Translations under genes and position numbers: made by a program
IMG/VR virus record: IMGVR_UViG_3300040811_000439
Span: 1 to 64,000 of that record
From: a virus
DNA: 64,000 nt
Direction: 5' to 3' (one strand)
Shown here: positions 1-64,000 of the stretch, piece after piece
How positions within the stretch are numbered: position 1 is the stretch's first letter
Layout of the letters: each line of letters starts with the position of its first letter
Notes under the pieces: model-generated
Databases searched by the model: none
Told to the model about the DNA's origin: nothing
Seen by the model: the letters and a program-made list of their open reading frames with translations, nothing else

Positions 1-537
1 GCAACCACAGCTACAAACGTTACAGCAACAGCAAACAATGCTACTAACGAAACTGTATACGTTACATTTGTTGACGGTACAACTGGTGCACAAGGTATTG
101 AGACTGATACTAGCTTGACTTATAATCCAAGCACAAATACACTTACAACAAGTATTTTCTCAGGTACTGCAACTAATGCACAATACGCTGACTTGGCAGA
201 ACGTTATCTACCAGATGCAGAATATCCATTCGGTACAGTAATGACAGTTGGTGGCGGAGCAGAAGTAACATATTGTACACAAGACAGCATACCTGTAGGC
301 GTGATAAGTACTGCACCAGCCTATCTAATGAATAGCGATTTAGAAAACGGTGTTGCTGTCGCACTAGTTGGTCGTGTCCCAGTTCGTGTAGTAGGTTCAG
401 TTGTAAAGGGTCAAGCGGTTTATGCGGATCACGACGGAGTCGCTAGTGCGACAGCAGAAGGCGAGCGTGTTGGTATTGCTCTTGAAACAAATGACGACAC
501 AGGTGAAAAACTTGTTGAATGTGTACTAAAGGTATAA
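1..537 (+). CDS. Tail fibre-like structural protein, C-terminal part (5' end outside window)
   Basis: The frame is open from base 1 and ends with TAA at 535-537, so the gene continues upstream of the window; a TTG at 115 is not a convincing start. The visible 178 residues begin with a Thr/Asn/Ala-rich stretch (NVTATANNATNETVYVTF), as in beta-rich fibre shafts of marine phages. The last ~125 residues (from AQYADLAERY) are a compact domain that recurs at the end of the gene at 1258-2718, where it reads AQYADVAENF; APAYLMN and GRVPVRV also match. Probably a virion fibre component; the receptor is unknown. Confidence 0.75.
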   Translation, partial: ATTATNVTATANNATNETVYVTFVDGTTGAQGIETDTSLTYNPSTNTLTTSIFSGTATNAQYADLAERYLPDAEYPFGTVMTVGGGAEVTYCTQDSIPVGVISTAPAYLMNSDLENGVAVALVGRVPVRVVGSVVKGQAVYADHDGVASATAEGERVGIALETNDDTGEKLVECVLKV

Positions 538-544
538 TATAATA

Positions 545-1204
545 ATGAATGAAGAGAAAGATATGGACAACAAAATAGAAGAGCCTGAAACACCCTTCAA
601 GGAAAAGGGCGGTGTTCATATGGAAGGACACATTCGCATCTTTGACCCAGACAGCGGTGAAGAATATGTAAACAAACGTAATGCTATTCACTATGAAAAC
701 ATGAGTGAAGCATTAGCACTAAGTTTGAGTAATAAGACCACAGGTTTTATTCACGAAATGGCATTTGGTAATGGCGGCACAAACGTTGACCCAACGGGTG
801 TTATTACCTATTTGCCAGCTAACAGCTCAGGACAAAATGCTAGTTTGTACAACCAAACATACTATAAGGTTGTAGACGATAACAGTAGTTTGAACACTGA
901 TGCAGGCAGAAACAAGCTGAGTGTTAACCATATTAGTGGTAACATCTACAGTGATATTGTTGTAAGTTGTTTGCTAGATTACGGCGAACCAAGCGGACAG
1001 CAAGCATTTGACAATACCAGCAACTTCAATGACACATATACATTTGATGAGTTGGGACTGAAAAGCTGGATCGGCACAGTTAATACAGGTAGATTGCTAA
1101 CACATGTTATCTTCCACCCTGTACAGAAGAGCTTAAACCGACTAATTCAGATAGATTATACGATTAGAATTCAAACTTTGACTAATCTAAGTAGTATCAG
1201 TTAA
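545..1204 (+). CDS. Putative virion structural protein (219 aa)
   Basis: Starts with ATG 7 bases after the preceding stop. The N-terminus is acidic and charged, followed by EGHIRIFDPDSGEEYVNKRN and EMAFGNGG. The C-terminal half is rich in Asn/Ser/Thr. No enzyme motif is visible. Its place between two fibre genes suggests a baseplate or fibre-connector protein of myoviruses; this rests on context and composition only. An alternative start at the internal Met of MDNK would remove six residues. Confidence 0.65.
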   Translation: MNEEKDMDNKIEEPETPFKEKGGVHMEGHIRIFDPDSGEEYVNKRNAIHYENMSEALALSLSNKTTGFIHEMAFGNGGTNVDPTGVITYLPANSSGQNASLYNQTYYKVVDDNSSLNTDAGRNKLSVNHISGNIYSDIVVSCLLDYGEPSGQQAFDNTSNFNDTYTFDELGLKSWIGTVNTGRLLTHVIFHPVQKSLNRLIQIDYTIRIQTLTNLSSIS

Positions 1205-1224
1205 CAGCATATATTATTATAACT

Positions 1225-1232
1225 GATAAATA
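1225..1232 (+). promoter_or_regulatory. T4-type late promoter motif GATAAATA
   Basis: GATAAATA fits the NATAAATA late-promoter consensus of T4-like marine phages. It lies 25 bases before the ATG at 1258, and GGAG at 1245-1248 provides the ribosome binding site. It sits in the 53-base gap ahead of a virion gene, where a late promoter is expected. Confidence 0.5.
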
Positions 1233-1257
1233 AAATAAAGTTTGTGGAGACAAATAA

Positions 1258-2718
1258 ATGGCCTATACAATTAACAAAACAAACGGTGCGGTCCTCAGTA
1301 CTATTTCAGATGGTACAGTAGATACAACTACAGACCTTACACTAATTGGTAAGAACTACGCTGGTTATGGCGAGTTCCAAAACGAAAACTTTGTAAAGTT
1401 ACTTGAAAACTTTGCAAACAGTTCTGCCCCAAGTACACCTCTAGCAGGTCAAATGTGGTGGGATACATCAAATAGCCTATTAAAGGTTTATACTGGTACA
1501 TCATTTAAGACTGTTAGCTCAAGTACAGCAAGTGCAAGTAGCCCAAGCGGTTCAGTTACAGGTGACCTTTGGTGGGATACAACCAACGGACAGTTGAAAG
1601 TTTACAACGGTAGTTCATTTACTACAATTGGTCCTGCGTTCACAAGCGGCACTGGTACATCAGGTGCTATTGTTGAAACTGTCACAGACAGTGGCGCAAC
1701 AGATCACGTTGTTGTTAAACTTTATGTCAATAACACTGTAGTTGGTACAATTTCAAAAGACGCACAGTTTACTCCACAGGCTGCAATCTCAGGTTTTGCT
1801 ACTATTGATCCAGGTTTCCAAGTTAGTTCAACAGTAAGTGGCGCTAAGTTCCATGGTACTTCAACTGACTCAGATGCGCTTGGTGGCGTAACAGCAGCTA
1901 ACTACTTACGCAGTAATGCTAGTGATAGCACAAGCGGTGTTCTCAGCATCCTCAACGACACAGGCCTAGTTGTTGGTGTTGACAGTGACCTTACAGTAGG
2001 TGTAAGCGGCAGCAACGTACAGATTAAGAACGTATCAAGCGACGGCGACATTATCTTTAACGTAAATGACGGCGGTGTTGATACAACTGCACTAACTATT
2101 GATGGCGCAACCTCAAGAGTTTCAGTAGCAGGCGCTCCTGTAGCATCTCTTGATGTTGCAACAAAAGCATATGTTGACTCAACAGTTAGTGGTGCTGGCG
2201 CCCTAGCAGCAGATGGTAGTGTTGCAATGGCTGGTGATTTTGAACCAGATGCTAATAACACACGCAGCATGGGTACTAGCCTACTACGTTATGCAACAAT
2301 TTTTGCAACAACATTTAACGGTACTAGTACCGCAGCACAATACGCTGACGTTGCAGAAAACTTCTCAGCAGACGCACAGTATGCACCAGGCACAGTTGTT
2401 GCACTAGGTGGTGCTGAAGAAATTACTCGTGTAAACGAAGAAGCAAGTGAGCAAGTATTCGGTGTTATTTCTGAGAAGCCAGCTTACCTAATGAACGCTG
2501 CACTTGAAAACGGTTTACCAGTTGCTGTAACCGGTCGTGTACCAGTTAGAGTGCTAGGAATGGTAAATAAAGGTGAGAGACTTGTTAGCGCCGGCAACGG
2601 TCTTGCAAGAGCAGCACAAGCAGGCGAAGCAACTAGCTTTAACGTAATTGGCCGTGCTATCGAATCCAAAACAACCGAAGGCGAAGGTACAGTTGAAGCC
2701 TTTGTAACAATTAACTAA
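1258..2718 (+). CDS. Tail fibre-like protein with WWDT repeats (486 aa)
   Basis: A virion fibre or adhesin-type protein. Residues about 60-125 hold two copies of a repeat, GQMWWDTSNSLLKVYTGTSF and GDLWWDTTNGQLKVYNGSSF, of the kind found in fibre shafts of marine myoviruses. A middle beta-rich region is followed by NNTRSMGTSLLRYATIFATT, a motif usual before the C-terminal domain of such fibres. The last ~125 residues (AQYADVAENF onward) are paralogous to the end of the partial gene at 1-537. RBS GGAG lies 9 bases before the ATG. Receptor specificity cannot be read from sequence. Confidence 0.8.
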   Translation: MAYTINKTNGAVLSTISDGTVDTTTDLTLIGKNYAGYGEFQNENFVKLLENFANSSAPSTPLAGQMWWDTSNSLLKVYTGTSFKTVSSSTASASSPSGSVTGDLWWDTTNGQLKVYNGSSFTTIGPAFTSGTGTSGAIVETVTDSGATDHVVVKLYVNNTVVGTISKDAQFTPQAAISGFATIDPGFQVSSTVSGAKFHGTSTDSDALGGVTAANYLRSNASDSTSGVLSILNDTGLVVGVDSDLTVGVSGSNVQIKNVSSDGDIIFNVNDGGVDTTALTIDGATSRVSVAGAPVASLDVATKAYVDSTVSGAGALAADGSVAMAGDFEPDANNTRSMGTSLLRYATIFATTFNGTSTAAQYADVAENFSADAQYAPGTVVALGGAEEITRVNEEASEQVFGVISEKPAYLMNAALENGLPVAVTGRVPVRVLGMVNKGERLVSAGNGLARAAQAGEATSFNVIGRAIESKTTEGEGTVEAFVTIN

Positions 2719-2733
2719 TAGGAACGGAAAAAA

Positions 2734-3675
2734 ATGGCTTATACTAGCGGTGATACAATTGAGGCCACCCACTATAATGGCTTTGTAGCAAGTGTTAACG
2801 CACTTTGGGGCACAGGAACAAGTAATAGGGGCATTGGACAGACTACTACTATTAGTACAGTCAGTGCAACAAATACTATTACTGCAACACAGTGGAGTAC
2901 ACTACTAGATAGAATTCGTTCAATCAGTGATCATTACGGTCAGGACGCTAGCATTACAGTTGATACAGTAACTAACCCAAGTGCAGGTGATACAATTAGT
3001 GCACTCGCAACACTAGCAACTGATATTGGCACTATTGATAGTGCACAAATTGCTGTAGCAAGTGTAGCAGCAGGTTATCAAACAGCAGTTACAGATACAG
3101 CAGTAGTAAGCGGAACATTTACAACCACAATCACACAAACCGATACACTTACATTTGCTAGTGCTAATGCAATGCGTTACTTCTTTAACGCAGGCGGTCG
3201 TGTAAATGTAGATTGGACAATTAGTGGCGGTACTTCCGACGCCAAGTACGATGAGTGGGCAGATCTAGTTACTCAGTGTGGTAGCTATTACATTTACAAT
3301 ACTACCGGTGGTAAGAGTGGTGGTAGTGGTACTCCAACAACTAACCTAACAACCACAGGTTTCTGGGACTTGGGTACAGGTACCACAACAATGTTTAAGC
3401 AGGTTGCAGATACTGCACCATACACAGCTAACTATATTCAGCTAGATGCTTCATTGAATGCCGCAGCAGGTAGTTCAACTGTAATGACACTAACCAGCAC
3501 TTGGCAGGATGATGAAACAGACCAAACATCATATAACAAGAACATTTATAACGTACTTGACCAAGTAGATGGTACCAAGACAACAACATTTAGTTACGAA
3601 GCACCAGCTACTACATACATTAGTGCAACCTGGGGCACACCCGGCTGGGCAACAACAGTTAACACAGAATCTTAA
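2734..3675 (+). CDS. Putative virion structural protein (313 aa)
   Basis: It starts MAYTSGDTIEATHYNGFVAS and is rich in Thr, Ser, Ala and Asp with very few charged residues, like phage fibre or baseplate proteins. The motifs NALWGTG, ITATQWSTLLDRI and ISDHYGQ in the first ~75 residues resemble a repeated family of marine myovirus structural proteins, but I cannot name the family. The RBS AGGAACGGAA precedes the ATG by about 5 bases. It closes the structural block: a promoter and palindrome follow directly. Confidence 0.7.
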   Translation: MAYTSGDTIEATHYNGFVASVNALWGTGTSNRGIGQTTTISTVSATNTITATQWSTLLDRIRSISDHYGQDASITVDTVTNPSAGDTISALATLATDIGTIDSAQIAVASVAAGYQTAVTDTAVVSGTFTTTITQTDTLTFASANAMRYFFNAGGRVNVDWTISGGTSDAKYDEWADLVTQCGSYYIYNTTGGKSGGSGTPTTNLTTTGFWDLGTGTTTMFKQVADTAPYTANYIQLDASLNAAAGSSTVMTLTSTWQDDETDQTSYNKNIYNVLDQVDGTKTTTFSYEAPATTYISATWGTPGWATTVNTES

Positions 3676-3681
3676 TAGTAA

Positions 3682-3710
3682 TTGACAGGGCTATATAGCC
3701 CTGTTATACT
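3682..3710 (+). promoter_or_regulatory. Sigma70-type promoter with 20-bp palindrome
   Basis: TTGACA at 3682-3687 and TATACT at 3705-3710 are separated by 17 bases. Bases 3685-3704 form a perfect 20-bp palindrome with core GGGCTATATAGCCC, filling the spacer and overlapping the -35 box. It lies in the 42-base gap between the last structural gene and the first gene of the radical SAM/glycosyltransferase run. It is probably the promoter of that run with a built-in operator; an RNA hairpin is less likely because no U-tract follows. Confidence 0.75.
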
Positions 3711-3717
3711 ATCTTAC

Positions 3718-4044
3718 ATGACAATAGAAACATTCGAACAATTCGCACGCCAGCGTCTTGACCACAATCGTCAACGCTTGGCTCTTAAAGAACAACAGGA
3801 ACAACGTCTAACTATCACATACGATGGTGGGCAGTTTAGAGTTACAGTAGAACTAATGGCACTACTAGCGACATGGCCTGCAGATGAACTGCTATATCTC
3901 GTAGACGACTATGATAATCCAGTAAAGGTTGCGGACGCTTGTGACATGCTAATACACTGTAGACAACGCTGGTACGAAGTAATGAATGATTGGCACAATC
4001 AGCATGCTGAATTAAAAAAGGTTAGACGTGTAGAACAACTATGA
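3718..4044 (+). CDS. Hypothetical protein (108 aa)
   Basis: I chose the ATG at 3718, eight bases past the -10 box, over an upstream TTG that lies within the promoter. Such a short leader implies few or no bases before the start. The protein is charged and mostly helical, beginning MTIETFEQFARQRLDHNRQR, with a middle block LLATWPADELLYLVDDY and a CRQRWYEVM segment. It contains no motif I recognise. It is the first gene of the plus-strand run and overlaps the next by 4 bases. Confidence 0.6.
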   Translation: MTIETFEQFARQRLDHNRQRLALKEQQEQRLTITYDGGQFRVTVELMALLATWPADELLYLVDDYDNPVKVADACDMLIHCRQRWYEVMNDWHNQHAELKKVRRVEQL

Positions 4045-4826
4045 GCCAGGGTGCACTACTACTTGCTACACCACATGAAACCATAGACTACATAGGTTTT
4101 GCTAAACTAGCTGCCAAACTTGTAGAAAAACATCTAGACATAGAAACACATATACATGTAGGTGAAGCACGGCCCGGTAATACTAGAGCATTCCGCTGGC
4201 ACAACAATGAAACTGTTACAGTGCCATGGTATAACAGTGATAGAACACTAGCATATGATCTAAGCCCTTATGATGAAACACTGCTTATAGACGTAGACTA
4301 CCTTACGTTTAATGACAATCTTAAGCAATACTTTGGTAGTGCAAATGAGTTTTTATGTTATGATCGTGTATGGGATGTTACCTCCACAAATAGTTTCCGT
4401 AACGATCAAAGGATGACCAGGGCCGGCCATCCAATGTTATGGGCTACGGTCGTTTACTTTCGCAAGTGCGACCTAGCCCATAATATATTTGAAATGATGA
4501 AGAACGTACAAGCCAACTGGCGTTATTATGCAAAGTTTTGGGGATTTGTAGCAGGCAAATATCGCAATGACTTTAGTCTAACAATTGCACATCAGCTTAT
4601 GAATGGCTATGCTAGTGGTACTTACTTTAATCATCCACTGGGTAGTTTGAGTACAATGGACACTATCTATTCTGCTAACGGAGATGAACTACGCATACGC
4701 TATCAAGACGGTGACAAGTATAATGCTGTTAAACTTAAAGGTGTAAACCTACACTGTATGAACAAAGCCTGCTTACAGGATCCAGAAATATATGGAGCAC
4801 TAGATGCGTATGCAACCCAAGGATGA
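4041..4826 (+). CDS. GT-A-like glycosyltransferase, putative (261 aa)
   Basis: Residues about 75-85 read DETLLIDVDYL, resembling the DxD nucleotide-sugar/metal site after a hydrophobic strand in GT-A glycosyltransferases. Further blocks such as GHPMLWATVVYFRKC and LTIAHQLMNGY follow. The next gene has the same overall layout and is probably a distant paralog. Overlaps both neighbours (ATGA upstream, 23 bases downstream). Acceptor and donor are unknown; a fold-level assignment only. Confidence 0.5.
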   Translation: MSQGALLLATPHETIDYIGFAKLAAKLVEKHLDIETHIHVGEARPGNTRAFRWHNNETVTVPWYNSDRTLAYDLSPYDETLLIDVDYLTFNDNLKQYFGSANEFLCYDRVWDVTSTNSFRNDQRMTRAGHPMLWATVVYFRKCDLAHNIFEMMKNVQANWRYYAKFWGFVAGKYRNDFSLTIAHQLMNGYASGTYFNHPLGSLSTMDTIYSANGDELRIRYQDGDKYNAVKLKGVNLHCMNKACLQDPEIYGALDAYATQG

Positions 4827-5652
4827 GCCACAGGGTTGGCTAACATTTGCACAGAATAGTGAGACAACAAACTATGTTGATCTCGCTTACTTACTTGCTC
4901 TTAGTGTAAAGGCAACTTGTAAGCACAATAGATTTGCTGTAGTGGTTGATGCTGAATCTGAGGCAACTATTACAGAACAGCAACGTAAAACCTTTGATCA
5001 TATTATTACAGTACCACGCACAGAACCTTTTTACAACGAAGCATGGGTTATGAATGTTACACCCTTTAAGGAAACATTCAAAGTAGAAAGCGACATGCTG
5101 ATTCCTCGCAGTTTGGACCACTGGTGGAATGGTTGCAGATTACAAGATGTGTGCTATACTAATAAGGTAAGAGATTATCAGGGCAATGTTGCCCAAACAC
5201 GCTACTATAGGAAGTTTTTTGATGCCAATTCCCTTGATGATGCTTATAATGGGTTTTCATATTTTAGGTATAGTAGGACTAGTGTGGACTTCTGTAGAGC
5301 TATTGAGCAGGCGATACACCATTGGGCTGAGTTGCGTGACAGTGTTCTTGAGTATAGCATCTATGACAAACCTGATACTGATGTTTTATATGGATTGGCC
5401 CAGTCAAATCTTGGAATACCTTGCTCAAACAAATTAAGTTATCCTACTTTTACGCATATGAAGCCAGCAATTAATAATTGGAAGAACAGTATGCGCTGGC
5501 AGGATGCGGTACCGTGGACACTAACAGATGATTTTGATCTAATTGTAGGTGGATATGTACAACACTATCCATTCCATTATTTTGACAAAACATTTTGTAC
5601 ACCTGAATTGATTGATAGATATGAACACAGAGTTAGAACGAGCACTAGTTAA
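4804..5652 (+). CDS. GT-A-like glycosyltransferase, putative (282 aa)
   Basis: Organised like the preceding gene: an N-terminal Rossmann-like half (YLLALSVKATCKHNRFAVVV), then FKVESDMLIPRSLDHWW, where ESD occupies the DxD position, and a C-terminal helical half with MRWQDAVPWTLTDDFDLIVG. Two in-frame ATGs (4804, 4810) compete; both overlap the upstream gene. Probably transfers or binds a nucleotide sugar in the pathway encoded by this run, but no acceptor can be inferred. Confidence 0.5.
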   Translation: MRMQPKDEPQGWLTFAQNSETTNYVDLAYLLALSVKATCKHNRFAVVVDAESEATITEQQRKTFDHIITVPRTEPFYNEAWVMNVTPFKETFKVESDMLIPRSLDHWWNGCRLQDVCYTNKVRDYQGNVAQTRYYRKFFDANSLDDAYNGFSYFRYSRTSVDFCRAIEQAIHHWAELRDSVLEYSIYDKPDTDVLYGLAQSNLGIPCSNKLSYPTFTHMKPAINNWKNSMRWQDAVPWTLTDDFDLIVGGYVQHYPFHYFDKTFCTPELIDRYEHRVRTSTS

Positions 5653-5950
5653 CCATACAAGTAGATTTACTAATACTCGTAAAAAAATTGAAATTGAAAG
5701 ACGTTTACGTTATAATAATGACACAGGTAAAATAATTGATTGGTGTCACGTAGATAAAACACATGTATGGGACGAACCCTACATTATTATACAAGATGAT
5801 ACACATGTCTATCCTATAAGACAACGTGTACGTGAAGGTAAACTCGTAGATATTGATACAGCAGTACATGTATATTGGCAAGCAACACCAGCAGAAACAA
5901 TTAGTAACAACCCTTATTTTTGTAAAAGAGAACTAGAATGGAAGCAGTAA
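5621..5950 (+). CDS. Hypothetical protein (109 aa)
   Basis: I use the ATG at 5621; a TTG three codons upstream would also work. The product begins MNTELERALVNHTSRFTNTR, is basic at the N-terminus, and has a beta-rich centre (WDEPYIIIQDDTHVYPIRQR) ending in KRELEWKQ. No family is recognised. It overlaps the end of the glycosyltransferase-like gene by 32 bases and the start of the oxygenase gene by 13, so it is translated as part of the same unit. Confidence 0.6.
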   Translation: MNTELERALVNHTSRFTNTRKKIEIERRLRYNNDTGKIIDWCHVDKTHVWDEPYIIIQDDTHVYPIRQRVREGKLVDIDTAVHVYWQATPAETISNNPYFCKRELEWKQ

Positions 5951-6744
5951 GCGACGTGCCACTAGCACAACGAGATCAAGCATGGACTACTATTAGACCA
6001 TTTGGTCCTAGTATTATTCGAGGACGAATGACTGAAGAACTACAGCAGGTTCTTTGTGGTCTTTTTGAACAGCAGGGTGCAAAGAATGAACTGACACCTG
6101 AAGAAGATAATGCTTGGACACTAGCAGGAAATCTGCACAGAGAGTTTTTAATTACACAAGAACTGCTAGGTGAAAACGCACAACTTTTCCAAGATTGTAT
6201 TAACAAAGGTGCTAGCCAAATATACCTAGCACACATCAATGTTACATGGGAAAGTCAACAGGGTGTGGTTACGCCCAAGCATAAAGAGATTATAGAAGAG
6301 CATTTTAATAATGTAAACCTAACAGTGGGTATTCATACTGCCTGGGGGAATATTAGTGTGGCAGGCGACTTTAACCCTGCACATCAGCACACAGGAGAAG
6401 TAAGTGGCGTTGGCTATCTAAAACTACCTGATGATATTGAGCGTGAATGGTTGTTAGAAGATCATGACCCAAGTGCAGGTATGATTAACTTCTGGGACGG
6501 TAGACCTAACGCTGGCGCAGTACACATGTATCGTGTTAAGCCTGTTGTAGGAGATATTTTCTTTTTCCCTGCATGGTTACCTCATAGTGTACACCCATTC
6601 CGCAGCAAAGGTGAACGTTGGAGTTTTAGTTTTAACCTAAGCATTAATAACATGAATGAAGATGTAAACCTTACAGATTTTGAAAAAGCAGAGTTGCGTA
6701 CAGAGCGCAAACGTTTATTAAAGGAGTTTGATAATGCAAAATGA
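5938..6744 (+). CDS. 2OG-Fe(II) oxygenase family protein (268 aa)
   Basis: Resembles the putative 2OG-Fe(II) oxygenases common in cyanophages and other marine T4-like phages. The metal-binding region reads FNPAHQHTGEVSGVGYLKLP, and the distal part is FFFPAWLPHSVHPF followed by GERWSFSFNL, which supplies the second His and the oxoglutarate-binding Arg of a double-stranded beta-helix. The expected reaction is hydroxylation coupled to oxoglutarate decarboxylation; the substrate is unknown. Lying among glycosyltransferases and radical SAM genes, it may act on the same product. Confidence 0.75.
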   Translation: MEAVSDVPLAQRDQAWTTIRPFGPSIIRGRMTEELQQVLCGLFEQQGAKNELTPEEDNAWTLAGNLHREFLITQELLGENAQLFQDCINKGASQIYLAHINVTWESQQGVVTPKHKEIIEEHFNNVNLTVGIHTAWGNISVAGDFNPAHQHTGEVSGVGYLKLPDDIEREWLLEDHDPSAGMINFWDGRPNAGAVHMYRVKPVVGDIFFFPAWLPHSVHPFRSKGERWSFSFNLSINNMNEDVNLTDFEKAELRTERKRLLKEFDNAK

Positions 6745-6964
6745 AGTATTTGTTCCTCTGCCCCATAGTGTAGAAAAGGGCGAGCAAATTCTTGACAGTC
6801 AGTTTAAGGACAATCAAGAACTATTTACAGAGCTAAAACAGTTTTGTGAACAGTCATTTAGTTCTACTTACGAACTAGACCGCACAGTATATGCACGTGG
6901 TATTCGTGTTATAACAGACAGTCACGAAGATGTAGCAAGGTTGCATGAGTGGCTGGACAACTAG
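6734..6964 (+). CDS. Hypothetical small protein (76 aa)
   Basis: AAGGAG at 6721-6726, seven bases before the ATG at 6734, decides the start over an upstream TTG. The small acidic protein (MQNEVFVPLPHSVEKGEQIL) ends DSHEDVARLHEWLDN, which looks like a helix packed on a small alpha/beta fold. No family is recognised. It overlaps the oxygenase gene by 11 bases and the following glycosyltransferase-like gene by 16. Confidence 0.55.
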   Translation: MQNEVFVPLPHSVEKGEQILDSQFKDNQELFTELKQFCEQSFSSTYELDRTVYARGIRVITDSHEDVARLHEWLDN

Positions 6965-7875
6965 TAGACATAGCTGACTTAGACTGCATCTATCTAAGCT
7001 ACGACGAACCACAGAAAGAAGAGTTTTGGGTACAGATACAAAACATTGTACCTTGGGCTAAACGTGTGGATGGTGTAGAAGGTAGTGATGCAGCACACAA
7101 GGCAGCCGCCGCGGCGAGTGATACAGAACGTTTTGTCCTTATAGACGGTGATAATATCCCGGATAGTAACTTCTTCGACTTACAACTTGATATCAAAGAA
7201 GAATATAGTGATTGCGTTTTTCGTTGGAAAGCTCGTAACGCTGTTAACGGACTTATGTATGGTAACGGCGGACTTAGTTGCTGGACACGTGAGTTTGTAA
7301 ATAATATGCAAACACACGAAGCAACAGATGGTAGTCACGAAACCGTAGTAGAGTTTTGCTACGACAGCAAGTACATTCCAATGAACAACGTGTATAGTAC
7401 TACCTATCCTAATGGTGATGCTAAACATGCTTGGCGTGCAGGGTTTAGAGAAGGTGTAAAGATGTGTTTGATCAAAGGACGCAAGCCTACACTGGAAGAA
7501 TTCAAACAGCAGGTACATGCAAAAAACTTTGACAAGCTCTGCATCTGGCAAAGTGTAGGGCAGGACACCGACTATGGTTACGAAGCCATGTATGGTGCAC
7601 GTTATGGTACATACAAGCTCATGCTGACAGACTGGGACTGGCATGAAGTAAGAGACTTTGCAGCCCTTGATCAGATTTGGGAAGAAGAACAATCTTGTTT
7701 GGATACTAACTTTAAAGAGTACGGTGTGCAACTTAGACGTAAACTAGAACTTCCTATTGTGGATTATACAGCAGAAGAGAGTAAGTTTTTTAAACACTAC
7801 TACAGTCAAACATATCATGCATACGATCCTATGACTACAGAACTAGAAGTTATTAGAAAGGTCGAGGGCTGGTGA
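6949..7875 (+). CDS. Glycosyltransferase-like protein (308 aa)
   Basis: Residues 1-180 align by eye with the second half of the gene at 18238-19479: CIYLSYDE against VVYLSNGE, WAKRVDGVEG against RAKRIDGVTG, RNAVNGLMYGNGGL against RNPVNGLEYGHMGI, and AWRAGFREGVKM against TWRTAFRECVKL. FVLIDGDNI provides a DxD-like site after a hydrophobic strand, as in GT-A enzymes. The C-terminal ~120 residues are unique. Probably a nucleotide-sugar-using enzyme of the pathway encoded by this run. ATGA overlap leads into the first radical SAM gene. Confidence 0.6.
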   Translation: MAGQLVDIADLDCIYLSYDEPQKEEFWVQIQNIVPWAKRVDGVEGSDAAHKAAAAASDTERFVLIDGDNIPDSNFFDLQLDIKEEYSDCVFRWKARNAVNGLMYGNGGLSCWTREFVNNMQTHEATDGSHETVVEFCYDSKYIPMNNVYSTTYPNGDAKHAWRAGFREGVKMCLIKGRKPTLEEFKQQVHAKNFDKLCIWQSVGQDTDYGYEAMYGARYGTYKLMLTDWDWHEVRDFAALDQIWEEEQSCLDTNFKEYGVQLRRKLELPIVDYTAEESKFFKHYYSQTYHAYDPMTTELEVIRKVEGW

Positions 7876-9236
7876 GTGACTACCTTAGTAATGCAGAACT
7901 AGCAAAAGCACGTATGGCAAGTGTCAGCGGCAGTTTCTGTTTGGCTAAATGGAAGCAAGTAAGCCTACACCTAACTACTGGGCATACCAATAGTTGCTAC
8001 CATCCCCCATTGCACCGCATACCCGTAGAGCCACTAGCAAGTAATCCAAGCGCACTACACAATACAGTACACAAGAAAGAACGCCGTGCCGAAATGATGG
8101 CAGGTGTAAAGTGTAGTGAATGTAACTACTGTTGGAATATTGAGAAAAACGGTGACCTCAGTGATCGTCATTATCGCAGCGGTGAGCCTTGGGCTATGGA
8201 AGCATTTGAAGACATTGTAGCAACCCCACAAGCAGATGTTAATCCCAGTTACGTAGAAGTAAATTTTAATCACAGTTGCAATCTAAAGTGTAGTTATTGT
8301 AGTCCACAGTTTAGCAGTACCTGGGAGCGTGAAGCAGAGAAGTTTGGTGCTTATCCTACAAGCACTCCTCATAATGATCCAGCTCATTTCAAAGGTGAAC
8401 GTAAACCTATTCCTAATAGGGATGCTAATCCATATCGTGAAGCATTCTGGCGTTGGTGGCCAGACCTATACAAGGACCTTAAGCATTTTCGTATGACAGG
8501 TGGCGAACCTACCATGGATCCAAACACCTACCGTGTGTTTGATTATGTACTTGAAAATCCAAAGCCTGATCTTCACTTAAACGTAACTAGTAACTTTAGT
8601 GTGGACGAACGTATCTTTACTCGCTACATGGATTATGTTAAACGACTATGTACCGGCGAACAAATAGAACACTTCATGCAGTTTGTTAGTTTGGATACTT
8701 GGGGTGCGCAAGCAGAATACATTAGGCATGGACTTGACTTTGAACTTTGTAAGTCACGCATTGAACAGTTTATAAAAGAGGTTCCTGAGCGTTCCAGTCT
8801 TACCTTGATAATTACAATGAATAATTTAAGTATTATTAGTCTGCAGAAACTGCTAGAGTATATTTTATACCTTCGCAAGACTTATACCAAAAGTTATCAG
8901 CGTATTTGGTTTGATACTCCATTACTGTATACTCCTGAATGGCAAAGTATGCAGATATTGACTCCGGCATATCAGTTATATCTTAAAGACTGTATAAAAT
9001 TTATGGAATCAAATTTAGATGAGATGCACGGATTTAAGGACTACGAAGTACTAAAGATGAGACGTGATCTAGCATGGATGCAAGGTGTGGATAATGTAAG
9101 TGACATTGATACACGCAGAGCAGACTTTTATAGATTTTTTAGTGAACATGATCGCAGACGCGGTACGAACTTTTTAGAAACATTTCCTGAGATGAGAGAA
9201 TTTTGGAATGAATGTCGGTATATAGCAAATGGATGA
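7872..9236 (+). CDS. Radical SAM protein 1 with N-terminal accessory Fe-S region (454 aa)
   Basis: The radical SAM cluster motif CNLKCSYC is at C136/C140/C143, and MTGGEPTM is the GGE SAM-binding motif. Before the core, C23, C42, C81, C84 and C87 (the last three in CSECNYC) look like ligands for one or two auxiliary clusters, a SPASM/twitch-like arrangement placed N-terminally. FSSTWEREAE follows the core motif and the C-terminus has RRRGTNFLETFPEMREFW, both shared with the other radical SAM proteins here. Most like the next gene. Substrate unknown. It overlaps its neighbours by 4-8 bases. Confidence 0.85.
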   Translation: MSDYLSNAELAKARMASVSGSFCLAKWKQVSLHLTTGHTNSCYHPPLHRIPVEPLASNPSALHNTVHKKERRAEMMAGVKCSECNYCWNIEKNGDLSDRHYRSGEPWAMEAFEDIVATPQADVNPSYVEVNFNHSCNLKCSYCSPQFSSTWEREAEKFGAYPTSTPHNDPAHFKGERKPIPNRDANPYREAFWRWWPDLYKDLKHFRMTGGEPTMDPNTYRVFDYVLENPKPDLHLNVTSNFSVDERIFTRYMDYVKRLCTGEQIEHFMQFVSLDTWGAQAEYIRHGLDFELCKSRIEQFIKEVPERSSLTLIITMNNLSIISLQKLLEYILYLRKTYTKSYQRIWFDTPLLYTPEWQSMQILTPAYQLYLKDCIKFMESNLDEMHGFKDYEVLKMRRDLAWMQGVDNVSDIDTRRADFYRFFSEHDRRRGTNFLETFPEMREFWNECRYIANG

Positions 9237-10575
9237 CCTAATTTACAAGAATGAAGTTCTGGACAAACTTAGTCCGACCTTTTGTGGTGCTAAATGGTAT
9301 AATGCTACTATTTGGTTAGGATCTGGCATGACTACCAGTTGCCATCATCCATTGCCGCACAAAGTAGATCCTGTTGCTGTCGAATCAAATCCAAAACTAT
9401 TACACAATACTCCAGAGAAAAAAGAACAAAGACGACTGATGCAGTGTGGAAAGCGTCCGGCGGGATGTGAGTATTGTTGGAAAATTGAAGATATGGGCCC
9501 TAATTTTATAAGTGATCGTATATATAAGAGTAATATATACACACAGGACGAATTAAATGCCGCCAGAACTAGCCCGCATGATAGAGACGTCAATCTCCGT
9601 ACACTCGAAATTGCCTTTGATCGCACTTGTAATTTCGCTTGCAGTTATTGTAATCCTGCTTTTAGCAGCACATGGGTAAAGGATTTAAAAACAAATGGGA
9701 GTTATCAAGGCCTTGTTAGTGATGGCCGCAACCACTTTACTCACGTTCATAGTAGTAGCCAGCTTTATGGGGTGGAGGATAGAAATCCTTACGTAGAAGC
9801 ATTTTTTAAATGGTGGGAAACTGACCTCCACAGTACACTACGTGAACTACGAGTAACCGGCGGTGAGCCAACAATGAGCGCAGACTTATGGCGTTTGATA
9901 GATTGGTTCAAAGCAAACGCAGACAAAAGCCAGACTAAACTTGCTATTAATAGTAACTTGGGTGGTAAGCCGGAGTTTATAGACAGACTAATAGAGGCAC
10001 GTAGTTATTTGCCTAGTTTAGATGTTTACACTAGTTGTGAAGCGATAGGTGCACCTGCAGAATATATTAGAGACGGATTAGATTGGAACTACTGGTGGGA
10101 GAATATTTGCAAATTAAGCGAAGCAGGTGTAGGCACACATTGTATGATGACTATTAATGCACTGTGCCTAGAAACACTACCAGATCTTATTGAAAAAATA
10201 TTACAAGCAAGAAAACTGTTAGGAAACGAATTTGCTGTATTCAGTTTAAATATATTACGCTTTCCAAGTTTTCAATCAGCACTAGTACTTCCTTTAGACA
10301 TACGTAATCGTTATGCTGATAGATTGGAAGAACTATACAAAAGTTGGGCACCCAAGTACCTTAACCGCAGCACGCCAATGCATCAGTTTGAACAAGGACA
10401 GTTGGAACGACTTGTAACTTATTTGCGTACAGTAGAAACACCACACAGTGAAGCGTTTGAAATGCCCAAACTACACAACGACTTTAAAAAGTTTTATAGT
10501 CAGTATGATGTGCGTAGGAATAAAAACTTTACTGAGACTTTCCCAGAATTAGCTGAATGGTATAACAGTCTATGA
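9229..10575 (+). CDS. Radical SAM protein 2 with N-terminal accessory Fe-S region (448 aa)
   Basis: CNFACSYC (C134/C138/C141) is the SAM-cluster motif and VTGGEPTM the GGE motif. C19, C38, C73, C80 and C83 precede the core in the same order as in the gene before; both share AKW near the first Cys and a Cys-His-Pro stretch (SCHHPLPH here, SCYHPPLH there). The C-terminal motif is VRRNKNFTETFPELAEWY. The pair therefore forms one subgroup. Members of this superfamily start reactions with a 5'-deoxyadenosyl radical. ATGA overlap with the next gene. Confidence 0.85.
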   Translation: MDDLIYKNEVLDKLSPTFCGAKWYNATIWLGSGMTTSCHHPLPHKVDPVAVESNPKLLHNTPEKKEQRRLMQCGKRPAGCEYCWKIEDMGPNFISDRIYKSNIYTQDELNAARTSPHDRDVNLRTLEIAFDRTCNFACSYCNPAFSSTWVKDLKTNGSYQGLVSDGRNHFTHVHSSSQLYGVEDRNPYVEAFFKWWETDLHSTLRELRVTGGEPTMSADLWRLIDWFKANADKSQTKLAINSNLGGKPEFIDRLIEARSYLPSLDVYTSCEAIGAPAEYIRDGLDWNYWWENICKLSEAGVGTHCMMTINALCLETLPDLIEKILQARKLLGNEFAVFSLNILRFPSFQSALVLPLDIRNRYADRLEELYKSWAPKYLNRSTPMHQFEQGQLERLVTYLRTVETPHSEAFEMPKLHNDFKKFYSQYDVRRNKNFTETFPELAEWYNSL

Positions 10576-11885
10576 CAGACAAATTAGAAAATTATTATAA
10601 AAACTACGATTATCATACACGTAAACCTGTGTACATTGATGTAGAAGATCTTACAGACGTGCAGCGTGACAGACTGTTAACCAGTGAATCATTTTGTATA
10701 CTGCCATGGATTCACTTGCATGCGTTTCCAGATGGCCGTGCCTATCCTTGTTGCTTGGGACTAATGGAACATCCAGTTGGTAACCTGCGTGAACAAACAA
10801 TGGCTGAAGTATGGAACGACGACCCATTACGTGAAATGCGTCGTAACATGTTAGCAGATAAACCTTGCAAACAGTGTACCAAATGTTATGAACAGGAAGC
10901 AGCAGGCTTTGTTAGCATGCGCTATAGTCAAAACAAAAATGAAGGTCATCACATTGCGGTTGTAGATGAAACACTAGATGACGGAACACTAGATCGTTTT
11001 GAACTCAAGTACTATGACATACGCTTCAGTAATTTATGTAACCTAGCTTGTCGTACATGCGGTGATATTTTTAGCAGCAACTGGGTAAAAGAAGCAAAGA
11101 AGATGAGCTGGCTACCACAGGATCATCCTAACGTACAGTATGCAGGACGTTACGAAATGGATATGTGGGAACAGTTAGAACCACACATAGACAGCATAGA
11201 AAACATTTACTTTGCAGGTGGTGAACCACTAATGATGGCAGAGCATTACAATCTACTTCGTGAACTACTACGCAGAGGCCGCACAGATGTTAGACTGAAC
11301 TACAACACAAACTTTACAGAGCTAGTATTCAAACAGCAGGATGTGCTGGACATGTGGAATGAGTTTGACATTGTAAGCATTGGGGCAAGTTTGGATGCAA
11401 ACTATGCACGTGGCGAGCTCATGCGTAAAGGTACAGAGTGGAGTAAGATTGTAGCAAACAGAGAACGTATGCTAGAGAAGTGTCCTACTGTAGATTTTTA
11501 TGTAAGTTCAACACTAAGCCTGATGAACAGTTATAATATTGTGGACTTCCATAGAGAATGGGTAGAGCTAGGACTAGTCAAACCCAGTGATTGGAATGTA
11601 AACATACTACAAGACCCAGTGCGTTTTCGTTTGGATGTACTACCCAATGACATGAAGGCTGAACTAGTAGATATATACAATGAACATATTGCATGGCTTG
11701 AACCACAGGATCATTTAACAAGAGCAACAAATGGATTTAAGAGTGCAGTAAAGTATATGCAAACAAATGATAACAGCAAGCTCATTCCAGAGTTTGTTAT
11801 GCGGGCTAAGGAACTTGATCGTTGGCGCAATGAAAGTTTCTTCAGCGTATTCCCTGAACTTGAAAGATTACAAGACTATGCATAA
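10572..11885 (+). CDS. Radical SAM protein 3 with N-terminal SPASM-like domain (437 aa)
   Basis: CNLACRTC (C156/C160/C163) and FAGGEPLMM define the radical SAM core. Residues 42-105 read like a SPASM domain: C42 in FCILPWIHLH, FPDGRAYPCC (C60, C61), GNLREQTMAEVWND, then CKQCTKC (C99/C102/C105). Here that domain precedes the core, whereas SPASM is normally C-terminal. FSSNWVKEAKK and the C-terminal SFFSVFPELERL motif tie it to the other four paralogs. Auxiliary clusters are typical of radical SAM enzymes acting on peptides or sugars; the substrate is unknown. Confidence 0.85.
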   Translation: MTDKLENYYKNYDYHTRKPVYIDVEDLTDVQRDRLLTSESFCILPWIHLHAFPDGRAYPCCLGLMEHPVGNLREQTMAEVWNDDPLREMRRNMLADKPCKQCTKCYEQEAAGFVSMRYSQNKNEGHHIAVVDETLDDGTLDRFELKYYDIRFSNLCNLACRTCGDIFSSNWVKEAKKMSWLPQDHPNVQYAGRYEMDMWEQLEPHIDSIENIYFAGGEPLMMAEHYNLLRELLRRGRTDVRLNYNTNFTELVFKQQDVLDMWNEFDIVSIGASLDANYARGELMRKGTEWSKIVANRERMLEKCPTVDFYVSSTLSLMNSYNIVDFHREWVELGLVKPSDWNVNILQDPVRFRLDVLPNDMKAELVDIYNEHIAWLEPQDHLTRATNGFKSAVKYMQTNDNSKLIPEFVMRAKELDRWRNESFFSVFPELERLQDYA

Positions 11886-13020
11886 ATGTATACTGCCATG
11901 GATTAGTTTGGAAACAACACCACTAGGCGGTGTTCGTCCCTGTTGTTTGTACAAAGGCGAACTACCAGGAATAAACTTGCGTACACATACTTTAGAAGAA
12001 GCATTTAACAGCAGTGCAATGCAAGAGTTGCGAGAAACATTTGAACAAGATAAACAGCCTGAACAGTGTGAACGCTGTTGGATTGAAGAAAAGGCTGGTA
12101 AAAAGTCTAAGCGTGAATACATGTTGGAAAAGTTTAAGCACGTACCTTTTGAACCCAACTTAATATTCCTTGATCTTAAACTAGGCAACATCTGTAATCT
12201 TAAATGTCGCATATGCGGTAGTTGGAGCTCAAGCAAATGGGCACAAGAACAAATTGCACAGTTTGGAGACAAGCACATTGCCAAGCAGTGGTTACAAGAA
12301 GGACAGTGGCCAAGACGCAGTAAAGGCTTTTGGGATAATCTAGATAGCTTGTTACCTAATCTAAAGTATTTTGAGTTTACTGGCGGCGAACCATTTCTTA
12401 TTAAACAGCATTTTGATTTATTACAACGTGCAGTGGATCAAGGTTATGCAGGTGAGATTGACATCCACTATAACACAAATGGCACACAGTTCCCCAAACA
12501 GCATGAAGTATGGAAGCACTTTAAACATGTACAGATTGCATTTAGCATAGACAATACCGGCAAACGTTTTGAGTATGAACGTGATGGCGCAAAGTGGCGT
12601 ACAGTAAATCGTAACATCAAACGTTTTATTGAAATGAAGGAACAAGGCTATCCATTTAGTTTGCAGTTGTGTATTACTTGGAATCTGCAGAACACTTATT
12701 ACATGACTGAGATACTTAACTGGGCAAAGCAGAGTGGAATAGATGACATACACTTTAATCTAATGCATGATCCCGAGGAGTATAGTTTACTCAATCTACC
12801 TCGCGATGCACATGCAGAGTTTATGCATAGACTAGACAAGGCAATAGTTATGCACAGTGACTATGCAGATCAGATCCGTAGTATTAAAGCAATTACACTT
12901 TCTCAGCCTGTAATTGATCCAGAGAAGATATTTGCAAAAATACGTGAGACAGATAAGTTTAGAGGCGTAAGTTTTGCAGACACACATCCAGAAGTTGCGA
13001 GATTAATAGGTTATGAATAA
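11878..13020 (+). CDS. Radical SAM protein 4 with N-terminal SPASM-like domain (380 aa)
   Basis: I chose ATG 11878, which overlaps the previous stop by 8 bases and gives MHKCILPWISL, matching the start of the SPASM-like domain in the paralogs; an upstream in-frame start would only read antisense-like sequence. CNLKCRIC (C106/C110/C113) and FTGGEPFL mark the core. Accessory Cys are C4, C22/C23 (VRPCC), C64 and C67. WSSSKWAQEQ and GVSFADTHPEVARL match the family. It is the shortest of the five because it lacks the ~40-residue N-terminal extension. Confidence 0.85.
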   Translation: MHKCILPWISLETTPLGGVRPCCLYKGELPGINLRTHTLEEAFNSSAMQELRETFEQDKQPEQCERCWIEEKAGKKSKREYMLEKFKHVPFEPNLIFLDLKLGNICNLKCRICGSWSSSKWAQEQIAQFGDKHIAKQWLQEGQWPRRSKGFWDNLDSLLPNLKYFEFTGGEPFLIKQHFDLLQRAVDQGYAGEIDIHYNTNGTQFPKQHEVWKHFKHVQIAFSIDNTGKRFEYERDGAKWRTVNRNIKRFIEMKEQGYPFSLQLCITWNLQNTYYMTEILNWAKQSGIDDIHFNLMHDPEEYSLLNLPRDAHAEFMHRLDKAIVMHSDYADQIRSIKAITLSQPVIDPEKIFAKIRETDKFRGVSFADTHPEVARLIGYE

Positions 13021-13501
13021 ATTAGCATTTGGGTGTAGCCATACGTTTGGCGTGGGCAATAATCCTGAAGATGCTTGGCCCGTACTACTGGGTGCAATTA
13101 ACTATGGAGTACCAGGAAGTAGCACAGATTTGATAGCACGTATATGTGAAGAAAAAATCCAAGAATATCAGGCAAACATAGTTTATGCATTTTGGCCAGA
13201 CTGGACACGATTTGAATTTAACGGCAAGCAGATTCTACCTAATATCTATCCAGAACTATATAGAGATCGTAACGACGAATGGTTAAAACAAAATAGAGAA
13301 AATAAAATAATAGAAATAGAAACTATTTGTGCTAGTAATAATTGTTTGTTAGTCGGATTATACATGGAAGATCTATTTGGCATTATAGATCACAGTGACA
13401 AGTGGCCAAAGGCTAATGATAATAGCCACTTTGGTCCACAGTGGCATATATGGCTAGCAGATTTATTTCGTATAAGAGAAAGTTTTTTAAGGTATGCATA
13501 A
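13013..13501 (+). CDS. SGNH/GDSL hydrolase-like protein (162 aa)
   Basis: LAFGCSHTFGVG near the N-terminus matches block I of SGNH hydrolases (usually GDSH/GDSL), with Cys before the catalytic-type Ser. DNSHFGPQWHIWLAD near the C-terminus has the D-x-x-H spacing of block V. The fold is used by esterases and acyl/acetyl hydrolases acting on glycans and lipids. A second SGNH-like gene with the canonical GDSH lies at 30775-31530. Sits between two radical SAM genes, overlapping both by 8 bases, so it is probably part of the same pathway. Confidence 0.6.
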   Translation: MNKLAFGCSHTFGVGNNPEDAWPVLLGAINYGVPGSSTDLIARICEEKIQEYQANIVYAFWPDWTRFEFNGKQILPNIYPELYRDRNDEWLKQNRENKIIEIETICASNNCLLVGLYMEDLFGIIDHSDKWPKANDNSHFGPQWHIWLADLFRIRESFLRYA

Positions 13502-14792
13502 GCCCGATAATCTCTGTATGGCGCCTTGGACTCATACATACCTAAGTCCACAGACAGAGCGTAGGTTATGTTGTGCTAGCAGAGAACCTGCACAAAACTT
13601 TCGACAGTACATTGACACTAGTGATGGCACTAATGAATATGTGCCACAAACACTAGAAGAATGGTGGAATGGCGAACATATTCGCAGAGTACGCCGTCAA
13701 ATGCTAGCAGGCGAACTACCGCTAGAATGTGAAGTTTGTGACAAGAAGTTACTTAACACAGATGTTTACCGTGATTACTTTTGGCATTTATTCAAACACA
13801 AGTATGATGACATAGCACAAACAACAGATGACACAGGCTATACTAGTATGCAGCCTGTTAGTTGGGACTATCGTTTTACTAACCTCTGTAACTTTAAATG
13901 CCGTATGTGCGGACCCATGCTGAGTAGTTCGTGGGAAGCAGAAGCACGTATGGATGGTAAAATAGAACCCTGGATGGAAACATCTGTTAAGCAAGCAATA
14001 GACCAGTTTCAAAAGGATACGGTTGAACAGGAGTTTGCTCGCGCAGTAGAAGAACACCGTGTTGAGGAAATATACTGGGTAGGTGGCGAGCCACTTATGT
14101 ATGAACAGCACTGGCGTTACATGCAACGTATTATTGAACTTGGAGATGGTCCACGTATATACGCTAGATACAATACCAACCTTAGCCGTATTGAGTTAGG
14201 TGGTTGCAACCTTTATACTGACATACTTGCGAAGGTAAGAGACTGGCAAATCTGTGCTAGCCTTGACGGTGTTGGTGAGGTTGGAGAGTACATACGTACT
14301 GGATTAAACTATAACAAGTTTATAGAAAACTTCAAGCAAGGTTTAGAACATAGCAAGCATCGCAGACAAATGCGACTGGACTTTACACTAACTACCCCGG
14401 GCCTAGGCCAAATTCTAAAAATACAAGAGCTAGCCAATGAGTTAGATGTGGATCTATTAGTAAAGGTGTGTTTTGCGTTTACGCCAGATATAGCGATGTC
14501 TCCTTTGTTCTTGCCCAAGCAAGAGCTTCATGCTATAATAAATCGTGTACTTCCTCTAACCAATGGGGCAATGCATGATGTGTTGGTAAACTTACTCAAT
14601 CGGCCTACGTTTGCTGAAGAGTATCCCGACACATATCAAGAGGCTAGACGAAAAGCCAAAAAACGAATGGACCTATACGACAGTCGTAGGAGTGGTTTAA
14701 AGTTTATAGATACCTTAAGAATTGGCAATGATCCTTGGGTGTATGGTAAACTAAAGCAATGGTGGGCAAGTATTGATACGAGTAGTTCTTAA
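13494..14792 (+). CDS. Radical SAM protein 5 with N-terminal SPASM-like domain (432 aa)
   Basis: CNFKCRMC (C132/C136/C139) and WVGGEPLMY form the radical SAM core. The N-terminal accessory ligands C8 (LCMAPWTH), C26/C27 (RLCC) and CEVC (C79/C82) follow the same plan as radical SAM proteins 3 and 4. LSSSWEAEARM follows the cluster motif. The C-terminus (SRRSGLKFIDTLRI) is a diverged form of the shared FxxTFPE motif and lacks the FPE part. Substrate unknown. Overlaps both neighbours. Confidence 0.85.
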   Translation: MHKPDNLCMAPWTHTYLSPQTERRLCCASREPAQNFRQYIDTSDGTNEYVPQTLEEWWNGEHIRRVRRQMLAGELPLECEVCDKKLLNTDVYRDYFWHLFKHKYDDIAQTTDDTGYTSMQPVSWDYRFTNLCNFKCRMCGPMLSSSWEAEARMDGKIEPWMETSVKQAIDQFQKDTVEQEFARAVEEHRVEEIYWVGGEPLMYEQHWRYMQRIIELGDGPRIYARYNTNLSRIELGGCNLYTDILAKVRDWQICASLDGVGEVGEYIRTGLNYNKFIENFKQGLEHSKHRRQMRLDFTLTTPGLGQILKIQELANELDVDLLVKVCFAFTPDIAMSPLFLPKQELHAIINRVLPLTNGAMHDVLVNLLNRPTFAEEYPDTYQEARRKAKKRMDLYDSRRSGLKFIDTLRIGNDPWVYGKLKQWWASIDTSSS

Positions 14793-15843
14793 AAGTCCTT
14801 ACAAAGGTAGCGGTGAGTTAGACTACACAATAACTCCCCACGATATTCCCATGGCTCGTGCATGGAAGTCTGCTCTAGTAGATATTCTCGAGCGTGGGCT
14901 ACACTTAGAAAAAAACTTTTGCTTTATGGGTTTTCCCAAGCAGGCACGTGGACTAGACGATATGATTGGTGAATTAATCAAGCATGTAGATCGTATAAAT
15001 GCTAGCGAATTAGATTATTCTATGAGTGAAGAATATACGTCAGAGAGTGTATGGTGGCATGTAGACAAATACGATTTTGAACGTGATCTAGAATATATCA
15101 AGCACGATACATTTAATACGTTACACAATCATTTCGAAGTATTACAAGGCACAGTGGAAAATTTAAGTGATTATTATTATCGTGCAGATCCATATGTAAA
15201 GTACAGTATTAGGCAGTTGAACAATCTGTGTCACGAAATGGAATCATATATTCTTAGTCGTGTAAAGCATAAACGTAATCCCTACTGGACACGCCCTAGT
15301 CAAATTACTACATTCCTAAACGCTCCACGTCTACACCTAGAAGATGAATATCGGGCAGGGTTTGCGACTAACGGATATGATCGTGTGTTTGGTGGTGTAT
15401 ACATGCATTGGTGTCAAATAGGTAAGACATACTTTGAAGTGTTTAGAGACGAAGGTGCACCTAAACTTACTGACACCGTATGCGAAGCAATTACAGATTT
15501 AAAATATTACAGTGGAGAGTTTGATATTGAATGGGGTCGTGACGTTGTTCGAGGCGGCGATCAACCCTGGCATGATAAACAGATGGATGAGTATTATGCT
15601 TGGCTTATGGACAATGATAAGGATATTACCGATCCAAACCTTAGTTTAGGATATTTGCCTCTGGGCCAAGTGGATGTGCTAAGTAGTTTTGGAACGACTG
15701 ACCCAGAGCAGATTTGGGACATGATGAGTCCTCTCCTAAACATACATATTATTGAAGTAGATGGTGTTCCCTACTACTTTGATTATACTGTAGACGATAA
15801 AGACTATGAAAATGTGCAGATGCAAGCACTAGGATTATTATAA
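14773..15843 (+). CDS. Hypothetical protein following the radical SAM genes (356 aa)
   Basis: The likely start is TTG at 14773, with GGTGGGC upstream, because the next ATG would remove the well-formed N-terminus VVLKSPYKGSGELDYTI. It is acidic and rich in Tyr/Trp, with LNAPRLHLEDEYRAGF, FGGVYMHWCQIGKTYFEVF and LPLGQVDVLSSFG. I see no catalytic motif. The tight linkage to radical SAM protein 5 (20-base overlap) and the following small gene suggests a job in the same pathway, perhaps as substrate carrier or structural partner. Confidence 0.65.
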   Translation: MIRVVLKSPYKGSGELDYTITPHDIPMARAWKSALVDILERGLHLEKNFCFMGFPKQARGLDDMIGELIKHVDRINASELDYSMSEEYTSESVWWHVDKYDFERDLEYIKHDTFNTLHNHFEVLQGTVENLSDYYYRADPYVKYSIRQLNNLCHEMESYILSRVKHKRNPYWTRPSQITTFLNAPRLHLEDEYRAGFATNGYDRVFGGVYMHWCQIGKTYFEVFRDEGAPKLTDTVCEAITDLKYYSGEFDIEWGRDVVRGGDQPWHDKQMDEYYAWLMDNDKDITDPNLSLGYLPLGQVDVLSSFGTTDPEQIWDMMSPLLNIHIIEVDGVPYYFDYTVDDKDYENVQMQALGLL

Positions 15844-15944
15844 TGAAATGGATTCGCAACCTTATTAATAGAATTAAACTTGAGATACAGTATCGCAAGC
15901 GACTAAAAGAACTACGTAAAAGAGATCCTTTTATTTACAAATGA
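15843..15944 (+). CDS. Small basic protein (33 aa)
   Basis: The ATG overlaps the previous stop (TAATG) and its own TGA overlaps the carbamoyltransferase start (ATGA), so a 33-codon gene fills the gap exactly. The product, beginning MKWIRNLINRIKLEIQYRKR and ending KRDPFIYK, is an amphipathic basic helix with a hydrophobic N-terminal face. No stop interrupts it and the coupling on both sides argues that it is real. It might bind membrane or nucleic acid; the function is unknown. Confidence 0.65.
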   Translation: MKWIRNLINRIKLEIQYRKRLKELRKRDPFIYK

Positions 15945-17467
15945 AAATTAAAACATACATGGGTGTGAGCGCCGGCTTTCACGATGCTGGTGTGAGTGTT
16001 GTAGACGGTAACGGCAATATATTATTTGCTGGTCATAGCGAACGCTATAGCAAAGTAAAAAATGATAGTACACTAAATGAAGGCATTATGAATGAGGCAC
16101 TCAGCTACGGAATGCCTGATGTAGTAGCCTGGTACGAACGCCCGTGGCTTAAAAAGACACGGCAGATTTATAGTGGCGAATGGCGAAAGGCGTTGAACGA
16201 TAAAAGTCCTAGAGCGCATCTATCTCCGTATTTCGACGATATATTGCCAACATCTGTTAACATGGACAGTCGGCCTACTAGAAGTATTAGTACATACAGT
16301 CATCACTTGAGTCATGCAGCCGCAGGATTTCAAACCAGCCCTTTCGAAGAAGCAATGGTTGTTGTTATAGATGCCATAGGAGAATGGGATACGATTACAG
16401 CATGGCGAGCTTGGTACGACGACGATGGTCATGCACAATACCAGAGGATATATAGACAGTTATATCCTCATAGTTTAGGTTTGTTTTACAGTGCTATGAC
16501 ACATCGTATTGGTCTCAAGCCTATGGAAGAAGAGTATATTCTAATGGGTATGGCTGCATACGGTAAAAAAGATGCATATCGTGACGTATGGGAAATGGCT
16601 ATTGATAAGGATCACAAACAAAAATTTAAACGAAACTTTCATACAGGCATAGAATACGAGTTTGGTGCTGAATATGGCAAAGAGACTCTTGCTCGTGCAA
16701 CTCAGTTAACCACAGAACGTTTTTTAGGAACTTTTATGCGACAACTTGCAGGCACACGTTGGGGTTTACACTTACAAAATTGTGTGTTCATGGGTGGAGT
16801 TGCTCTTAATTGTGTGGCAAACAGTCACATCAGAGATATATGGAATGATATGTGGATTATGCCTAATCCAGGAGACTGTGGTTCAAGTCTAGGCGCAGCC
16901 GCGCTAGCATATGGTAAACAGTTAAACTGGCAAGGGCCGTATTTAGGCACAAACATTCCTGGAGAATATCCAAGTGAAGAGATTATTGGTGAGCTACAGC
17001 GTGAAGGCATAGTAGGAGTTGCAAGTGGTCGTGCAGAGTTCGGACCACGTGCGCTAGGTAATCGTAGTTTACTTGCAGATCCTAGAGGCGAAGATATAAA
17101 GGATAGAGTTAACGAAATCAAACGCAGGCAAAAGTTTAGACCTTTTGCTCCTATGATACTCGAGGAGCATGCACAGGATTATTTTGTTATGGATGGGGAC
17201 AAAAGTCCATACATGCAACATACATATCACTGTAAACATCCGGATCTGTTTCCCGCTATTGTGCATTATGACGGTACAAGCCGTGTGCAAACCGTGGGCA
17301 AGGATGATAAGACGGGTGCTAGAGATTTATTAGAGAAATGGTATGTGCTAACAGACTGTCCTATGCTGTTAAATACCAGTCTTAATATCCGCGGCGAACC
17401 CATGGTAAATGATCGTACTGATGCAGATCGTTTTGAAAAGAAATATGGAGTAAGAGTATGTTCCTAG
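15941..17467 (+). CDS. Carbamoyltransferase, NodU/CmcH/TobZ family (508 aa)
   Basis: The family O-carbamoylates sugars, nodulation factors and antibiotics from carbamoyl phosphate and ATP through a carbamoyl-adenylate. Visible motifs are MGVSAGFHDAGVSVV at the N-terminus, the metal-binding HHLSHAAAGF, VIDAIGEW, MGMAAYG, FMGGVALNCVAN and GSSLGAAALAYG of the kinase-like domain, then the C-terminal domain with GRAEFGPRALGNRSLLADPR and NIRGEPMVND. The length fits the smaller family members. Co-transcription with glycosyltransferases suggests that a sugar or glycosylated product is carbamoylated. Confidence 0.88.
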   Translation: MKIKTYMGVSAGFHDAGVSVVDGNGNILFAGHSERYSKVKNDSTLNEGIMNEALSYGMPDVVAWYERPWLKKTRQIYSGEWRKALNDKSPRAHLSPYFDDILPTSVNMDSRPTRSISTYSHHLSHAAAGFQTSPFEEAMVVVIDAIGEWDTITAWRAWYDDDGHAQYQRIYRQLYPHSLGLFYSAMTHRIGLKPMEEEYILMGMAAYGKKDAYRDVWEMAIDKDHKQKFKRNFHTGIEYEFGAEYGKETLARATQLTTERFLGTFMRQLAGTRWGLHLQNCVFMGGVALNCVANSHIRDIWNDMWIMPNPGDCGSSLGAAALAYGKQLNWQGPYLGTNIPGEYPSEEIIGELQREGIVGVASGRAEFGPRALGNRSLLADPRGEDIKDRVNEIKRRQKFRPFAPMILEEHAQDYFVMDGDKSPYMQHTYHCKHPDLFPAIVHYDGTSRVQTVGKDDKTGARDLLEKWYVLTDCPMLLNTSLNIRGEPMVNDRTDADRFEKKYGVRVCS

Positions 17468-17805
17468 CACATATGAAAAAATGGATCGGTGCATACCTAC
17501 TAGCACTACTAGTTCTAATGATTGTAATAGATGATCCTAATGATGATTATCCACAGTGGGTATGGTGGTTAATAGTTCCTGTAGTACTATGGAAAGTTCC
17601 TCCCTTTAGTGTAGGTGATTGGTTCTGGGGCAAGGTAACCAATATATTGGCATGGATATTACGTCCATTTACACGCTGGCAAGCAACATGGCCACGTTGG
17701 GTGCAATGGGTTTTTGGTATTGTTTTAATCGTACTGTTTGAAGAGTTCGTCTTACGTCCTCTTGGATATACAATGTATCCATGGAGAATGGATCTAGGAC
17801 TGTGA
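17458..17805 (+). CDS. Small membrane protein (115 aa)
   Basis: GGAG lies seven bases before the ATG at 17458, supporting this start over a later Met (17473). Three hydrophobic segments are seen: WIGAYLLALLVLMIVI, VWWLIVPVVLW and WVQWVFGIVLIVLF, with Trp-rich flanks. No family is recognised. It overlaps the carbamoyltransferase by 10 bases and the deaminase by 25, so it belongs to the operon and is presumably an inner-membrane protein. Confidence 0.6.
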   Translation: MFLAHMKKWIGAYLLALLVLMIVIDDPNDDYPQWVWWLIVPVVLWKVPPFSVGDWFWGKVTNILAWILRPFTRWQATWPRWVQWVFGIVLIVLFEEFVLRPLGYTMYPWRMDLGL

Positions 17806-18245
17806 AAGACAAGCACAAACTAGCACACATGAAGGCAGCGTTTGCATACGCTGAATGTAGCACTGCGGTTAGACTACAAGTTGGCTGTGTAATTGTAAAA
17901 GACAATCGTGTGATTAGCATTGGATATAATGGAATGCCCAGCGGCTGGACCAACGAATGTGAGACCCAATTTATGACAGGCAACGGTACTGCGGATCATG
18001 TTGAGTTGATTACCAAACCAGAAGTACTTCACGCAGAGTCTAATGCTATCGCGAAACTTGCTCGCTGTAGTGAGAGTGGTGAAGGTGCCACTGCATTTAT
18101 TACACATCAACCTTGTATGGAGTGTGCTAAACTTCTATACCAAAGCGGTATTAAACAAGTGTATTACGTTCATCCCTATAGATTAGACGCTGGACTAAAG
18201 TTCCTGCAGGAATGTAACATACCCGTTGAACAAATAGATGTTTGA
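17781..18245 (+). CDS. Deoxycytidylate (dCMP) deaminase (154 aa)
   Basis: It has the zinc-binding signature of cytidine/deoxycytidylate deaminases: LHAESNAIAKL (HAE, ligand plus proton shuttle) and QPCMECAKLL (PCxxC). RLQVGCVIVKDNRVISIGYNG and SGWTNECE are typical of phage and bacterial dCMP deaminases, which make dUMP for thymidylate synthesis; ThyX lies at 20897-21577. The start is uncertain: ATG 17781 lies within the previous gene, while GTG 17802 overlaps its stop as GTGA. Confidence 0.85.
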   Translation: MENGSRTVKDKHKLAHMKAAFAYAECSTAVRLQVGCVIVKDNRVISIGYNGMPSGWTNECETQFMTGNGTADHVELITKPEVLHAESNAIAKLARCSESGEGATAFITHQPCMECAKLLYQSGIKQVYYVHPYRLDAGLKFLQECNIPVEQIDV

Positions 18246-19479
18246 TATCTTCTGCATGCAGATCACAGGCAACACTGTTGACCTGCCTGCTCATACACAA
18301 TACACTCGTTGGAACGGTACACACTTAGATACAATACGTAGGTGTGTTAACCGTGCTCGTACAGAGTATGTTTGGATTGTAGCAGACTGTTGCAATTATG
18401 CAACATTTGATTTTACATGGCAACCTGTACCCTGGGAAGCAGATCAAATACACTGTTGGGCAAGCGGTAACCAACAGTTTGGCGATACTTTCCTGGTGCC
18501 TGTAGCTGCTTTTAAGCGTCAGCAAGAGGGCCTTAAACTACTAGAGTGGTACGAGCATATCAACTGGCATACAGAGCCCTATATACAGCGTTATGAGTGG
18601 CCCACAGTTGATAGTTTGGATAAACAAACAAGCCTATATGCTTGGCATAATCAAACCCCCGCAGACATTGACTATGAGCCTAGTTTATGGAAAAAACGTG
18701 ATCTACACGCCTTTACACAAAGTGGTAGCGTACTACTAGTGCCTAGAGACTGTAAACAGCATTTTAAGGACCAATTCTACGACTACCCATACATATTGCG
18801 TCATAATGACTACAATGTAGAAGAAAAACCGCTAGATGTAGTATACTTGAGCAATGGTGAAAAAAACGCCGATAAAAACTGGTTTCTGCTCAAGTGTATG
18901 TGCCCTAGAGCAAAGCGCATAGACGGCGTGACAGGCAGAGCGCAAGCATACAAAGCCTGTGCAGAAGTCAGTGAGACGCCCTGGTTTTTTAATGTGTTTG
19001 CCAAGTGTCGTGTAGAACCGGACTTTGATTTTAATTGGCAACCAGACTGGCTACAAGGACCCAAGCACTGGATATTCCACAGCCGCAATCCTGTTAACGG
19101 ATTAGAGTATGGACATATGGGTATTATTGCATACCACAAGCAAATGGTGTTAGATGCTACAGAATGGGGTCTGGATTTTACACTAAGTGCTAGACACGGA
19201 GTTGTTCCTGTAGTAGGAAGCACTGCTGACTTTAACACCACACCATATGAAACTTGGCGTACAGCGTTTCGTGAGTGTGTTAAACTTACTCAACAGTCGG
19301 ACATTGAGAGTCGTTATAGACTAGAGCAATGGAGCACAGTTGGTAATGGTGAGAATGGTGAGTGGAGTGTACGAGGTGCTGAGGATGCTGTCAAGTATGT
19401 TGAAGATGGAAATGATCTACAGCAAACCTTCGAGTGGGCTTTCCTCAAAGAATTCTTTGACAGCCACTACAACAGCTAA
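18238..19479 (+). CDS. Glycosyltransferase-like protein with internal duplication (413 aa)
   Basis: The protein contains two related halves. In the first, a Cys/Arg helix is followed by TEYVWIVADC, FDFTWQPVPWEADQIHCW and GNQQFGDTFLVPVAAF. In the second come VVYLSNGE, RAKRIDGVTG, TPWFFNVFAKC, FDFNWQPDW, HWIFHSRNPVNGLEYGHMGI. The second half also matches the gene at 6949-7875. The GT-A-like assignment comes from that paralogy. Its last 63 bases are antisense to the end of the DegT gene, making the junction between the plus- and minus-strand blocks. Confidence 0.55.
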   Translation: MFDIFCMQITGNTVDLPAHTQYTRWNGTHLDTIRRCVNRARTEYVWIVADCCNYATFDFTWQPVPWEADQIHCWASGNQQFGDTFLVPVAAFKRQQEGLKLLEWYEHINWHTEPYIQRYEWPTVDSLDKQTSLYAWHNQTPADIDYEPSLWKKRDLHAFTQSGSVLLVPRDCKQHFKDQFYDYPYILRHNDYNVEEKPLDVVYLSNGEKNADKNWFLLKCMCPRAKRIDGVTGRAQAYKACAEVSETPWFFNVFAKCRVEPDFDFNWQPDWLQGPKHWIFHSRNPVNGLEYGHMGIIAYHKQMVLDATEWGLDFTLSARHGVVPVVGSTADFNTTPYETWRTAFRECVKLTQQSDIESRYRLEQWSTVGNGENGEWSVRGAEDAVKYVEDGNDLQQTFEWAFLKEFFDSHYNS

Positions 19480-20409
19480 CAGTTCTTCATCAGTCATATA
19501 TGGATCGCAAGGCAACTGTAAAAACTTATGACAGTTTGCCACTGCTCTGTCTAGTGTAGCAATAGGCTCACTATAGGCACGTTTTGTTTCTATTTTACGA
19601 TGTGTTAGATGTGCTTGTAAGTCAGCTCTACGTGATGTTTCAATAACAAACTTACTAACCTGTCCATTTGCATCAGTTACACACTTTACGTATCTGCTTA
19701 ACTGCTGATGATAGTCTCTAGCAATCTCCTGTCTACGCTCTTGCCAGAACGGGAAATGATCTAATTTAACTAGCATCTCAGCACAATCACGCTCGCTCAT
19801 AATACTATTGCCACCAACATGCCCGTCTACTGTATGATGTCTACGTAATAGTTTTACGTCATCAATTACACGTTTGTCGTTGCTTACAACTGCGCCGCCG
19901 TTGCCAAAGTTAGGTAGACTTTTTGTGGGATCGAAACTGTATGCGGCCGTGTCTGCTTGCAGTGGTGCACCAAAGTGTTGAGCACCATCTTCTACTACAG
20001 CAATAGAGTCTGGTATCTCATCATGGTTACCAAACAAGCCCACCCATACTGCACAATCTATACCTTGTGGTATAAGATCCCATCGCATGAGTCCTCGAGT
20101 GTTTACATCGATAGCCACAGGAGAACAACCTGCTCTTATGATACTGTTACTTGTTGCTATGTAAGTTTGTGCAGGCATTGCTACTAAACCTGTGACGTTT
20201 TCTGCTACTAGGGCATACATGAGTGCATCGCTGCCACTGCCTACTACGGCAGCATAACGTGCACCTGCTACTGTAGCAATGCGTTCTTCAAACGCATAGG
20301 TATAATCCCCAAGCATGGCTTGAGGATTAGTAAGTGTTATATTATTGATTCGATCTAAACTAGGTCTTAGTTCATCATACAGTCTGTTCAGATTGTGCAG
20401 ACGTATCAT
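19417..20409 (-). CDS. DegT/DnrJ/EryC1/StrS aminotransferase (330 aa)
   Basis: A PLP-dependent sugar aminotransferase type. AAVVGSGSDALMYAL is the cofactor phosphate-binding stretch, VVEDGAQHFGA the ring-stacking DxAQ/H motif, and YSFDPTKSLPNFGNGGAVV holds the Schiff-base Lys in the usual SFxxTK...GxGG context. The family aminates keto-sugar nucleotides for O-antigen or antibiotic sugars. It is slightly short (about 360-400 usual) but has both domains. A shorter homologue is at 42159-42758. The start overlaps the preceding gene by 35 bases and the 3' end overlaps the opposing gene. Confidence 0.82.
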   Translation of the reverse strand: MIRLHNLNRLYDELRPSLDRINNITLTNPQAMLGDYTYAFEERIATVAGARYAAVVGSGSDALMYALVAENVTGLVAMPAQTYIATSNSIIRAGCSPVAIDVNTRGLMRWDLIPQGIDCAVWVGLFGNHDEIPDSIAVVEDGAQHFGAPLQADTAAYSFDPTKSLPNFGNGGAVVSNDKRVIDDVKLLRRHHTVDGHVGGNSIMSERDCAEMLVKLDHFPFWQERRQEIARDYHQQLSRYVKCVTDANGQVSKFVIETSRRADLQAHLTHRKIETKRAYSEPIATLDRAVANCHKFLQLPCDPYMTDEELLAVVVAVKEFFEESPLEGLL

Positions 20410-20650
20410 CTTCTTTAACCTCAGGCTCTGGTAGTTTTTGCCTAAATCGTTCTATTATTTCTTCAGTTGCTTGCTCTCTAGTAACTTCACCGCGCTGTAA
20501 CATCCATAGTGCTTCTGTGGGTTTGATACCTCGTTTACGTGCGACGCCTGCAGCAAGACTTACAAGTTCTAATCTTCCAATACCAAGCATTTGTGTGATG
20601 CCGTCAATATCTGGCGGATTGGTTATCACTTTTTTATGTACATGTGCCAT
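20375..20650 (-). CDS. Hypothetical protein (91 aa)
   Basis: AGGAAA a few bases upstream supports ATG 20650 (MAHVHKKVITNPPDIDGITQ); a longer reading lies mostly inside the upstream gene. The product has a LGIGRLELVSLAAGVARKRG helix, then ALWMLQRGEVTREQATEEI, and an acidic tail. No known domain. It overlaps the aminotransferase start by 35 bases and the gene upstream by 17. Confidence 0.6.
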   Translation of the reverse strand: MAHVHKKVITNPPDIDGITQMLGIGRLELVSLAAGVARKRGIKPTEALWMLQRGEVTREQATEEIIERFRQKLPEPEVKEDDTSAQSEQTV

Positions 20651-20906
20651 TTTGTTTCCTATGTTCTGCTTGCCAGCGGAATGCCCAAAGAACCATTTCT
20701 TCAGGATCTTCAAATGTCATAACAGCATTACTGTCATGCTCTGTAAAAAACCAACCCCAGCGACTTTTACATTTATTTGCCGCCCACCATATGCTCTCGC
20801 CAATTACACCATTAGATTCTAGGGGTATTTGATGTTCGTATACTTTCCAGTAACCGCAACCTTGTGGGTATGAATGTTTAGGTACCCAGTTGTGAGTTAC
20901 GTCCAT
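20634..20906 (-). CDS. Hypothetical protein (90 aa)
   Basis: Begins MDVTHNWVPKHSYPQGCGYW and is rich in Trp, His and Cys, with GESIWWAANKCKSRWGWFF and a C-terminal helix EEMVLWAFRWQAEHRK. No family recognised. Its ATG overlaps the end of thyX by 10 bases, so it is translated together with the nucleotide-metabolism genes. Confidence 0.6.
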   Translation of the reverse strand: MDVTHNWVPKHSYPQGCGYWKVYEHQIPLESNGVIGESIWWAANKCKSRWGWFFTEHDSNAVMTFEDPEEMVLWAFRWQAEHRKQNGTCT

Positions 20907-21577
20907 TCAAACATTTCGTCCGCAAGTGGGAACACATCTGCAATTACTCGTGCACACGCATGGGCAATATCCATGTGTTCTTTTTGAGTACCATTAGCAC
21001 CACGTAGTTCAATATAGTGTACCCAACTACGTAGCGTACCGTTCATATACATGCGGCTTACTGTATTACCCTCAGGCAATACAGCCCTGGCTTGTTCTTT
21101 AGCAATACCATTCTCAATAGCCCACGCATATGCCTTTTGAGCAGCTTCAATAACAATGAGCTGTTTATTTTCCCATGTTGCTTGTAGACTAGCATCTTCT
21201 GTATCAATGCTGTTCTGCCTGTTTGTAGTATCCTGCAAACGTGCTTCACGGGTAACGAACTCTAAATCCTTTGTGGGATCAGCATAGCGTTGGCTAAACT
21301 CTTGAAAACTGAAACTCCTGTGACGTAGGATCTGCCTTGCTATATCACGAGTAGTTTCAATCTCCATACAAGCACTGACCATTTCTAGGGGAGACCAGTG
21401 CTTGTGTTTGATGAGATATTTAATGAGCTTTGCGCTAGTTTCCATGTTTAACTGTCCACTAGGGTTGCTGACTCTAGCACAGAACGCAATAAGGTCCTGT
21501 ACATCTGCATCAGCAAGATCGTGAGCAGTTAAAAACTCTGGACTGGCTTGACTAAAACTAACCAGGCTTACCTTCAT
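20897..21577 (-). CDS. thyX: Flavin-dependent thymidylate synthase ThyX (226 aa)
   Basis: ThyX methylates dUMP to dTMP with methylenetetrahydrofolate, FAD and NADPH. The family signature RHRxxSxxxxSxR is complete at residues 85-97 (RHRSFSFQEFSQR). The length and the C-terminal NGTLRSWVHYIELR segment, where the FAD/dUMP-contacting Arg residues lie, are normal. Together with the dCMP deaminase at 17781-18245 it completes the route to dTMP. ThyX is widespread in marine T4-like phages. It shares its first base with the end of the upstream gene. Confidence 0.92.
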   Translation of the reverse strand: MKVSLVSFSQASPEFLTAHDLADADVQDLIAFCARVSNPSGQLNMETSAKLIKYLIKHKHWSPLEMVSACMEIETTRDIARQILRHRSFSFQEFSQRYADPTKDLEFVTREARLQDTTNRQNSIDTEDASLQATWENKQLIVIEAAQKAYAWAIENGIAKEQARAVLPEGNTVSRMYMNGTLRSWVHYIELRGANGTQKEHMDIAHACARVIADVFPLADEMFEWT

Positions 21578-22218
21578 TAGGCAGCAGCCTTCTTCTTAGG
21601 ACGACCGCGCTTCTTAGGAGCAGGTGCTGGAGCAACACTTGGATCGAGTGCAGTTGCTTCTTCAGTAAGACGTGCAACTTCTGCCTGTAGTCCTGCAATC
21701 TGTGACTCCATTTGTGCTGCCTGCTTCATCATGTCTGCGGCAATATCTGAATCAGTTAGTACACCTGCAGGTGCAGTTGCAGCATATGCTGTATCGCTTA
21801 CAGTCTTTGCAGGATCTGCCATACCAGCCTGTGCATCAATCTCTGCCATACGCTTGGCAGCATCAGCACCTGATTCCATTTCGGTAATGATCTTGTTAAT
21901 CTCATCAAGGCGTGCACCTTCCTGATTAGGAACTGGTGTCATAATTACGTCCTGACAACGTACCTTCTTCATCCAACGTTCACGGTGAGCAGCTACTAGT
22001 AGGTTGCGACCATCTGTACCAACTACTCTCTGCATGGCTTCGCCAAGATTACTTGAACTCTGTCCTGCATCACTCTCAATGCACTTCATAAGATCGTTAT
22101 GATATGCTGTTGGTAGCTGACCTGGATAAATTACCAAGCACATGTGTTCCTCATTAGGAACTTCTCTAAAGATTACGGCTACTCTCTGGTCACTGTGTCT
22201 GCCTACGTGTTTAAGCAT
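21577..22218 (-). CDS. Hypothetical protein with C-terminal AT-hook (213 aa)
   Basis: The N-terminal half (QRVAVIFREVPNEEHMCLVIYPGQLP) is a globular alpha/beta region. After about residue 110 come Ala/Glu-rich helices, probably coiled coil (MESQIAGLQAEVARLTEEA), and the end KKRGRPKKKAAA carries the AT-hook core GRPK flanked by Lys. This suggests minor-groove DNA binding. I recognise homologues only as conserved marine phage hypotheticals. Overlaps the preceding gene by 8 bases. Confidence 0.65.
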   Translation of the reverse strand: MLKHVGRHSDQRVAVIFREVPNEEHMCLVIYPGQLPTAYHNDLMKCIESDAGQSSSNLGEAMQRVVGTDGRNLLVAAHRERWMKKVRCQDVIMTPVPNQEGARLDEINKIITEMESGADAAKRMAEIDAQAGMADPAKTVSDTAYAATAPAGVLTDSDIAADMMKQAAQMESQIAGLQAEVARLTEEATALDPSVAPAPAPKKRGRPKKKAAA

Positions 22219-22477
22219 CGTCTGCTTCTCCTGTTTCTACTTCTTCCTCGCTTTCGGCTGGTGCTTCGCCTGGTGCTTGACGCAAACCGTTAGCAATTAG
22301 AAAGCCCATTAGCTTGTTATAAAGTGCGCCAACAAGCTGCATTTCATTTGCACGGATGGCACCACGTTGTGCTACTGCTTCTAGAATAGTAGCCATTGTG
22401 TTGAGATCAGCAGCCTGCAGGGCATTTGGATCTTCAACTTGTGTTTCGGTTTCTTCAACCTGTGTTTCGTCTGTCAT
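22211..22477 (-). CDS. Hypothetical acidic protein (88 aa)
   Basis: The ends are very acidic (TQVEETETQVEDP at the start, ESEEEVETGEADDA at the end) around a helical middle with LQAADLNTMATILEAVAQRG and QLVGALYNKLMGFLIANGLR. Likely a small interaction partner of the AT-hook protein downstream, inferred from the 8-base overlap only. It is first in its operon; RBS AGGAGA lies upstream of the ATG. The 55-base divergent gap to the plus-strand gene at 22533 must hold both promoters, though I see no convincing -35 for either. Confidence 0.6.
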   Translation of the reverse strand: MTDETQVEETETQVEDPNALQAADLNTMATILEAVAQRGAIRANEMQLVGALYNKLMGFLIANGLRQAPGEAPAESEEEVETGEADDA

Positions 22478-22532
22478 TATCGATTCTCCTATAGGTATAC
22501 GATACTAAGTATTATTATAAGGTTTTTTGTAG

Positions 22533-22982
22533 ATGAAAACAATATTTTCTTTAATCATTCTTGCATTTATTTCTATTGGACCTGCACATGCACAGTCTAA
22601 AGATGAATTCACGGACGCATATAAGAAAGTTCTACAGTGTCAAGCAGGTTTTAAAATAGTAGCATATTATATAGATATTTATAAAACGCTAAACACCATG
22701 CTAGATAAAAATGAATTGAAGCCAATTAGTGATAGTGTACACAAAAAACTCAAAAGAGATTGGACTACATTAGAGGATCTAATAGGTCCTATGAAAGTGC
22801 TTATGATGCAAAAAGGTATAGATCTTAAACCTTTGGACAATGAATTTTATAACCAGTCTCAAGTTGCCTTAATTATAAGAGGTTTAGATATATCACCCAA
22901 AGAGTACTTAGACAGTCTCCTGGTGTTTGTAAACAACTGTGCAGATATTAAGAACGATATCCAAGATAAAATGGCTCAGTGA
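22533..22982 (+). CDS. Secreted protein with signal peptide (149 aa)
   Basis: The only plus-strand gene right of 19.5 kb. The first 20 residues form a Sec signal peptide: MKT, a hydrophobic core IFSLIILAFISIG, and PAHA before Gln, a signal peptidase I AxA site. The mature part is helical and charged with two Cys (VLQCQAGF and NNCADI), which could form a disulfide in the periplasm. No family recognised. Could be a superinfection-exclusion or lysis-related factor, but nothing in the sequence proves it. Ends convergently with the VWA gene, overlapping it by 7 bases. Confidence 0.65.
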   Translation: MKTIFSLIILAFISIGPAHAQSKDEFTDAYKKVLQCQAGFKIVAYYIDIYKTLNTMLDKNELKPISDSVHKKLKRDWTTLEDLIGPMKVLMMQKGIDLKPLDNEFYNQSQVALIIRGLDISPKEYLDSLLVFVNNCADIKNDIQDKMAQ

Positions 22983-24271
22983 GTCTTTTTCTCATCGTAA
23001 TATGCATAGTTACCAAAGGCCGGCTTAATATTATCCGGACCGTGTATGATAAACACTGTATCGCAGTAGAACTCGTCGCCCCATGAACCCATTGGGTAAC
23101 CATCAGTAAACATAACAAAACGGTTAGGCTGTATATCCTCTTCCTTCATAAACGTCCAGTTACAGTCAAAGTCTGTACCGCCGCCACCCATGGGCTGGTA
23201 GTCCATGATCTCGTCAATGTTACTAACAGTAAACTCTGCGTAATTGTACACCTTAGTATCAAAGCACCAGAGCTTGATAGTAAAGTCCGTGTACATGTCC
23301 ATGATAGCTTTGATTTCGCTAAAGAAGTCACGTGCCTGTTGGTCACCAATTGAACCACTCATGTCCACGCCAATAGCAATGTCAATAGTCTGTTCAGGGA
23401 TCATACCTGGCAGTAGCACACCGCTATCCCAACCCTTACGTGAAGGACGTTGGAAACTGTAGTCGCTTTTAACACTGCTCTCAATGCTCATAGCAAGCAG
23501 AGCACGCCAATCCATCTTAGGCTCAGTGAGATCCTTAACAATACGAGCAACACCTGCGGGCATATCACCTGCACCGCTAGCCTGCTTGGCACTGTTAATT
23601 AGTGCTTCCTTAATCTCATCTCGAATCTGCTTCTTTTCTTCTTCGCTGTAAGAAGGTTTGCTCTTGCTAACAAGGTTACCGTTCTCGTCCTCTTCGGGCT
23701 TACCACCACTACCTTCGCCGTCGTCTCCCTCAAGATGTTCGTCCAGCAACATGTCAACCAGCTGATCCATGTCGATCTTTTCGGCATTCTCATAGAGGTC
23801 ATCGTAGATTTCCTCCATGCTCATGTCGTAGTACTTTGTATCGTGCAGAGCAGGTACAGTGGTAATCAGCTGACCAATACGACTTTTAACAAGATCACCG
23901 TTTACAGCAAAGTCCGCTGCAATGTTAGCAATCGTAGCATTATGTTTGTTGAGCTTGCTACGACCTAGATGTTCGTAAACATTGTGCAGGACCTCATGCC
24001 CGAAGAGGAACTGTGTCTCCTTCTTCTTAAGCATGCGGATGAACTTGCTGTTATAATAGAAGTAGCGACCGTCTGTAGCCGCTGTGGGGCACCATGCGTC
24101 TGCGTTAACAAGCGGCAAACGTGTGGACATGTTACCAAAGAACGGAGCCTTCATAAGAAGCGCAACACGGGCAGTGGTTAGCTGCTCGCGAGCCTCATAA
24201 TCCTCGTTAGGATCTGTGTCAAATCCTACGGGCAAATCTACATTCTTCTTGTTCGCAGTCGTTTTGGGCAT
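22976..24271 (-). CDS. VWA-domain protein with HExxH metallopeptidase-like domain (431 aa)
   Basis: Looks like the putative metallopeptidase (DUF2201-type) plus VWA family. The N-terminal domain has FLFGHEVLHNVYEHLGR (H92-E-x-x-H96, a zinc motif). An acidic Glu/Asp-rich linker follows (about residues 170-215). The C-terminal VWA has the MIDAS motif GVDMSGSIGD and GGGGTDF. Such proteins work with a MoxR-type AAA ATPase in metal insertion or protein remodelling; one is encoded at 26452-27567. A promoter with a dyad lies just upstream. Confidence 0.8.
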   Translation of the reverse strand: MPKTTANKKNVDLPVGFDTDPNEDYEAREQLTTARVALLMKAPFFGNMSTRLPLVNADAWCPTAATDGRYFYYNSKFIRMLKKKETQFLFGHEVLHNVYEHLGRSKLNKHNATIANIAADFAVNGDLVKSRIGQLITTVPALHDTKYYDMSMEEIYDDLYENAEKIDMDQLVDMLLDEHLEGDDGEGSGGKPEEDENGNLVSKSKPSYSEEEKKQIRDEIKEALINSAKQASGAGDMPAGVARIVKDLTEPKMDWRALLAMSIESSVKSDYSFQRPSRKGWDSGVLLPGMIPEQTIDIAIGVDMSGSIGDQQARDFFSEIKAIMDMYTDFTIKLWCFDTKVYNYAEFTVSNIDEIMDYQPMGGGGTDFDCNWTFMKEEDIQPNRFVMFTDGYPMGSWGDEFYCDTVFIIHGPDNIKPAFGNYAYYDEKKTH

Positions 24272-24295
24272 ATACTTACTCCTTTGCTATATTTA

Positions 24296-24323
24296 ATAAT
24301 AGCATGGATATGCTATGCGTCAA
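24296..24323 (-). promoter_or_regulatory. Promoter with dyad operator ahead of the VWA gene
   Basis: On the minus strand, TTGACG (24318-24323) and TATTAT (24296-24301) are 16 bases apart. An 18-bp perfect dyad, ATAGCAT-GGAT-ATGCTAT at 24299-24316, fills the spacer and touches the -10 box. The -35 box lies in the last codons of the upstream HNH gene. The same TGCTATGCGTCAACC string occurs at the AAA ATPase-downstream promoter near 27615-27629. Confidence 0.65.
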
Positions 24324-24774
24324 CCTTTTTCGAACCCAGATAATCCTTCTCTGAGTAGGTTTTAGCCATATGACATAGCACACAAAGGGTAGCAATATTC
24401 TCTTCTGTGTCCTGTCCGCCTTGGCTTTTTAGGTGTATATGATCCCCATGCATTACACCTCGCATAGCTCGTATCTTGTGATACTCGTCCTCAATATGAC
24501 CAAAACGTATGTCATCTTCCCTAGGATCATAACCGCAGCCAGTGCATATCCACCCTCTGTAGAAGGTATGCGGGCGTTCTGCTTTACCCATTCCGCCATA
24601 CTCTATACACATAAGCTGATGTGTTCTGCACAGGCTATTGCTACCAGGACCATCGTAAACGCTAAGTTCACCGTCACAGTCTGCTAACATACAGGTAGAG
24701 CCCTTGCGGTGTTGCTCTCGCAACACCGCGTTGGACTTTAGCTTATCCCTGTTAGGATCGCGTAAAGTAGACAT
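24313..24774 (-). CDS. HNH endonuclease-like protein (153 aa)
   Basis: The C-terminal region MHGDHIHLKSQGGQDTEENIATLCVLCHMAKT carries the D-H, N and H residues of an HNH nuclease, with CxxC pairs (CTGC and CVLC) that would bind a structural zinc. Another Cys set lies N-terminally (STCMLADC). I start at ATG 24774, which forms TAATG with the upstream stop; two extra codons upstream are possible. Could be a free-standing homing-type nuclease or a DNA-processing enzyme. Confidence 0.7.
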   Translation of the reverse strand: MSTLRDPNRDKLKSNAVLREQHRKGSTCMLADCDGELSVYDGPGSNSLCRTHQLMCIEYGGMGKAERPHTFYRGWICTGCGYDPREDDIRFGHIEDEYHKIRAMRGVMHGDHIHLKSQGGQDTEENIATLCVLCHMAKTYSEKDYLGSKKVDA

Positions 24775-25931
24775 TACCAAAGGTCCTTTGCACCAACAGT
24801 AAAGCCGTTGTTTGGTACATAACTAGGAGTCTTAAGGTCTGTTGACTTCTTCATCTGTGCGATGAGGAAAGGAATACCTGTGCGCATTTCTGTAGTAAAG
24901 CCTTTGAGACCAAATTCCTTATAACTATCTGGGTTAGCCTTTGCATACCAATTAGTGTAAGCCATACGCACCTTATCCCAGAACATACCATCTTCGCCAA
25001 AGTTAGCCTCGAAGTAAGACTTGGTAAAGGCTACCATCTTGAGCAGATAGTCTTTATCTACTTCGATACCCTGTTCGTAGCAGAGGTTGAAGTACTCGTA
25101 CAACTGCCTAGCTTCCTTAGCACGTACCGGACGCTGTTCGTTAAGATAAGTCCAATACTCTGCAAACATGCGAGTAACTTCTGGATGCTTACGAGTCTTA
25201 AGACTCTTTGACATAAGTGTGTCAGCAAGCAAAGTAAACGCACCTGGTTCGTCCTCATCCCCAAACTTGGAGTGTGTAGCAAACAAACCTGCATCTCGTA
25301 GATAATCGTTCTTGAGTGCAGTATCCACCCATTCTGGATCGTTACTACCATCTACCTTAACAGCATAAACCATCTGCTTGTAGCTGTCAATAAAGTCCAA
25401 ACTCTCCTTAGCGTCGCCATTCAAGAGAATGAAGTTACGCCGAATTTCCAACTTCTGCTTTGAACTTAAAATGTTCACAGGAACCATTACATCGGCAGCA
25501 CGTTCACCAAATACCTTAGTAAGGATAATGTGTAGTGCAATCGCCGTGTGCTGGCCATCCCAGGCAATGTAGTACCCAGGACGAGCATCGTCCCTGTACA
25601 CCTGAATTGCCATCACCATTGTCCCGCTAAAATAGCTGAGAATCTTTAGAATGTGACGCATGTTAAGCTCGCGTTGCATAGTCTCATCGATGAGAATTTT
25701 ATCAAACGGAACGTGAATTGATTCACATATCCCAATGTCGCTAAACTTAGTCCAGCCTCGCTCGGTTGGGGGATTACAGTTACGACGCTTAAACTCGTCT
25801 ACTACTGCTTCTAACTGCCCACGGAAAAATGGGGCTTTACTAATCGCCTTGGCCAGACGTTCACTAAGAGTTACGAAGTTACTTGCTGCAACTTCATAAA
25901 GACTGTTCATTTTCTGAGCGTAATTACTCAT
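24774..25931 (-). CDS. ParB/DGQHR-like domain protein (385 aa)
   Basis: AAGGAG eight bases before ATG 25931 decides the start. Around residues 100-170, VMAIQVYRDDARPGYYIAWDGQHTAIALHIIL has the DGQH-type motif of ParB-like/DGQHR proteins (motif D-G-x-H-[RT] after a beta strand). The rest is helical with KLEIRRNFILLNGDAKESLDF. Proteins of this class bind DNA or NTPs; the precise role here is unknown. It has its own near-consensus promoter. Confidence 0.6.
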   Translation of the reverse strand: MSNYAQKMNSLYEVAASNFVTLSERLAKAISKAPFFRGQLEAVVDEFKRRNCNPPTERGWTKFSDIGICESIHVPFDKILIDETMQRELNMRHILKILSYFSGTMVMAIQVYRDDARPGYYIAWDGQHTAIALHIILTKVFGERAADVMVPVNILSSKQKLEIRRNFILLNGDAKESLDFIDSYKQMVYAVKVDGSNDPEWVDTALKNDYLRDAGLFATHSKFGDEDEPGAFTLLADTLMSKSLKTRKHPEVTRMFAEYWTYLNEQRPVRAKEARQLYEYFNLCYEQGIEVDKDYLLKMVAFTKSYFEANFGEDGMFWDKVRMAYTNWYAKANPDSYKEFGLKGFTTEMRTGIPFLIAQMKKSTDLKTPSYVPNNGFTVGAKDLW

Positions 25932-26020
25932 TTTACTTCTCCTTTTCATCGGGCACTCCGGCCCATAAGTTAGCGGTCATACTCGACCTTTTTTGTAAAG
26001 CACTTTGCTCTACTGAATCT

Positions 26021-26049
26021 ATAATACGATAGATACTATCCTAAGTCAA
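26021..26049 (-). promoter_or_regulatory. Sigma70-like promoter with dyad ahead of the ParB-like gene
   Basis: TTGACT (26044-26049) and TATTAT (26021-26026) on the minus strand are 17 bases apart. The spacer carries GATAG-ATA-CTATC (26028-26040). The -35 box is inside the last codons of the gene at 26036-26311. The leader to the start at 25931 is about 85 bases. Confidence 0.65.
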
Positions 26050-26311
26050 CCATTTTGACTACAGGAAATTCTGCATATTTTGCACGGCGCATTCCTGACT
26101 CGCTGCGACCGTGACGCATACCTACAGCAAATCCGTTCTCAAGTTCCACCCAATACTGTACATCCTCTTCATCGCCAGGCCATCCGCGGTTGCTACCATG
26201 CTTGTAAACAACCTTTTGGTCACCAAACTCCCTGGCTGGAATATCTCTATCCTGATACTTACGCATCTTCCACCACATTTCAAAATCTTCATTTAGGGTT
26301 AGTTCTGACAT
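26036..26311 (-). CDS. Hypothetical protein (91 aa)
   Basis: Begins MSELTLNEDFEMWWKMRKYQ, with a basic Gly/Trp stretch KHGSNRGWPGDEEDVQYWVELENGF and RHGRSESGMRRAKY. Possibly a small nucleic-acid-binding protein, but there is no recognised domain. RBS AAGGA lies upstream. It overlaps the end of the small lipoprotein gene by 23 bases. Confidence 0.6.
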   Translation of the reverse strand: MSELTLNEDFEMWWKMRKYQDRDIPAREFGDQKVVYKHGSNRGWPGDEEDVQYWVELENGFAVGMRHGRSESGMRRAKYAEFPVVKMVDLG

Positions 26312-26459
26312 CTTTTGTATCCTTAGTTACTCTCTCGCCGTACATAGGCGGCTTTGTTAATTCTTTAGAGCACTCTCCTAGTATGCAACGTTTTCTGTCA
26401 ACGTCGCACCCTGGTAGCCAAATTGCTACCAAGGCACTGAGGAGGAGCCGTTTAGTCAT
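26289..26459 (-). CDS. Small lipoprotein (56 aa)
   Basis: This fills the gap between the AAA ATPase and the next gene: the ATG at 26459 overlaps the ATPase stop (ATGACTAA) and the TGA is at 26289-26291. The N-terminus MTKRLLLSALVAIWLPGCDV is a lipoprotein signal with the lipobox LPGC, Cys18 being acylated, and Asp at +2 is an inner-membrane retention residue in enterobacteria. The mature part is ~39 residues with two more Cys. Phage lipoproteins of this size include superinfection-exclusion proteins and Rz1-type spanins; no Pro-rich Rz1 composition is seen. Confidence 0.65.
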   Translation of the reverse strand: MTKRLLLSALVAIWLPGCDVDRKRCILGECSKELTKPPMYGERVTKDTKDVRTNPK

Positions 26460-27567
26460 TTTCTTGGTTAGCCGCTACAACGTACTTGCCAAAGCGATCA
26501 AAGAACTCTTTGAAGTGCGCGAGCTTGTTAGCTTCAAACGGCAGATTATAGTTAGAGATAGCAGTCCGAGCACCCATAACAGTCATCTCTGTAGGGAAGA
26601 AGTCCATCATAAAGCGGAAGAAGTTATCCGCAAGCTCGTGCCACTTCTTGCTATCCTTTTTGCCAAATTTGTCGTAGGCATCCTTGAGCTCGTAGCACAT
26701 ACCAATCGTAAGAGCATACTGTGCTGAGATCTCTTTAATCTTACACTCTTTGACCTTACCAGCGAGAATGTCCTCAGGCTTGGGCATATCCTTAGCAACC
26801 TTGCGGTGTGACATAAACTTAATAGCAATACCTTCGCCAACGCAACCGCTTACCAAGTCAGTAAGCTCATTGTCCGAGATGTCGTCATCGTCGAGGAACT
26901 CGCTAACAAAACTCCAGCTACGAGGTGTAGCAAACGAACGTCCGCTAGAGCGAGGATCAAAGTCGCAAAGGTCACCTTTAGCAAACGAAACGTAACCAAC
27001 AACGTCCTCGTGGATGCGGTTAGTAACAGCCCAGTTCACCCAGCTATCGTAGTCAACACGCACCTCCAAGTGCACAAAACGGTTAGCAAGCGGTGTAGGC
27101 ATGCGGTAGGTAACACCCTTGTCGCTCTCACGGTTACCAGCAGCAACAATCACAACGTTGTCAGGCAGTGCATACTGACCAATGCGACGGTTGAGGATAA
27201 GCTGATAGGCAGCAGCCTGTACACCAGGAGCAGCACTGTTCATCTCGTCCAAGAACAAGATAATAGTGTCATGCTCTTCTGCCTGCGCTTCAGTAGGCAG
27301 ATCACTGGGAGGAAGCCACTGCATCTGACCTGTTTGCACATTAGGCACAGGATAACCACGCAGGTCCGTGGGCTCAAAAAGAGCAACACGCAGATCAATG
27401 AGCAAGGTCTTACCCAAGTACTCTTTGTCTGCGACCTGTTGCATAAGATCGCTCTTGCCAACACCCGGCAGTCCCCAAAGGAAGACCGGACGCTTCTTGC
27501 GGAAAGCACGAACAATACGCTGTTCTGCCTCCTGGATAGTAACAGTTCTTGCATCTACTTCTGACAT
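26452..27567 (-). CDS. MoxR/CobS-like AAA+ ATPase (371 aa)
   Basis: Walker A is LWGLPGVGKSDL (GxxGxGKS near residues 32-39) and Walker B IILFLDEMNSA. NVVIVAAGNRESD is sensor 1, and LANRFVHLEVRVDYDSWVNWA is typical of MoxR-type AAA ATPases, which in marine phages are often annotated cobS. Its usual partner is a VWA protein; the one at 22976-24271 fits. The pair probably remodels a protein or metal complex; cobalamin synthesis is not supported by any neighbour. Confidence 0.85.
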   Translation of the reverse strand: MSEVDARTVTIQEAEQRIVRAFRKKRPVFLWGLPGVGKSDLMQQVADKEYLGKTLLIDLRVALFEPTDLRGYPVPNVQTGQMQWLPPSDLPTEAQAEEHDTIILFLDEMNSAAPGVQAAAYQLILNRRIGQYALPDNVVIVAAGNRESDKGVTYRMPTPLANRFVHLEVRVDYDSWVNWAVTNRIHEDVVGYVSFAKGDLCDFDPRSSGRSFATPRSWSFVSEFLDDDDISDNELTDLVSGCVGEGIAIKFMSHRKVAKDMPKPEDILAGKVKECKIKEISAQYALTIGMCYELKDAYDKFGKKDSKKWHELADNFFRFMMDFFPTEMTVMGARTAISNYNLPFEANKLAHFKEFFDRFGKYVVAANQEND

Positions 27568-27600
27568 ATTCTAAATCTCCTCAGATTCAACTTACATATA

Positions 27601-27628
27601 AACATAACACATCTGTGCTATGCGTCAA
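27601..27628 (-). promoter_or_regulatory. Promoter with dyad ahead of the AAA ATPase
   Basis: TTGACG (27623-27628) and a weak TATGTT (27601-27606) on the minus strand, 16-base spacer. The dyad CATAACAC-ATCT-GTGCTATG (27603-27622, 7 of 8 pairs) exactly fills the spacer and resembles the dyad of the VWA promoter, suggesting that both partners are co-regulated. Confidence 0.55.
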
Positions 27629-27633
27629 CCGTT

Positions 27634-28020
27634 TTAGCGAATGTTTTCGTATGGCTTGTTCCAGCTACCAATGCTCAGGTTGAGGTAGTAAGCCGTATCA
27701 AAGTAGTCAGTCATGCTATCCGAATTATCATACCAACCCTTGTTAGCATGGAAACCTTCGCCATGAATAGGTGCAGTCTTCATGATCTTTAGGATACGCT
27801 TGAAGAAAATCTGGTGCTTACCAACTTGGTCTAGGTGATACTCGTTAACATTACTATGTCCAGTAGCAGTAATATCGCTAAGATCCCTGGGACCTTTCAC
27901 TAGCGTAACATCTAAGCTGTGGCTGCCAGCACCCTTGCGAACGCTGAACTTATACTTGGGATAAACAGTCTTAAGCTCTTTACGGACTGCCTTGACGTCT
28001 TCTGCACTGATATAAGCCAT
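27634..28020 (-). CDS. LPD29-like domain protein (128 aa)
   Basis: GAGGAG seven bases before ATG 28020 supports this start over one five codons earlier. Residues 1-50 (VRKELKTVYPKYKFSVRKGAGSHSLDVTLVKGPRDL, in two stretches) fit the LPD29 type of domain found in large polyvalent proteins of phages and mobile elements. The C-terminal half has NKGWYDNSDSMTDYFDTAYY. The function is unknown; such domains are associated with proteins delivered with phage or plasmid DNA. Confidence 0.55.
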   Translation of the reverse strand: MAYISAEDVKAVRKELKTVYPKYKFSVRKGAGSHSLDVTLVKGPRDLSDITATGHSNVNEYHLDQVGKHQIFFKRILKIMKTAPIHGEGFHANKGWYDNSDSMTDYFDTAYYLNLSIGSWNKPYENIR

Positions 28021-28048
28021 TTCGTTGCTCCTCATTTCCTATATATAC

Positions 28049-28076
28049 ATATTAGCACATATAAGGGGAGCGTCAA
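28049..28076 (-). promoter_or_regulatory. Putative promoter
   Basis: GGTTGACGC (TTGACG at 28071-28076) matches the -35 region of the 24.3-kb and 27.6-kb promoters. The best -10 is TAATAT at 28049-28054 with a 16-base spacer. It follows directly on the stop of the gene at 28082 and serves the LPD29-like gene. No clear dyad is seen in this spacer. Confidence 0.45.
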
Positions 28077-28081
28077 CCGTT

Positions 28082-28426
28082 TCAGTGCCCTCTCATACCA
28101 GAATATGCACCATTTTCTCGGTAAAATCTGCCCATAGCATTAAGACGATTCTCTTTTGTGTAGAACATTATAAAGCTACCGGCGTCACTAGTGTTATCGA
28201 AACGTACATCTGCACCATAATCTGCCCATCTTACGCTCCAACGCTTGTTCTCAGGGCCGTAATGCTCTTTCATAAACTCAAGGAACTCAGTGCGTACCCG
28301 TTTATAAATCACAGTGATGTCAGCATTTTTGTCATGGAACTGATAGTTGAACCAAACGCTAACAAGATGTTTCCATCTGCTACCTTCTATAGGTTTGCTA
28401 TATCCCAGTTCGTACTTTGTAGCCAT
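28082..28426 (-). CDS. Hypothetical protein (114 aa)
   Basis: It starts MATKYELGYSKPIEGSRWKH and is rich in aromatic and basic residues, with WKHLVSVWFNYQF, EFLEFMKEHYGPENKRWSVRW and MFYTKENRLNAM. No motif is recognised. It overlaps the upstream gene by 29 bases. The surroundings are a typical phage early region of small, variable genes. Confidence 0.55.
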   Translation of the reverse strand: MATKYELGYSKPIEGSRWKHLVSVWFNYQFHDKNADITVIYKRVRTEFLEFMKEHYGPENKRWSVRWADYGADVRFDNTSDAGSFIMFYTKENRLNAMGRFYRENGAYSGMRGH

Positions 28427-28781
28427 CTAAGAATCTCTGAAAATCTCCGTGCATAATTGCCCAGAAGTAGGTTTGTTCATCAAATAGTATAATGCGAGGC
28501 CAACGTCCTACTTGCACATAGTAAGGCACTTCTAAGTGCTTGTCTAGGTCTAGCAGAAACTTGTAGCCTGTGTCTATTCGTCCGTTATCGTCCCATAGTT
28601 TAATGTCGTATGAAGTAAGGCCTATGTCCTCTATTAAGCATCTAAAGCCTTGGTCTGTTAGTCTTAGGCCACCATCAGCACGTACATTCTGCCAAAAGAA
28701 TACCATTTCAGTACCCTTTGGAACTCGTGTATGCTCTGTGTTTTTAAGAAAAACGTCTGTATATTGTTGTTTAGTTCTCAT
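28398..28781 (-). CDS. Hypothetical protein (127 aa)
   Basis: I prefer ATG 28781 (MRTKQQYTDVF); a GTG eight codons upstream is possible. It contains GTEMVFFWQNVRADGGLRLT, YKFLLDLDKHLEVPYYV and a C-terminal RFLDGYKVR. WPRIILFDEQTYFWAIMHGD is a conserved-looking core. The family is unknown. The start lies 11 bases inside the end of the upstream gene. Confidence 0.55.
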   Translation of the reverse strand: MRTKQQYTDVFLKNTEHTRVPKGTEMVFFWQNVRADGGLRLTDQGFRCLIEDIGLTSYDIKLWDDNGRIDTGYKFLLDLDKHLEVPYYVQVGRWPRIILFDEQTYFWAIMHGDFQRFLDGYKVRTGI

Positions 28782-29070
28782 TCCCTGGAAAAATAGTCTT
28801 CCCACTATTTAATAGAACAACTGTAAAGTCCTTGGTTGTGAACTTTTGGTTGAGCTTCTTGCAGAGATTGATAGCATGTCCTGGGTTACTAAAACTTACT
28901 TTCTTGTACTTTGGACCTGGATAGTTGGTTAGAATATTATGACTCTTAAGATTTATAGGATTACCTTGATAGAACACACTCCATATGCCTTCACTTGCAA
29001 GTACTTGGTCTGCTTTATAACTAGCACGATCAACTTTTTCTAATAAAACATTAGGTTTAGGTCTACTCAT
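28771..29070 (-). CDS. Hypothetical basic protein (99 aa)
   Basis: Basic protein beginning MSRPKPNVLLEKVDRASYKA; the first four residues (MSRP) are shared with the gene upstream. GHAINLCKKLNQKFTTKDFTVVLL resembles a small alpha/beta fold. No family recognised. It lies behind the GATAAATA motif and inverted repeat at 29081-29118. Confidence 0.55.
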   Translation of the reverse strand: MSRPKPNVLLEKVDRASYKADQVLASEGIWSVFYQGNPINLKSHNILTNYPGPKYKKVSFSNPGHAINLCKKLNQKFTTKDFTVVLLNSGKTIFPGNEN

Positions 29071-29080
29071 TTGATTTCCA

Positions 29081-29118
29081 ATAATATACTAACATTATTA
29101 TTTATCTTAGTATATTAT
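29081..29118 (-). promoter_or_regulatory. Late-promoter motif inside a 12-bp inverted repeat
   Basis: ATAATATACTAA (29081-29092) and TTAGTATATTAT (29107-29118) are perfect inverted copies around a 14-base loop. On the minus strand the loop contains GATAAATA (29099-29106), immediately after the upstream arm. The start codon at 29070 lies 29 bases downstream. AT-only arms and no U-tract make a terminator unlikely; a regulated late promoter is the simplest reading. Confidence 0.5.
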
Positions 29119-29123
29119 GGTGG

Positions 29124-29336
29124 TTAAAATGATTCTGACTGTATCTCGATGTCTATTACGTTGTTCTCTTGTAAGGCTATAATTTTTGCTTGTAGATCAA
29201 CAGTATATGCTAATAGATTTTGATATTCACGTGCGATGCCCTGTGCTTCTGACCTAGGCACCGTAATGTTCTCACTATTAGTTCCCGCACAGCGGTTTGC
29301 AAAACGTTCTAGATTACCAAAATTAGGACGACTCAT
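29124..29336 (-). CDS. Hypothetical small protein (70 aa)
   Basis: Begins MSRPNFGNLERFANRCAGTN, and its helical C-terminal half (ARE YQNLLAYTVDLQAKIIALQE) looks able to form a coiled coil. No known domain. The start overlaps the previous gene by 14 bases and the gene is followed by the inverted repeat at 29081-29118. Confidence 0.55.
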   Translation of the reverse strand: MSRPNFGNLERFANRCAGTNSENITVPRSEAQGIAREYQNLLAYTVDLQAKIIALQENNVIDIEIQSESF

Positions 29337-29793
29337 TTTGTGCTAACCTTAACTGCTCTTGCATTTCTAGCCGATCCTTATAAGGTCCTTTGTATTCATT
29401 GCGTCCAAGTGTAATTAGCTTTGGACAGTAACTTTTTACCCACCCGTGATCGAACTTGATAATGTAGTATCCTGCACAATAAAAACTCTGACTCTTAGGT
29501 GTCTTGGTATATAGAGGTAGTTTACGCTTTACATCGAAGATGTCATTATGTGGCTCACTCTTACAAGGATACCCGTGCACATCATGTTCACGTTTAGGTT
29601 CTTCTGTCACTTCTACCAAGTTACCAAAACTAATTTTGGTCTTTTCAGTTAGTGTAGCTTCATCTGGAAAACGTGCGTTCTTGTTTTCTACTGTAAGCAC
29701 AAAGTCTTTATCACGTCGAAGTGTGCCAACCTTTTGGCCATTCTTTTCAACGATCCAAAACTTGTTTGGTACAATAGGTTTAGCCTGTAACAT
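29323..29793 (-). CDS. Hypothetical protein (156 aa)
   Basis: AGGA five bases upstream supports ATG 29793 (MLQAKPIVPNKFWIVEKNGQ); longer readings lie inside the exonuclease gene. The N-terminal half is beta-rich (KVGTLRRDKDFVLTVENKN); then come VEVTEEPKREHDVHGYPC and FYCAGYYIIKFDHGWVKSYC. Many marine T4-like phages carry a similar protein next to the exonuclease, but its function is not known to me. It overlaps the exonuclease gene by 14 bases. Confidence 0.6.
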   Translation of the reverse strand: MLQAKPIVPNKFWIVEKNGQKVGTLRRDKDFVLTVENKNARFPDEATLTEKTKISFGNLVEVTEEPKREHDVHGYPCKSEPHNDIFDVKRKLPLYTKTPKSQSFYCAGYYIIKFDHGWVKSYCPKLITLGRNEYKGPYKDRLEMQEQLRLAQNESS

Positions 29794-30778
29794 GATATCC
29801 TTTTTGTAACCACTCTGCATATTTTGTAGCATCTTCAGCAATCCTATTCAGTTCATATTTGCCGCAGAACTTGAGGAATTTAGCACCAACCATCTTGTTA
29901 GTCTTAGTATCCATTTGTCCACGCATACTTGTATCAATGTACTCTTTAAGTTCTGCAGGCTGTGCAGTAAGATCAATCAGTGTGCGATTGCGCTCATAAT
30001 CATCTAGTACACGATGCTCTTCGCCATTGTGATCTGTCCAACGCTGTAGCATCATGTTATTCCAGTTGTAGCCTTTGCTATCACGATCTTCAAATGCTTC
30101 TAGCAAACCAACCTTGTTCTTAGTGCCTTTCTTGCGTACACCAGGATAAGCACTGAACACATTGTCTGTGCTATCACCACGCATACATTTCTCAAACAGT
30201 AACCATTCAGGATTGGGTGTTTCTTTAAGCTCACCTGTTTTTTTGTCCTTTACAGGCTTGCCGTAATCATCAAACACGCCTTCTAATGAGATCATTTGAT
30301 TCTGTATGCCGTTGTACTGTTTTACATTGTCGCTAACCAGTTGAACAAAATCGCTGTCACTGCTAACGATAACATGGTCGTCACCAGGGTGCATATCAAT
30401 CCAACGTGCAATAATATCGTCAGCTTCCGCAATTTCGCATCTAAGGACGCTACAGTTTGAATTATCTTTGAGGAATGTTGTAAGTTCATCATAGGTCTCC
30501 CAGAACAGTTTGTCTTCTTCCTGTTCTTTTTCAGTTAGTGCATCTCGGGCAACCTTACGGTTCTTCTTGTAAGGCTCGTAATAGTCCTTGCGCCAACTCC
30601 TACCCTCGAGTGCAAATACCACATGATCTGCACCTGCGATGCGCCATGCTTTGTTAACTGCACTCATAGTTACATGCATAGCAAAACCCAAGCGGGTCCA
30701 CTGATCCATGCCACGGTGAGCAACGTGTCGTGCTCTAAAAAACGTGTTCGCTGTATCTACCAGCAGATATGTAGTCAT
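29780..30778 (-). CDS. 5'-3' exonuclease / T4 RNase H-like FEN nuclease (332 aa)
   Basis: This is a flap/5'-nuclease that would remove RNA primers from Okazaki fragments. LLVDTANTFFRARHV holds the first metal-binding Asp, and VFALEGRSWRKDYYEPYKKNRK the helical-arch Lys/Arg. CEIAEADDIIARWI and DHVIVSSDSDFVQLV are the acidic metal-binding motifs; MRGDSTDNVFSAYPGVRKKG is the H3TH DNA-binding loop. Length and order match T4 rnh-type proteins. An internal promoter precedes it. Confidence 0.85.
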   Translation of the reverse strand: MTTYLLVDTANTFFRARHVAHRGMDQWTRLGFAMHVTMSAVNKAWRIAGADHVVFALEGRSWRKDYYEPYKKNRKVARDALTEKEQEEDKLFWETYDELTTFLKDNSNCSVLRCEIAEADDIIARWIDMHPGDDHVIVSSDSDFVQLVSDNVKQYNGIQNQMISLEGVFDDYGKPVKDKKTGELKETPNPEWLLFEKCMRGDSTDNVFSAYPGVRKKGTKNKVGLLEAFEDRDSKGYNWNNMMLQRWTDHNGEEHRVLDDYERNRTLIDLTAQPAELKEYIDTSMRGQMDTKTNKMVGAKFLKFCGKYELNRIAEDATKYAEWLQKGYHVTG

Positions 30779-31530
30779 CTATTCACTCGTAAAACTGTGT
30801 TGATCTTAGCCTTGTTTACTCTAACTATATTACTAGCATTTTCAACAGTTGTCAACCGTGGCAACAAATAACGTGCCCAAGCGGTGTGTGCGTCTTCACC
30901 ATAATGGTAACCATTGTTGACTGTAGTAAATCCTTGTGCACTGCACCAATGCCAATATGTGCCTGCTTGTGTATAAGGATCAATATAACAATCGCTCCAA
31001 TCTACAGGATCTACACTGTCAAAGTGACTGTAACTGTTAAAGAAAACGTGCTTGATATCACGTTCTAATAGTTCTTTGTGTAATAGATATATTTGTTCGT
31101 GCCAGTATTTCTGCTTTTTAATCAGCTCTTCACGAGTTTGTTCATTAACCCATTGCTTGTATTTGTCTGCAAGTTTATCAGGTACACTGTCTGTTCCACT
31201 TGCTGTTACTTGATAGTGCCAATCATTGTAAAACCATTCCTCACGTTCCCATGTACTCCAGCCTATAATAATAATAGTTTCGGGTCTTTTTTCGCTAATA
31301 AACCTTTTAGTGGTTCGTAAGATACGTGCATTGCTACTAGCACTAATAGCATCACAGTTGTAGCCTGCGTTTAGAGTACGACTTAGTTTTGCACCGTAAC
31401 TTAATTCCAAACAACGAGGGTGTGCTAGCTCTCCCATATGAAGGTATTGAGGATCGTCACTAGCGAAGCAGTAATCGCCTACAAGTTCAGCACCAGCAGT
31501 GTGACTATCACCGTTTAGATATATTTTCAT
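30775..31530 (-). CDS. SGNH/GDSL hydrolase-like protein (251 aa)
   Basis: I use ATG 31530, overlapping the upstream stop as ATGA; the longer reading adds only out-of-context residues. MKIYLNGDSHTAGAEL is SGNH block I with the nucleophile-type Ser. ETIIIIGWSTWEREEWF is like the block III strand, and GYHYGEDAHTAWARYLLP fits block V, with D and H. Likely an esterase or deacetylase-type fold; substrate unknown. Related in plan to the protein at 13013-13501. Confidence 0.65.
   Translation of the reverse strand: MKIYLNGDSHTAGAELVGDYCFASDDPQYLHMGELAHPRCLELSYGAKLSRTLNAGYNCDAISASSNARILRTTKRFISEKRPETIIIIGWSTWEREEWFYNDWHYQVTASGTDSVPDKLADKYKQWVNEQTREELIKKQKYWHEQIYLLHKELLERDIKHVFFNSYSHFDSVDPVDWSDCYIDPYTQAGTYWHWCSAQGFTTVNNGYHYGEDAHTAWARYLLPRLTTVENASNIVRVNKAKINTVLRVNR
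30827..30855 (-). promoter_or_regulatory. Putative internal promoter for the exonuclease gene
   Basis: TTGACA (30850-30855) and TAATAT (30827-30832) on the minus strand, 17 bases apart, lie inside the last ~25 codons of the SGNH-like gene and 49 bases before the exonuclease start. Confidence 0.45.
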
Positions 31531-31715
31531 AGATTGTTTGCGTGTTTGAAAACTCTCCACCAACACCAGTCAGTGATAAGAGTAAGAATTAAAAATCCTA
31601 ATGGACTTAGGAGAGCACCAAAAATCATAGCTGTTATAATTGTATTAAGCAGCCAACTCATACCCATTGTGTTTAGATAATTACTTGCTACTTGACGAGG
31701 TACAGCTCGGATCAT
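31527..31715 (-). CDS. Small membrane protein (62 aa)
   Basis: One long hydrophobic segment, LLNTIITAMIFGALLSPLGFLILTLI, probably a hairpin of two short helices or one long one, followed by WCWWRVFKHANNL, basic and membrane-proximal. ATGA overlaps on both sides. No family recognised. Confidence 0.55.
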   Translation of the reverse strand: MIRAVPRQVASNYLNTMGMSWLLNTIITAMIFGALLSPLGFLILTLITDWCWWRVFKHANNL

Positions 31716-32083
31716 CTGTATTCAGTCCTGCCATCACCTAAGTCGTTACGAGTGACCATTGCTTCTTCTTTTTCGTAACTTTCCATAACAACGTGTCTGC
31801 ACACATCCTGGAACCAACGATCAACCATATCGTTTTCATCTTCGTCTCTATATCCAGCTTTCCATAACTGTTTAATAAAGTGCTCGTTCCAATCTAGTTC
31901 AAACGCACCGTTACCTGGATTGGCAGGGTCAACTTCAACGTTGAGTACCGATACCCAAGGCTCGCCTGCTTCTGTAGCAATCTCTTTTGCTGATTTTTTC
32001 TTTGGCTTAGGTGCAGGCTTTTGTTCTACTTTTTTAGCCTGTCCTAGTCCTACTGCTTTCTTTGCATCGTCTAAGAGTCCCAT
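31712..32083 (-). CDS. Hypothetical protein (123 aa)
   Basis: The first ~35 residues are Lys-rich (GLGQAKKVEQKPAPKPKKKS). The rest, from VSVLNVEVDPANPGNGAFEL, is acidic and ends ARTDLG-like DLGDGRTEYR. EHFIKQLWKAGYRDEDENDMVDRWFQDVC, in two stretches, forms the conserved-looking core. It resembles hypotheticals of marine T4-like phages. Overlaps the phosphatase-like gene by 13 bases. Confidence 0.6.
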   Translation of the reverse strand: MGLLDDAKKAVGLGQAKKVEQKPAPKPKKKSAKEIATEAGEPWVSVLNVEVDPANPGNGAFELDWNEHFIKQLWKAGYRDEDENDMVDRWFQDVCRHVVMESYEKEEAMVTRNDLGDGRTEYR

Positions 32084-32628
32084 TCGATAAACTCTCCTGT
32101 TCCTATTTCCCAGTCACGTACTGATTCAGCAGTGTTCTTTCCTAGTATTACACTTGCTGCTCTAATCGTATTGCCATGACACACAATAAGATGAGGTAAA
32201 TTTGTGTCCTCTAAAGTTTTTATAAATGCTCCAACTCTAGCAGCACAATCCTTTAGACTTTCTCCGTTTTCCGGTGCACGATTCCAACCTCTACGAACAT
32301 TCATAAAAGCAGGTTCACCTAGCTCTACACAAATCTCGTCCTTGTTTTTTCCACTCCAGTCGCCATAGTCTCGTTCTCTTAGTAAACTATCTACCTTTAC
32401 GTCGTCGAACCAAGGACAAGTTGACATAATAATACGAGCTGTGTAAAAACTTCTACGTAAGTCACTACAGTGCACACTTGCAATAACTTGATACTTATTT
32501 TTTAACTGTTCTGCAACTGCAAGAGCTTGTTGTACTCCAAGTTCAGTAAGTTCAGGGTCGTGCCAACCTGTACTTAGGTTTTTAGCATTATACTCTGACT
32601 GACCATGACGTACCCAAACTGTTTTCAT
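32071..32628 (-). CDS. Histidine phosphatase / phosphoglycerate mutase-like protein (185 aa)
   Basis: VRHGQSEYN near the N-terminus is the RHG motif with the phosphorylated His; CSDLRRSFYTARII contains the second Arg of the pocket, LLRERDYGDWSGK follows, and LIVCHGNTIRA carries the second catalytic His. The length (185 aa) fits phosphatases better than glycolytic mutases (~250 aa). The substrate is unknown: a sugar phosphate or nucleotide is possible given the neighbourhood. Confidence 0.82.
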   Translation of the reverse strand: MKTVWVRHGQSEYNAKNLSTGWHDPELTELGVQQALAVAEQLKNKYQVIASVHCSDLRRSFYTARIIMSTCPWFDDVKVDSLLRERDYGDWSGKNKDEICVELGEPAFMNVRRGWNRAPENGESLKDCAARVGAFIKTLEDTNLPHLIVCHGNTIRAASVILGKNTAESVRDWEIGTGEFIEWDS

Positions 32629-32661
32629 AATGCACCAGCTTTACGTAACTTTTCTTCTAAG

Positions 32662-33525
32662 TCAGGTTCCCCAGGCGTTACCGAAGACGTCGACGTGGAG
32701 GCGTGGGCTATATCTGTAGCCTTTTTCGAGGGCGAGCTCTGCGACTTGACGACCGTTTTTGAAGTAACTGTCTGTCGTACCGCCAACAGGCATGAGGTAA
32801 ACCGGCGCTTCAAGTCCCGCAGATCTATATTCTGCAACAGCTCTATCAACTTCTGCCACATCAACATCATCAGAAACAACGAACTTAAGATACAAGTGGC
32901 TGTTAGGAACACTAGCGTACTTAACAGCAACATCAGGCTTGATAGCATCAACCCAAGTATGTCCACTAACCGATAGTTTAGGGGAGCAAGAGAATGTAAT
33001 GTGTACCTGTTGATTATCTGTGAGGTACGTTTTGAAATCCTCTGACAGAGATTGTGTAGTATTGGTTTCGAACGTGACATTCTTCAAGTCCTTCATGCGT
33101 GGATGTTCTAGCAACTGTATATATGCTCGTTGCCAACCTAATAGAGGCTCACCGCCTGTGATTACCAAATGGATATCCTGACCATTATCCAATGACCATG
33201 CGCCTGTTGGTGTAAGTGCAAGTAGATCATCAACTAGCTGATCAATGTCTACATCATGTTGAAAACGTTTGAATGCAGGGTGCCAAGCAGCATAGCTATC
33301 GCACCCTACAGTCACAAGTGGGAGATCCTCAAGTGTATCATAGTTATCAATCTCATCTACAATCTTTTGGATCTGAGGCTCTGCTGTTTCGTCACTGTTC
33401 CTAGCAATACCAAACTTAGGACAAGTAAAGTTACAACCATACATACGAAGGAATACACTAGGCACACCTGTCCAGCGACCTTCTCCTTGAACTGAATAAA
33501 ACGCTTCAGTATATCTTACTTTCAT
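32662..33525 (-). CDS. queE: 7-carboxy-7-deazaguanine synthase QueE (287 aa)
   Basis: A radical SAM enzyme that contracts 6-carboxytetrahydropterin to 7-carboxy-7-deazaguanine. YSVQGEGRWTGVPSVFLRMYGC is the QueE N-terminus, VITGGEPLLGW the SAM-binding GGEP motif, and LHVDVFGNAWGT the usual ending. The cluster motif is unusual: GCNFTC is not followed by the normal WCD; the matching GCDSYAAW comes 39 residues later, giving CX3CX39C. QueD is two genes upstream; FolE and YhhQ lie near 41-42 kb. Confidence 0.88.
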   Translation of the reverse strand: MKVRYTEAFYSVQGEGRWTGVPSVFLRMYGCNFTCPKFGIARNSDETAEPQIQKIVDEIDNYDTLEDLPLVTVGCDSYAAWHPAFKRFQHDVDIDQLVDDLLALTPTGAWSLDNGQDIHLVITGGEPLLGWQRAYIQLLEHPRMKDLKNVTFETNTTQSLSEDFKTYLTDNQQVHITFSCSPKLSVSGHTWVDAIKPDVAVKYASVPNSHLYLKFVVSDDVDVAEVDRAVAEYRSAGLEAPVYLMPVGGTTDSYFKNGRQVAELALEKGYRYSPRLHVDVFGNAWGT

Positions 33526-33534
33526 TGACGCCTC

Positions 33535-33723
33535 TTAGTCTACAACTATGTGGGTTTTTAGTGTATCAATCATCTTAGCCTTTGTAAGACGACGATCGAG
33601 GTTGATACCATGATCTGCTGCCCAGTCATCGATTTCCTTCTTTGTCATCTTGTTAAGCTCAGCTTCTGTAATAACAGCAGGTGTGTCTCCAACTCCTAGC
33701 CATTTCATAATGCATTTAAACAT
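33535..33723 (-). CDS. HeH/LEM/SAP-like small protein (62 aa)
   Basis: GGAG before ATG 33723 supports this start, within the last codons of queD. The C-terminal 40 residues (MTKKEIDDWAADHGINLDRR, then LTKAKMIDTLKTHI) form a helix-extended-helix motif of the HeH/Rho-N/LEM type, common in phage proteins that bind nucleic acid. Located between queD and queE, so co-expressed with them; no enzymatic role is evident. Confidence 0.6.
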   Translation of the reverse strand: MFKCIMKWLGVGDTPAVITEAELNKMTKKEIDDWAADHGINLDRRLTKAKMIDTLKTHIVVD

Positions 33724-34189
33724 CAAATTCTCCATCTTCTCTGTGACCAACTCGCATAGCCATATTTGAGTCAGTTTCTCTTACCTCAACCTTACAGCAC
33801 CATACCCTAGTGCCAGGTTCCCAACTAGGTAAAAATATTGTGTTTACGTATTCATACAAAAAGTCTGATAGACCTTCACATCCAGTCTTTTCAACTTCTG
33901 TAATCTTTGCTAGGCCTTTTTTGCCTAGTTCTAGTAGCATGTCGCGGTCTGGATCATCCTGTGCTACTAGCAGAGTGTGATCAAACCAGTCTTCTAAGCT
34001 GTCCTTTAGTGGACGTAATCCACCGAAGTCTACTACCCAGTTACGAGCATCTAGGTCATCAGTTTCAAATTCAAAATGGAAACTTAATGCGTATCCGTGG
34101 ATAAGATTGCAGTGTGAATCTGCTCTCCACTGTCTGTATGCTACTGGACCTAAATGCCTGTATGTTTTTGTACTAATATATTTTGCCAT
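33716..34189 (-). CDS. queD: 6-carboxy-tetrahydropterin synthase QueD (157 aa)
   Basis: Converts dihydroneopterin triphosphate to 6-carboxytetrahydropterin. The zinc ligands are in SHCNLIHGYALSFHF (His and HGY where most have HGH), the DFG element is VVDFGGLRPL, the catalytic His region is FDHTLLV, and the substrate-anchoring Glu is in VEVRETDSNMAM. The size is within the family range. It starts a unit with the HeH-like gene and queE, under a good promoter and a structured leader. Confidence 0.88.
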   Translation of the reverse strand: MAKYISTKTYRHLGPVAYRQWRADSHCNLIHGYALSFHFEFETDDLDARNWVVDFGGLRPLKDSLEDWFDHTLLVAQDDPDRDMLLELGKKGLAKITEVEKTGCEGLSDFLYEYVNTIFLPSWEPGTRVWCCKVEVRETDSNMAMRVGHREDGEFDV

Positions 34190-34290
34190 GTTTATACTCC
34201 TTGGTTATGGAGTGTGCGGAATATTTAAAGAGGGTCGAACACCTTAGTCCTCTATAGTAATATTGTAAGATATTTATGATAGCGTGTCAA
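34190..34290 (-). promoter_or_regulatory. Promoter and structured leader of the queD unit
   Basis: TTGACA (34285-34290) and TACAAT (34262-34267) on the minus strand are 17 bases apart; the -35 box overlaps the stop codon of the upstream gene. The predicted ~65-base leader begins with a small hairpin, AGAGG...CCTCT, whose loop (GGTGT) can pair with ACACT downstream, close to the RBS AAGGAG. The shape recalls a pseudoknotted preQ1-type riboswitch, but the conserved loop bases are absent, so only the promoter is firm. Confidence 0.6.
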
Positions 34291-34859
34291 CTTTTATTTA
34301 AACGTGCCTTGAGTGCGTCCGTCTGCACTGCTTGGAAAGCAATAATACTACGCATCTCTTTACAACGTCGTTGTGGACCTGAACCGATGTGTAGAACGCT
34401 AGCATCAAATGTAATTAGTTTTCGTGGTTCGTATTCACTTGCACCGTATTCATCGCCTTGTTTAAATTGTGTGCTACCGCCCCAATTGGTATCCCATTCT
34501 TTATCCGTATATAGAACACCGGTAATACTCTGTTCTGGTGTAGGCCAATCAGTATGGAAATCTCCATCTATACCAAATGTATTTGAACTAGCCATACAGC
34601 GTACAAGCATGTAATCATCTTGCACCATATCTAAGAAACGATTAGCTAGTGTTTTGACAAGCTCTGGACAATCTTCCTTATAGTCCCAGGTTTGATGCGT
34701 GTAGAAGTTTTGAAACCAACAAGGATAATTAGGTTCTATATTACTATCGCTAGTTTGTCCAAAGCGCCACCTTGGAGCATATACCACGTCTGCAAGGAGT
34801 TCCACATGTTCATTTTCTGAAATCCATTCTTTATGTGTATTAAATAAGACCACGTGCAT
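34287..34859 (-). CDS. 2OG-Fe(II) oxygenase-like protein (190 aa)
   Basis: FHTDWPTPEQSITGVLYTD supplies the H-x-D metal pair with the following strand, and FDASVLHIGSGPQRRCKEMR the distal His and the Arg expected to bind oxoglutarate. The start is uncertain: ATG 34859 keeps the overlap with the upstream gene to 20 bases; six codons upstream is another ATG. Such prolyl-hydroxylase-like proteins are common in marine phages; substrate unknown. Confidence 0.68.
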   Translation of the reverse strand: MHVVLFNTHKEWISENEHVELLADVVYAPRWRFGQTSDSNIEPNYPCWFQNFYTHQTWDYKEDCPELVKTLANRFLDMVQDDYMLVRCMASSNTFGIDGDFHTDWPTPEQSITGVLYTDKEWDTNWGGSTQFKQGDEYGASEYEPRKLITFDASVLHIGSGPQRRCKEMRSIIAFQAVQTDALKARLNKS

Positions 34860-35211
34860 AACTCCAAATAGCAACATATGTTAACATATGTAATAGTTGA
34901 TCAAAACCAAACAATATCCAATACTGCGGATGTGCTGTTGTTAGTTTCATAATACGCGATACTAGTTCTTTACAATAATCAATAGTGTAGTGTACGGCGA
35001 AATCAGCTAACCCAACAAATAGAGCAAAAGGCCAACCAATAAAATAATAACAAATAACAAATGTAAAGACACCGTGTATAGCTGCATGGATCAGTCCACC
35101 TAGACCAAATAGTTTACTTTTTGCCTGGATCATCCACGGAGTTTGTAAACAGAAGTCGCCGAGCCAATGCTTAACTAGCAGTGCTATTAAGAGTTCAATC
35201 ATCACCACCAC
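34840..35211 (-). CDS. DUF3307-type membrane protein (123 aa)
   Basis: An integral membrane protein. LLIALLVKHWLGDFCLQTPWM at the N-terminus, LIHAAIHGVFTFVICYYF, and ALFVGLADFAVHYTIDYCKE fit the DUF3307 family (HxxxDFxLQ, H-A-x-x-H, and D-x-x-x-H-Y-x-x-D patterns). The function of the family is unknown to me. It overlaps the phosphoribosyltransferase gene by 10 bases. Confidence 0.7.
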   Translation of the reverse strand: MVVMIELLIALLVKHWLGDFCLQTPWMIQAKSKLFGLGGLIHAAIHGVFTFVICYYFIGWPFALFVGLADFAVHYTIDYCKELVSRIMKLTTAHPQYWILFGFDQLLHMLTYVAIWSYARGLI

Positions 35212-35714
35212 TCCTCATAGGGGAATACGACCCATGTATCTTCTTCAGCTTTGTTAATTTCAATGCTTGTATAATCGATGTTAAATGGACTTGCTAGATT
35301 GTTTACGATAGTTGCAAAGCGAACATTCTGATTCCAAACTTTATCCCATCGGTGTTCATTTGGATGACAGCCTGCCGGCCAATCTTCTTTAATCCATTGG
35401 AATGTAGCACCACTATCGTTAATATCGTCTAGGATAAGAAATTTCTTATCTTCATATGTGCCACCCATTTGGAAAATACCAAATGCATCTTCTGCCATCC
35501 AACAGTTAGATTCTTGTTCATCGCCATCACGCAAACGAACATCCAGTGTGTGCATTTTAATACCTGTAAGATGACTCATTAGAACAGCAGGAATTAATCC
35601 ACCTCTGGTAATACCTACAATATAATCGGGCCGCCAGTTGTCGGCATACATTTGCTTTATAACGTTATGTACACCCTTTTCAATATCTCGATTAGACAGA
35701 TATAGTTTGTTCAT
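35202..35714 (-). CDS. Phosphoribosyltransferase-like protein (170 aa)
   Basis: KFLILDDINDSGATFQWI is the PRPP-binding loop (hydrophobic strand, DD, x, x, D, S/T-G) of type I phosphoribosyltransferases. YIVGITRGGLIPAVLMSHLTG is the preceding pyrophosphate loop. The closest type is hypoxanthine/xanthine-guanine transferase, so it may salvage purine bases, or possibly a deazapurine given the queuosine-type genes near it; the latter is only an inference. Confidence 0.8.
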   Translation of the reverse strand: MNKLYLSNRDIEKGVHNVIKQMYADNWRPDYIVGITRGGLIPAVLMSHLTGIKMHTLDVRLRDGDEQESNCWMAEDAFGIFQMGGTYEDKKFLILDDINDSGATFQWIKEDWPAGCHPNEHRWDKVWNQNVRFATIVNNLASPFNIDYTSIEINKAEEDTWVVFPYEEWW

Positions 35715-35718
35715 TTGT

Positions 35719-35937
35719 TCACGCCTTGATGCTTATAATGTCGCGGGCGTCAAAATCAATAGGTCCTTTTCGTCCTTTGATATAACGCCAGTTAACATTA
35801 TATTTGTTTTTTAGAGTATAACTGATATGCTCTACACTTTTACCTAATGCAATATACATATCATTTCGACTAACACGATCTATTCCTTGACTTAGTTTAG
35901 CATGAGCCAGTCGTTGCACTATTTCTAAATCTTTCAT
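35719..35937 (-). CDS. Hypothetical small protein (72 aa)
   Basis: AAGG lies upstream of the ATG. The helical N-terminus (MKDLEIVQRLAHAKLSQGID) is followed by SRNDMYIALGKSVEHISYTL and a basic tail GRKGPIDFDARD. A small helix-turn-helix-like DNA-binding protein is possible but unproven. It overlaps the cupin gene by 41 bases. Confidence 0.55.
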   Translation of the reverse strand: MKDLEIVQRLAHAKLSQGIDRVSRNDMYIALGKSVEHISYTLKNKYNVNWRYIKGRKGPIDFDARDIISIKA

Positions 35938-36352
35938 CTCTTACCTTCTGCTTTCGCCATTCAAAATACTTTTCATTGTGCATCCATTTACCGTTGACAA
36001 TGAAACCCCACTCACGTAGTTTAGGACCAGGAATGAATAGTGACCAAGCACATACTCCTGGTTCTAGTTCTACACGATGCAGACTCTTAGGACCGCTAAA
36101 ACGCATGTGTCCTGGACCACGCCAGAAACGTCCTTTAGGAGTAGTCTCCCAATAACCTCCACGTAAGATTAGCGTGAAGTAGGGCCAGGGATGATCGTGT
36201 AGTTCATCCGGATCGCTTTGTAAAAACTTGTGTAAGAATACGTTAAATGGAAACCATTTACGATCTTTTAGAAACAAGTAATACCTAACCAAGTAGGGCT
36301 TCTGCCCAATGCGATCTAGGATTACACGTTTCCTATCTTTGAACATATTCAT
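35897..36352 (-). CDS. Cupin-fold protein (151 aa)
   Basis: HDHPWPYFTLILRGGYWE is a cupin motif 1 (HxHP....G..E), and later GPKSLHRVELEPGVCAWSLF provides the second His strand. The N-terminus KPYLVRYYLFLKDRKWFPFN is basic and aromatic. The gene overlaps the preceding GNAT-like gene (ATGA). Cupins bind metal and catalyse or bind sugars and other small molecules; the substrate here is unknown. Confidence 0.7.
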   Translation of the reverse strand: MNMFKDRKRVILDRIGQKPYLVRYYLFLKDRKWFPFNVFLHKFLQSDPDELHDHPWPYFTLILRGGYWETTPKGRFWRGPGHMRFSGPKSLHRVELEPGVCAWSLFIPGPKLREWGFIVNGKWMHNEKYFEWRKQKVRDERFRNSATTGSC

Positions 36353-36807
36353 AAACTGTATTCGTAGTTATCAGTTGCAGTATTGTTCTGCAAAGTAACT
36401 GCTCCATTGTTTAAGTGAAACCTACGTGCCATATCCGTTTTTGGACTTAGTGTAATAAGACGTTTGACTTTATGATTTGCACGACATTCATCTAGCAACC
36501 GAAAAACAACGTCTCTGCCAGCACGTGGCGCACGACTCCAAACTGTATATGCTACGCAAATAGAACCGTGTTGATCTTCCTGACAAGCAGCCTGACTCAT
36601 AAGGTCAAGTTCCTTTACAGTAGTTGGTACTTCATTAGTATAGGCAACGCAAATTGCTGCCTGATACTTACCGTCCGTTTCCAACACATAAACCCGACGA
36701 CCCGGGCCCAACCTAAAATTAAGGTCAAGCTCGGGTCTCACGGGGTCGTGGTTGGTATCAAACTGTAGTGCTTCTACATTTTCATATGTCAGCGTAGTTA
36801 GGTTCAA
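36349..36807 (-). CDS. GNAT-like acetyltransferase (152 aa)
   Basis: The C-terminal half has the order of a GNAT fold: a strand AYTVWSRAPRAGRDVVFRLL with the R-x-x-G-type pyrophosphate contact, a helix, KRLITLSPKTDMARRFHLNNGA as the later strand and helix, and an aromatic end. The family transfers acetyl from acetyl-CoA to amines. The assignment rests on fold pattern. It is the first gene after the autotransporter's downstream end (36820) and has RBS AAGGAG. Confidence 0.55.
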   Translation of the reverse strand: MNLTTLTYENVEALQFDTNHDPVRPELDLNFRLGPGRRVYVLETDGKYQAAICVAYTNEVPTTVKELDLMSQAACQEDQHGSICVAYTVWSRAPRAGRDVVFRLLDECRANHKVKRLITLSPKTDMARRFHLNNGAVTLQNNTATDNYEYSL

Positions 36808-36819
36808 TACCTTTTCTCC

Positions 36820-39800
36820 TTAGAACTTCAAGTTCACTTTCATGCCTAGGTTAACTTCATTGTTACCTGAGACACCTGCAACATTGCTACGATGCTCTGC
36901 ATAGCCAGCAAGTGCAACATTGTTTACATTATATTTTACAAACAAACCGGTATCATATTCAATATTTTTCGTACTTGCATCAGCACTTCCTTCATTAAAT
37001 AATACCTGTCCGTCAAGTGTACGTCCTACTGGAACCTTGTAGTTCATCTTACCGCTTGTAACTGTCATTGGCTGACTAAAGTTAGCGCCAACAGTCCAAC
37101 CATTGCTAAACTTGTAACCTGCACCAACACCCCAACTGTTACTTACTAGGGTGCTGTACCCAGTTACTAGACTAAACTCCTTGGATGACTCAACGTCTGT
37201 CATGCCCAACTGGAAGTTACCAAACCCAAACCAGTTCTCATCAAACTTGTGATTGAGACGCAAGCCTGCATAGTTTGTGGTGTGTGACTCACCAACTCCC
37301 ATAAAGCCTTCCTGAACGTTGTTAAGGAACTTACCTGTCTCCTTAATCATACCAAGTGCGGCAGTAATAGTAGTTTCTTCGCTACTATGTACATCATACT
37401 CTGTACGCATGCCCCAGTCGCCATTGGCTTTGGCATCTGGGTCAAATTTGAATGATGTCCTAATACCAAACAAGTCACTAGTGCCTTCGCCGGCATTAGC
37501 AAGATTCCAATAACCGTCATAGTTTGCACCAAAACTTAGTGCTTCTGTTGACGATCCAGGACGAGTATCAATAGCTTGAGTGTTGTTTAGATTGATTGTA
37601 AAATCACGCTCAAAGCTATCAAGCACCGTAACATTACTTAGTGCCGCAAATGCATCGCTACTAATACTTCCGACAGCAGCGCCGCCACTTAGCGTTTCAA
37701 GGCTAGCAATAGCACCACTCGTACGCCCGCTTGTTGGAATACCTGTTGCACCTACAGGCTGTGTAGCCTTGTCCAAGTCCAACATGCCTTGTCCATGTGT
37801 GTGTTTAGCATAGTCAGGCAAGTCCTTGTCTGCTGTTGTTAGCAACAGTTTAACAAGGTTCTCACCCTTCATGTGAGGCCACATCTGATGTACAATAGCA
37901 AGTGCACCAGTTACAACAGGCGCTGCCATACTAGTACCACTCATTGTTACAGTTGTGCCATCCTTGTACGCACTTTCGATACTACTACCTGGTGCAAGGA
38001 TATAAAAGTCACTTGCCTTGGCAGCATCTTTACAGAGATTATTTGTAAAGTCCCAGGTAGCACAAACAGTACCAGCCTTGTTACTGTAACTAGCAATCTT
38101 ATTGTTAGCAAGATCATATGAGCCAACGATTAGCATACGTCCGCCCATAATAAGGTTGCCATTAGAATCTGTAGCATGGGCCATCTGACCAGTACCTGAT
38201 ACATAGTCTTTAGCAAAGTTACCAGCACTGTTCACAAGGATCTGTTCGCTACCTAGTGCAGTTGCCCACAACTTGGCTTCGTCTACAGCACCATTGTATC
38301 CATTCTCACCGTAGTACCAGTGATTACTATACTGGACACCAGTAGTACCTGTTGGAGTTAGACTTCCCTTAAAGGCAGTATCTTCTGCAAAGTTAGCACT
38401 GGCGTTAAAAGCAATACTTCCTAAGTCTCGTGCCCATGTTGCACCTACTCGTGCACGTTGGAAACTGTAGCCAGTGCTGTCACTTACTTTTACGACAGCA
38501 ACGTCTGCATCAAATGCAACACCGTGTGTACCGCTACCGTTCTTACGTCCAGCCGCAATACCCAACACATGACTACCGTGACCAACGTTGTCATCCATAA
38601 ACGTCGCATCATTTGTTAGAGTGTTGAACTCATGTTTAACTGCACCAGCAAGGTCTGAGTGATCCTTATCGTAACCAGTATCAGCAATAGTAATTAGACT
38701 GCCTTTACCAGTCCAACCACGGGAGTATGCAACGTCTGCGTTAATTGCCTGCTTGTAGTTCTGACCAGAAGTTCCATTGAACTCTGAAGTACGATAGCTT
38801 ACAGGATTGCTGTTGAACCCTGCGGTACGTGTGCCCATGTCAGGATGATCGTCTGCAATAGGTGTACTATCAGCAGGAGCATCCTCTGTTGTGGTGCTCA
38901 TAACCTTAGTCCAACTATCTGTCACTACAGTATTTTCAGTACTAGTTTCAACTACAGTTTCACCGCGAATTAGTTTCTCAGTACCATCAGTCCAAATCTG
39001 TTTTGTCACAGGAGTTGTGTTTGTGGTAGTTGTAGTAACAATAGTAGCAGTGGTCGTGTAATAACGTGTTACAGTAGTAATTAATTTACCGTCTACAGTT
39101 TCACTAGTTGTCTTGTCTTCATAGGTTGTATCAAATACTGGATCAGCTTCTGTTACGTCTGTAATAACTTCGTTTGTAACGGTTTCACTCGCTACAACAT
39201 GCTCTGTAGTACTTTCTACAGTTGCTTCACTTGTATTGACAACAACTTCATCTTCTGTACTACTAACCACTTCATCTGTAGCATCATGAGTAAATGAATG
39301 TCCATCTGTGTAAGTGTACACACTAATCTTAGGATATGTTAGTGTAGTAGTGACAGGCGTAGTGCTTGTGGTTGTAGTAGTACGAATGGTGTTATGTACC
39401 TTACTACCATCTTCCTGTGTAATAGTATCGACACGATCCGCATACTCGTTTACCACAACCGTTCCGCCACGAGTGACAGTTGTAGTTGGATCGTTTTGTT
39501 CTTCAACTGTATAGGCAATGTTCTGTGACATGTCCTGTGTAGTAACAATGTCAGCAGCCGAAAGTGTCTGTGTATAAGGTACTTCACGGATTTCACCACG
39601 TTCAGTTTTTGTGCTACCATCGCTGTAAACATATGTGGTTACATTCTGTAGGACCACTGTCCAACTACGATCATACTCCATCTTCTTTGTAGTTGTCTTT
39701 ACCCAAGTAGCGGTACGTGTTAGATCAGAGATGCTAGAACCGCCGGTTACAGTCTGCTCGCCATCGACTACAACAGTTTCCTTAACACGATCAGTACTTG

Positions 39801-40368
39801 TAGTAGCACTTGATTCACTTACTGTAACGCTACTGTTGCTTGCACTAATAACTGTTGGCGTAGTACTCTCAAAGATCGACTTAGATTCAGCTGCAATAAC
39901 ACGGTCCAAATCTTCCTTCTTTTCTAGGAACTTAAATTTATCTGTGTCATACCCTTTGCCATTGGTAACATCAACGACCATTGGACGAAGCTGATTCTTA
40001 AGGATCTTTACTACTGCTTCTGCTTTACGGAAGTCTTCTGATTCTAACTTAGCACGAAGTAGCATAGGATTCATACCTGCCTTATGCTCTTCCCAACTAG
40101 CAATTACATTGTCAATCTTGCTGACAATGTCTCCTGCCATAATTTTATCTGATTCAGTTGGATTAATTAGTGCACTAAGAGTTGCTGAACTTTGTGCAGC
40201 AGCAACTACATTCTCAAGGTCAGCAATCTGTCCACTGATAGCTGCAAAACTTGAATTTGTTGCGAACGAACGCTTTACTGTGTTTACTGCGGAACTTCCG
40301 CCGCCACCTTGACACGCTGTAAGCATTGTGGTGGCTAGCAACGCTCCTGCTAGTGTCTTATAAGTCAT
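36820..40368 (-). CDS. Subtilase (S8) autotransporter lipoprotein (1182 aa)
   Basis: The signal MTYKTLAGALLATTMLTACQ has a lipobox (LTAC, Cys19). Residues ~185-480 are a Thr-rich stalk with three degenerate repeats of ~105 residues. The subtilisin domain shows Asp563 (ITIADTGYD), His597 (VGHGSHVLG), oxyanion Asn717 (LVNSAGNF) and Ser813 (MSGTSMAAP). From about 900 to the terminal Phe the sequence alternates as an autotransporter beta-barrel. It would be exported, inserted in the outer membrane, and its protease displayed. No frameshift; it is by far the largest gene. Autotransporters are bacterial genes, so transfer from a host is likely. Confidence 0.88.
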   Translation of the reverse strand: MTYKTLAGALLATTMLTACQGGGGSSAVNTVKRSFATNSSFAAISGQIADLENVVAAAQSSATLSALINPTESDKIMAGDIVSKIDNVIASWEEHKAGMNPMLLRAKLESEDFRKAEAVVKILKNQLRPMVVDVTNGKGYDTDKFKFLEKKEDLDRVIAAESKSIFESTTPTVISASNSSVTVSESSATTSTDRVKETVVVDGEQTVTGGSSISDLTRTATWVKTTTKKMEYDRSWTVVLQNVTTYVYSDGSTKTERGEIREVPYTQTLSAADIVTTQDMSQNIAYTVEEQNDPTTTVTRGGTVVVNEYADRVDTITQEDGSKVHNTIRTTTTTSTTPVTTTLTYPKISVYTYTDGHSFTHDATDEVVSSTEDEVVVNTSEATVESTTEHVVASETVTNEVITDVTEADPVFDTTYEDKTTSETVDGKLITTVTRYYTTTATIVTTTTTNTTPVTKQIWTDGTEKLIRGETVVETSTENTVVTDSWTKVMSTTTEDAPADSTPIADDHPDMGTRTAGFNSNPVSYRTSEFNGTSGQNYKQAINADVAYSRGWTGKGSLITIADTGYDKDHSDLAGAVKHEFNTLTNDATFMDDNVGHGSHVLGIAAGRKNGSGTHGVAFDADVAVVKVSDSTGYSFQRARVGATWARDLGSIAFNASANFAEDTAFKGSLTPTGTTGVQYSNHWYYGENGYNGAVDEAKLWATALGSEQILVNSAGNFAKDYVSGTGQMAHATDSNGNLIMGGRMLIVGSYDLANNKIASYSNKAGTVCATWDFTNNLCKDAAKASDFYILAPGSSIESAYKDGTTVTMSGTSMAAPVVTGALAIVHQMWPHMKGENLVKLLLTTADKDLPDYAKHTHGQGMLDLDKATQPVGATGIPTSGRTSGAIASLETLSGGAAVGSISSDAFAALSNVTVLDSFERDFTINLNNTQAIDTRPGSSTEALSFGANYDGYWNLANAGEGTSDLFGIRTSFKFDPDAKANGDWGMRTEYDVHSSEETTITAALGMIKETGKFLNNVQEGFMGVGESHTTNYAGLRLNHKFDENWFGFGNFQLGMTDVESSKEFSLVTGYSTLVSNSWGVGAGYKFSNGWTVGANFSQPMTVTSGKMNYKVPVGRTLDGQVLFNEGSADASTKNIEYDTGLFVKYNVNNVALAGYAEHRSNVAGVSGNNEVNLGMKVNLKF

Positions 40369-40393
40369 ATTAACCCCGTGTTATTGACTAATA

Positions 40394-40450
40394 AAGAGCA
40401 TGTTCACCTTGAACATACTCTTATAATAACACAGCGTCTAGACTTGTCTA
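40394..40450 (-). promoter_or_regulatory. Promoter with inverted repeat at the transcription start of the autotransporter
   Basis: TAGACA (40445-40450) and TATTAT (40423-40428) on the minus strand are 16 bases apart. An inverted repeat, AAGAGCATGTTC-ACCTT-GAACATACTCTT (40394-40422, one wobble pair), starts right after the -10 box and would cover the start site. It may act as an operator or as a stable 5' hairpin. Confidence 0.55.
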
Positions 40451-40463
40451 CCGTTTTTAGAAA

Positions 40464-40721
40464 CTATATAGCGTTAAGTAATTCCCAGGCTTTGTAATGG
40501 CGTTCTAACTCTGCAAACTCTTCCCATTTTTCTTTTAATTCTGGATACTTGTCCATCATATCAAGTCTTTGTTGCAGATATTCCTCAAGAGGATCAGTTG
40601 GAGGAGTTATGGTCACCGTTGAGGTCGAGCCCCCCATTGTAATAGTACTTGAAATAGGATCGCCTATTTCTCTTGCACGTATAGTAATACCACCGTCTGG
40701 TGATTCATATATTTTTGGCAT
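40464..40721 (-). CDS. Hypothetical protein (85 aa)
   Basis: Begins MPKIYESPDGGITIRAREIG, with a PLEEYLQQRLDMMDKYPELKEKWEEF helical end that may form a coiled coil. AAAGGA is upstream. No recognised domain, though similar short proteins are common in marine phage genomes. It is isolated between a terminator (upstream) and the autotransporter promoter. Confidence 0.55.
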   Translation of the reverse strand: MPKIYESPDGGITIRAREIGDPISSTITMGGSTSTVTITPPTDPLEEYLQQRLDMMDKYPELKEKWEEFAELERHYKAWELLNAI

Positions 40722-40738
40722 TAAAGTTGTCCTTTATG

Positions 40739-40770
40739 AAAACGGAGGGCCCAACACGGACCCTCCGTTT
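40739..40770 (-). terminator. Rho-independent terminator after yhhQ
   Basis: AAACGGAGGG (40740-40749) and CCCTCCGTTT (40761-40770) form a perfect 10-bp stem with an 11-base loop. On the minus strand it is followed by TTTT, and it lies 14 bases past the end of yhhQ. It ends the folE-yhhQ transcript. A run of A on the other side lets it work in both directions. Confidence 0.8.
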
Positions 40771-40783
40771 CATAGCGTTATTG

Positions 40784-41407
40784 TTATAGAGTACGCCCTA
40801 GTTTCTTACGCAAATAGCTTAGTAGGAAACCATATGCTGGTAGGAACACAATCAACCCTACAATAATCTTTGTAATTGTCTGGTTGAACGCAACAGCATG
40901 TACCCAAGGTGCTGGATAAAATGCTGTATAGAAGAACGCATAAGTGTCTAGTACGTTTGCACAGACTGTTGAAAATGCTGGAGCAGCCCACCACATCTCT
41001 GTGAACTTCTCACGAATATGCTGGAATACATAAACGTCTAGCATTGTACCAACGCCATATGCAACACCCGAAGCTGCACCAATACGTAGTGCCTTCTCAA
41101 CTGGTGCGCCGCCGCCCCACACAACCAAAATACTTACAATGATTGCTGGGATGACTGCTAGGGCAACAACTGCCCTACCTGCTTCCTTGCCCACCATACG
41201 GACGGTCAAGTCAGTGGCAACAACTACAATTGGAAATGTAAATGCTGCAACTGCAAGTGGAAACTCACCAAAGAATGGCAAGTTAGCACCTGGGAACAGG
41301 TTAAACTTGAACTGCACCAAGTAATTTGAAAGTGCAATTACGATTACGTGCATGATAACAAGCTGATTAACCAACTTGCGATCTACACCTTCTAGTAACT
41401 TCAACAT
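40784..41407 (-). CDS. yhhQ: Queuosine precursor transporter YhhQ, VUT family (207 aa)
   Basis: Imports preQ0-type 7-deazapurine bases across the inner membrane. About six hydrophobic segments are seen, with AFTFPIVVVATDLTVRMVGK, GTMLDVYVFQHIREKF, WWAAPAFSTVCANVLDTYAFFYTAFY and IIVGLIVFLPAYG, matching the family pattern (ATDLTVR, LDVxVF, DTxAFF, FLPxYG). GGGAG before ATG 41407 decides the start over one at 41437 that overlaps folE. Pairing with FolE in one operon ties it to deazaguanine metabolism. Confidence 0.88.
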   Translation of the reverse strand: MLKLLEGVDRKLVNQLVIMHVIVIALSNYLVQFKFNLFPGANLPFFGEFPLAVAAFTFPIVVVATDLTVRMVGKEAGRAVVALAVIPAIIVSILVVWGGGAPVEKALRIGAASGVAYGVGTMLDVYVFQHIREKFTEMWWAAPAFSTVCANVLDTYAFFYTAFYPAPWVHAVAFNQTITKIIVGLIVFLPAYGFLLSYLRKKLGRTL

Positions 41408-41429
41408 ATGTTTCTCCCTATTCTGAAGT

Positions 41430-42104
41430 TTACCCATGACCCTTCATGCTTAGACAGATGTTATAAAACTCCTGCTTAACACTAGGCTCATCTAGGAAAG
41501 CACCTTGCAAGACCGCTGTTGTCATATCCGACTCGTGCTCTTTTACACCGCGGTGCGTCATACAATGATGCTCTGCTTTGACTACAACAGCAACGTGCTC
41601 TGTTTTTGCATATTCTTTAAGAGCTTCTGTAATCTGTGTAGTCATTTCTTCCTGTATCTGCGGGCGTTCCGCAATGTGATGAATGATACGATTGAACTTA
41701 CTTAGTCCAATTACTTCATCCTCAGGAATGATGCCTACCCAACATTTACCAACAATGTTCTGAAAATGATGGGCACAGGTACTACGAATACTAATAGGAC
41801 CACTAGTGTACATACTTTTGTAGCCCATGTTAGGAAATGCTGTAACCTTTGGCATCGGTTGATAGCGTCCGCCAAATGTTTCATTGATATACATTTTAGC
41901 TACACGCTTGGCAGTTTCTTGTGTGTTATGATCGTTTTCGGTATCAATAACTAGTGCGTCAAGAACTGCTTTGAACTTTTCTTCTACTTCAGTTTGAAGT
42001 AGTGCTAGTTCACCTTCGTGGATGAACTCGCTAATATTATCGTTAGAATGGAAACGTGCATTTGTCTGCTGAATACGTTCCCTGATTGTTTGTGATATTG
42101 TCAT
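41430..42104 (-). CDS. folE: GTP cyclohydrolase I, FolE (224 aa)
   Basis: Opens GTP to dihydroneopterin triphosphate, the first step towards folate and 7-deazaguanine. GPISIRSTCAHHFQNIVGKC supplies the zinc Cys and His, GIIPEDEVIGLSKFNRIIHH the central motif, and VVVKAEHHCMTHRGVKEHES the second Cys with His. The N-terminal ~75 residues vary as usual. GGAG lies five bases before the ATG. The promoter at 42141-42169 precedes it and yhhQ follows. Confidence 0.92.
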   Translation of the reverse strand: MTISQTIRERIQQTNARFHSNDNISEFIHEGELALLQTEVEEKFKAVLDALVIDTENDHNTQETAKRVAKMYINETFGGRYQPMPKVTAFPNMGYKSMYTSGPISIRSTCAHHFQNIVGKCWVGIIPEDEVIGLSKFNRIIHHIAERPQIQEEMTTQITEALKEYAKTEHVAVVVKAEHHCMTHRGVKEHESDMTTAVLQGAFLDEPSVKQEFYNICLSMKGHG

Positions 42105-42140
42105 ATTATCTCCGAGTTAATGTGGTGGATCACTGTACTA

Positions 42141-42169
42141 ATTTTATACATATTTAGGTTAGGTGTCAA
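42141..42169 (-). promoter_or_regulatory. Near-consensus promoter of folE-yhhQ
   Basis: TTGACA (42164-42169) and TAAAAT (42141-42146) on the minus strand, 17 bases apart; the -35 box is within the last codons of the upstream DegT-like gene. Start codon about 37 bases downstream. Confidence 0.7.
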
Positions 42170-42758
42170 TTTGTATTTTACTACAGTCTGGATAAGTTTT
42201 AAGTTGGCTTTGCAAATTTGGCATCTCTTCCTGATGTGACAACATATCTATACCTTTTGCTGCATCTTCTAGTCGCATATTGTAATGAAATCCTAGACGC
42301 CAATAAGTTTGATTCTCCCAAGGAGAAGTATCTAGCGTTCTGCCATCATACGCCATGCGCTTTAACTGGAAGTAATCGCTCCTACTATCAAGTAGAATAG
42401 CACCACCATGACCAATAGCCAACCGCTTGTCCCAACCGAAACTTAGGCACTGCATACGACCGCTGATATACATATTTTCATCAAATGCTCTAGCACTATC
42501 CCAAATATTAGTAGGAGCAATACGATATTCATAATCCCATGCATAGTCCTTGTCCCAATAAAGTTCTAGTCCTAGCTTATGCATTGTCATTGGTATGCTA
42601 ATATAAGTACGAGCAGGAAGTATCACAGGCCCTTTAGGATGATTTAGTCGAAGACAAAGTTCAATAGCATGAGTGCAACTATCTGTTAAAACCACATGCG
42701 GCGCACCAGTATATACACTTAGGACATGTTCAAACTTATCTAAGATTTTATAGTCCAT
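42159..42758 (-). CDS. Short DegT/DnrJ-family PLP protein (199 aa)
   Basis: TDSCTHAIELCLRLN, ILPARTYISIPMTMHKLG, IWDSARAF and CLSFGWDKRLAIGHGGAIL, with the Schiff-base Lys, are the large-domain motifs of DegT/StrS aminotransferases. The gene ends ~150 residues earlier than full-length members: the C-terminal small domain is missing, although DAAKGIDML, the usual adjoining stretch, is kept. It is either degenerate or a minimal enzyme. A fuller paralog is at 19417-20409. Confidence 0.7.
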   Translation of the reverse strand: MDYKILDKFEHVLSVYTGAPHVVLTDSCTHAIELCLRLNHPKGPVILPARTYISIPMTMHKLGLELYWDKDYAWDYEYRIAPTNIWDSARAFDENMYISGRMQCLSFGWDKRLAIGHGGAILLDSRSDYFQLKRMAYDGRTLDTSPWENQTYWRLGFHYNMRLEDAAKGIDMLSHQEEMPNLQSQLKTYPDCSKIQIDT

Positions 42759-43933
42759 TATAAACCTGTATCACTTGCAATATCTATAACACTAATTTTA
42801 CTTGCTGCTTCTTTTGCAATATCTAAACTAGGTGCTAGTACAACTGCCATTCTACGATATGGTCTAGTCGTGGGCTTTCCAAACACTCTAACATCGACGT
42901 CTGGTATTTTAAGTGCATCGTTAATACCGCTTATAACAAACTCATGCGTAGTTTCATGAGCTAGTACAACATGACTCGCACCTGGACGGACTAATTTGAT
43001 CTCACCAATTGGTAAGCCTAGTATAGCCCTTGCATGCAAGTCAAACTCACTTAGGTTCTGTGTAAACATGGTTACCATACCGGTATCGTGTGGGCGAGGA
43101 CTTAGTTCGCTGAAGATAACTTCAGGACTATTACCTTTGGTCTTAACAAAAAATTCTACACCAAAAATACCTGCGCCACCTAAATCATCTGTAATGATTT
43201 TTGCCATCTCTTGTGCGTGAGTCTCGATAATGTGTCCTGTAAAAGTTTGTTCTAGTGCAGGTTGCCAACTGTACTGATAGTCTCCACGCTCTTGATAGTG
43301 ACCAATTAGTGGACAAAATAGTGTAGGTCCATTATGTTGCTTTACAGTGAGCAGTGTAAGCTCTAGATCAAAATCAATAAACTCTTCTACAATAACACGC
43401 TGCCTGTCTCCACGCATACCTGATACTGCATATTTCCATGCAGCATCTACGTCACGTTCTTCGTTAACTACGCTCTGTCCCTTGCCACTTGAGCTCATCA
43501 CAGGCTTTACCACACAAGGAAAACCAATGCGTCTACAAGCACTCTGTAATGTTTCTAAGTCCTCAGCATATTCGAATTTTGCTGTACGCAACCCAAGTTC
43601 AACTGCACGATCTCTAATGCGATCTCTGTTCATTGTTAGGTTAGTTGCTCTTGCTGTAGGGACAACAGTATAACCCTGTGCTTCCTTTTCAAGTAAGACT
43701 TCTGTACGAATTGCCTCAACTTCGGGTACAATAAGATCAGGTTTATAAGTATCAATTACTCTGCCTAGCATCTCGCCGTCTAGCATATCAAAAACTTGAT
43801 GTCCATCGGCTACCTGCATTGCCGGCGCACCTAAATAGCTATCACATGCTACAACATGGCAACCCAGTCTTTTTGCACTAATGGTAAACTCCTTACCGAG
43901 CTCACCGCTACCTAATAATAATATACGTTTCAT
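42758..43933 (-). CDS. purT: Phosphoribosylglycinamide formyltransferase 2, PurT (391 aa)
   Basis: Formate-dependent GAR transformylase, an ATP-grasp enzyme of purine synthesis. [20 protein letters not shown] is the N-terminal nucleotide fold, [16 protein letters not shown] the ATP loop, [11 protein letters not shown] and [15 protein letters not shown] the metal-binding strand and active site, and [20 protein letters not shown]-like [20 protein letters not shown] the C-terminus. Length is normal. A complete purT in a phage is unusual; it could supply purines or act on a related substrate. Confidence 0.88.
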
Positions 43934-44454
43934 TATTTGTGTCCTGTTATTTGCAATGTATATCGTTTGGTTAGTCCTAAGTTAGCGGCCATATGTTCTG
44001 TGTCGCCTTTCCAGTAAACATAGTCGCCCTTTTTCCAATTTACTTTTCCGAATCCATCTATCTCAAAGTAATGCCCACTCTGCCAATCCTCAAGGAATAC
44101 GACAATACGTTCGCAATCGTTTACTTTTAAATCAAACAACTCACAATACTTTGCATAGGTATCCTTATGGCAAGGTAGTATTACACCTGTACCCATTCTA
44201 TAATAACTTGTGCCTATGTCTTTAAGACCAAATTGATCCTCTGCCCATTGTATGATCTTGTTATTCCAACTTGGTTGAGGGCTACGCATGTCACATAGGA
44301 AGCCTGTGTAATGACTTTCAGGATGTACATATCCTTGTCTTTTCCACTCGACTAAATCGTGCCTATTGTTAAAAGATTCTAATTTATAGGACAAACTTTT
44401 ATATTCATCATCCCAAAAAGGATCAATGTGGCTATGCAATACGGGTGTTGCCAT
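43933..44454 (-). CDS. 2OG-Fe(II) oxygenase / Asp-Asn hydroxylase-like protein (173 aa)
   Basis: [14 protein letters not shown] has H-x-D, and [19 protein letters not shown] the distal His and Arg, in the order of double-stranded beta-helix oxygenases; [20 protein letters not shown] is the strand between. Compared with larger oxygenases it is compact. Its place between purT and a UGD-like gene suggests a role in sugar or surface modification, but the substrate is unknown. Overlaps the next gene by 23 bases. Confidence 0.65.
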
Positions 44455-45649
44455 AATGGATCACTTTATACCTAGTGTCTGAAAAACTACGCCAAGGATC
44501 AACAATAACGCTGTCCTCATAGAGTTCACAGTACAAGTTGTTAGATTGTTGATTGTTCATATAGTTATAGGTTACACTTGGGTTGTGAGCAAGTAAAACT
44601 ACTGCACTATAGGGACCAGGATCTGGATGTGTCAGAGGATCAATAATCATAGGATGAAAACCCCGCTCGCTACAGTAATGTGCAACCAAACTACTGTAGC
44701 TACCTTCCGTATAAGGAACATCTGGCTTGTATGCATAGCCGTGTATGAGTACAGGTAGTTCATGTTCTTTGGATAAATCACATAAGAAGTTTGCAAGATT
44801 ACGTGCTTGTACTTCTCTACTGTTCATAATAGCATGGAATAGATCGTATTCTAAATTTAATTCTTTAGCCATGTAACGTAGTGCAATGTTATCGCGTGGA
44901 TGACAAGGACCACCATCTCCCATGCCCGCTGTCATATACTTTGGAGCCATAATACGTTGAGTGCTGTTAGCAAGAGCATCTGTAACTACATCAACATTCA
45001 TGTTACCCAGTTTCATAGCAACGTCTTGGATCATGTTTACAAGGCTGAGCTTTGCACTGATAAATGTGTTATAGAATATCTTAATACTTTCTGCTTCTTC
45101 CCATGTTCCTACACTATAGCGAGGATTGTTCTGCATAAGTTCTTTGTAGAAGTTAATAAGCAGGTTTGCATCACCTGTTTCACTACCATCCTCTGTACCA
45201 ATGATAACCATTTCTGGATTGACCATATCCCATGCTACACTGCCCATTGCAATTAGATATGGGTTATAGATAAAACGTGCTTGTGTAATCAAAGGTGCAA
45301 GTTCTCTGCGAACAGTGCCAGGTAGCACTGTACTAATAAGAACTATAAGGGTATGTTCATTTGCATACTCGTTAACTTCAGTTAAACACTGCTTTACTTG
45401 GTCATAGTTAAAGTCCTGAGGCTCATAATCCATACAAGGCATGCTACCATCATACTGTGGATGATGTGGCGTTTGAATAGCAACAAAAACTAGATCTTTA
45501 TTTTCTACTGCATCTTTTACATCTGTGACAACTTTTATATTATCACTAGCACGGTCTTCAATATCAAACCCCGTAACTGAGTATTTTACAGCCATTGCTT
45601 CTGCACAAGGCAGACCTAGCTTTCCTAATCCAATAAATCCTACTTTCAT
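44432..45649 (-). CDS. UDP-glucose/GDP-mannose 6-dehydrogenase family protein (405 aa)
   Basis: KVGFIGLGKLGLPCAEAMA is the NAD-binding fold, ISTVLPGTVRREL and IYNPYLIAMGS typical family stretches, and GDGGPCHPRDNIAL the catalytic Cys motif (GGxCxPxD). The family makes nucleotide-sugar uronic acids with 2 NAD. VLIHGYAYKPDVPYTEGS is the C-terminal domain motif. Its neighbours, an epimerase and a glycosyltransferase, fit a nucleotide-sugar pathway. The exact sugar cannot be read. Confidence 0.85.
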   Translation of the reverse strand: MKVGFIGLGKLGLPCAEAMAVKYSVTGFDIEDRASDNIKVVTDVKDAVENKDLVFVAIQTPHHPQYDGSMPCMDYEPQDFNYDQVKQCLTEVNEYANEHTLIVLISTVLPGTVRRELAPLITQARFIYNPYLIAMGSVAWDMVNPEMVIIGTEDGSETGDANLLINFYKELMQNNPRYSVGTWEEAESIKIFYNTFISAKLSLVNMIQDVAMKLGNMNVDVVTDALANSTQRIMAPKYMTAGMGDGGPCHPRDNIALRYMAKELNLEYDLFHAIMNSREVQARNLANFLCDLSKEHELPVLIHGYAYKPDVPYTEGSYSSLVAHYCSERGFHPMIIDPLTHPDPGPYSAVVLLAHNPSVTYNYMNNQQSNNLYCELYEDSVIVDPWRSFSDTRYKVIHYGNTRIA

Positions 45650-46476
45650 AGTTCCTCCAATAACTTTTTAATACCTACTTGAACACTAATCCTAGGATGG
45701 TAACCAAGTTCTGTTCTAGCCTTTTGAATGTCAAGTGCGCCACGTTTAGGGTAGTCGTAATCACGTTGACTGATAGTATAACTGCCAGTGCCAACCAGTG
45801 TGCAGATATATTCTGCAATAATATCCAGTGCGTGACTTTGACTGTAACTAACGTTATAGATTTGATTCTTACTTTTTCTTTCGATCATCAAACGTACTGC
45901 TTGAACAACATCACTTACACTTGTAAAGTCTAAACAGTTATCATGTCCTTTTACTTCAATTACTCCGCCTTCTTTGGCAGTACGAATAAAAGTAGGCAGT
46001 ACACGATTAGGATCATCGCCTTCTCCATACACTGCGGTTGGACGTACGATAGTCCAGTTATTGTGTAACTCTTTGACTAGTCCTTCACCAACTAGTTTTA
46101 GTCTACCATATAAGTCAATGGGAGAAGGATTTTCGTATTCGTATTTGTTTGCTAGGTTACTGTCCCAATTACCATAAACCATGCTACTGCTAAAGTAGAT
46201 AAAATGACTGTTGTTGAACTTTGTTAGGCAGTTGATAAGCCCTGTTGTCATAGTATGAGTAGCTTCTACAGGACTACGCTTTACTGCTGCAAGATTAGGT
46301 TCTGCTGCAAGGAACAACACACAATCATAATCTGGACTTATAAGATTAAGATGGTTATGATTGTTTATGTTAGTACCAAACTTTTTATCAATAACAACTA
46401 CATTGTTATCTTGTTCCAGTTCACGTTCAAGGTGCTTACCAATAAATCCAGCACCGCCTATGAGAAGTATGTTCAT
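45646..46476 (-). CDS. NAD-dependent epimerase/dehydratase (276 aa)
   Basis: Extended short-chain dehydrogenase: ILLIGGAGFIGKHLEREL is the GxxGxxG nucleotide-binding motif, IYFSSSMVYGNW provides the catalytic Ser region, and IDLYGRLKLVGEGLV the YxxxK pair. TIVRPTAVYGEGDDP is the substrate-binding stretch. It would epimerise or dehydrate a nucleotide sugar, feeding the glycosyltransferase next to it. Overlaps both neighbours by 4 bases. Confidence 0.85.
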   Translation of the reverse strand: MNILLIGGAGFIGKHLERELEQDNNVVVIDKKFGTNINNHNHLNLISPDYDCVLFLAAEPNLAAVKRSPVEATHTMTTGLINCLTKFNNSHFIYFSSSMVYGNWDSNLANKYEYENPSPIDLYGRLKLVGEGLVKELHNNWTIVRPTAVYGEGDDPNRVLPTFIRTAKEGGVIEVKGHDNCLDFTSVSDVVQAVRLMIERKSKNQIYNVSYSQSHALDIIAEYICTLVGTGSYTISQRDYDYPKRGALDIQKARTELGYHPRISVQVGIKKLLEEL

Positions 46477-47519
46477 CTATTCTTTATTGCTTCGTAAATT
46501 AGTTTACCACTAAAGAAGTTATCTGTTAACTTCCTAGTTTGTGTTAGCATTGCATTACGATATTTTTCGTAATTAATCATGTAATCGTGGATTGTTTCAA
46601 TAACACTAGATTTGTGTTCCTGATATTTATCCCAACTTTCTGTCCACTCACTAGGATACTTAAATTCATCGATAGCCATTTCACTGTAACTTAGACGATC
46701 GGGAATCATTGGAATGGTATCAACTAGCAAACCTTCATACCAACTAATACCAAGTGTTTCTTGTAGATTAGCACTAAACACTAACTTGGCTGTACCTAGT
46801 GCATTATGGTAATCATTTTTAGTATAGCCCTGCTCCATACACACGATCCATTCATACTCTGGCATACTGTCTGCAAGGTCACGGAATATCTCAGGCTGCT
46901 TTTCAGGTGCAATACGATGTGGGAAAAGAATAGTATTGGTCTTTTGCATATGTTTGTATGGAAGCATTTGATCCGCTTCATACTCCATAGGCCAACCAAC
47001 ACGCTTTGTTTTTGCTAGATCAATCTTTAGACTTTCAGCAAACAGATCAATATGAAACTGTGATGCATAAAAGTTGTCATCAAAGCATTCATACATGCTC
47101 TGCTCAGCATGTCTTACCCAAGGCTTATCTCCTATAAGACGCCCAAGGAAGTCAGCAGGATCATAACTGCCAGCATGCCATAAACCGCCAATACGAACGT
47201 CAACCCCCAGTAGTTCAGCCATATAGCGAAGTTGGATAACAGTAGGGTTCCAAGCATCTGTATAAAGGAAATAGTCGCCGTTATGCACTTGCCCTCGGCA
47301 AAACATCTCAGCAATCTGTTCAAGTTGATTACTCTTATAAACATTTGTTCCACCAAAGTTTAGAAACGCACCTGGAGTAGTAGCCTGCGGCACATCCCCT
47401 CCGCTGATAACAACCACTTCGTCATTTGTAGCTCGACGTAGTTGTTTAGGAAGATGTTCCTTCCATTCGCTAGTATAACGTGTTTCAACTGCTTCTAAGT
47501 CTACAATGTATACTGTCAT
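46473..47519 (-). CDS. GT-B glycosyltransferase, family 4-like (348 aa)
   Basis: The C-terminal half has the donor-binding pattern of GT4 enzymes: TILFPHRIAPEKQPEIFRDL, then WIVCMEQG, SANLQETLGISWYEGLLVDTIPMIP with the E-x-x-x-x-x-x-E region, and FKYPSEW. The N-terminal half is a second Rossmann-like domain (GLWHAGSYDP). It would transfer a sugar from a nucleotide donor made by its neighbours. Overlaps both flanking genes. Confidence 0.75.
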   Translation of the reverse strand: MTVYIVDLEAVETRYTSEWKEHLPKQLRRATNDEVVVISGGDVPQATTPGAFLNFGGTNVYKSNQLEQIAEMFCRGQVHNGDYFLYTDAWNPTVIQLRYMAELLGVDVRIGGLWHAGSYDPADFLGRLIGDKPWVRHAEQSMYECFDDNFYASQFHIDLFAESLKIDLAKTKRVGWPMEYEADQMLPYKHMQKTNTILFPHRIAPEKQPEIFRDLADSMPEYEWIVCMEQGYTKNDYHNALGTAKLVFSANLQETLGISWYEGLLVDTIPMIPDRLSYSEMAIDEFKYPSEWTESWDKYQEHKSSVIETIHDYMINYEKYRNAMLTQTRKLTDNFFSGKLIYEAIKNR

Positions 47520-47821
47520 AGGTCTCTACTTTCGTAGGTTTGTTTTAATGGTATTAACAGTTTATACTCTTCTTTTGCAAACTGCAAGTTAATAAGATAG
47601 GATTCAGTTCCATGCTTCCAGTCATGTCCAAATCCTTCCCACCACCAATCTTGATTATAAACAAGTCCGTGTTGTCCTAGTACATTTGAAATATGACAAA
47701 GAGCATCAACGGGTGTGTATCCAGCATTGAGAGCGCCGCCCTCCATTGGAAGATTGTTACGTCTGTCTGTCCAGCCGTTGTGTTTTACACACACCCGATG
47801 ATTAAACTTTTGTTCATACAT
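47516..47821 (-). CDS. Hypothetical protein (101 aa)
   Basis: Begins MYEQKFNHRVCVKHNGWTDR, with GLVYNQDWWWEGFGHDWKHG and a helical YLINLQFAKEEYKLL end. Aromatic-rich and compact. No family is recognised. It starts at the last base of the upstream gene and overlaps the glycosyltransferase by 4 bases. Confidence 0.55.
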   Translation of the reverse strand: MYEQKFNHRVCVKHNGWTDRRNNLPMEGGALNAGYTPVDALCHISNVLGQHGLVYNQDWWWEGFGHDWKHGTESYLINLQFAKEEYKLLIPLKQTYESRDL

Positions 47822-48036
47822 TATCTGTTAGGGCCAAAAATCCTTGCTCCTGTAAGTTTAGCATCGCGGATCCAATTGTTGCTGATTCGCTTGCCTCCCT
47901 TAAAGGCAGTGTACTCGTTGTACACTGGGCTCTTGTTGTTATATAGATCAGCCTCATTATAAGGATGACCAAATACAGTGCAGAAACGCTTGTAGTCGTC
48001 TAGGTCGTCAAATACCTTTTGCACTTCGTTTTTCAT
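47821..48036 (-). CDS. Hypothetical small protein (71 aa)
   Basis: A small basic protein starting MKNEVQKVFDDLDDYKRFCT, with YNEYTAFKGGKRISNNWIRD and an Arg/Lys-rich end. No recognisable domain. Its ATG abuts the stop of the gene upstream. Confidence 0.55.
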   Translation of the reverse strand: MKNEVQKVFDDLDDYKRFCTVFGHPYNEADLYNNKSPVYNEYTAFKGGKRISNNWIRDAKLTGARIFGPNR

Positions 48037-48491
48037 TATACGTCCTTTGAATATTGTGTTATTGCGCCGTTTTCGCCGTCTTCGGATACTTCAATCCAAA
48101 CTTCACGACCAGGATAACGATCCTGAATGGTTACATATAGGTCATCTGAGATCATCTCACATGACTTAAAGTCTACGTTAAGTTCGCCTTCATAAAGTTT
48201 ATTCATCCAACGTTTGAACTGGATAAATTCAATGTCACGATCATCATGGAATACTTCAATCCATACACGGAACTTGAAGATGTGACGATGAGGATATTGC
48301 AAAAAACTTACATCATATTCATCGCCTGTTGCTAGTTTAGGATCATCAGCAGCCGCTGGATAGCGATGCATACCTTCCTTCTCAAACTTAACCCATACCA
48401 TACGTGAAGCTTTGCGTACTCGATCCTTTAGACCTTCTTCACGCATACTACGTAGGATAAACTCGTCGTGACTCTCTCTTTTATCAGCCAT
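48036..48491 (-). CDS. Hypothetical protein, possible T-fold (151 aa)
   Basis: After a charged N-terminal helix (DEFILRSMREEGLKDRVRKA) comes a beta-rich part: HRHIFKFRVWIEVFHDDRDIEF, then FKSCEMISDDLYVTIQDRYP and REVWIEVSEDGENGAITQYS. The spacing of the His pair, the acidic strand and the final E-x-x-x-x-G-A stretch faintly resembles QueD/PTPS T-fold enzymes, but the zinc ligands are not clear. A conserved-looking marine phage protein of unknown function. Confidence 0.55.
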   Translation of the reverse strand: MADKRESHDEFILRSMREEGLKDRVRKASRMVWVKFEKEGMHRYPAAADDPKLATGDEYDVSFLQYPHRHIFKFRVWIEVFHDDRDIEFIQFKRWMNKLYEGELNVDFKSCEMISDDLYVTIQDRYPGREVWIEVSEDGENGAITQYSKDV

Positions 48492-49134
48492 TTTCGTTTA
48501 ATTCCCATACACAAGCGGCCATACCTTTTCCGTTTGTATCACCGCCACAGTTGTCGAGGTCCTGCTCACCATAAGACAGTAACTCAATAAAGTCTTCACC
48601 ATTAGGTGTTTCAGTTTGACACCACTTTAGTTTCATAAAGTCAAACTCTTCGTCATCGGGTAGCTCTAAAGTATAGTCTCCAAAGCACCCTTTGTCAATA
48701 CTAGCACCATAGAAAACATATTTAACCTCAGGATAATCCTTGGGAAAGTTTACCCATTCGTAAGTAATGTTATCTTCGATACCCTGTTCTTCATACTTGT
48801 TGAATAACTCGCTCCAGTCTGTTGGATCAAGGATATCTTTAACGTGCTTGCTATTATATTCAGCACCATCATACTCGTCAATAGTAATATATGCTGTATC
48901 TAATGCTGTTGCATTTAGATGCATAATATCTTCTTTTTCATAGTACTCACCGATCCAGCGAGGATCAGTATCGTCGAATATAGGATTGGCATCATCCTCT
49001 TCATATGGATCAATCATATGAGAGATAATATGTTCTTCTTCCATGTCCTTCCAGAAGTCGTACTGTTCCTTGGTAAGGCTACCGAAGCACTGCTCACCGC
49101 CATACCCTTGGATTAAAATGCGATAGTATCTCAT
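48484..49134 (-). CDS. Hypothetical acidic protein (216 aa)
   Basis: Very acidic, begins MRYYRILIQGYGGEQCFGSL, with YITIDEYDGAEYNSKHVKDI and a C-terminal YGEQDLDNCGGDTNGKGMAA. No nucleotide-binding or catalytic motif recognised. It overlaps its neighbours by 4-8 bases and contains a promoter-like sequence (48670-48698) reading towards the next gene. Confidence 0.55.
   Translation of the reverse strand: MRYYRILIQGYGGEQCFGSLTKEQYDFWKDMEEEHIISHMIDPYEEDDANPIFDDTDPRWIGEYYEKEDIMHLNATALDTAYITIDEYDGAEYNSKHVKDILDPTDWSELFNKYEEQGIEDNITYEWVNFPKDYPEVKYVFYGASIDKGCFGDYTLELPDDEEFDFMKLKWCQTETPNGEDFIELLSYGEQDLDNCGGDTNGKGMAACVWELNENG
48670..48698 (-). promoter_or_regulatory. Putative promoter inside the acidic-protein gene
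   Basis: TTGACA (48693-48698) and TATACT (48670-48675) on the minus strand, 17 bases apart, inside coding sequence about 180 bases before the start at 48491. Confidence 0.4.
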
Positions 49135-49643
49135 TTTACAATCTCGTCGCCTTTATATTCATGCCATGGGGTAAATGACTCGTCTGTTTGTAGAGAGCCT
49201 AGTCTGTGTGTCCAAACTCCCTGATTACTGTGTCCCCAAGTTGTGTCGTCTAGTTTAATTGTAGCATGAGAATTAAACTTGTCAATGTGAGGCAGTCTAA
49301 CACTAATCATACTAACAAAATTTGGAAAGTCGTCAAAGCCCTGCTCTAGAACTTCCTCTGCATAAAATACATCATAGTCAAGGATGCATACATAGCCTTC
49401 TCGTAGTAGAGGTACAATCATTTCACTCCATGCATTCCAGTCATCGTCTGATTCTGGTGCAAAACTTTGACTTGTACCAAAGTATAAGTGCTTGGTTCCA
49501 GACTGTGCAGCAATATCTTTAATCTCATCGGGATGCTTAACGCCCACAATGAATAGATGCTTGATGCCTTTGAATGGTGTATTTTCAACTTCTACACCAG
49601 TAAAAAAATCTGCGTCTAGTCTTTCTTGTGTGTCTATCGCCAT
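49131..49643 (-). CDS. Hypothetical protein (170 aa)
   Basis: After MAIDTQERLDADFFTGVEVE comes an alpha/beta sequence with FIVGVKHPDEIKDIAAQSGT, HLYFGTSQSFA and REGYVCILDYDVFYAEEVL; the pattern suggests a Rossmann-like or hydrolase-like fold without clear catalytic residues. The end, TPWHEYKGDEIVK, is charged. No family recognised. A perfect consensus promoter lies 75 bases upstream. Confidence 0.55.
   Translation of the reverse strand: MAIDTQERLDADFFTGVEVENTPFKGIKHLFIVGVKHPDEIKDIAAQSGTKHLYFGTSQSFAPESDDDWNAWSEMIVPLLREGYVCILDYDVFYAEEVLEQGFDDFPNFVSMISVRLPHIDKFNSHATIKLDDTTWGHSNQGVWTHRLGSLQTDESFTPWHEYKGDEIVK
49258..49285 (-). promoter_or_regulatory. Putative promoter inside the upstream gene
   Basis: TTGACA (49280-49285) and TACAAT (49258-49263) on the minus strand, 16 bases apart, inside the gene at 49131-49643 and about 125 bases before the start at 49134. 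Confidence 0.4.
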
Positions 49644-50542
49644 TCTATATATCCCCTTGAATATCCGTTAGGTCTATCAGCAGCATCAGCAAATGCCTGC
49701 TGCCATTCTGTATCTCTATTATACCCTTTAGTCCAAAATGTGTCAACTTCGAGCTCTTCCATTGAAATCATATCAACTGCTTCTTGCATACACCTGTTGA
49801 AGTGTTCGTCTCTTGGACTTGGACAATGCATAGTGATGTTCTTCCATAATGCTTCAGAGAAGTCAATGGTACTTGGAATAATAGGGCTACCTACAATAAT
49901 TTTACCATTATCATTAGTAAGTCCTATTACAGTTTGCCAATCGACAGGCTTTAGTATTACAACATTATCGTAAGTATCTTCTACATCCTCAAGGTCTTCG
50001 TACGGTTCATAACCCCAAGTATCCAATAGTTCGATATTGCTATTACCTACTATATCTGGAAGTTCTCTAGTTTCGAACGTACCCATAATGTTAAAGCCCT
50101 GTTGCTGTGTAAGCCATTGTGCAATAACTGTTGCTAAGAAACCCGTACCAATAATAAGTGTACTGCCTAGTCCAATCTTTCCACCAATGTTAAGTGCACA
50201 ACCAACAGGCTCTACAATGTATTTAGGATCTGCTTCTGGAACCTGTACAAAATGATCTACATTGTACTCATCTGCATATGCAGGTTCTCCTCGAGTAGCA
50301 ACATAATCTCCTACTTGAATATCTAAGACATTGTTACCTACTGCAACAACTTGTCCAAGTCCTTCATGTCCACTCATATCTTCAGGGAGTAAAGGAAAGT
50401 GCCCTAACATCATATCAATATCGCTACGACACACACCAGTCATAATACTACGAACACGGATCTGATTAGGTGCCATGTTTTGTACTACGTAGTTTTTCTC
50501 TAGGAATGTACCGTTGCCTTCAGTATAAAGCAAACGTGTCAT
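49634..50542 (-). CDS. Zinc-type alcohol dehydrogenase-like (MDR) protein (302 aa)
   Basis: Catalytic zinc ligands are Cys in MTGVCRSDID, His-Glu in SGHEGLGQVV and Cys in EPVGCALNI. The Cys-rich structural-zinc loop is absent. GSTLIIGTGFLATVIAQWLT is the nucleotide-binding strand. Bacterial bi-domain oxidoreductases fuse an MDR and a Gfo/Idh protein in polysaccharide clusters; here the same two are adjacent genes, separated by one base. Substrate probably a sugar or nucleotide sugar. Confidence 0.78.
   Translation of the reverse strand: MTRLLYTEGNGTFLEKNYVVQNMAPNQIRVRSIMTGVCRSDIDMMLGHFPLLPEDMSGHEGLGQVVAVGNNVLDIQVGDYVATRGEPAYADEYNVDHFVQVPEADPKYIVEPVGCALNIGGKIGLGSTLIIGTGFLATVIAQWLTQQQGFNIMGTFETRELPDIVGNSNIELLDTWGYEPYEDLEDVEDTYDNVVILKPVDWQTVIGLTNDNGKIIVGSPIIPSTIDFSEALWKNITMHCPSPRDEHFNRCMQEAVDMISMEELEVDTFWTKGYNRDTEWQQAFADAADRPNGYSRGYIEWR
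49718..49746 (-). promoter_or_regulatory. Perfect consensus sigma70 promoter inside the MDR gene
   Basis: TTGACA (49741-49746) and TATAAT (49718-49723) on the minus strand, exactly 17 bases apart, within the last ~35 codons of the MDR gene and 75 bases before the start at 49643. Confidence 0.65.
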
Positions 50543-50543
50543 T

Positions 50544-51416
50544 TTATAGTGACTCTATCTGTTGATGAATCCAAAGGTCATATTGGTACTGCATGTCCCA
50601 ATATTCAGTATTATATATGTTTTTGTAAGAGCGGTCAACCATTTCTCGGTATGCAGATTCTGGACAAAGACCTAGTTGCTCTGTGTGGAATATTTGTTCG
50701 TTGTATATAAATTCGATATTTACACGGTCGCCGCCAGGATACTTCCAACAGGTTTGTATCTCAAATACAGTTGGGCCATGGTAGGTCACCTCTGCCCAAT
50801 CATCTACATTATAAACACCATTAGGATTGACTGTGCCGTACTCAGTGTTCTGCACTAGATCTAATGTGTAGTTTTGTTTTGAAAGATGAACAGGCCTTGA
50901 ATAAGCTCTGTAGTTAGGCTCTAGTACTTGGAACCAACTAAGCATATGCGGTAACAAATCTCTGCTTACGCCGCCATATGCTAGTTGCTTGTTTGTAAAC
51001 CAGTGCCCTGGGTGTGGCACTCTATTGTGCTGTAGCCAATTCAGTCTAACAGTGTCAGCGTTAACTGCTAGGGCTTTAAGTTCATTTACATTAGACCTAA
51101 ACTGATTGTTTTTGACCATTGTGATGCGTGTGTTTGGAAAATCACTTACAAGATTCTGCCATGCTTCACTGTCAGCAACGCCTGGCTTTTCAACAAACAC
51201 AATACTGCTTTTTGCTGCACACTGTCTAGCAACTTCTTCGTGTGTGAAATTAGGTGTGCACACATGAGCAATATCATAAGTACCTGTTACACTAGAAACA
51301 TCTGTAGCATCTGCAGGCTTAATTTTATCAACAGTCGTAATGTCCCAACCTAGTGATTGGTACACACTGCGATATAGTTCGCCTATACCTAAACCTACAA
51401 TTAGTGCTGTTGGCAT
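50544..51416 (-). CDS. Gfo/Idh/MocA-family oxidoreductase (290 aa)
   Basis: ALIVGLGIGELYRSVYQSLG is the N-terminal nucleotide-binding motif; AHVCTPNFTHEEVARQC and VFVEKPGVADSEAW (EKP with the conserved Lys-Pro) are family hallmarks. The C-terminal half is the beta-sheet domain. The family oxidises or reduces sugars with NAD(P). Adjacent to the MDR gene, it probably works on the same nucleotide-sugar pathway. Starts at the last base of the upstream gene. Confidence 0.82.
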   Translation of the reverse strand: MPTALIVGLGIGELYRSVYQSLGWDITTVDKIKPADATDVSSVTGTYDIAHVCTPNFTHEEVARQCAAKSSIVFVEKPGVADSEAWQNLVSDFPNTRITMVKNNQFRSNVNELKALAVNADTVRLNWLQHNRVPHPGHWFTNKQLAYGGVSRDLLPHMLSWFQVLEPNYRAYSRPVHLSKQNYTLDLVQNTEYGTVNPNGVYNVDDWAEVTYHGPTVFEIQTCWKYPGGDRVNIEFIYNEQIFHTEQLGLCPESAYREMVDRSYKNIYNTEYWDMQYQYDLWIHQQIESL

Positions 51417-52885
51417 TATGCTTCTGAAAATAGATTGTTAAACTGTGTGGATGCATTTACTGACTTTTTGCCAGTATAGCCTCTTGTACCAATTACACGC
51501 ATCCATAAGCGTGAATGATCGTCAATCATCTGTAACTGCTTGTCTCTGTCGTCAATCTCAAAGATACGTGCAATCACATCTTTTACTTCTGTACGATCAA
51601 AGCGATCATCAACTAGCATGGTTGGATAGTCGCCATTATCATACGCACGATTTGCTTCTTGTACGCTGCGAATATGTGTATAAACATTGTGATTCATCAT
51701 CAGTGCATATGCAAAACTATCCCAACTTGTAGCAGTACTAACACCCATGCGATTTACATCTGTTGGGCTATAAATTGTAATGTCATTTAACTTTAACAAA
51801 TTGGTTATCGGACTGGGCATCCAGTTATTATACATTGCGTCGCAAAAGTCATCGTAAGGAGTAGTATTTGCATTCCACGCTTTATCGTCTGGAGCATCTT
51901 CCATTACATAACTCCATTTGGTGTCGTTGTCCAAACGATAACCTGTATACTGTTGTCCATTTGCTGTACACAAGAACGGACTTGCACAATCAAATGTAAC
52001 TGTAAAGTTTTCGTTATGCTGTTTGCGTACACCGCGTTGAATCGCAGTGAGCACCATTGCCCATTCTAATTTACTTGTACCCAAGAAGTGCATTAAATCA
52101 TGTTTACCTTTTTCAAGTAACCCATCATGCATAAGTGTAACAACACGGCGTAAAGTTAGATGAACATCACACATATTCTGTCCACCCATTGCCCAACCGT
52201 TAAAGTGTGCATCTGGGTATACCTTAGGATCGCAAAACTCTTTTACTTGGTCGTACCAGTCATCTGCTTGACTAAAGTTTTCGCCTTGTAGTACATTTAA
52301 AAACTTACAGTTGCCATTTCGATTGTTAATAAAGTATTCGTTGTTATGCTTTGTTCCGTCTACACTTTCTTGATAACTGGTGATCTTAGTTACTGCTGCA
52401 CTGTGCTTTTCTCTAGCAATCCATGTTGGAATATCTAGTACCATTCCATAGTCCATGAAAGCGTCCATCCATTTTAGAACACCATCACGCTTTTTGTGTG
52501 CTTGTGGACAACCACTACCTGCACGCCAATCGCCTTCCCACTTGCCTTTACCAATCTGGAAACCACCACTATCGCCCAGTAGCCAACTTGTTTCTCTGTT
52601 ACGATCACGGTACATGTCCTCACGGAACATATCTTTTTGTAGATCTAAACTAGCGTGTCCTGCACTGTGCAAACTCCACTTATATTTCCATAAACCTTCT
52701 GGTGCTAGCCAGTTGATACTTTCTACACCGTGCTTTAGTCCACTAGGCACCCGATTCAAAGGAATGTAAGGATCATTATCAATAAGTCCTCTGCGCTGTC
52801 TGCCTACAAACAGAGCATAGAATGTGCTTAGTGCTGGCAGGAATCTTGCATAGTCAGACTGTTGTGCAGTTAGGTTAGTTTCCAT
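51416..52885 (-). CDS. dpdA: DpdA-like 7-deazaguanine DNA transglycosylase (TGT family, 489 aa)
   Basis: Belongs to the tRNA-guanine transglycosylase fold: LLGDSGGFQIGKG holds the general-acid-type Asp (DSGGFQ), KFLNVLQGENF the NVLQG loop, GWAMGGQNM the substrate-recognition loop, and FTVTFDCASPF the nucleophile region (FDxASP). LMHFLGTSKLEWA resembles the LGTS strand of DpdA. TGTs act on tRNA but this phage also has FolE, QueD, QueE and YhhQ, so insertion of a 7-deazaguanine into DNA is the likely role. The C-terminal ~130 residues are extra. The exact base is unknown. Confidence 0.8.
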   Translation of the reverse strand: METNLTAQQSDYARFLPALSTFYALFVGRQRRGLIDNDPYIPLNRVPSGLKHGVESINWLAPEGLWKYKWSLHSAGHASLDLQKDMFREDMYRDRNRETSWLLGDSGGFQIGKGKWEGDWRAGSGCPQAHKKRDGVLKWMDAFMDYGMVLDIPTWIAREKHSAAVTKITSYQESVDGTKHNNEYFINNRNGNCKFLNVLQGENFSQADDWYDQVKEFCDPKVYPDAHFNGWAMGGQNMCDVHLTLRRVVTLMHDGLLEKGKHDLMHFLGTSKLEWAMVLTAIQRGVRKQHNENFTVTFDCASPFLCTANGQQYTGYRLDNDTKWSYVMEDAPDDKAWNANTTPYDDFCDAMYNNWMPSPITNLLKLNDITIYSPTDVNRMGVSTATSWDSFAYALMMNHNVYTHIRSVQEANRAYDNGDYPTMLVDDRFDRTEVKDVIARIFEIDDRDKQLQMIDDHSRLWMRVIGTRGYTGKKSVNASTQFNNLFSEA

Positions 52886-53084
52886 AGGATATTCTTTTTG
52901 CTTTGTTAATTACGTCTAAATCACTTGAATAAAACTGTTCTATACTATTTAGAAAGTCTAAGTTTGTGCGTAATATTTCTTTTAGTTTACTGTTTATACA
53001 AAGTGCATTACTTGGTTTGTGCAGGAAGTAGATAGTTGTAAACACCAAGTCCGCTGTCAACGCTGATCTGACTAACACCGTCAT
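52875..53084 (-). CDS. Possible small ORF between clamp and dpdA
   Basis: The frame is open across the 122-base gap after the clamp and overlaps dpdA by 11 bases. Its only ATG lies 76 bases inside the clamp gene. The stretch SKLKEILRTNLDFLNSIEQF looks helical, but the part overlapping the clamp is unremarkable. It may be a leader peptide, translated from a non-ATG start, or not a gene. Confidence 0.25.
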   Translation of the reverse strand: MTVLVRSALTADLVFTTIYFLHKPSNALCINSKLKEILRTNLDFLNSIEQFYSSDLDVINKAKRISYGN

Positions 53085-53739
53085 CTGAGATTGAATACTT
53101 TAGGTCACCACTTAGGCCTAGGATCTTACTAACCTGTTCTACTGGCCAAGCCCAACCCTTGCTTACACTGCCAACAACATCTGGCTGGAACACAAATTCG
53201 CCTGCGTGTGTGCTTGCATCACCAAATGCAAACTTTAGATCATTGCCTTCTGTGCGAGCAATAAAAGTCTTCTCTTCACTGTTGGCTGAGATCATCATCT
53301 TAAGACGCTGTACACTAGCAACTGTAGGCTCAAACTCTACACCCCAATTTACATTCTTCATGGTAACACTCTTGAGCTTGTCATTGACAACTTCACTGCT
53401 CATAAAGCGATAGTCATTCTTGAAGTCGCCGCTTGCGTTCTCAAAATGAATACCAACTGGTACTGTCTCGCCATTACGCTCTTGTGTATTGATTGAGATC
53501 TTTTCGTTCTCTGCATACTCTGGAATACGTAGAATAACGCTTAGTGTTGCGAGATTAGGCATACCAAATGTGCCCATGAACTCTGGCACAGGCTTGTGGA
53601 ATTTGCCCTTAAGAATTACAGAACGGTCTTCTGCAATGCCTTCGATAGTTGTAGTACTGTCATCTCCTGTAATCTTTACAAGTTCAATGAATCCCAAGTT
53701 GTGCGTATGCTGCACAACATCAAGTAGATAATCTTTCAT
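53008..53739 (-). CDS. DNA polymerase sliding clamp, T4 gp45 type (243 aa)
   Basis: A processivity clamp in the same size range as T4 gp45 (228 aa) and beginning MKDYLLDVVQHTHNLGFIEL. KSVTMKNVNWGVEFEPTVAS and AWPVEQVSKILGLSGDLKYS follow the alternating strand-and-helix layout of clamps; the C-terminus LGVYNYLLPAQTK is typical. The methyltransferase-like gene sits between it and the polymerase. It has its own promoter. Clamp loader genes are outside this window. Confidence 0.8.
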   Translation of the reverse strand: MKDYLLDVVQHTHNLGFIELVKITGDDSTTTIEGIAEDRSVILKGKFHKPVPEFMGTFGMPNLATLSVILRIPEYAENEKISINTQERNGETVPVGIHFENASGDFKNDYRFMSSEVVNDKLKSVTMKNVNWGVEFEPTVASVQRLKMMISANSEEKTFIARTEGNDLKFAFGDASTHAGEFVFQPDVVGSVSKGWAWPVEQVSKILGLSGDLKYSISDDGVSQISVDSGLGVYNYLLPAQTK

Positions 53740-53769
53740 AGATTGTTCCTTATGTTATGTTGATAGTTA

Positions 53770-53798
53770 AGTATATGATTATTTAGATTGTGAGTCAA
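53770..53798 (-). promoter_or_regulatory. Near-consensus promoter of the clamp gene
   Basis: TTGACT (53793-53798) and TATACT (53770-53775) on the minus strand, 17 bases apart; the -35 box is within the final codons of the upstream methyltransferase-like gene. The start at 53739 lies 31 bases downstream. Confidence 0.7.
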
Positions 53799-54717
53799 TA
53801 ACTTTTACAATTTCAATGCTAGGTGTTGCTTGTTTTTGGCTTTTAAACTCGCCAGGCTTTTTAACAATCATTACGTTCCAAACACCGTCGTCAAATGCCT
53901 TGTTATCGACCTTATCAAACCCTATTCCATACATCATACCTGTAATAATAGACTCTGTTTGATAGGCTCTAAATCCATTACAAAATTCTAGACTAGGTCT
54001 GTATTCGCAGTTGTTGTAAGTAAAGTAAAATATTCCACCTGGTTGCATTTTTTCAAATAATATACTAGCCTCATCTTTAATAGGATCAATAGGCATACAT
54101 TCGTACTTGCCAAAACAATATGCAACCCCTATACTAGCGTCTGGCAAGTCTTGTATTGCTCTATACCTACGTAACCTTCTACTAGCAAAAAAATCATTGA
54201 ACTCTTTACTTACTATATCTTGAAGTTGTTTATCTGCAATAATATAGGTTGGATCGTTACTGACAATTTCTCGTGTAAACTTAGGATCCGTTGGATATAA
54301 ATCTACACCAGCGTACTGCCAATTACTAGTACTGTTCTTTAAGCCAAAGATATATGCATTCAGTTTTTCGCTAAAACTTTTACGCAGTGCAATACGCTCT
54401 TCTATAGTAGCACTGAACGATTCATAGTTCTTGTAATCTTCCTGTATTAGCTTTACTTCATTATGACGTAGACGCTTTTGAATGTAGTCTTTTAGTTCAG
54501 CTAGATTGGAGTGGTAAGTTTCTAAACTATTAGAAAGTTCTTGTATACTTCCTATTAGATTGTCATGATGTTTCTTTTCTTTGAATAGCCTTTTGTCGTG
54601 TTCTACTGTACTAGTACGTAAGTCAAGATCGTTAGTAAGCTCCAAGTCAAACTCATTGAGCTTTCTCAACATGAGATCGAGTCTACCAAAACTGTCTAGT
54701 AACCTTGGACTAACCAT
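53779..54717 (-). CDS. SAM-dependent methyltransferase-like protein (312 aa)
   Basis: The N-terminal ~140 residues are a charged coiled coil (LEKK-type helices, e.g. HDNLIGSIQELSNSLETYHS). The C-terminal part has the end of a class I methyltransferase pattern: QDLPDASIGVAYCFGKYECM, MQPGGIFYFTYNNCEYRPSL and GVWNVMIVKKPGEF. The glycine-rich loop of the SAM site is not obvious. It could modify DNA or a protein, or bind replisome proteins given its neighbours. Late-type motif upstream. Confidence 0.5.
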   Translation of the reverse strand: MVSPRLLDSFGRLDLMLRKLNEFDLELTNDLDLRTSTVEHDKRLFKEKKHHDNLIGSIQELSNSLETYHSNLAELKDYIQKRLRHNEVKLIQEDYKNYESFSATIEERIALRKSFSEKLNAYIFGLKNSTSNWQYAGVDLYPTDPKFTREIVSNDPTYIIADKQLQDIVSKEFNDFFASRRLRRYRAIQDLPDASIGVAYCFGKYECMPIDPIKDEASILFEKMQPGGIFYFTYNNCEYRPSLEFCNGFRAYQTESIITGMMYGIGFDKVDNKAFDDGVWNVMIVKKPGEFKSQKQATPSIEIVKVIDSQSK

Positions 54718-54733
54718 CGAACACCTTCCTAGG

Positions 54734-54741
54734 TATTTATA
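54734..54741 (-). promoter_or_regulatory. T4 late promoter motif TATAAATA
   Basis: TATAAATA on the minus strand, the T4 late consensus, lies 16 bases before the ATG at 54717, with GGAAGG just after it. The leader would be very short but T4 late genes allow this. Confidence 0.5.
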
Positions 54742-54749
54742 TACCCATA

Positions 54750-57401
54750 TTATTCAAACGAAAATAAGTCATCGAATGTGTTATTAACTCCAGTTGCCTC
54801 CTTTAGATTCCATTCCAGTATGCCAAACAAGTTGTTAATTTTGTTGTCTACAATCGTTTCTTCCATTAGTTGGTCATCAAACGGTAGCTCTTTAAACCAC
54901 TGTGGCAAGTGCGTCTCATCTGTAGGATAACCAACACTAGTATAGTTTAACGGATTTGGCTTCAATTTGCAAACAATAGTTTTCATTCCGTCAATAATAT
55001 CCATACTGTACTGATCACTATTCAGCTTCTTAAGATAGTTCCAATTGATTGCTGCTCTAACGTGTCCAGGCATGTTTGTTTTGCCTAGACGCTTTTCTTC
55101 TGCTGTAAACTTAGTTAGGTTGTTAACACGCTTAGGTGTACCTTTTTCCCAACCTGGTAGCTCTTTAAACTTATACTTGAACTCTTTGATACGTTCTACT
55201 ACGTGATCTTTTTCTTTACCAGTTAGAACTTCAAGTAGTAGTTCACTCATAAAGTCCTGCATTACCTTAGGTGTATCACTGCGCTTGAGATCAAGTCCCA
55301 TTGCTTTAACTTTGCCTGGCTTGCCTTCTGTGTCGACACGGAAACCTTCGTTATCGATTACTAGAGCTGCGTAACGTTTCTTAGTAATATACAAGCCTTT
55401 CTGTGCTACAACTTCACGCCCTGCTGCAATGATCTCGCCCATCTTGCGAGGGCAGTGGAATGCACGTTCCATAAATGCCGCAAATGTTTCGTTGACTGCT
55501 TCACCAATCTGATCGTACAGCGCAATACATTCATCTTTGCCCCAAGCCATACGTCCTTGTTCAACTTGTTCACGTACCACAGGCCAGGCTGTAAAGTACA
55601 CACTGTCTGTATCACCATAGATAATACAGTCACCTACGTGATCGTACTTCTCTGTTAACAGTTCATTTGTCTTTGCGCTCATGTGTTTGGCAATACATCT
55701 ACCTGTTAGTGTAGTGGACTGTCCGATACGATGGTCAAAGAATCTACAACCTGGATTGAGAATAGCACCATACAAACTGTTAAGGTTAATCTTCTTAACC
55801 AACTGTCGCTTGTCCCAGAACGCACGTTCTTCACCTTCTGATTCACGCATCTTAGCCTGTAGCTCTTTACGCTCTGCATACCAACGTTCTAGTAGTCCAG
55901 GAACAACGCCCTTCTTTTCATAGGTTAAAATAGTACCATTAGCACTTAGAATCCATGGGTTGTTGCTGTCAAAGATCAGTCGCCATACATCTGCTGCACT
56001 TAGAGTATCACTATCACCTGTCTCCCAGTCAATAGTAATCTCTGTACCTTTTTCCATGTTCATCACTGCTTGGTATTCTTTTGAACCAAACTCGCCTTCC
56101 CATGCATCTGCAAATGACTTTTTATCTGCCATTTTAGTTTTAACAGCATGGTCAGTTAGTACAGGGCGTAACTGTCCTACAATAGTTTCTGGAGCCATAT
56201 TAAGTGCACGAATAACACTAGGATACAGACTGTTCAAGTCAATAGATCCAATCCAATCATGCAAACCCTTCTTTGGATAAGCAACGTATGCACCTGCTGC
56301 TGTTGTAGGTTCACCAGACCTGTCTCTACGATTGGGAACAATGAGTCCCTCTTCATGTGCGTGATTTATAATTGCTTGTTCTGTCACAGCAACCGCACCC
56401 ATTGTAGTAGGCAGGAGCACTGTGTTTGCGTGTGCAAGTTCGTTACTAAGATCAATAAACTTTAGCTTATCATCTAACTTGTGTAGCAGTAGTGTGTCCT
56501 GCCTGTTGTAATCGATAAATGTGTAAAAATCTTTATTGTACAGTTGATCTAGTGTTCCTTCATATGCAACTTTACGTTCATTAAGTTCGTACTCGCCAAT
56601 TGCGTCCAAACTGTAACTGTGCATTTCGTGATAGGTGTACTTGCGATACAACTGCATGTAGTCCAAGTGCTGCCTACCAATCAAATCAAACGTAATGTTC
56701 TCTGCACCAAAACGTTCAAAGGTACGCTTCTTAGGCAACTGTCCCCACAAGCAAAATTTACGTGTATCATCTTTGCTGAGTACTCTTGTAATACGCTGTA
56801 CTGTGTAAGGAATATCATAACCTTCTGAGTTCCAGCCGCTGAGGATGTCTGCATCTTCAATCAAGTCTAAGAACGCTACTAGTAGATCCTCTTCACGCTC
56901 AAATAAGAACGTGTTACCAAAGTCTGCTACAGTTTCTTTGGCAGTTTCCATACTCATACTTTTGGGAGGAATTGCCAGTGTAATCAGCTGCCCAAGCCAA
57001 TCCAAGTATACTGTAATTGCTGTGATTGTATTGAACGGATCATCGGGTGTAGAGTATCCACGCACAGGATCAAAGTCAACTTCAATATCAAAGAAGCAGG
57101 TCTGTAACTTAGGAGCATCTATACCCAAGTAGTTGTCTGCTAGACAGCGGAATACGGGATTGATATCACTCTCCCATAAACCGTGCTTGCCGTGCATCTT
57201 TAGTTCTTTGTGGAACTCTTTACCATTGCGAGTACTGAATCTACTAACAGGATTGCCGTAGATAGTACGAAACTTACCACGTGGATCTGTATAGTAAAAC
57301 ACATAGTTGACAGGAAACTCTCTGTACTCTCTCCTGCCATCAACACGTTCTACAACGTTGATTCTGTCGTGGTCTCTATCAAAATATGCGTCTACATACA
57401 T
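54750..57401 (-). CDS. Family B DNA polymerase, T4 gp43 type (883 aa)
   Basis: Start at ATG 57401, which forms TAATG with the upstream stop; a longer reading lies inside the neighbouring genes. Proofreading exonuclease motifs: FFDIEVDFD (Exo I), ILSGWNSEGYDIPY (Exo II), IDYNRQDTLLLHK (Exo III). Polymerase motifs: IGSIDLNSLYPSVIRALN (A), KKINLNSLYGAIL (B), IIYGDTDSVYF (C), KKRYAALV after them. All catalytic acids are present. Length is close to T4 gp43 (898 aa). With the clamp next door it forms the core replisome. Confidence 0.93.
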   Translation of the reverse strand: MYVDAYFDRDHDRINVVERVDGRREYREFPVNYVFYYTDPRGKFRTIYGNPVSRFSTRNGKEFHKELKMHGKHGLWESDINPVFRCLADNYLGIDAPKLQTCFFDIEVDFDPVRGYSTPDDPFNTITAITVYLDWLGQLITLAIPPKSMSMETAKETVADFGNTFLFEREEDLLVAFLDLIEDADILSGWNSEGYDIPYTVQRITRVLSKDDTRKFCLWGQLPKKRTFERFGAENITFDLIGRQHLDYMQLYRKYTYHEMHSYSLDAIGEYELNERKVAYEGTLDQLYNKDFYTFIDYNRQDTLLLHKLDDKLKFIDLSNELAHANTVLLPTTMGAVAVTEQAIINHAHEEGLIVPNRRDRSGEPTTAAGAYVAYPKKGLHDWIGSIDLNSLYPSVIRALNMAPETIVGQLRPVLTDHAVKTKMADKKSFADAWEGEFGSKEYQAVMNMEKGTEITIDWETGDSDTLSAADVWRLIFDSNNPWILSANGTILTYEKKGVVPGLLERWYAERKELQAKMRESEGEERAFWDKRQLVKKINLNSLYGAILNPGCRFFDHRIGQSTTLTGRCIAKHMSAKTNELLTEKYDHVGDCIIYGDTDSVYFTAWPVVREQVEQGRMAWGKDECIALYDQIGEAVNETFAAFMERAFHCPRKMGEIIAAGREVVAQKGLYITKKRYAALVIDNEGFRVDTEGKPGKVKAMGLDLKRSDTPKVMQDFMSELLLEVLTGKEKDHVVERIKEFKYKFKELPGWEKGTPKRVNNLTKFTAEEKRLGKTNMPGHVRAAINWNYLKKLNSDQYSMDIIDGMKTIVCKLKPNPLNYTSVGYPTDETHLPQWFKELPFDDQLMEETIVDNKINNLFGILEWNLKEATGVNNTFDDLFSFE

Positions 57402-57625
57402 TACTTGAAAAACAATCCTATTACATATATTAACGTAATTACCACGTTGAGGACAACCAAAGATTGCTCTTTCCACAACCATCCAGCAATTGCCCAAACA
57501 GCATTACCAAAGATGAATACAACCACATACGCAGGATAAACGTTAAACGCTGCTAGTGTTGCACCTAGTATAATAAGGGCTGTGCCTAACCAGGCAAGCC
57601 ATTGATGGGGTTTGCGTTCTGTCAC
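57401..57625 (-). CDS. Small membrane protein (74 aa)
   Basis: Two or three hydrophobic segments (WLAWLGTALIILGATLAAF, YVVVFIFGNAVWAIAGWLW, VVLNVVITLIYVIGLFF) with few charged residues. Similar nicotinamide-transporter-like or hypothetical proteins occur next to phage polymerases, but this one is too short to assign. TAATG and ATGA junctions on both sides. Confidence 0.6.
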   Translation of the reverse strand: MTERKPHQWLAWLGTALIILGATLAAFNVYPAYVVVFIFGNAVWAIAGWLWKEQSLVVLNVVITLIYVIGLFFK

Positions 57626-57888
57626 TGTAGTTTGCCAACTGTGGCTAGAATGTTTTCCAATGCTGCAAGATCTTCGCTGTGCTTGGCAAAGTCTGCCTTA
57701 TAAGCAGTCTTCACTGCCTTCTTTAGTACTGCTGGCTTGATCTGCATTTCTTCTGCAATAGCCTTTACTGTGTCGTTTAGACCTTCGTTTAGGTCATCTA
57801 CTTCCTGTAGCACAGTAAGACCTTCGTTAATTAGTTGTGTTAGTTTAGCTTTTTCTTCTGAACTAAAAACTCTATCACCGTCACTCAT
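57622..57888 (-). CDS. DsbA-like double-stranded DNA-binding protein (88 aa)
   Basis: Resembles T4 DsbA (89 aa), a late-transcription dsDNA-binding protein: KAKLTQLINEGLTVLQEVDD then MQIKPAVLKKAVKTAYKADF, a helix-turn-helix-like segment, and an acidic helical end. Size and order agree. It has the best promoter in the window. T4 DsbA is involved in late gene expression; here the late-promoter motifs at several sites fit such a role. Confidence 0.7.
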   Translation of the reverse strand: MSDGDRVFSSEEKAKLTQLINEGLTVLQEVDDLNEGLNDTVKAIAEEMQIKPAVLKKAVKTAYKADFAKHSEDLAALENILATVGKLQ

Positions 57889-57911
57889 TGATATCTCCTT
57901 ATAATAGTGTA

Positions 57912-57940
57912 ATTATACGCTAGATTGTCTATTGTGTCAA
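57912..57940 (-). promoter_or_regulatory. Perfect consensus sigma70 promoter of the DsbA-like/polymerase unit
   Basis: TTGACA (57935-57940) and TATAAT (57912-57917) on the minus strand, 17-base spacer with a small dyad TAGA-TTG-TCTA (57921-57931). The -35 box is in the last codons of the upstream gene. Likely drives the DsbA-like gene, the small membrane protein and the polymerase. Confidence 0.8.
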
Positions 57941-58405
57941 CTTGGGAATCTGCTCTTGATAAGGAAAATCATAGATTTCTAGTTCTCCTCCGGGTTGGAA
58001 CTTTTTGCCTTTTCCTTTTTTCTTAAACTCGCCTACTTGTGGCGTACCTTGTTTTGATCGCTTTTGGGCACGTTTTAGTTGTTCTTCATCTTTTTTATTC
58101 CATTGGAATCTATATAAACTATCCCTTTTGTCTACCATAGCCCATAGTGTTATCCACTTGGTGCTGTCTATAGTTTCTACAGTATGATGTTTGTACAAAA
58201 ACTTGTCCGGAGTTTTATAATAAGGCTTGCCTATAAAGTCTAGATTAGTTACGAAACTTAGATAGATTGCAAGGAAAACAATAGGTACTACAACAAACTT
58301 TTGTAGTTTACATACTCTAAATAAAGGAATAATACATATTAACCCTGCAAACGCCCAAATCATAGCTAGCTGAGTAGTGCTTAAATTAAAATCGATCATT
58401 TCCAA
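57929..58405 (-). CDS. Membrane protein of the ExbB/ExbD-like cassette (158 aa)
   Basis: Two hydrophobic segments (QLAMIWAFAGLICIIPLF and FVVVPIVFLAIYLSFV) in the first 55 residues, followed by a hydrophilic domain and a very basic stretch (EFKKKGKGKKFQPGG). It overlaps the ExbD-like gene by 10 bases. Topology probably puts the basic part in the cytoplasm or periplasm beside the channel proteins. No family recognised. Confidence 0.6.
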   Translation of the reverse strand: MEMIDFNLSTTQLAMIWAFAGLICIIPLFRVCKLQKFVVVPIVFLAIYLSFVTNLDFIGKPYYKTPDKFLYKHHTVETIDSTKWITLWAMVDKRDSLYRFQWNKKDEEQLKRAQKRSKQGTPQVGEFKKKGKGKKFQPGGELEIYDFPYQEQIPKLTQ

Positions 58406-59022
58406 GATTTCCTTAGGTTATTTGTATTGTATATGATTTGCACATCGCTGTCAGTAACATTTGCTCGTTTACTGTCTTCTACTTCTATTTTAAATACACC
58501 ACGCTCGTCACCGAGTTGATCTAATCTAACCTGTCGTGTCTTTAAGGTACTAAAAGGATTTACACGTATAACTTCTACTGTAACATCAACGGGAGTTACT
58601 CGGTCGGTTGTTCCTTTGCTAAACCAGTGTACACTAACAAAATAAGTCCTTTTGTCGTCGCTACGTATAGCAACTACTTCTCTGTTAAGATAACGTGTCT
58701 GTAGTTTGCCTTCTGTATCCTGATATGTGTCATTATTTTGACCCATATCATCTCTATCCAATGTGATAAGTGCTTTGTCTTTTAGTTTAAAACTAACAAT
58801 GTTGTTGGTGTTATCCTGGACCCATAAGTCGATATCGAACTTGCTTTGATTGTCCCAGGTCATAACAATCAAATACTCTGCTTTAGGATCAATGTTTGCT
58901 TTTTTTGCAACAGGATTGATAAGGATAAATGCTAGTATGAACATGAATGTAAAACCTACAAGCAGATTAAACAATAGATCAATAAAGCCAAAGCCTGTTT
59001 TATATCTTACCTTGTTCGCCAT
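58396..59022 (-). CDS. ExbD/MotB-like bitopic membrane protein (208 aa)
   Basis: The single N-terminal membrane helix GFIDLLFNLLVGFTFMFILA has an Asp at its start, like the ion-carrying Asp of ExbD/TolR/MotB. The periplasmic part contains YLIVMTWDNQSKFDIDLWVQ, which resembles the DUF2135/YfaP pattern (W...DIDLxV.D), and a beta-rich rest. It overlaps the MotA/ExbB-like gene by 23 bases. Together they could form an ion-driven motor like ExbBD, TolQR or MotAB; the Asp must be tested. Confidence 0.62.
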   Translation of the reverse strand: MANKVRYKTGFGFIDLLFNLLVGFTFMFILAFILINPVAKKANIDPKAEYLIVMTWDNQSKFDIDLWVQDNTNNIVSFKLKDKALITLDRDDMGQNNDTYQDTEGKLQTRYLNREVVAIRSDDKRTYFVSVHWFSKGTTDRVTPVDVTVEVIRVNPFSTLKTRQVRLDQLGDERGVFKIEVEDSKRANVTDSDVQIIYNTNNLRKSWK

Positions 59023-59482
59023 TGTCCCAACTATTCTCTAGAATAACCATTTGTAGTTTTGTGAGTACACTACAAATCAAACCAATAAGAGTTGTGCTGA
59101 GAGCAGTGCTCATACCCACTGCCATATCTGCAATGGCTTCTTGTACGTTTGCTACATCTTTAACATCAAGGTCACTAAAAGCACTGTTAAGCATAAGCAA
59201 GAAGCCTGCAACCGTGCCAATCATACCTAGTGTAATCATTGCTTCGCTAGCAAACCATACGTAGTTTCCATAGTGACGATTACGTTCACTATCGTTTTTA
59301 CTAATATATCCTGTAAGTAGAGTTGCAAATACAAAAATAGCAAGTATTGCCATACTAATCTTAGTGACGTCTGCATACCACAGCGCATCCCACCAGCCCA
59401 ACTGCCATGCAATTGCGGCACCAAATGCTGATGCTGTGAATTGTATCCACCACTTGAGTAAGGGTGCATTTTTATCTAGCAT
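59000..59482 (-). CDS. MotA/TolQ/ExbB-like proton channel protein (160 aa)
   Basis: Three to four hydrophobic segments. ASEAMITLGMIGTVAGFLLM and MAVGMSTALSTTLIGLICSV match the conserved core of the MotA/TolQ/ExbB family (LLGTVxG and GxSxALxTTxxGL). The usual large cytoplasmic loop is short, giving 160 residues against about 230. Partner of the ExbD-like gene. Confidence 0.8.
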   Translation of the reverse strand: MLDKNAPLLKWWIQFTASAFGAAIAWQLGWWDALWYADVTKISMAILAIFVFATLLTGYISKNDSERNRHYGNYVWFASEAMITLGMIGTVAGFLLMLNSAFSDLDVKDVANVQEAIADMAVGMSTALSTTLIGLICSVLTKLQMVILENSWDNGEQGKI

Positions 59483-59498
59483 AGTTACCCTCCTAGGA

Positions 59499-59822
59499 TT
59501 AGTGTTTTTCGATCCAGGAATTAAATGCTTGTAATGCTTCCTGTGGTTTTACATATGGACTTAATTTTAGACTTTCTACTTCTGAGTAAAAATCTTGTGG
59601 ATAGAATCTATCATTGTACTCAAATCCACCTGAACGTTCAAACTTAAAAACATCGTAATCTACTTTACGATTGTCATCATAGTCATGTTCTGTCATACCA
59701 AGAGCATAGACTTCGCCGTTCTTTTCAACTTTAGTTACTAATCTAAAGTCTCTACCAGCGACAAACTCCATGCCTGTGCGTTCAAGCATAGTAATTGTAT
59801 TTCTAATATCTTGTGCTGTCAT
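59499..59822 (-). CDS. Hypothetical protein (107 aa)
   Basis: Begins MTAQDIRNTITMLERTGMEF, with KVEKNGEVYALGMTEHDYDD and FKFERSGGFEYNDRFYPQDF. Acidic, alpha/beta. No known domain. Fourteen bases separate it from the cupin gene; no promoter is convincing there. Confidence 0.55.
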   Translation of the reverse strand: MTAQDIRNTITMLERTGMEFVAGRDFRLVTKVEKNGEVYALGMTEHDYDDNRKVDYDVFKFERSGGFEYNDRFYPQDFYSEVESLKLSPYVKPQEALQAFNSWIEKH

Positions 59823-59836
59823 AACAATGTATTTAT

Positions 59837-60136
59837 CTAACGCTCTACAATCTCTACAACAAGGTCTGTAGTGCCTTTGAGAATACGATGATAGGTGTTT
59901 TTTGTTATATTGATACTATCACCAGGTTTTAAGGTAATAGGTAGTTGGTTATCCATCTGCAAGCGCCAACCTTCGCCTTCAACTATAGTTACATGGCGAT
60001 CATTACGATCTCTGTGCCAAACAAGCTCTTCGCTATCAACTTCTAATGAAAATGTTCTTATTATACTTTTTTGATTGCGTAATTCACTATATGGGTGTAG
60101 GCGTCCAGCTTCTGCCCACCATGGGTTTACCACCAT
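59837..60136 (-). CDS. Cupin-fold protein (99 aa)
   Basis: WHRDRNDRHVTIVEGEGWRLQM has the cupin motif 1 pattern, and LKPGDSINITKNTYHRILKG the motif 2 (PG...p...H). Compact single-domain cupin such as mannose-6-phosphate isomerase-type C-terminal proteins; here probably a metal- or sugar-binding protein. Its ATG lies in the last codons of the head-assembly-like gene upstream. Confidence 0.75.
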   Translation of the reverse strand: MVVNPWWAEAGRLHPYSELRNQKSIIRTFSLEVDSEELVWHRDRNDRHVTIVEGEGWRLQMDNQLPITLKPGDSINITKNTYHRILKGTTDLVVEIVER

Positions 60137-61590
60137 GCTCCGCCTTTGACACCAAGTGCTTTATAACGTGGTGTGCGGCATGCCCAGTAACCTGCTTTCA
60201 TCTTGTCGTTCTTTTGCTTACACTTGTGACGTGCTACAAATGAACGCACTGCGCCTCTGTCTTTGGCTTTTACGCTTAGTCCTGATGTATCGCCCCAACT
60301 GATTTTCTTAACACGACCAGTCTTTGGATTCTTTACATATACATAGAACTTCTTAGGACCGCCACGTTTAGGTGAGTTTAGTTTAACTTTGCGTCCCTGG
60401 TACTCTGCTTCATCAAGCTCAACTTCTTCACCGATTAAATTTAAGATATATTCTTTTGGGTCTGTGTCTAATCCCATTGCATATTTCATTGCACCAGACT
60501 TGTCGCCCCTTTTCAACATTGCGGCGACCTTCATCATATCTTTTTTGTCTACACCACCAAACTTATTAGCATATGCTTCAAGTTCTTGGCCTTTTCTTTC
60601 AAACCTTGGTTTGTTTGCTTGCATCGTCGTATTTTTCATCTTACCTTCATCAAGGTCAACTTCTTCCGTCTTCATACCCAACATTTTACCAATCTTAACC
60701 ATACTCTCTTGACCACTTGATGTAACTCTGTCATATTCGTATCCATACATGTCATCAAATGCTTTTCTGGCATCTTTTATACTTTTTGCCTTAATGAGTT
60801 TATCTAAAGATTCTTGACCGCTGGGTGTCATACGCTTGCGCTCAAACTCAAGATCATCAATATGTTTTTTTATTTGATTGAGATTTTCATCAAGTGATGA
60901 TTCTTTTAATTTCTTAATCTCATAAGCGTCAACATCTAATGCTTGAAGTGCCGCGATCTTTTTGTCAAATGATCTCTTTGCATCGATCATTTTCATATGG
61001 GCAGCATCACCAGGAGTATTTTTCAACTTAGCAATTTTTGCTTTAAGAGCAACTGCCTGCTTTTTGATATCAAAGGCTTTAGCAGCGTTAGCAACTGTTA
61101 CTTCATCAAGCTCAACTTCTTCTTTTTGGGTTTTAATCCAATTAATAGCATCTCTTTTACTACCAACTGTCCTATCCCATTCCCAATTGCCTCTGTCCTT
61201 TACATAAATTTGCCATTCACCAGATGGTCGATCATTGCGATTTAATCGTGGTGTTAATTTATATTCTGTTTTACCCTGCTTCATTGTGTAAGCACCAGGT
61301 TCTCCTAGAACTTTTTTGGCCATTTCATCAAGTTCAACTTCTTCGATAGGAACATCAAGAGGAACACGCTCGCCCTCTACCATAATGCATTCGCCAATAT
61401 CTGTATCAAGTAGTTCAGCATCCTGCCAGTCTAGGTCCAGGCTTTCACGCATCTCACGCACACGAGTATAAAACTCTGTAAATGCTGCACTACCAGGACG
61501 GAACATGCATTCACTAAAAGGAACGCCACGAGCAATATGTTCTCGAATTGCTTCTTCAACTGGATTTCTTTTTAGATCACTTGCTTTCAT
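60127..61590 (-). CDS. Modular protein with EEVELDE repeats (487 aa)
   Basis: Four copies of a seven-residue motif divide the protein: EEVELDE at residues 83-89, 157-163 and 388-394, and EEVDLDE at 309-315, each preceding a different small module. The C-terminal module (VKLNSPKRGGPKKFYVYVKN to CRTPRYKALGVKGGAWW) is basic, with Cys pairs, and resembles small proteins encoded next door. LDE fits the [IL]-x-E cleavage rule of the T4 prohead protease, so it may be cut into internal head peptides. No enzyme motif. Confidence 0.6.
   Translation of the reverse strand: MKASDLKRNPVEEAIREHIARGVPFSECMFRPGSAAFTEFYTRVREMRESLDLDWQDAELLDTDIGECIMVEGERVPLDVPIEEVELDEMAKKVLGEPGAYTMKQGKTEYKLTPRLNRNDRPSGEWQIYVKDRGNWEWDRTVGSKRDAINWIKTQKEEVELDEVTVANAAKAFDIKKQAVALKAKIAKLKNTPGDAAHMKMIDAKRSFDKKIAALQALDVDAYEIKKLKESSLDENLNQIKKHIDDLEFERKRMTPSGQESLDKLIKAKSIKDARKAFDDMYGYEYDRVTSSGQESMVKIGKMLGMKTEEVDLDEGKMKNTTMQANKPRFERKGQELEAYANKFGGVDKKDMMKVAAMLKRGDKSGAMKYAMGLDTDPKEYILNLIGEEVELDEAEYQGRKVKLNSPKRGGPKKFYVYVKNPKTGRVKKISWGDTSGLSVKAKDRGAVRSFVARHKCKQKNDKMKAGYWACRTPRYKALGVKGGAWW
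60408..61344 (-). repeat. Four 22-bp direct repeats encoding EEVELDE
   Basis: Near-identical 22-bp units at 60408-60429, 60645-60666, 61101-61122 and 61323-61344; the first and third are identical (plus-strand core CATCAAGCTCAACTTCTTC). They encode the EEV[ED]LDE motif and could recombine to shuffle modules. Confidence 0.8.
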
Positions 61591-61841
61591 TTTGTTCTTA
61601 CATTCCTAGCTTTACCGCGTCTGTTCTTTTTAGGATCTTCTCTGCGCTTTCTACTCGCTGCGGTAGCACGTTTCTTTTTGCCTAGTGCATGTGCTTTCTT
61701 CTGAGGTAAACATTTGGGCTTGCCTTCACTGTCATCATCTCTAGCACAATCTCCGCGTATCTTACCGTCAGGCCCAAAGCGTACCCATTTCTCTTTGAAC
61801 CATTTGCGTAAATCGTCTTGTACAATCTCCTCGACTAACAT
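61587..61841 (-). CDS. Basic DNA-associated-type protein (84 aa)
   Basis: VEEIVQDDLRKWFKEKWVRF leads to a Cys pair (GDCARDDDSEGKPKCLPQ) and a highly basic C-terminus (KKKRATAASRKRREDPKKNR). Resembles a short basic head-internal protein of marine T4-like phages. May bind DNA in the capsid. Four-base overlap with the next gene. Confidence 0.65.
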   Translation of the reverse strand: MLVEEIVQDDLRKWFKEKWVRFGPDGKIRGDCARDDDSEGKPKCLPQKKAHALGKKKRATAASRKRREDPKKNRRGKARNVRTK

Positions 61842-62032
61842 TACTTCTTACTCTTATTACCCCAGTTCTTAGCACCAACTTTACGGCACTTTACAAGAGC
61901 ACCACTAGCGTAAGCACTTGGCCATACTTTGTAACGTGATTTAACTTTGTGATAGCAGGCATCTTTCTCACCTGCCGCTTCATCAAATTCAGCTTCAGTG
62001 ATTGCTTTTGCTGTGAATTCTGAAGATCGCAT
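61841..62032 (-). CDS. Small basic protein (63 aa)
   Basis: Begins MRSSEFTAKAITEAEFDEAA, then CYHKVKSRYKVWPSAYASGA and ALVKCRKVGAKNWGNKSKK, a stretch conserved in many marine T4-like phages. Two Cys and many Lys/Arg suggest nucleic-acid or metal binding. It shares its last base with the first of the following gene. Confidence 0.7.
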   Translation of the reverse strand: MRSSEFTAKAITEAEFDEAAGEKDACYHKVKSRYKVWPSAYASGALVKCRKVGAKNWGNKSKK

Positions 62033-62037
62033 GAGGA

Positions 62038-62484
62038 TTACTCCTCTTCAACTTTATCTTTAATTACATCAACATGACCTTGAATGTAGTCATGTTCATC
62101 TTCCATGCCCATCATTTCAGCCATCATCATGATCTGATCAGCAACTACCTGTGCCATTACAGCATCTTCTGGTACGTGCTTACGATCTGGATCCTTTTCC
62201 ATGTAGAATAGAACATCCTGTAACTTAGCTGTACGAACAGCAAGCTCATCATGATCAATCTTTTTATATAATGCTGTTGCGCCTGGGCACATATCAAAGT
62301 GACGTGTTTGGTAGTCGCCTACCATAAGTTCACCTGTATCTGGATCGTTATTAGGATCGTCATCCTCTCCTACTAAACGATCTTGAAATGGGTGAGGGTT
62401 GCCGCCTGTTTTACGAGCTTTTTCCTTGCCCTTAACTTGATCTACATATTCATCAAGTTGATCTAGTAGTTTACGAAAATCCAT
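62038..62484 (-). CDS. Head-assembly-region hypothetical protein (148 aa)
   Basis: Helical and acidic; starts MDFRKLLDQLDEYVDQVKGK with PNNDPDTGELMVGDYQTRHF and a Met-rich helix (MMMAEMMGMEDEHDYIQG). The layout is like prohead-core or scaffolding-linked proteins of marine myoviruses. No catalytic motif. Its ATG shares a base with the end of the upstream gene. Confidence 0.6.
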   Translation of the reverse strand: MDFRKLLDQLDEYVDQVKGKEKARKTGGNPHPFQDRLVGEDDDPNNDPDTGELMVGDYQTRHFDMCPGATALYKKIDHDELAVRTAKLQDVLFYMEKDPDRKHVPEDAVMAQVVADQIMMMAEMMGMEDEHDYIQGHVDVIKDKVEEE

Positions 62485-63086
62485 TAGTCTTCCTTTGGTG
62501 GGTTGCTATACATATGTGCTTCTTCTAGAGCTTCCATAGCTTCAATTAGTTTTTGATGTGCATCTGCAATCCATGCAGCATCACCGCCTTCACGTTCTAC
62601 CATTTTACTAAGCACTGCACCTTCTGCTGTAACTTTCATAAGACGGCCCATCATATTAAACATCTTTTGAAAACTATCATCGATTGCTGTTGCAGAACTT
62701 GTGGCTTCTTTAACTGCGCTATCAACTGTGGTTAGATCATTACCCTGTGCTACTTCACTCTTCATAAAGTCACGATATCGACTAGCAATATCACCTAGCA
62801 CATCTTCGTTAGCTTTGTCTTCAGCTACAGATTCCTTCTTGGCTTTCTTGTCAGCGGCAGCCTTCTTCATGGATTCTTCTTTATCGCCATCGCCATCTAA
62901 ATCAATATAGTCTGGCTTTGCTGCTTCTTCAAGTTCATTAAACACCTTTAGAATGTTTACTGTTTCGCGTGTTCCAGAGACTGCTTCCTCAACTGGCTTG
63001 TAAACAGTATCGCCTGTTGCACTTACTGTTTCCTCGTTATTTGAGATTGCATTTAGTTTTTTAACTAGATCGGTAAAGTCACTCAT
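62484..63086 (-). CDS. Head-assembly-region protein with DxDGDGD motif (200 aa)
   Basis: Helical, highly charged. DYIDLDGDGDKEESMKKAAA around residues 59-78 looks like an EF-hand/dockerin-like calcium loop. The rest (KKAKKESVAEDKANEDVLGD, SSATAIDDSFQKMFNMMGRL) is scaffolding-like. A prohead core protein is the best guess by position and composition. ATGA overlap with the upstream gene. Confidence 0.55.
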   Translation of the reverse strand: MSDFTDLVKKLNAISNNEETVSATGDTVYKPVEEAVSGTRETVNILKVFNELEEAAKPDYIDLDGDGDKEESMKKAAADKKAKKESVAEDKANEDVLGDIASRYRDFMKSEVAQGNDLTTVDSAVKEATSSATAIDDSFQKMFNMMGRLMKVTAEGAVLSKMVEREGGDAAWIADAHQKLIEAMEALEEAHMYSNPPKED

Positions 63087-63835
63087 GATCTACTCCAATC
63101 GCTAAATTTACTTTCAGCTTTCATATTCTTTTTGTTTTGATCTGCTACACGCTTGCTAAACTCTGCATCTAAACCTTTTGTACGATCACGTTCCATACCT
63201 GGGTCTTTCTTTGTAGGCACTGGGGGCTTTGTCTTTGGCTTAGGTACACTAGTAACATTTTTTACAAGGGTGTTCATTGCCTTACGATCTGCATCGCTAT
63301 ATTCTTCAATTTCTATAGATTCAACAAGTCCTAGTTCTTTTGCGACCTGATATCTCATCTGATCTAATGTGCCAGGCTCGATGTCTCTGATGTCTTTGCC
63401 CATGTCGTAAATTTTTCTACGAAGAACATTATCAATTTTACTTGCGGCGGCGCTGCCCAATTTGTCGGCATCATTGTAGCCCATTCTGTATTCTTTAACA
63501 GTTTCTTTGCTTTCACTGGCAAGATCAAATGCCATGTCATCCATCTGTTCAGCTTGGGCGTTTTCAGGATTCATTGGGCTCATCTCATAATCCATGTTGT
63601 GATATACACTGCTTAGATAGTCAGCAGCCTTGGTAATCTTTGCCTGCTGCCACCCTTCAATACCTTGCATCTCACTTACGCCTTTAAGCATATCATGTAG
63701 CTTAATTGCATACTTGGCAATCTTGTACAAGTCTGCACGTGCCATTTGAACTTCATGATCGAGTTCAACACGGTCTGCCATCATACCAAGATGACCTTCG
63801 TTAATTTGGTTTAGTTTGTCAAGTATGTCTCTCAT
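63083..63835 (-). CDS. Head-assembly-region protein (250 aa)
   Basis: Charged and helical: MRDILDKLNQINEGHLGMMA, then DYEMSPMNPENAQAEQMDDM and a Pro/Lys-rich stretch VPKPKTKPPVPTKKDPGMER. The end (AESKFSDWSRS) is typical of phage core proteins. It may be a scaffold or internal protein. The gene upstream runs off the window. Confidence 0.5.
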   Translation of the reverse strand: MRDILDKLNQINEGHLGMMADRVELDHEVQMARADLYKIAKYAIKLHDMLKGVSEMQGIEGWQQAKITKAADYLSSVYHNMDYEMSPMNPENAQAEQMDDMAFDLASESKETVKEYRMGYNDADKLGSAAASKIDNVLRRKIYDMGKDIRDIEPGTLDQMRYQVAKELGLVESIEIEEYSDADRKAMNTLVKNVTSVPKPKTKPPVPTKKDPGMERDRTKGLDAEFSKRVADQNKKNMKAESKFSDWSRS

Positions 63836-63836
63836 A

Positions 63837-64000
63837 TCAAATATCTCTAGATTGTGTTGAGCCGCTAAGTCTGCTCTGTCCGCGGGTGCTTCCTCTTGGG
63901 GCAGCTTGGCGTTTTTTGATCATTTTATTCACTGTATCCGCTTGCTGAGCTGAGTAGCCAGTAATCTCACCTGTTGTATTTGCTGCTGGTTTAGATGTAG
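63837..64000 (-). CDS. C-terminal part of a gene running off the window (>=53 aa)
   Basis: The frame is open from the window edge to TGA at 63837-63839, two bases before the next ATG. The visible residues (ANTTGEITGYSAQQADTVNK, then KKRQAAPRGSTRGQSRLSG) are Ser/Arg/Gln-rich and basic at the end. Possibly a structural or head protein C-terminus; the 5' part is not in the window. Confidence 0.55.
   Translation of the reverse strand, partial: TSKPAANTTGEITGYSAQQADTVNKMIKKRQAAPRGSTRGQSRLSGSTQSRDI

Follow-up and report, generated by a model that had tools for sequence, protein, structure and literature searches.

In the usual layout of subtilase autotransporters, the protease precedes a beta-helix of about 200 residues (PMC9289746). 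Lipidated NalP of Neisseria meningitidis sheds surface proteins, an activity for which the lipid anchor is required, and SphB1 of Bordetella pertussis matures filamentous hemagglutinin at the surface (PMC9289746; PMC9977779). Subtilase autotransporters are also released, acting on foreign proteins (PMC9289746). Phages likewise encode proteins of the host outer membrane: pelagimyophages carry the curli pore genes CsgG and CsgF (PMC7029224), and the title of PDB entry 8a60 describes T5 Llp as a superinfection exclusion lipoprotein complexed with FhuA. These are other proteins with other mechanisms from the one described here; Llp binds its receptor, whereas the phage protease would act catalytically. 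In the literature searched, which did not reach subscription papers, no publication describing a phage S8 autotransporter was found. This agrees with an earlier note on this DNA, which stated that no phage autotransporter had been characterized, although automatically annotated relatives are already public. PHROG 3677 ("protease") and A0A6J5TBB6 ("Peptidase S8/S53 domain containing protein [uncultured Caudovirales phage]") are phage encoded, as is the protein studied here, and carry automatic annotations only; no description of either as an autotransporter was found.

The window analyzed comprises 64,000 nucleotides (positions 1 to 64,000 of IMG/VR record IMGVR_UViG_3300040811_000439), and its source record is a virus fragment of 72,888 bases rather than a whole genome. 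An S8 autotransporter gene, identified as an open reading frame with a Pfam match, occupies positions 36820 to 40368 of the minus strand, with its ATG at 40368 and its stop at 36820. The earlier note was right that the gene is intact over 1182 codons (1182 aa), but its strand had to be corrected to minus; the plus strand of 36820 to 40368 has many stops and is not open.

The product comprises the following regions, all encoded on the minus strand. Residues 1 to 19 (40312 to 40368) form a lipoprotein-type signal peptide, recognized from the sequence, whose lipobox LTAC ends at Cys19 (N terminus MTYKTLAGALLATTMLTAC|QGGGGSS); its basic N-end, hydrophobic core, and lipobox, judged by eye and by hydropathy, are those of a Sec-type signal. 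Next comes an N-terminal helical region (residues 20 to 170; 39859 to 40311), defined by AlphaFold helices with a pLDDT of about 60 to 79 across most of its length, and then a stalk-like region recognized from its Thr-rich, acidic composition (residues 171 to 510; 38839 to 39858), with 88 Thr per 340 residues and a net charge of -32. The S8 subtilase domain (residues 541 to 870; 37759 to 38748) contains D563, H597, N717, S813, C769, and C779, and a linker with a conserved GIPTSGR segment (residues 871 to 930; 37579 to 37758) connects it to a predicted C-terminal outer-membrane beta-barrel (residues 931 to 1182; 36823 to 37578), which was assigned from a structural model, Foldseek, and a beta-signal-like motif. 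In the full-length AlphaFold model, the protease was confident and the barrel moderately so, while the stalk and linker were poor, with pLDDT mostly below 50 at residues 287 to 516 and below 50 at residues 872 to 932. The Thr-rich region varies in length between relatives, and one lineage of 671-aa proteins is without it and without the entire N-terminal region; the signal, protease, and barrel are therefore the essential parts.

The phage protein has in common with NalP and SphB1 a lipobox signal, an S8 protease, and, by prediction, a C-terminal outer-membrane barrel. It differs from them in an extra helical and Thr-rich region of about 500 residues before the protease, in lacking a PF03797 match, and in being phage-borne. 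In NalP and SphB1, the protease is N-terminal and is followed by a beta-helix of about 200 residues, whereas in the phage protein a linker of about 60 residues leads to the barrel. Ssp of Serratia marcescens is like the phage protease region in sequence and fold, and its passenger (PDB 8e7f) was the best PDB match both by sequence and by whole-model fold, but Ssp has a beta-helix (PMC9977779). The NCBIfam model for EprS of Pseudomonas aeruginosa was matched at 4e-20, yet with 71 of 1700 bits, far under the cut-off. PHROG 3677 matched residues 291 to 903 at 7.5e-29, and among cultured phages only weak matches, to the S8 part alone, were obtained. Judged by its sequence and predicted structure, the phage gene represents a variation on the subtilase autotransporters, carried unexpectedly by a phage.

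The protease assignment rests on several lines of evidence. Residues 554 to 861 matched Pfam S8 (PF00082) at 4.8e-30 over the full profile, and the model matched the subtilisin fold with a target-normalized TM of up to 0.87. Among 84 aligned sequences (the window protein, 80 viral, and 3 bacterial), counting only those that reach each column, the catalytic residues were invariant (D in 76/76, H in 79/79, N in 82/82, and S in 83/83). The catalytic residues first named for this protein were thereby borne out, D563 and H597 exactly and N717 and S813 as invariant family columns. Two motif failures in one relative (L031) proved to be substitutions that spare the catalytic residues, D-T-Y replacing D-T-G and G-S-S replacing G-T-S. 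A degenerate or dead enzyme was ruled out by the intact catalytic residues. C769 and C779 of the protease domain were kept in all 80 of the viral members reaching them, which fits a disulfide in a protein that would pass through the oxidizing periplasm on export. Over the whole gene, dN/dS was 0.13 to 0.24 for the window against eight relatives of 43 to 96% identity. The arrangement is more than chance, since relatives repeat the domain order and keep every catalytic residue, and since dN/dS is low.

The lipobox and the terminal Phe of the predicted C-terminal barrel, both pointed out earlier, were found as described: LTAC at residues 16 to 19, leading to Cys19, and the terminus NLGMKVNLKF. 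LTAC is the same in close relatives. Across the family, an LxxC lipobox was present in 38 of 71 full-length viral relatives, with Asp never at the +2 residue, and about half of the relatives are without one. The full-length relatives lacking a lipobox that were inspected, by eye and by hydropathy, have ordinary signal peptides. An ALAC motif in the 671-aa lineage looked like a lipobox but belongs to an ordinary signal peptide and was discarded.

When the linker and barrel were modeled alone (32 sequences), the mean pLDDT was 83, the pTM was 0.79, and 12 to 13 barrel strands were predicted. The absence of a 12-strand barrel had been named as an outcome that would count against the autotransporter assignment; the strands were predicted, but the likeness to solved barrels was weak, with a top TM of only 0.35 to 0.39. 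In a Foldseek search of the PDB, the barrel model retrieved outer-membrane barrels, led by OmpG, with the NalP translocator in third place (E 5e-4) and EspP and BrkA lower; TM values to outer-membrane barrels including NalP, EspP, and BrkA were low (0.25 to 0.40). The top match in a viral structure library was A0A6J5TBB6 (689 aa; E 3e-15, TM 0.72). The C-terminal NLGMKVNLKF is a terminal aromatic beta-signal that fits those of outer-membrane proteins; a beta-signal-like end was present in 55 of 81 viral members, and most of the remainder end in F or Y. PF03797 (Autotransporter) gave no match in the genome of the record itself or in the Pfam search. A profile of the barrel detected related proteins in 68 of 385 genomes from the class of an alphaproteobacterial metagenome-assembled genome and in 18 of 369 from the class of a gammaproteobacterial one, and most of the top-scoring bacterial matches inspected have S8 motifs. 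In twelve bacterial genomes with related barrels, the PF03797 matches lie at other places, so PF03797 misses this barrel family in bacteria too. The designation of the window protein as a predicted autotransporter is therefore well supported by its sequence and modeled architecture, and not by the PF03797 signature. From the families concerned we infer export, lipidation, surface display, and proteolysis, and the protein is very probably an exported, surface-displayed, active protease.

The claim that the gene has its own promoter held up. A sigma70-type extended -10 promoter (TAGACA-16-TATTAT, with TG before the -10) lies at 40423 to 40450 on the minus strand, and equivalent upstream sites of at least 9/12 were found at 18 of 19 divergent loci, compared with 2.7% expected per shuffled sequence. 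Similar sigma70-type sites also occur elsewhere on the minus strand. A strand scan found no T4-type late motif (TATAAATA) near the autotransporter gene. The sigma70-type site and the lack of a nearby late motif point to a host-type polymerase holoenzyme, and transcription of the gene is probably early. The operator-like repeat reported before is present as a nearly perfect inverted repeat of 13 bp right next to the -10 (40394 to 40422, minus strand), but it is confined to the closest relatives, in which its sequence is the same or nearly so; a few (L045, L049, L052, and L060) have the repeat with a different sequence, and it is missing in distant relatives. The repeat could be an operator or equally a 5' mRNA hairpin. 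A G+C-rich hairpin with trailing T's, located between the 85-aa open reading frame and the YhhQ-like gene described below (40740 to 40770, minus strand), is terminator-like by eye and was not listed by a consensus scan.

In most carriers, the autotransporter gene sits at one locus, within a preQ0/7-deazaguanine and replication module. The main-lineage order is a TGT-like gene, a glycosyltransferase gene, FolE, in some cases a YhhQ-type transporter gene, the autotransporter gene, a phosphoribosyltransferase gene, QueD, QueE, and a 5'-3' exonuclease gene. The following neighbors lie on the minus strand of the window. Directly upstream is an 85-aa open reading frame (40464 to 40721) that is a conserved neighbor in close relatives. 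It is preceded by a Vut_1/YhhQ family transporter gene (40784 to 41437; PF02592, 5e-21), whose product likely takes up queuosine precursors, and by a GTP cyclohydrolase FolE gene (41430 to 42104; phrog_2197, 1e-55). Downstream are a phosphoribosyltransferase-domain gene (35202 to 35714; PF00156), a QueD-like gene of the 6-pyruvoyl tetrahydropterin synthase family (33716 to 34189; PF01242), a QueE-like radical SAM gene (32662 to 33525; NCBIfam QueE models, 1e-11, below cut-offs), and a 5'-3' exonuclease gene that is the conserved end of the module (29780 to 30778; PF02739, 4e-19). FolE, QueD, and QueE belong to the preQ0 pathway, recognized here from its genes, which is used in 7-deazaguanine DNA modification. 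The gene at 51416 to 52885 is TGT-like by eye, from a GDSGGFQ motif; a TGT/DpdA label for it was dropped, as it had no profile-library, PDB, or PF01702 match. A gene at 36349 to 36807 appears by eye to encode an acetyltransferase ("GNAT") and had no PHROGs match.

Two side lineages have other neighbors. In one (L086 type), the autotransporter gene adjoins genes for a DNA helicase, a primase, and DnaB; in the other (L107 type), it adjoins genes for an ATP-dependent protease and a cytidyltransferase, with a spanin gene some genes upstream. In the main lineage, the neighboring genes serve DNA modification and replication rather than the virion, and a virion or tail-associated protease was ruled out by these replication-side neighbors together with the signal peptides. 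The gene was absent from 18 of 34 QueE-anchored loci, each with at least 5 kb of upstream sequence, which rules it out as a core gene of the lineage. One such contig (L154) has FolE, cupin, phosphoribosyltransferase, QueD, and QueE genes without the autotransporter, and in the cultured phage Phosso, FolE and QueE are separated by unrelated small genes, again without it. This optional presence at a fixed locus is as expected of a host interaction gene.

These observations suggest the following mechanism. Transcription would start at the gene's own sigma70-type promoter, probably early in infection and alongside the phage genes for DNA modification and replication. The product would exit the cytoplasm via host Sec and be lipidated at Cys19, and host BAM would insert the C-terminal barrel into the outer membrane. 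This would leave the protease domain folded and active outside the infected cell, held by the lipid and the Thr-rich stalk, where, like NalP and SphB1, it could cut exposed loops or surface proteins. The likeliest gain would be a remodeled surface of the infected cell, on which the loss of receptor proteins keeps superinfecting phages from adsorbing or progeny from being lost on debris. Receptor removal is the best-fitting benefit because of the probable early expression, the tether, and the optional presence across related phages; the substrate and benefit themselves are guesses. We place the probability of the full statement, that an exported phage autotransporter protease strips receptors or blocks superinfection, at roughly 40%.

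The same surface protease may instead act on one particular surface protein of host or phage, which it would mature or shed, or it may digest extracellular protein for amino acids. NalP and SphB1 each have named surface proteins as substrates (PMC9289746; PMC9977779), the genome has many metabolic genes, the long N-terminal stalk could lengthen the reach of the enzyme, and bacterial relatives occur outside phages. However, no partner substrate is encoded adjacent to the gene in all lineages, and a tethered enzyme would scavenge poorly next to a secreted one; we regard such processing or feeding as a serious rival, though somewhat less probable than receptor removal. An attack on competitors, predators, or rival virions by a surface or released protease is improbable: the action of released subtilase autotransporters on foreign proteins (PMC9289746) and the lack of a lipid anchor in some lineages would allow it, but the window lineage has the lipid tether, no toxin-like accessory domain was found, and no contact delivery system was seen nearby. 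A part in lysis and progeny release, by weakening of the envelope from outside, or in the processing of virion proteins has a slimmer chance still. The spanin gene in the L107-type side lineage would suit lysis, but both roles are at odds with the sigma70-type promoter without an adjoining T4-type late promoter and with the main-lineage neighbors, and the signal peptide would lead the protein away from virion assembly.

Although S8 proteins with related barrels are present in many Proteobacteria, a chimeric assembly or a bacterial gene misbinned into a viral contig has a negligible probability, given the same gene junctions in many independent contigs, the TerL and Gp23 encoded by several carriers, and the separate clustering of the viral sequences from most bacterial ones. 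In one independent contig (L002/L041), which comes from a different metagenome record, the entire protein is 100% identical and both flanks are shared with the window, which excludes the chimera that the earlier note had raised as a possible refutation. Several carriers are phage contigs of 200 to 335 kb with TerL and T4-like Gp23; TerL was found in 6 of 20 carrier contigs tested and T4-type Gp23 in 6 of 18, with both in five. The DNA polymerase of the window is closest to those of jumbo myoviruses of 350 to 490 kb, the nearest being Sinorhizobium phage Phosso (469 kb; 51%) and Agrobacterium phage Atu_ph07 (490 kb). The S8 autotransporter gene is genuine and intact, is carried by a phage, and is conserved.

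A single-sequence scan of IMG/VR yielded 34 distinct loci, and a scan with a 22-sequence profile yielded 110 stretches encoding viral relatives, of which 80 were kept. The homologues that had been sought in related phages thus exist, with the same domain order. In a tree, all 58 distinct viral sequences and four bacterial sequences formed one group (SH-aLRT 99), separate from the remaining bacterial S8-barrel proteins. Some bacterial rows of the tree have long branches.

The more far-reaching proposal, an old, largely phage-owned outer-membrane subtilase lineage with which jumbo phages catalytically remove receptors from the infected cell, is doubtful as a whole. If it is true, phages would have a novel type of exclusion mechanism in which proteolytic shaving keeps superinfecting phages out, and the barrel lineage would be a translocator family unrecognized by PF03797. 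A whole group of barrel-bearing proteases is overlooked, as the standard autotransporter profile misses them. Known phage surface changes involve small blocking proteins, lysogenic conversion enzymes, and curli pores, and a full-length, apparently active protease displayed on the surface in many jumbo phage lineages would add the shaving of infected cells by an enzyme. A clean comparison is possible, since the module occurs in related phages both with and without the autotransporter gene.

Within the gene itself, the pair W/L047 had a dS of 0.05 over the barrel versus 1.85 over the N-terminal region. This contrast indicates that gene segments have probably been exchanged by recombination.

The autotransporter gene of locus L047, one of the relatives, was compared with the window gene region by region. 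The two are nearly identical over the C-terminal outer-membrane beta-barrel (dS of 0.05) and yet far diverged over the helical and Thr-rich N-terminal region that precedes the protease (dS of 1.85), pointing to probable mosaic exchange inside the gene. In one side lineage (loci L076, L096, and L107 to L109), approximately 50 to 80 extra residues lie C-terminal to the barrel, and this tail terminates in ...YDLEKDMFVPIEE or a similar sequence. Such a tail is unusual, since the protein normally stops at the barrel. Two rare bacterial MAG contigs (L037 and L038) each carry a chromosomal relative of the phage autotransporter group, and both were placed among phage sequences in the tree.

Two genes upstream of the autotransporter, a YhhQ-type transporter is encoded on the minus strand (40784-41437), suggesting that a queuosine precursor is taken up during infection. 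This gene was found in only some of the relatives' loci. Within 42159-50542, also on the minus strand and situated between the autotransporter and the DNA polymerase, are genes for a UDP-glucose dehydrogenase, a glycosyltransferase, and a dehydrogenase, along with sugar-nucleotide dehydratase/epimerase-like, aminotransferase-like, and, as assigned by eye, ATP-grasp-like genes. This set possibly functions in surface-sugar or DNA hypermodification.

A 489-amino-acid protein with a GDSGGFQ motif (51416-52885, minus strand) appears TGT-like by eye and had no match in Pfam, NCBIfam, PADLOC, or PDB. PA5oct-like Pseudomonas jumbo phages encode relatives labelled "hypothetical protein." It is a candidate divergent DNA transglycosylase.

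On the plus strand, three ORFs in a run of several neighbors (7872-15843) match radical SAM families in PHROGs, and a Nol-like carbamoyltransferase follows (15941-17467, plus strand). Together, these ORFs resemble a sugar or peptide modification cluster.

Follow-up and report, generated by a model that had tools for sequence, protein, structure and literature searches.

A three-gene cassette of the ExbBD/TolQR motor class in phages and Alphaproteobacteria encodes a candidate cell-wall motor with a third subunit

RESULTS AND DISCUSSION

A compact cassette for an envelope motor

We describe a cassette of three overlapping genes, carried by phages and by bacterial chromosomes, whose products very probably belong to the ExbBD/TolQR/MotAB/ZorAB motor class. 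Judged from its genes, we moderately favor a 5:2-type proton motor that acts at the cell wall, with two novel elements, a head that probably binds metal and a third subunit. The cassette was studied in a window comprising positions 1 to 64,000 of the 72,888-base virus record IMGVR_UViG_3300040811_000439, "the window" being the whole 64,000-nucleotide stretch of DNA that was analyzed. If the motor works, these viruses bring their own engine, one that draws on the host proton gradient and acts on the envelope, and many Alphaproteobacteria hold a similarly built envelope machine that has yet to be studied. Since phage 16-3 of Sinorhizobium meliloti, one of the carriers, is a classical genetic model, the cassette is directly testable.

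Gene layout and surroundings in the window

The first-pass annotation had placed three overlapping genes at positions 57929 to 59482 beside replication genes. The open reading frame listing of the window contains them there on the minus strand, directly upstream of a DsbA-like gene and a DNA polymerase gene on the same strand. The features, from upstream to downstream, are as follows.

59499-59822, minus strand: 107-amino-acid (aa) gene of no known family (cluster c3), directly upstream of ORF1 with a 16-nt gap
59000-59482, minus strand: ORF1, putative channel (A) subunit, MotA/TolQ/ExbB-like, 160 aa (Pfam MotA_ExbB, PADLOC ZorA)
58396-59022, minus strand: ORF2, putative axle (B) subunit, 208 aa, one membrane helix plus an outer domain (AlphaFold2 model, Foldseek, conservation)
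57929-58399, minus strand: ORF3, third subunit, predicted two-helix membrane hairpin plus an OB-like domain (model, alignments)
57622-57888, minus strand: DsbA-like transcription regulator, the downstream neighbor in the window's clade (phrog_12534, 3.4e-20; phrog_639 transcriptional regulator, 2.8e-7; cluster c5)
54750-57497, minus strand: family-B DNA polymerase, gp43-like (phrog_262, 4e-195; Pfam DNA_pol_B, 8.6e-35)

ORF1 and ORF2 overlap by 23 nt. The mechanical call of ORF3 runs from 57929 to 58405 with a TTG start; the ATG at 58399 is the likelier start, because from there ORF3 would share 4 nt (ATGA) with the end of ORF2 and because homologues begin with MIDFN or MFDFN. The name DsbA for the product of 57622-57888 follows its use in T4-like phages. 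The T4-type late promoter sequence TATAAATA has 2 matches, versus 5.1 expected.

Within the window's clade, 15 non-redundant loci have the 107-aa gene upstream of ORF1; it is without a match in a Pfam search and lies outside the core trio, and it is a possible clade-specific fourth component. A 74-aa membrane protein (57401-57625), encoded between the polymerase and DsbA-like genes, matches DUF6552 and is kept in several relatives within the window's clade (cluster c12).

ORF1 carries threonines that align with the TolQ proton path

The MotA/TolQ/ExbB-like nature proposed for ORF1 in the first-pass annotation is borne out by a score above the Pfam MotA_ExbB cut-off (30.0 versus 22.9 bits; E value, 4.9e-7), which is also passed by chromosomal ORF1 members. 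The PADLOC ZorA models match ORF1 at 5e-9. The protein apparently comprises four membrane helices with a cytoplasmic loop of approximately 15 to 20 residues and no C-terminal tail. A hydropathy scan finds segments from residue 33 onward, missing the first of the four predicted helices, and the protein ends about ten residues past its last hydrophobic segment. The median ORF1 length is 159 aa in phages versus 225 aa in chromosomes, most chromosomal copies being longer.

TolQ (8odt) is among the top solved-structure matches of the ORF1 profile, and T90 and T131 of ORF1 stand opposite T145 and T178 of TolQ in the profile alignment (numbers counted from the printed alignment). These two TolQ threonines, together with TolR D23, constitute the proposed proton path of TolQR (PMC12583513). 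Among non-identical relatives of ORF1, T90 is conserved in 84/87, T131 and D38 each in 86/87, and G86 and G89 in all 87. The residues of a 5:2-motor ion path are present in the cassette, namely, threonines in two ORF1 membrane helices and an aspartate in the helix of ORF2, where D15 is placed like TolR D23 in a leucine-rich helix. Because T90, T131, and D15 (88/88) are this well kept, the site reads as intact and not as a relic.

ORF2 is predicted to join an axle helix to a TerD-like head

ORF2 had been described as a bitopic protein with a membrane aspartate and a DUF2135-like outer domain. Its AlphaFold2 model (pLDDT, 85.7) consists of a short N terminus, one helix at residues 9 to 35, and a beta sandwich at residues 50 to 191, and D15 lies in the membrane helix within 'FGFIDLLFNLLVGF'. 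Conservation of this aspartate had been set as a check on the initial description, and D15 is invariant in 88/88 non-identical ORF2 relatives, down to approximately 26% identity in the alignments. Equally invariant are W56 and G94, as well as D63, D65, D91, D92, and E115, which form the acidic set of the outer domain.

The nearest solved folds of the ORF2 model, retrieved with Foldseek, are TerD-like: 2qng (E value, 1.6e-4; probability of 1.00 but a TM score of 0.41) and 2qz7 (E value, 1e-3), with identities to TerD-like structures of 12 to 13%. The DUF2135 assignment finds support in a distant chromosomal ORF2 member, which PF09906 (DUF2135) matches with an E value of 2.6e-4 and 21.5 bits, half a bit under the cut-off of 22; the window's ORF2 itself has no DUF2135 or TerD match in Pfam. 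Structure models were limited to sequences from the window and related loci. TerD proteins bind calcium, and the invariant acids within a TerD-like fold suggest a putative metal site in the ORF2 head, probably for calcium. Membership of ORF2 in the ExbD/TolR family was considered and rejected, given its predicted TerD-like head and the lack of an ExbD match at an E value of ≤1, both in the window's ORF2 and throughout relatives set A2 (19 members). At meaningful scores, no named family was found for the window's ORF2 or ORF3.

ORF3, a putative third membrane subunit, carries a lysozyme in one clade

The third membrane protein noted initially corresponds to ORF3, which has two hydrophobic segments and conserved G59 and G120 in alignments. 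Its model (pLDDT, 84.4) contains helices at residues 10 to 30 and 33 to 58, followed by a small strand-helix domain after residue 60, whose OB-fold matches are weak (best E value, 0.04). Matches to the OB folds of toxin B subunits were taken as generic OB-fold similarity and were set aside as a guide to function. The interhelix loop is basic in the sequences compared, and under the positive-inside rule both ends of ORF3 are therefore predicted to be periplasmic.

A single marine clade accounts for 11 loci at which the ORF3 frame runs on into a GH24 (T4-type) lysozyme (among them L070, 2982-3869; L075, 2454-3356; L078, 6526-7443; L086, 4212-5117; L092, 6299-7198; and L094, 2768-3661). The fused lysozymes reach Pfam Phage_lysozyme E values down to 5.8e-50 and retain the catalytic Glu, Asp, and Thr in a FEG..YQD..WTIG motif. 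The window's ORF3 is plain, as are most phage ORF3s. In the fusions, the lysozyme part starts at an internal ATG or GTG that is preceded by a Shine-Dalgarno-like stretch. The match is of 6 bases in 5/9 tested loci (expected at 2.3% of codons; the loci are related) and of 4 bases in the remaining ones (expected at 31% of codons). Such loci may yield two products, a tethered and a free lysozyme, and a separately made enzyme would weaken the argument for tethering. Elsewhere in the phage, a GH24 lysozyme scores above cut-off in 5/17 records, many of the records being fragments and several large ones lacking the enzyme; it is also absent from the 72.9-kb, possibly incomplete record of the window phage.

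On one lysozyme-fusion contig (L094), ORF1 and ORF2 stand approximately 430 nt apart (positions 1653 to 2085), and the stretch between them holds an additional open frame (cluster c49); members of this cluster also lie near the cassette at other loci.

The trio is kept as a unit across phages

To find relatives of ORF2, we ran tblastn against annotated phages and combined it with a pattern search in IMG/VR. The latter holds an ORF1 relative in 35 contigs and an ORF2 relative in 314 stretches, so the three-gene set is not a chance arrangement. All three genes follow in the same order and on the same strand in 140 of the 141 loci with ORF2 well inside (a partly redundant set), the sole exception being a very distant locus. 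The trio is likewise present in 51/51 phage loci of a less redundant set chosen for the tree, with gaps of ≤60 nt at the two junctions in 46 and 47 of them. On the strength of this gene order, ORF3 counts as an obligatory partner of the other two genes and the trio as an obligatory unit. In annotated phage records, the window's ORF1 retrieved nothing as a query and its ORF2 matched rhizobiophages only, the marine relatives coming from IMG/VR. Carriers comprise marine contigs of up to 363 kb and phages of Rhizobium and Sinorhizobium, including temperate phage 16-3, in whose group the cassette parts are interrupted by small genes or homing endonucleases. Two rhizobiophages have a homing endonuclease gene (Seg-like, HNH) within the cassette (L172, 4267-5025; L005, 5556-6098), at the ORF1/ORF2 or the ORF2/ORF3 junction.

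The genes around the trio differ among phage groups. In the temperate rhizobiophages 16-3, RHph_X2_25, RHph_TM3_3_14B, and NV1.1.1, a trypsin-like peptidase, annotated as "typically periplasmic" in the 16-3 record, lies just upstream, and approximately 4 kb upstream RHph_X2_25 carries a lysozyme gene and RHph_TM3_3_14B a lysozyme and an endopeptidase gene. A ClpP-like gene is found just upstream in the marine lysozyme-fusion clade, and Hsp20, DnaK, and ClpS genes flank the trio in very large phages. In five marine contigs (L167, L039, L098, L087, and L088), some of >300 kb, we observe Hsp20, ClpS, ClpP, or a full DnaK beside the cassette as a proteostasis cluster.

In the window's clade, in Pootjesviridae, and in Rhizobium myoviruses, the trio lies amid replication and transcription genes; for the window, the first-pass annotation had noticed the replication genes. 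This setting suggests early or middle expression, as opposed to that of a late lysis gene, and speaks for a role in many phages that comes earlier in infection and maintains the envelope. Phage 16-3, in which the cassette falls within p038 to p042 and p040 carries the membrane Asp, has the trio in an arm described as genetically silent, with the late genes on one side and the integrase on the other; it is therefore probably dispensable in the laboratory.

Chromosomal copies and exchange between phages and hosts

In a scan of GTDB, the genomes with trio-bearing contigs belonged to SAR116, Pelagibacteraceae-like bacteria, Desulfobacterales, and candidate phyla; a few of the listed MAG contigs (L113 to L115) may themselves be phage. 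Neighboring genes encode anthranilate synthase, a luciferase-like monooxygenase, and EamA in SAR116, SUF proteins in the Pelagibacteraceae-like genomes, adenylosuccinate synthetase in Desulfobacterales, and GatB plus IPP transferase at one further locus (L126). No neighbor is fixed across 20 chromosomal loci, and the trio is therefore self-contained; in chromosomes it is a stand-alone operon, with several copies among housekeeping genes. ORF2 was detected in 51 of 337 sampled genomes of Alphaproteobacteria, the class to which SAR116 belongs (some few matches being weak), versus 1/287 and 2/247 genomes of two other phyla, so that among the groups sampled the trio is mainly alphaproteobacterial. 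Seven Azospirillum replicons have two cassette places each. The cassette thus belongs to bacteria no less than to phages.

In a tree of 88 ORF2 sequences, 8 changes between phage and cell, in either direction, are needed, and the starred branches force at least 6. The window's phage clade is joined by the SAR116 copies (support, 100/97), and the 16-3 group clusters with a chromosomal clade (support, 98/93). In SAR116 the cassette keeps the same chromosomal site, close to anthranilate synthase genes (L106, 8925-10524, and L101 to L112), a likely case of transfer between phage and host.

Relation to known motors

The known motors of this class are listed as MotAB, PomAB, ZorAB, SiiAB, TolQR, and ExbBD (PMC12204202). 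The nonflagellar part of the class is heterogeneous and includes many unknown appendages, according to a survey in whose accessible text no such trio is named (PMC12505986). With ExbBD and TolQR the cassette shares a MotA/TolQ/ExbB-family channel with two proton-path threonines, adjacent genes, and a bitopic partner with a single membrane Asp in a leucine-rich helix. Unlike them, it carries a predicted TerD/DUF2135-like sandwich in place of the small ExbD/TolR domain, with no ExbD Pfam match, as well as an extra ORF3 and an ORF1 almost devoid of a cytoplasmic domain, and it has no TonB/TolA or Pal/TolB nearby. The flagellar stators MotAB and PomAB have the same class of ion path, yet the cassette is far smaller and lacks both their torque-generating cytoplasmic loop and their OmpA-like domain.

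ZorAB of Zorya is similar in the ZorA profile matches of ORF1, the bitopic partner with its Asp, and the periplasmic head. We nevertheless rejected membership in Zorya, taking its defining features from PMC11890865: the 160-aa ORF1 lacks the long cytoplasmic tail of ZorA, no OmpA-like, peptidoglycan-binding ZorB head is matched in Pfam or PADLOC, and no ZorC, ZorD, or ZorE effector is linked. Nor was a fixed Zorya effector found among the cassette's neighbors in phages or chromosomes. As for single components, the ORF2 head is predicted to resemble TerD-like and DUF2135 (YfaP-like) domains in fold and conserved acidic residues, but it would sit on a motor axle. The fusion clade resembles SAR endolysins such as P1 Lyz in having a catalytically intact lysozyme after an N-terminal membrane anchor; unlike in SAR endolysins, this anchor is a two-helix hairpin plus an OB-like domain within a motor operon, with a possible second start. 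In the searchable literature, which holds few subscription papers, we found no phage-encoded relative of a Ton, Tol, flagellar, or Zorya motor.

Proposed mechanism and alternatives

In the mechanism that we propose, ORF1 would form a pentameric channel around a central, rotating axle of two ORF2 helices, in which Asp15 would take up protons beside T90 and T131 of ORF1. The ORF2 heads would be periplasmic TerD/DUF2135-like sandwiches, probably calcium binding. ORF3 would hold its small OB-like domain at the periplasmic face of the membrane and couple the motor to a target, most likely peptidoglycan. In bacteria, mainly Alphaproteobacteria, the cassette would serve as a stand-alone envelope device; phages, having swapped it with hosts repeatedly, would use it to manage the wall of the infected cell. 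They might benefit by preserving envelope integrity until virion assembly is complete or, in the lysozyme-fusion clade, by holding and timing the cutting of the wall.

The roles offered in the first-pass annotation fare differently against these data. The link to lysis and the cell wall gains support from the ORF3-lysozyme fusions and from the periplasmic-type protease and lysozyme genes near the trio in several rhizobiophages. A special case of the wall motor, which we regard as a tentative possibility, is lysis gated by the proton gradient, with the motor keeping a tethered lysozyme (the ORF3 fusion) or a separate endolysin either inactive or away from its substrate until holins collapse the gradient, as for pinholins and SAR endolysins. 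A membrane-anchored endolysin triggered by depolarization of the membrane is an established paradigm (PMC9025707), which we count in favor of this idea along with the intact catalytic residues of the fusions and the wall-cutting genes upstream of the trio in RHph_TM3_3_14B and RHph_X2_25. However, most phage ORF3s are without a lysozyme, the cassette is often found among replication genes, chromosomal copies stand amid housekeeping genes, and several large records lack a GH24 lysozyme. Just as tentative is the fuller scenario in which the phage's own motor positions or gates a wall-cutting enzyme, loss of the gradient (or entry of calcium sensed by the ORF2 heads) flips the envelope from protected to lysed, and the device has been exchanged with chromosomes several times.

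Similarity to ZorA also invites readings centered on phage defense. A motor that senses or blocks the envelope breach of a second phage, Zorya-like, in both phage and host, would fit the matches of ORF1 to ZorA models, the position of the cassette in the silent arm of 16-3, as is seen for accessory genes, and its movement between hosts and phages. We consider such superinfection exclusion or antiphage defense rather unlikely, as the cassette lacks a nuclease or helicase effector, the ZorA tail, and the OmpA-like head, and chromosomal copies, several of them amid housekeeping genes, have no fixed effector beside them. Counter-defense, in which the phage-encoded proteins would serve as decoys and poison ZorAB or similar motors of the host, draws on the same ZorA similarity and seems very improbable: phages retain the whole trio with every ion-path and head residue, beyond what a decoy needs, and chromosomal copies occur without phage genes nearby. 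For Zorya counter-defense, suggested at first pass, we found no positive evidence, and the stand-alone chromosomal operon weakens it. An ExbBD-like engine that energizes uptake or export across the outer membrane, as auxiliary metabolism, would agree with an engine class common to Ton and with the third inner-membrane subunit that Ton and Tol systems also have. We deem it improbable, since ORF3 is short with an OB-like domain, unlike transducers of the TonB/TolA type, and the cassette has no consistent linkage to a receptor or transporter gene.

Other genes of the window

At positions 60127 to 61590, the window encodes a 487-aa protein with repeated EEVELDE-type motifs, of which the C-terminal part alone matches phrog_7595 (unknown function). 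Searches against PHROGs also place a UDP-glucose dehydrogenase and a Nol-like carbamoyltransferase among the 52 window proteins. The same 52 proteins include a QueE-like radical SAM protein and a GTP cyclohydrolase (exact genes not mapped), which together hint at 7-deazaguanine DNA modification.
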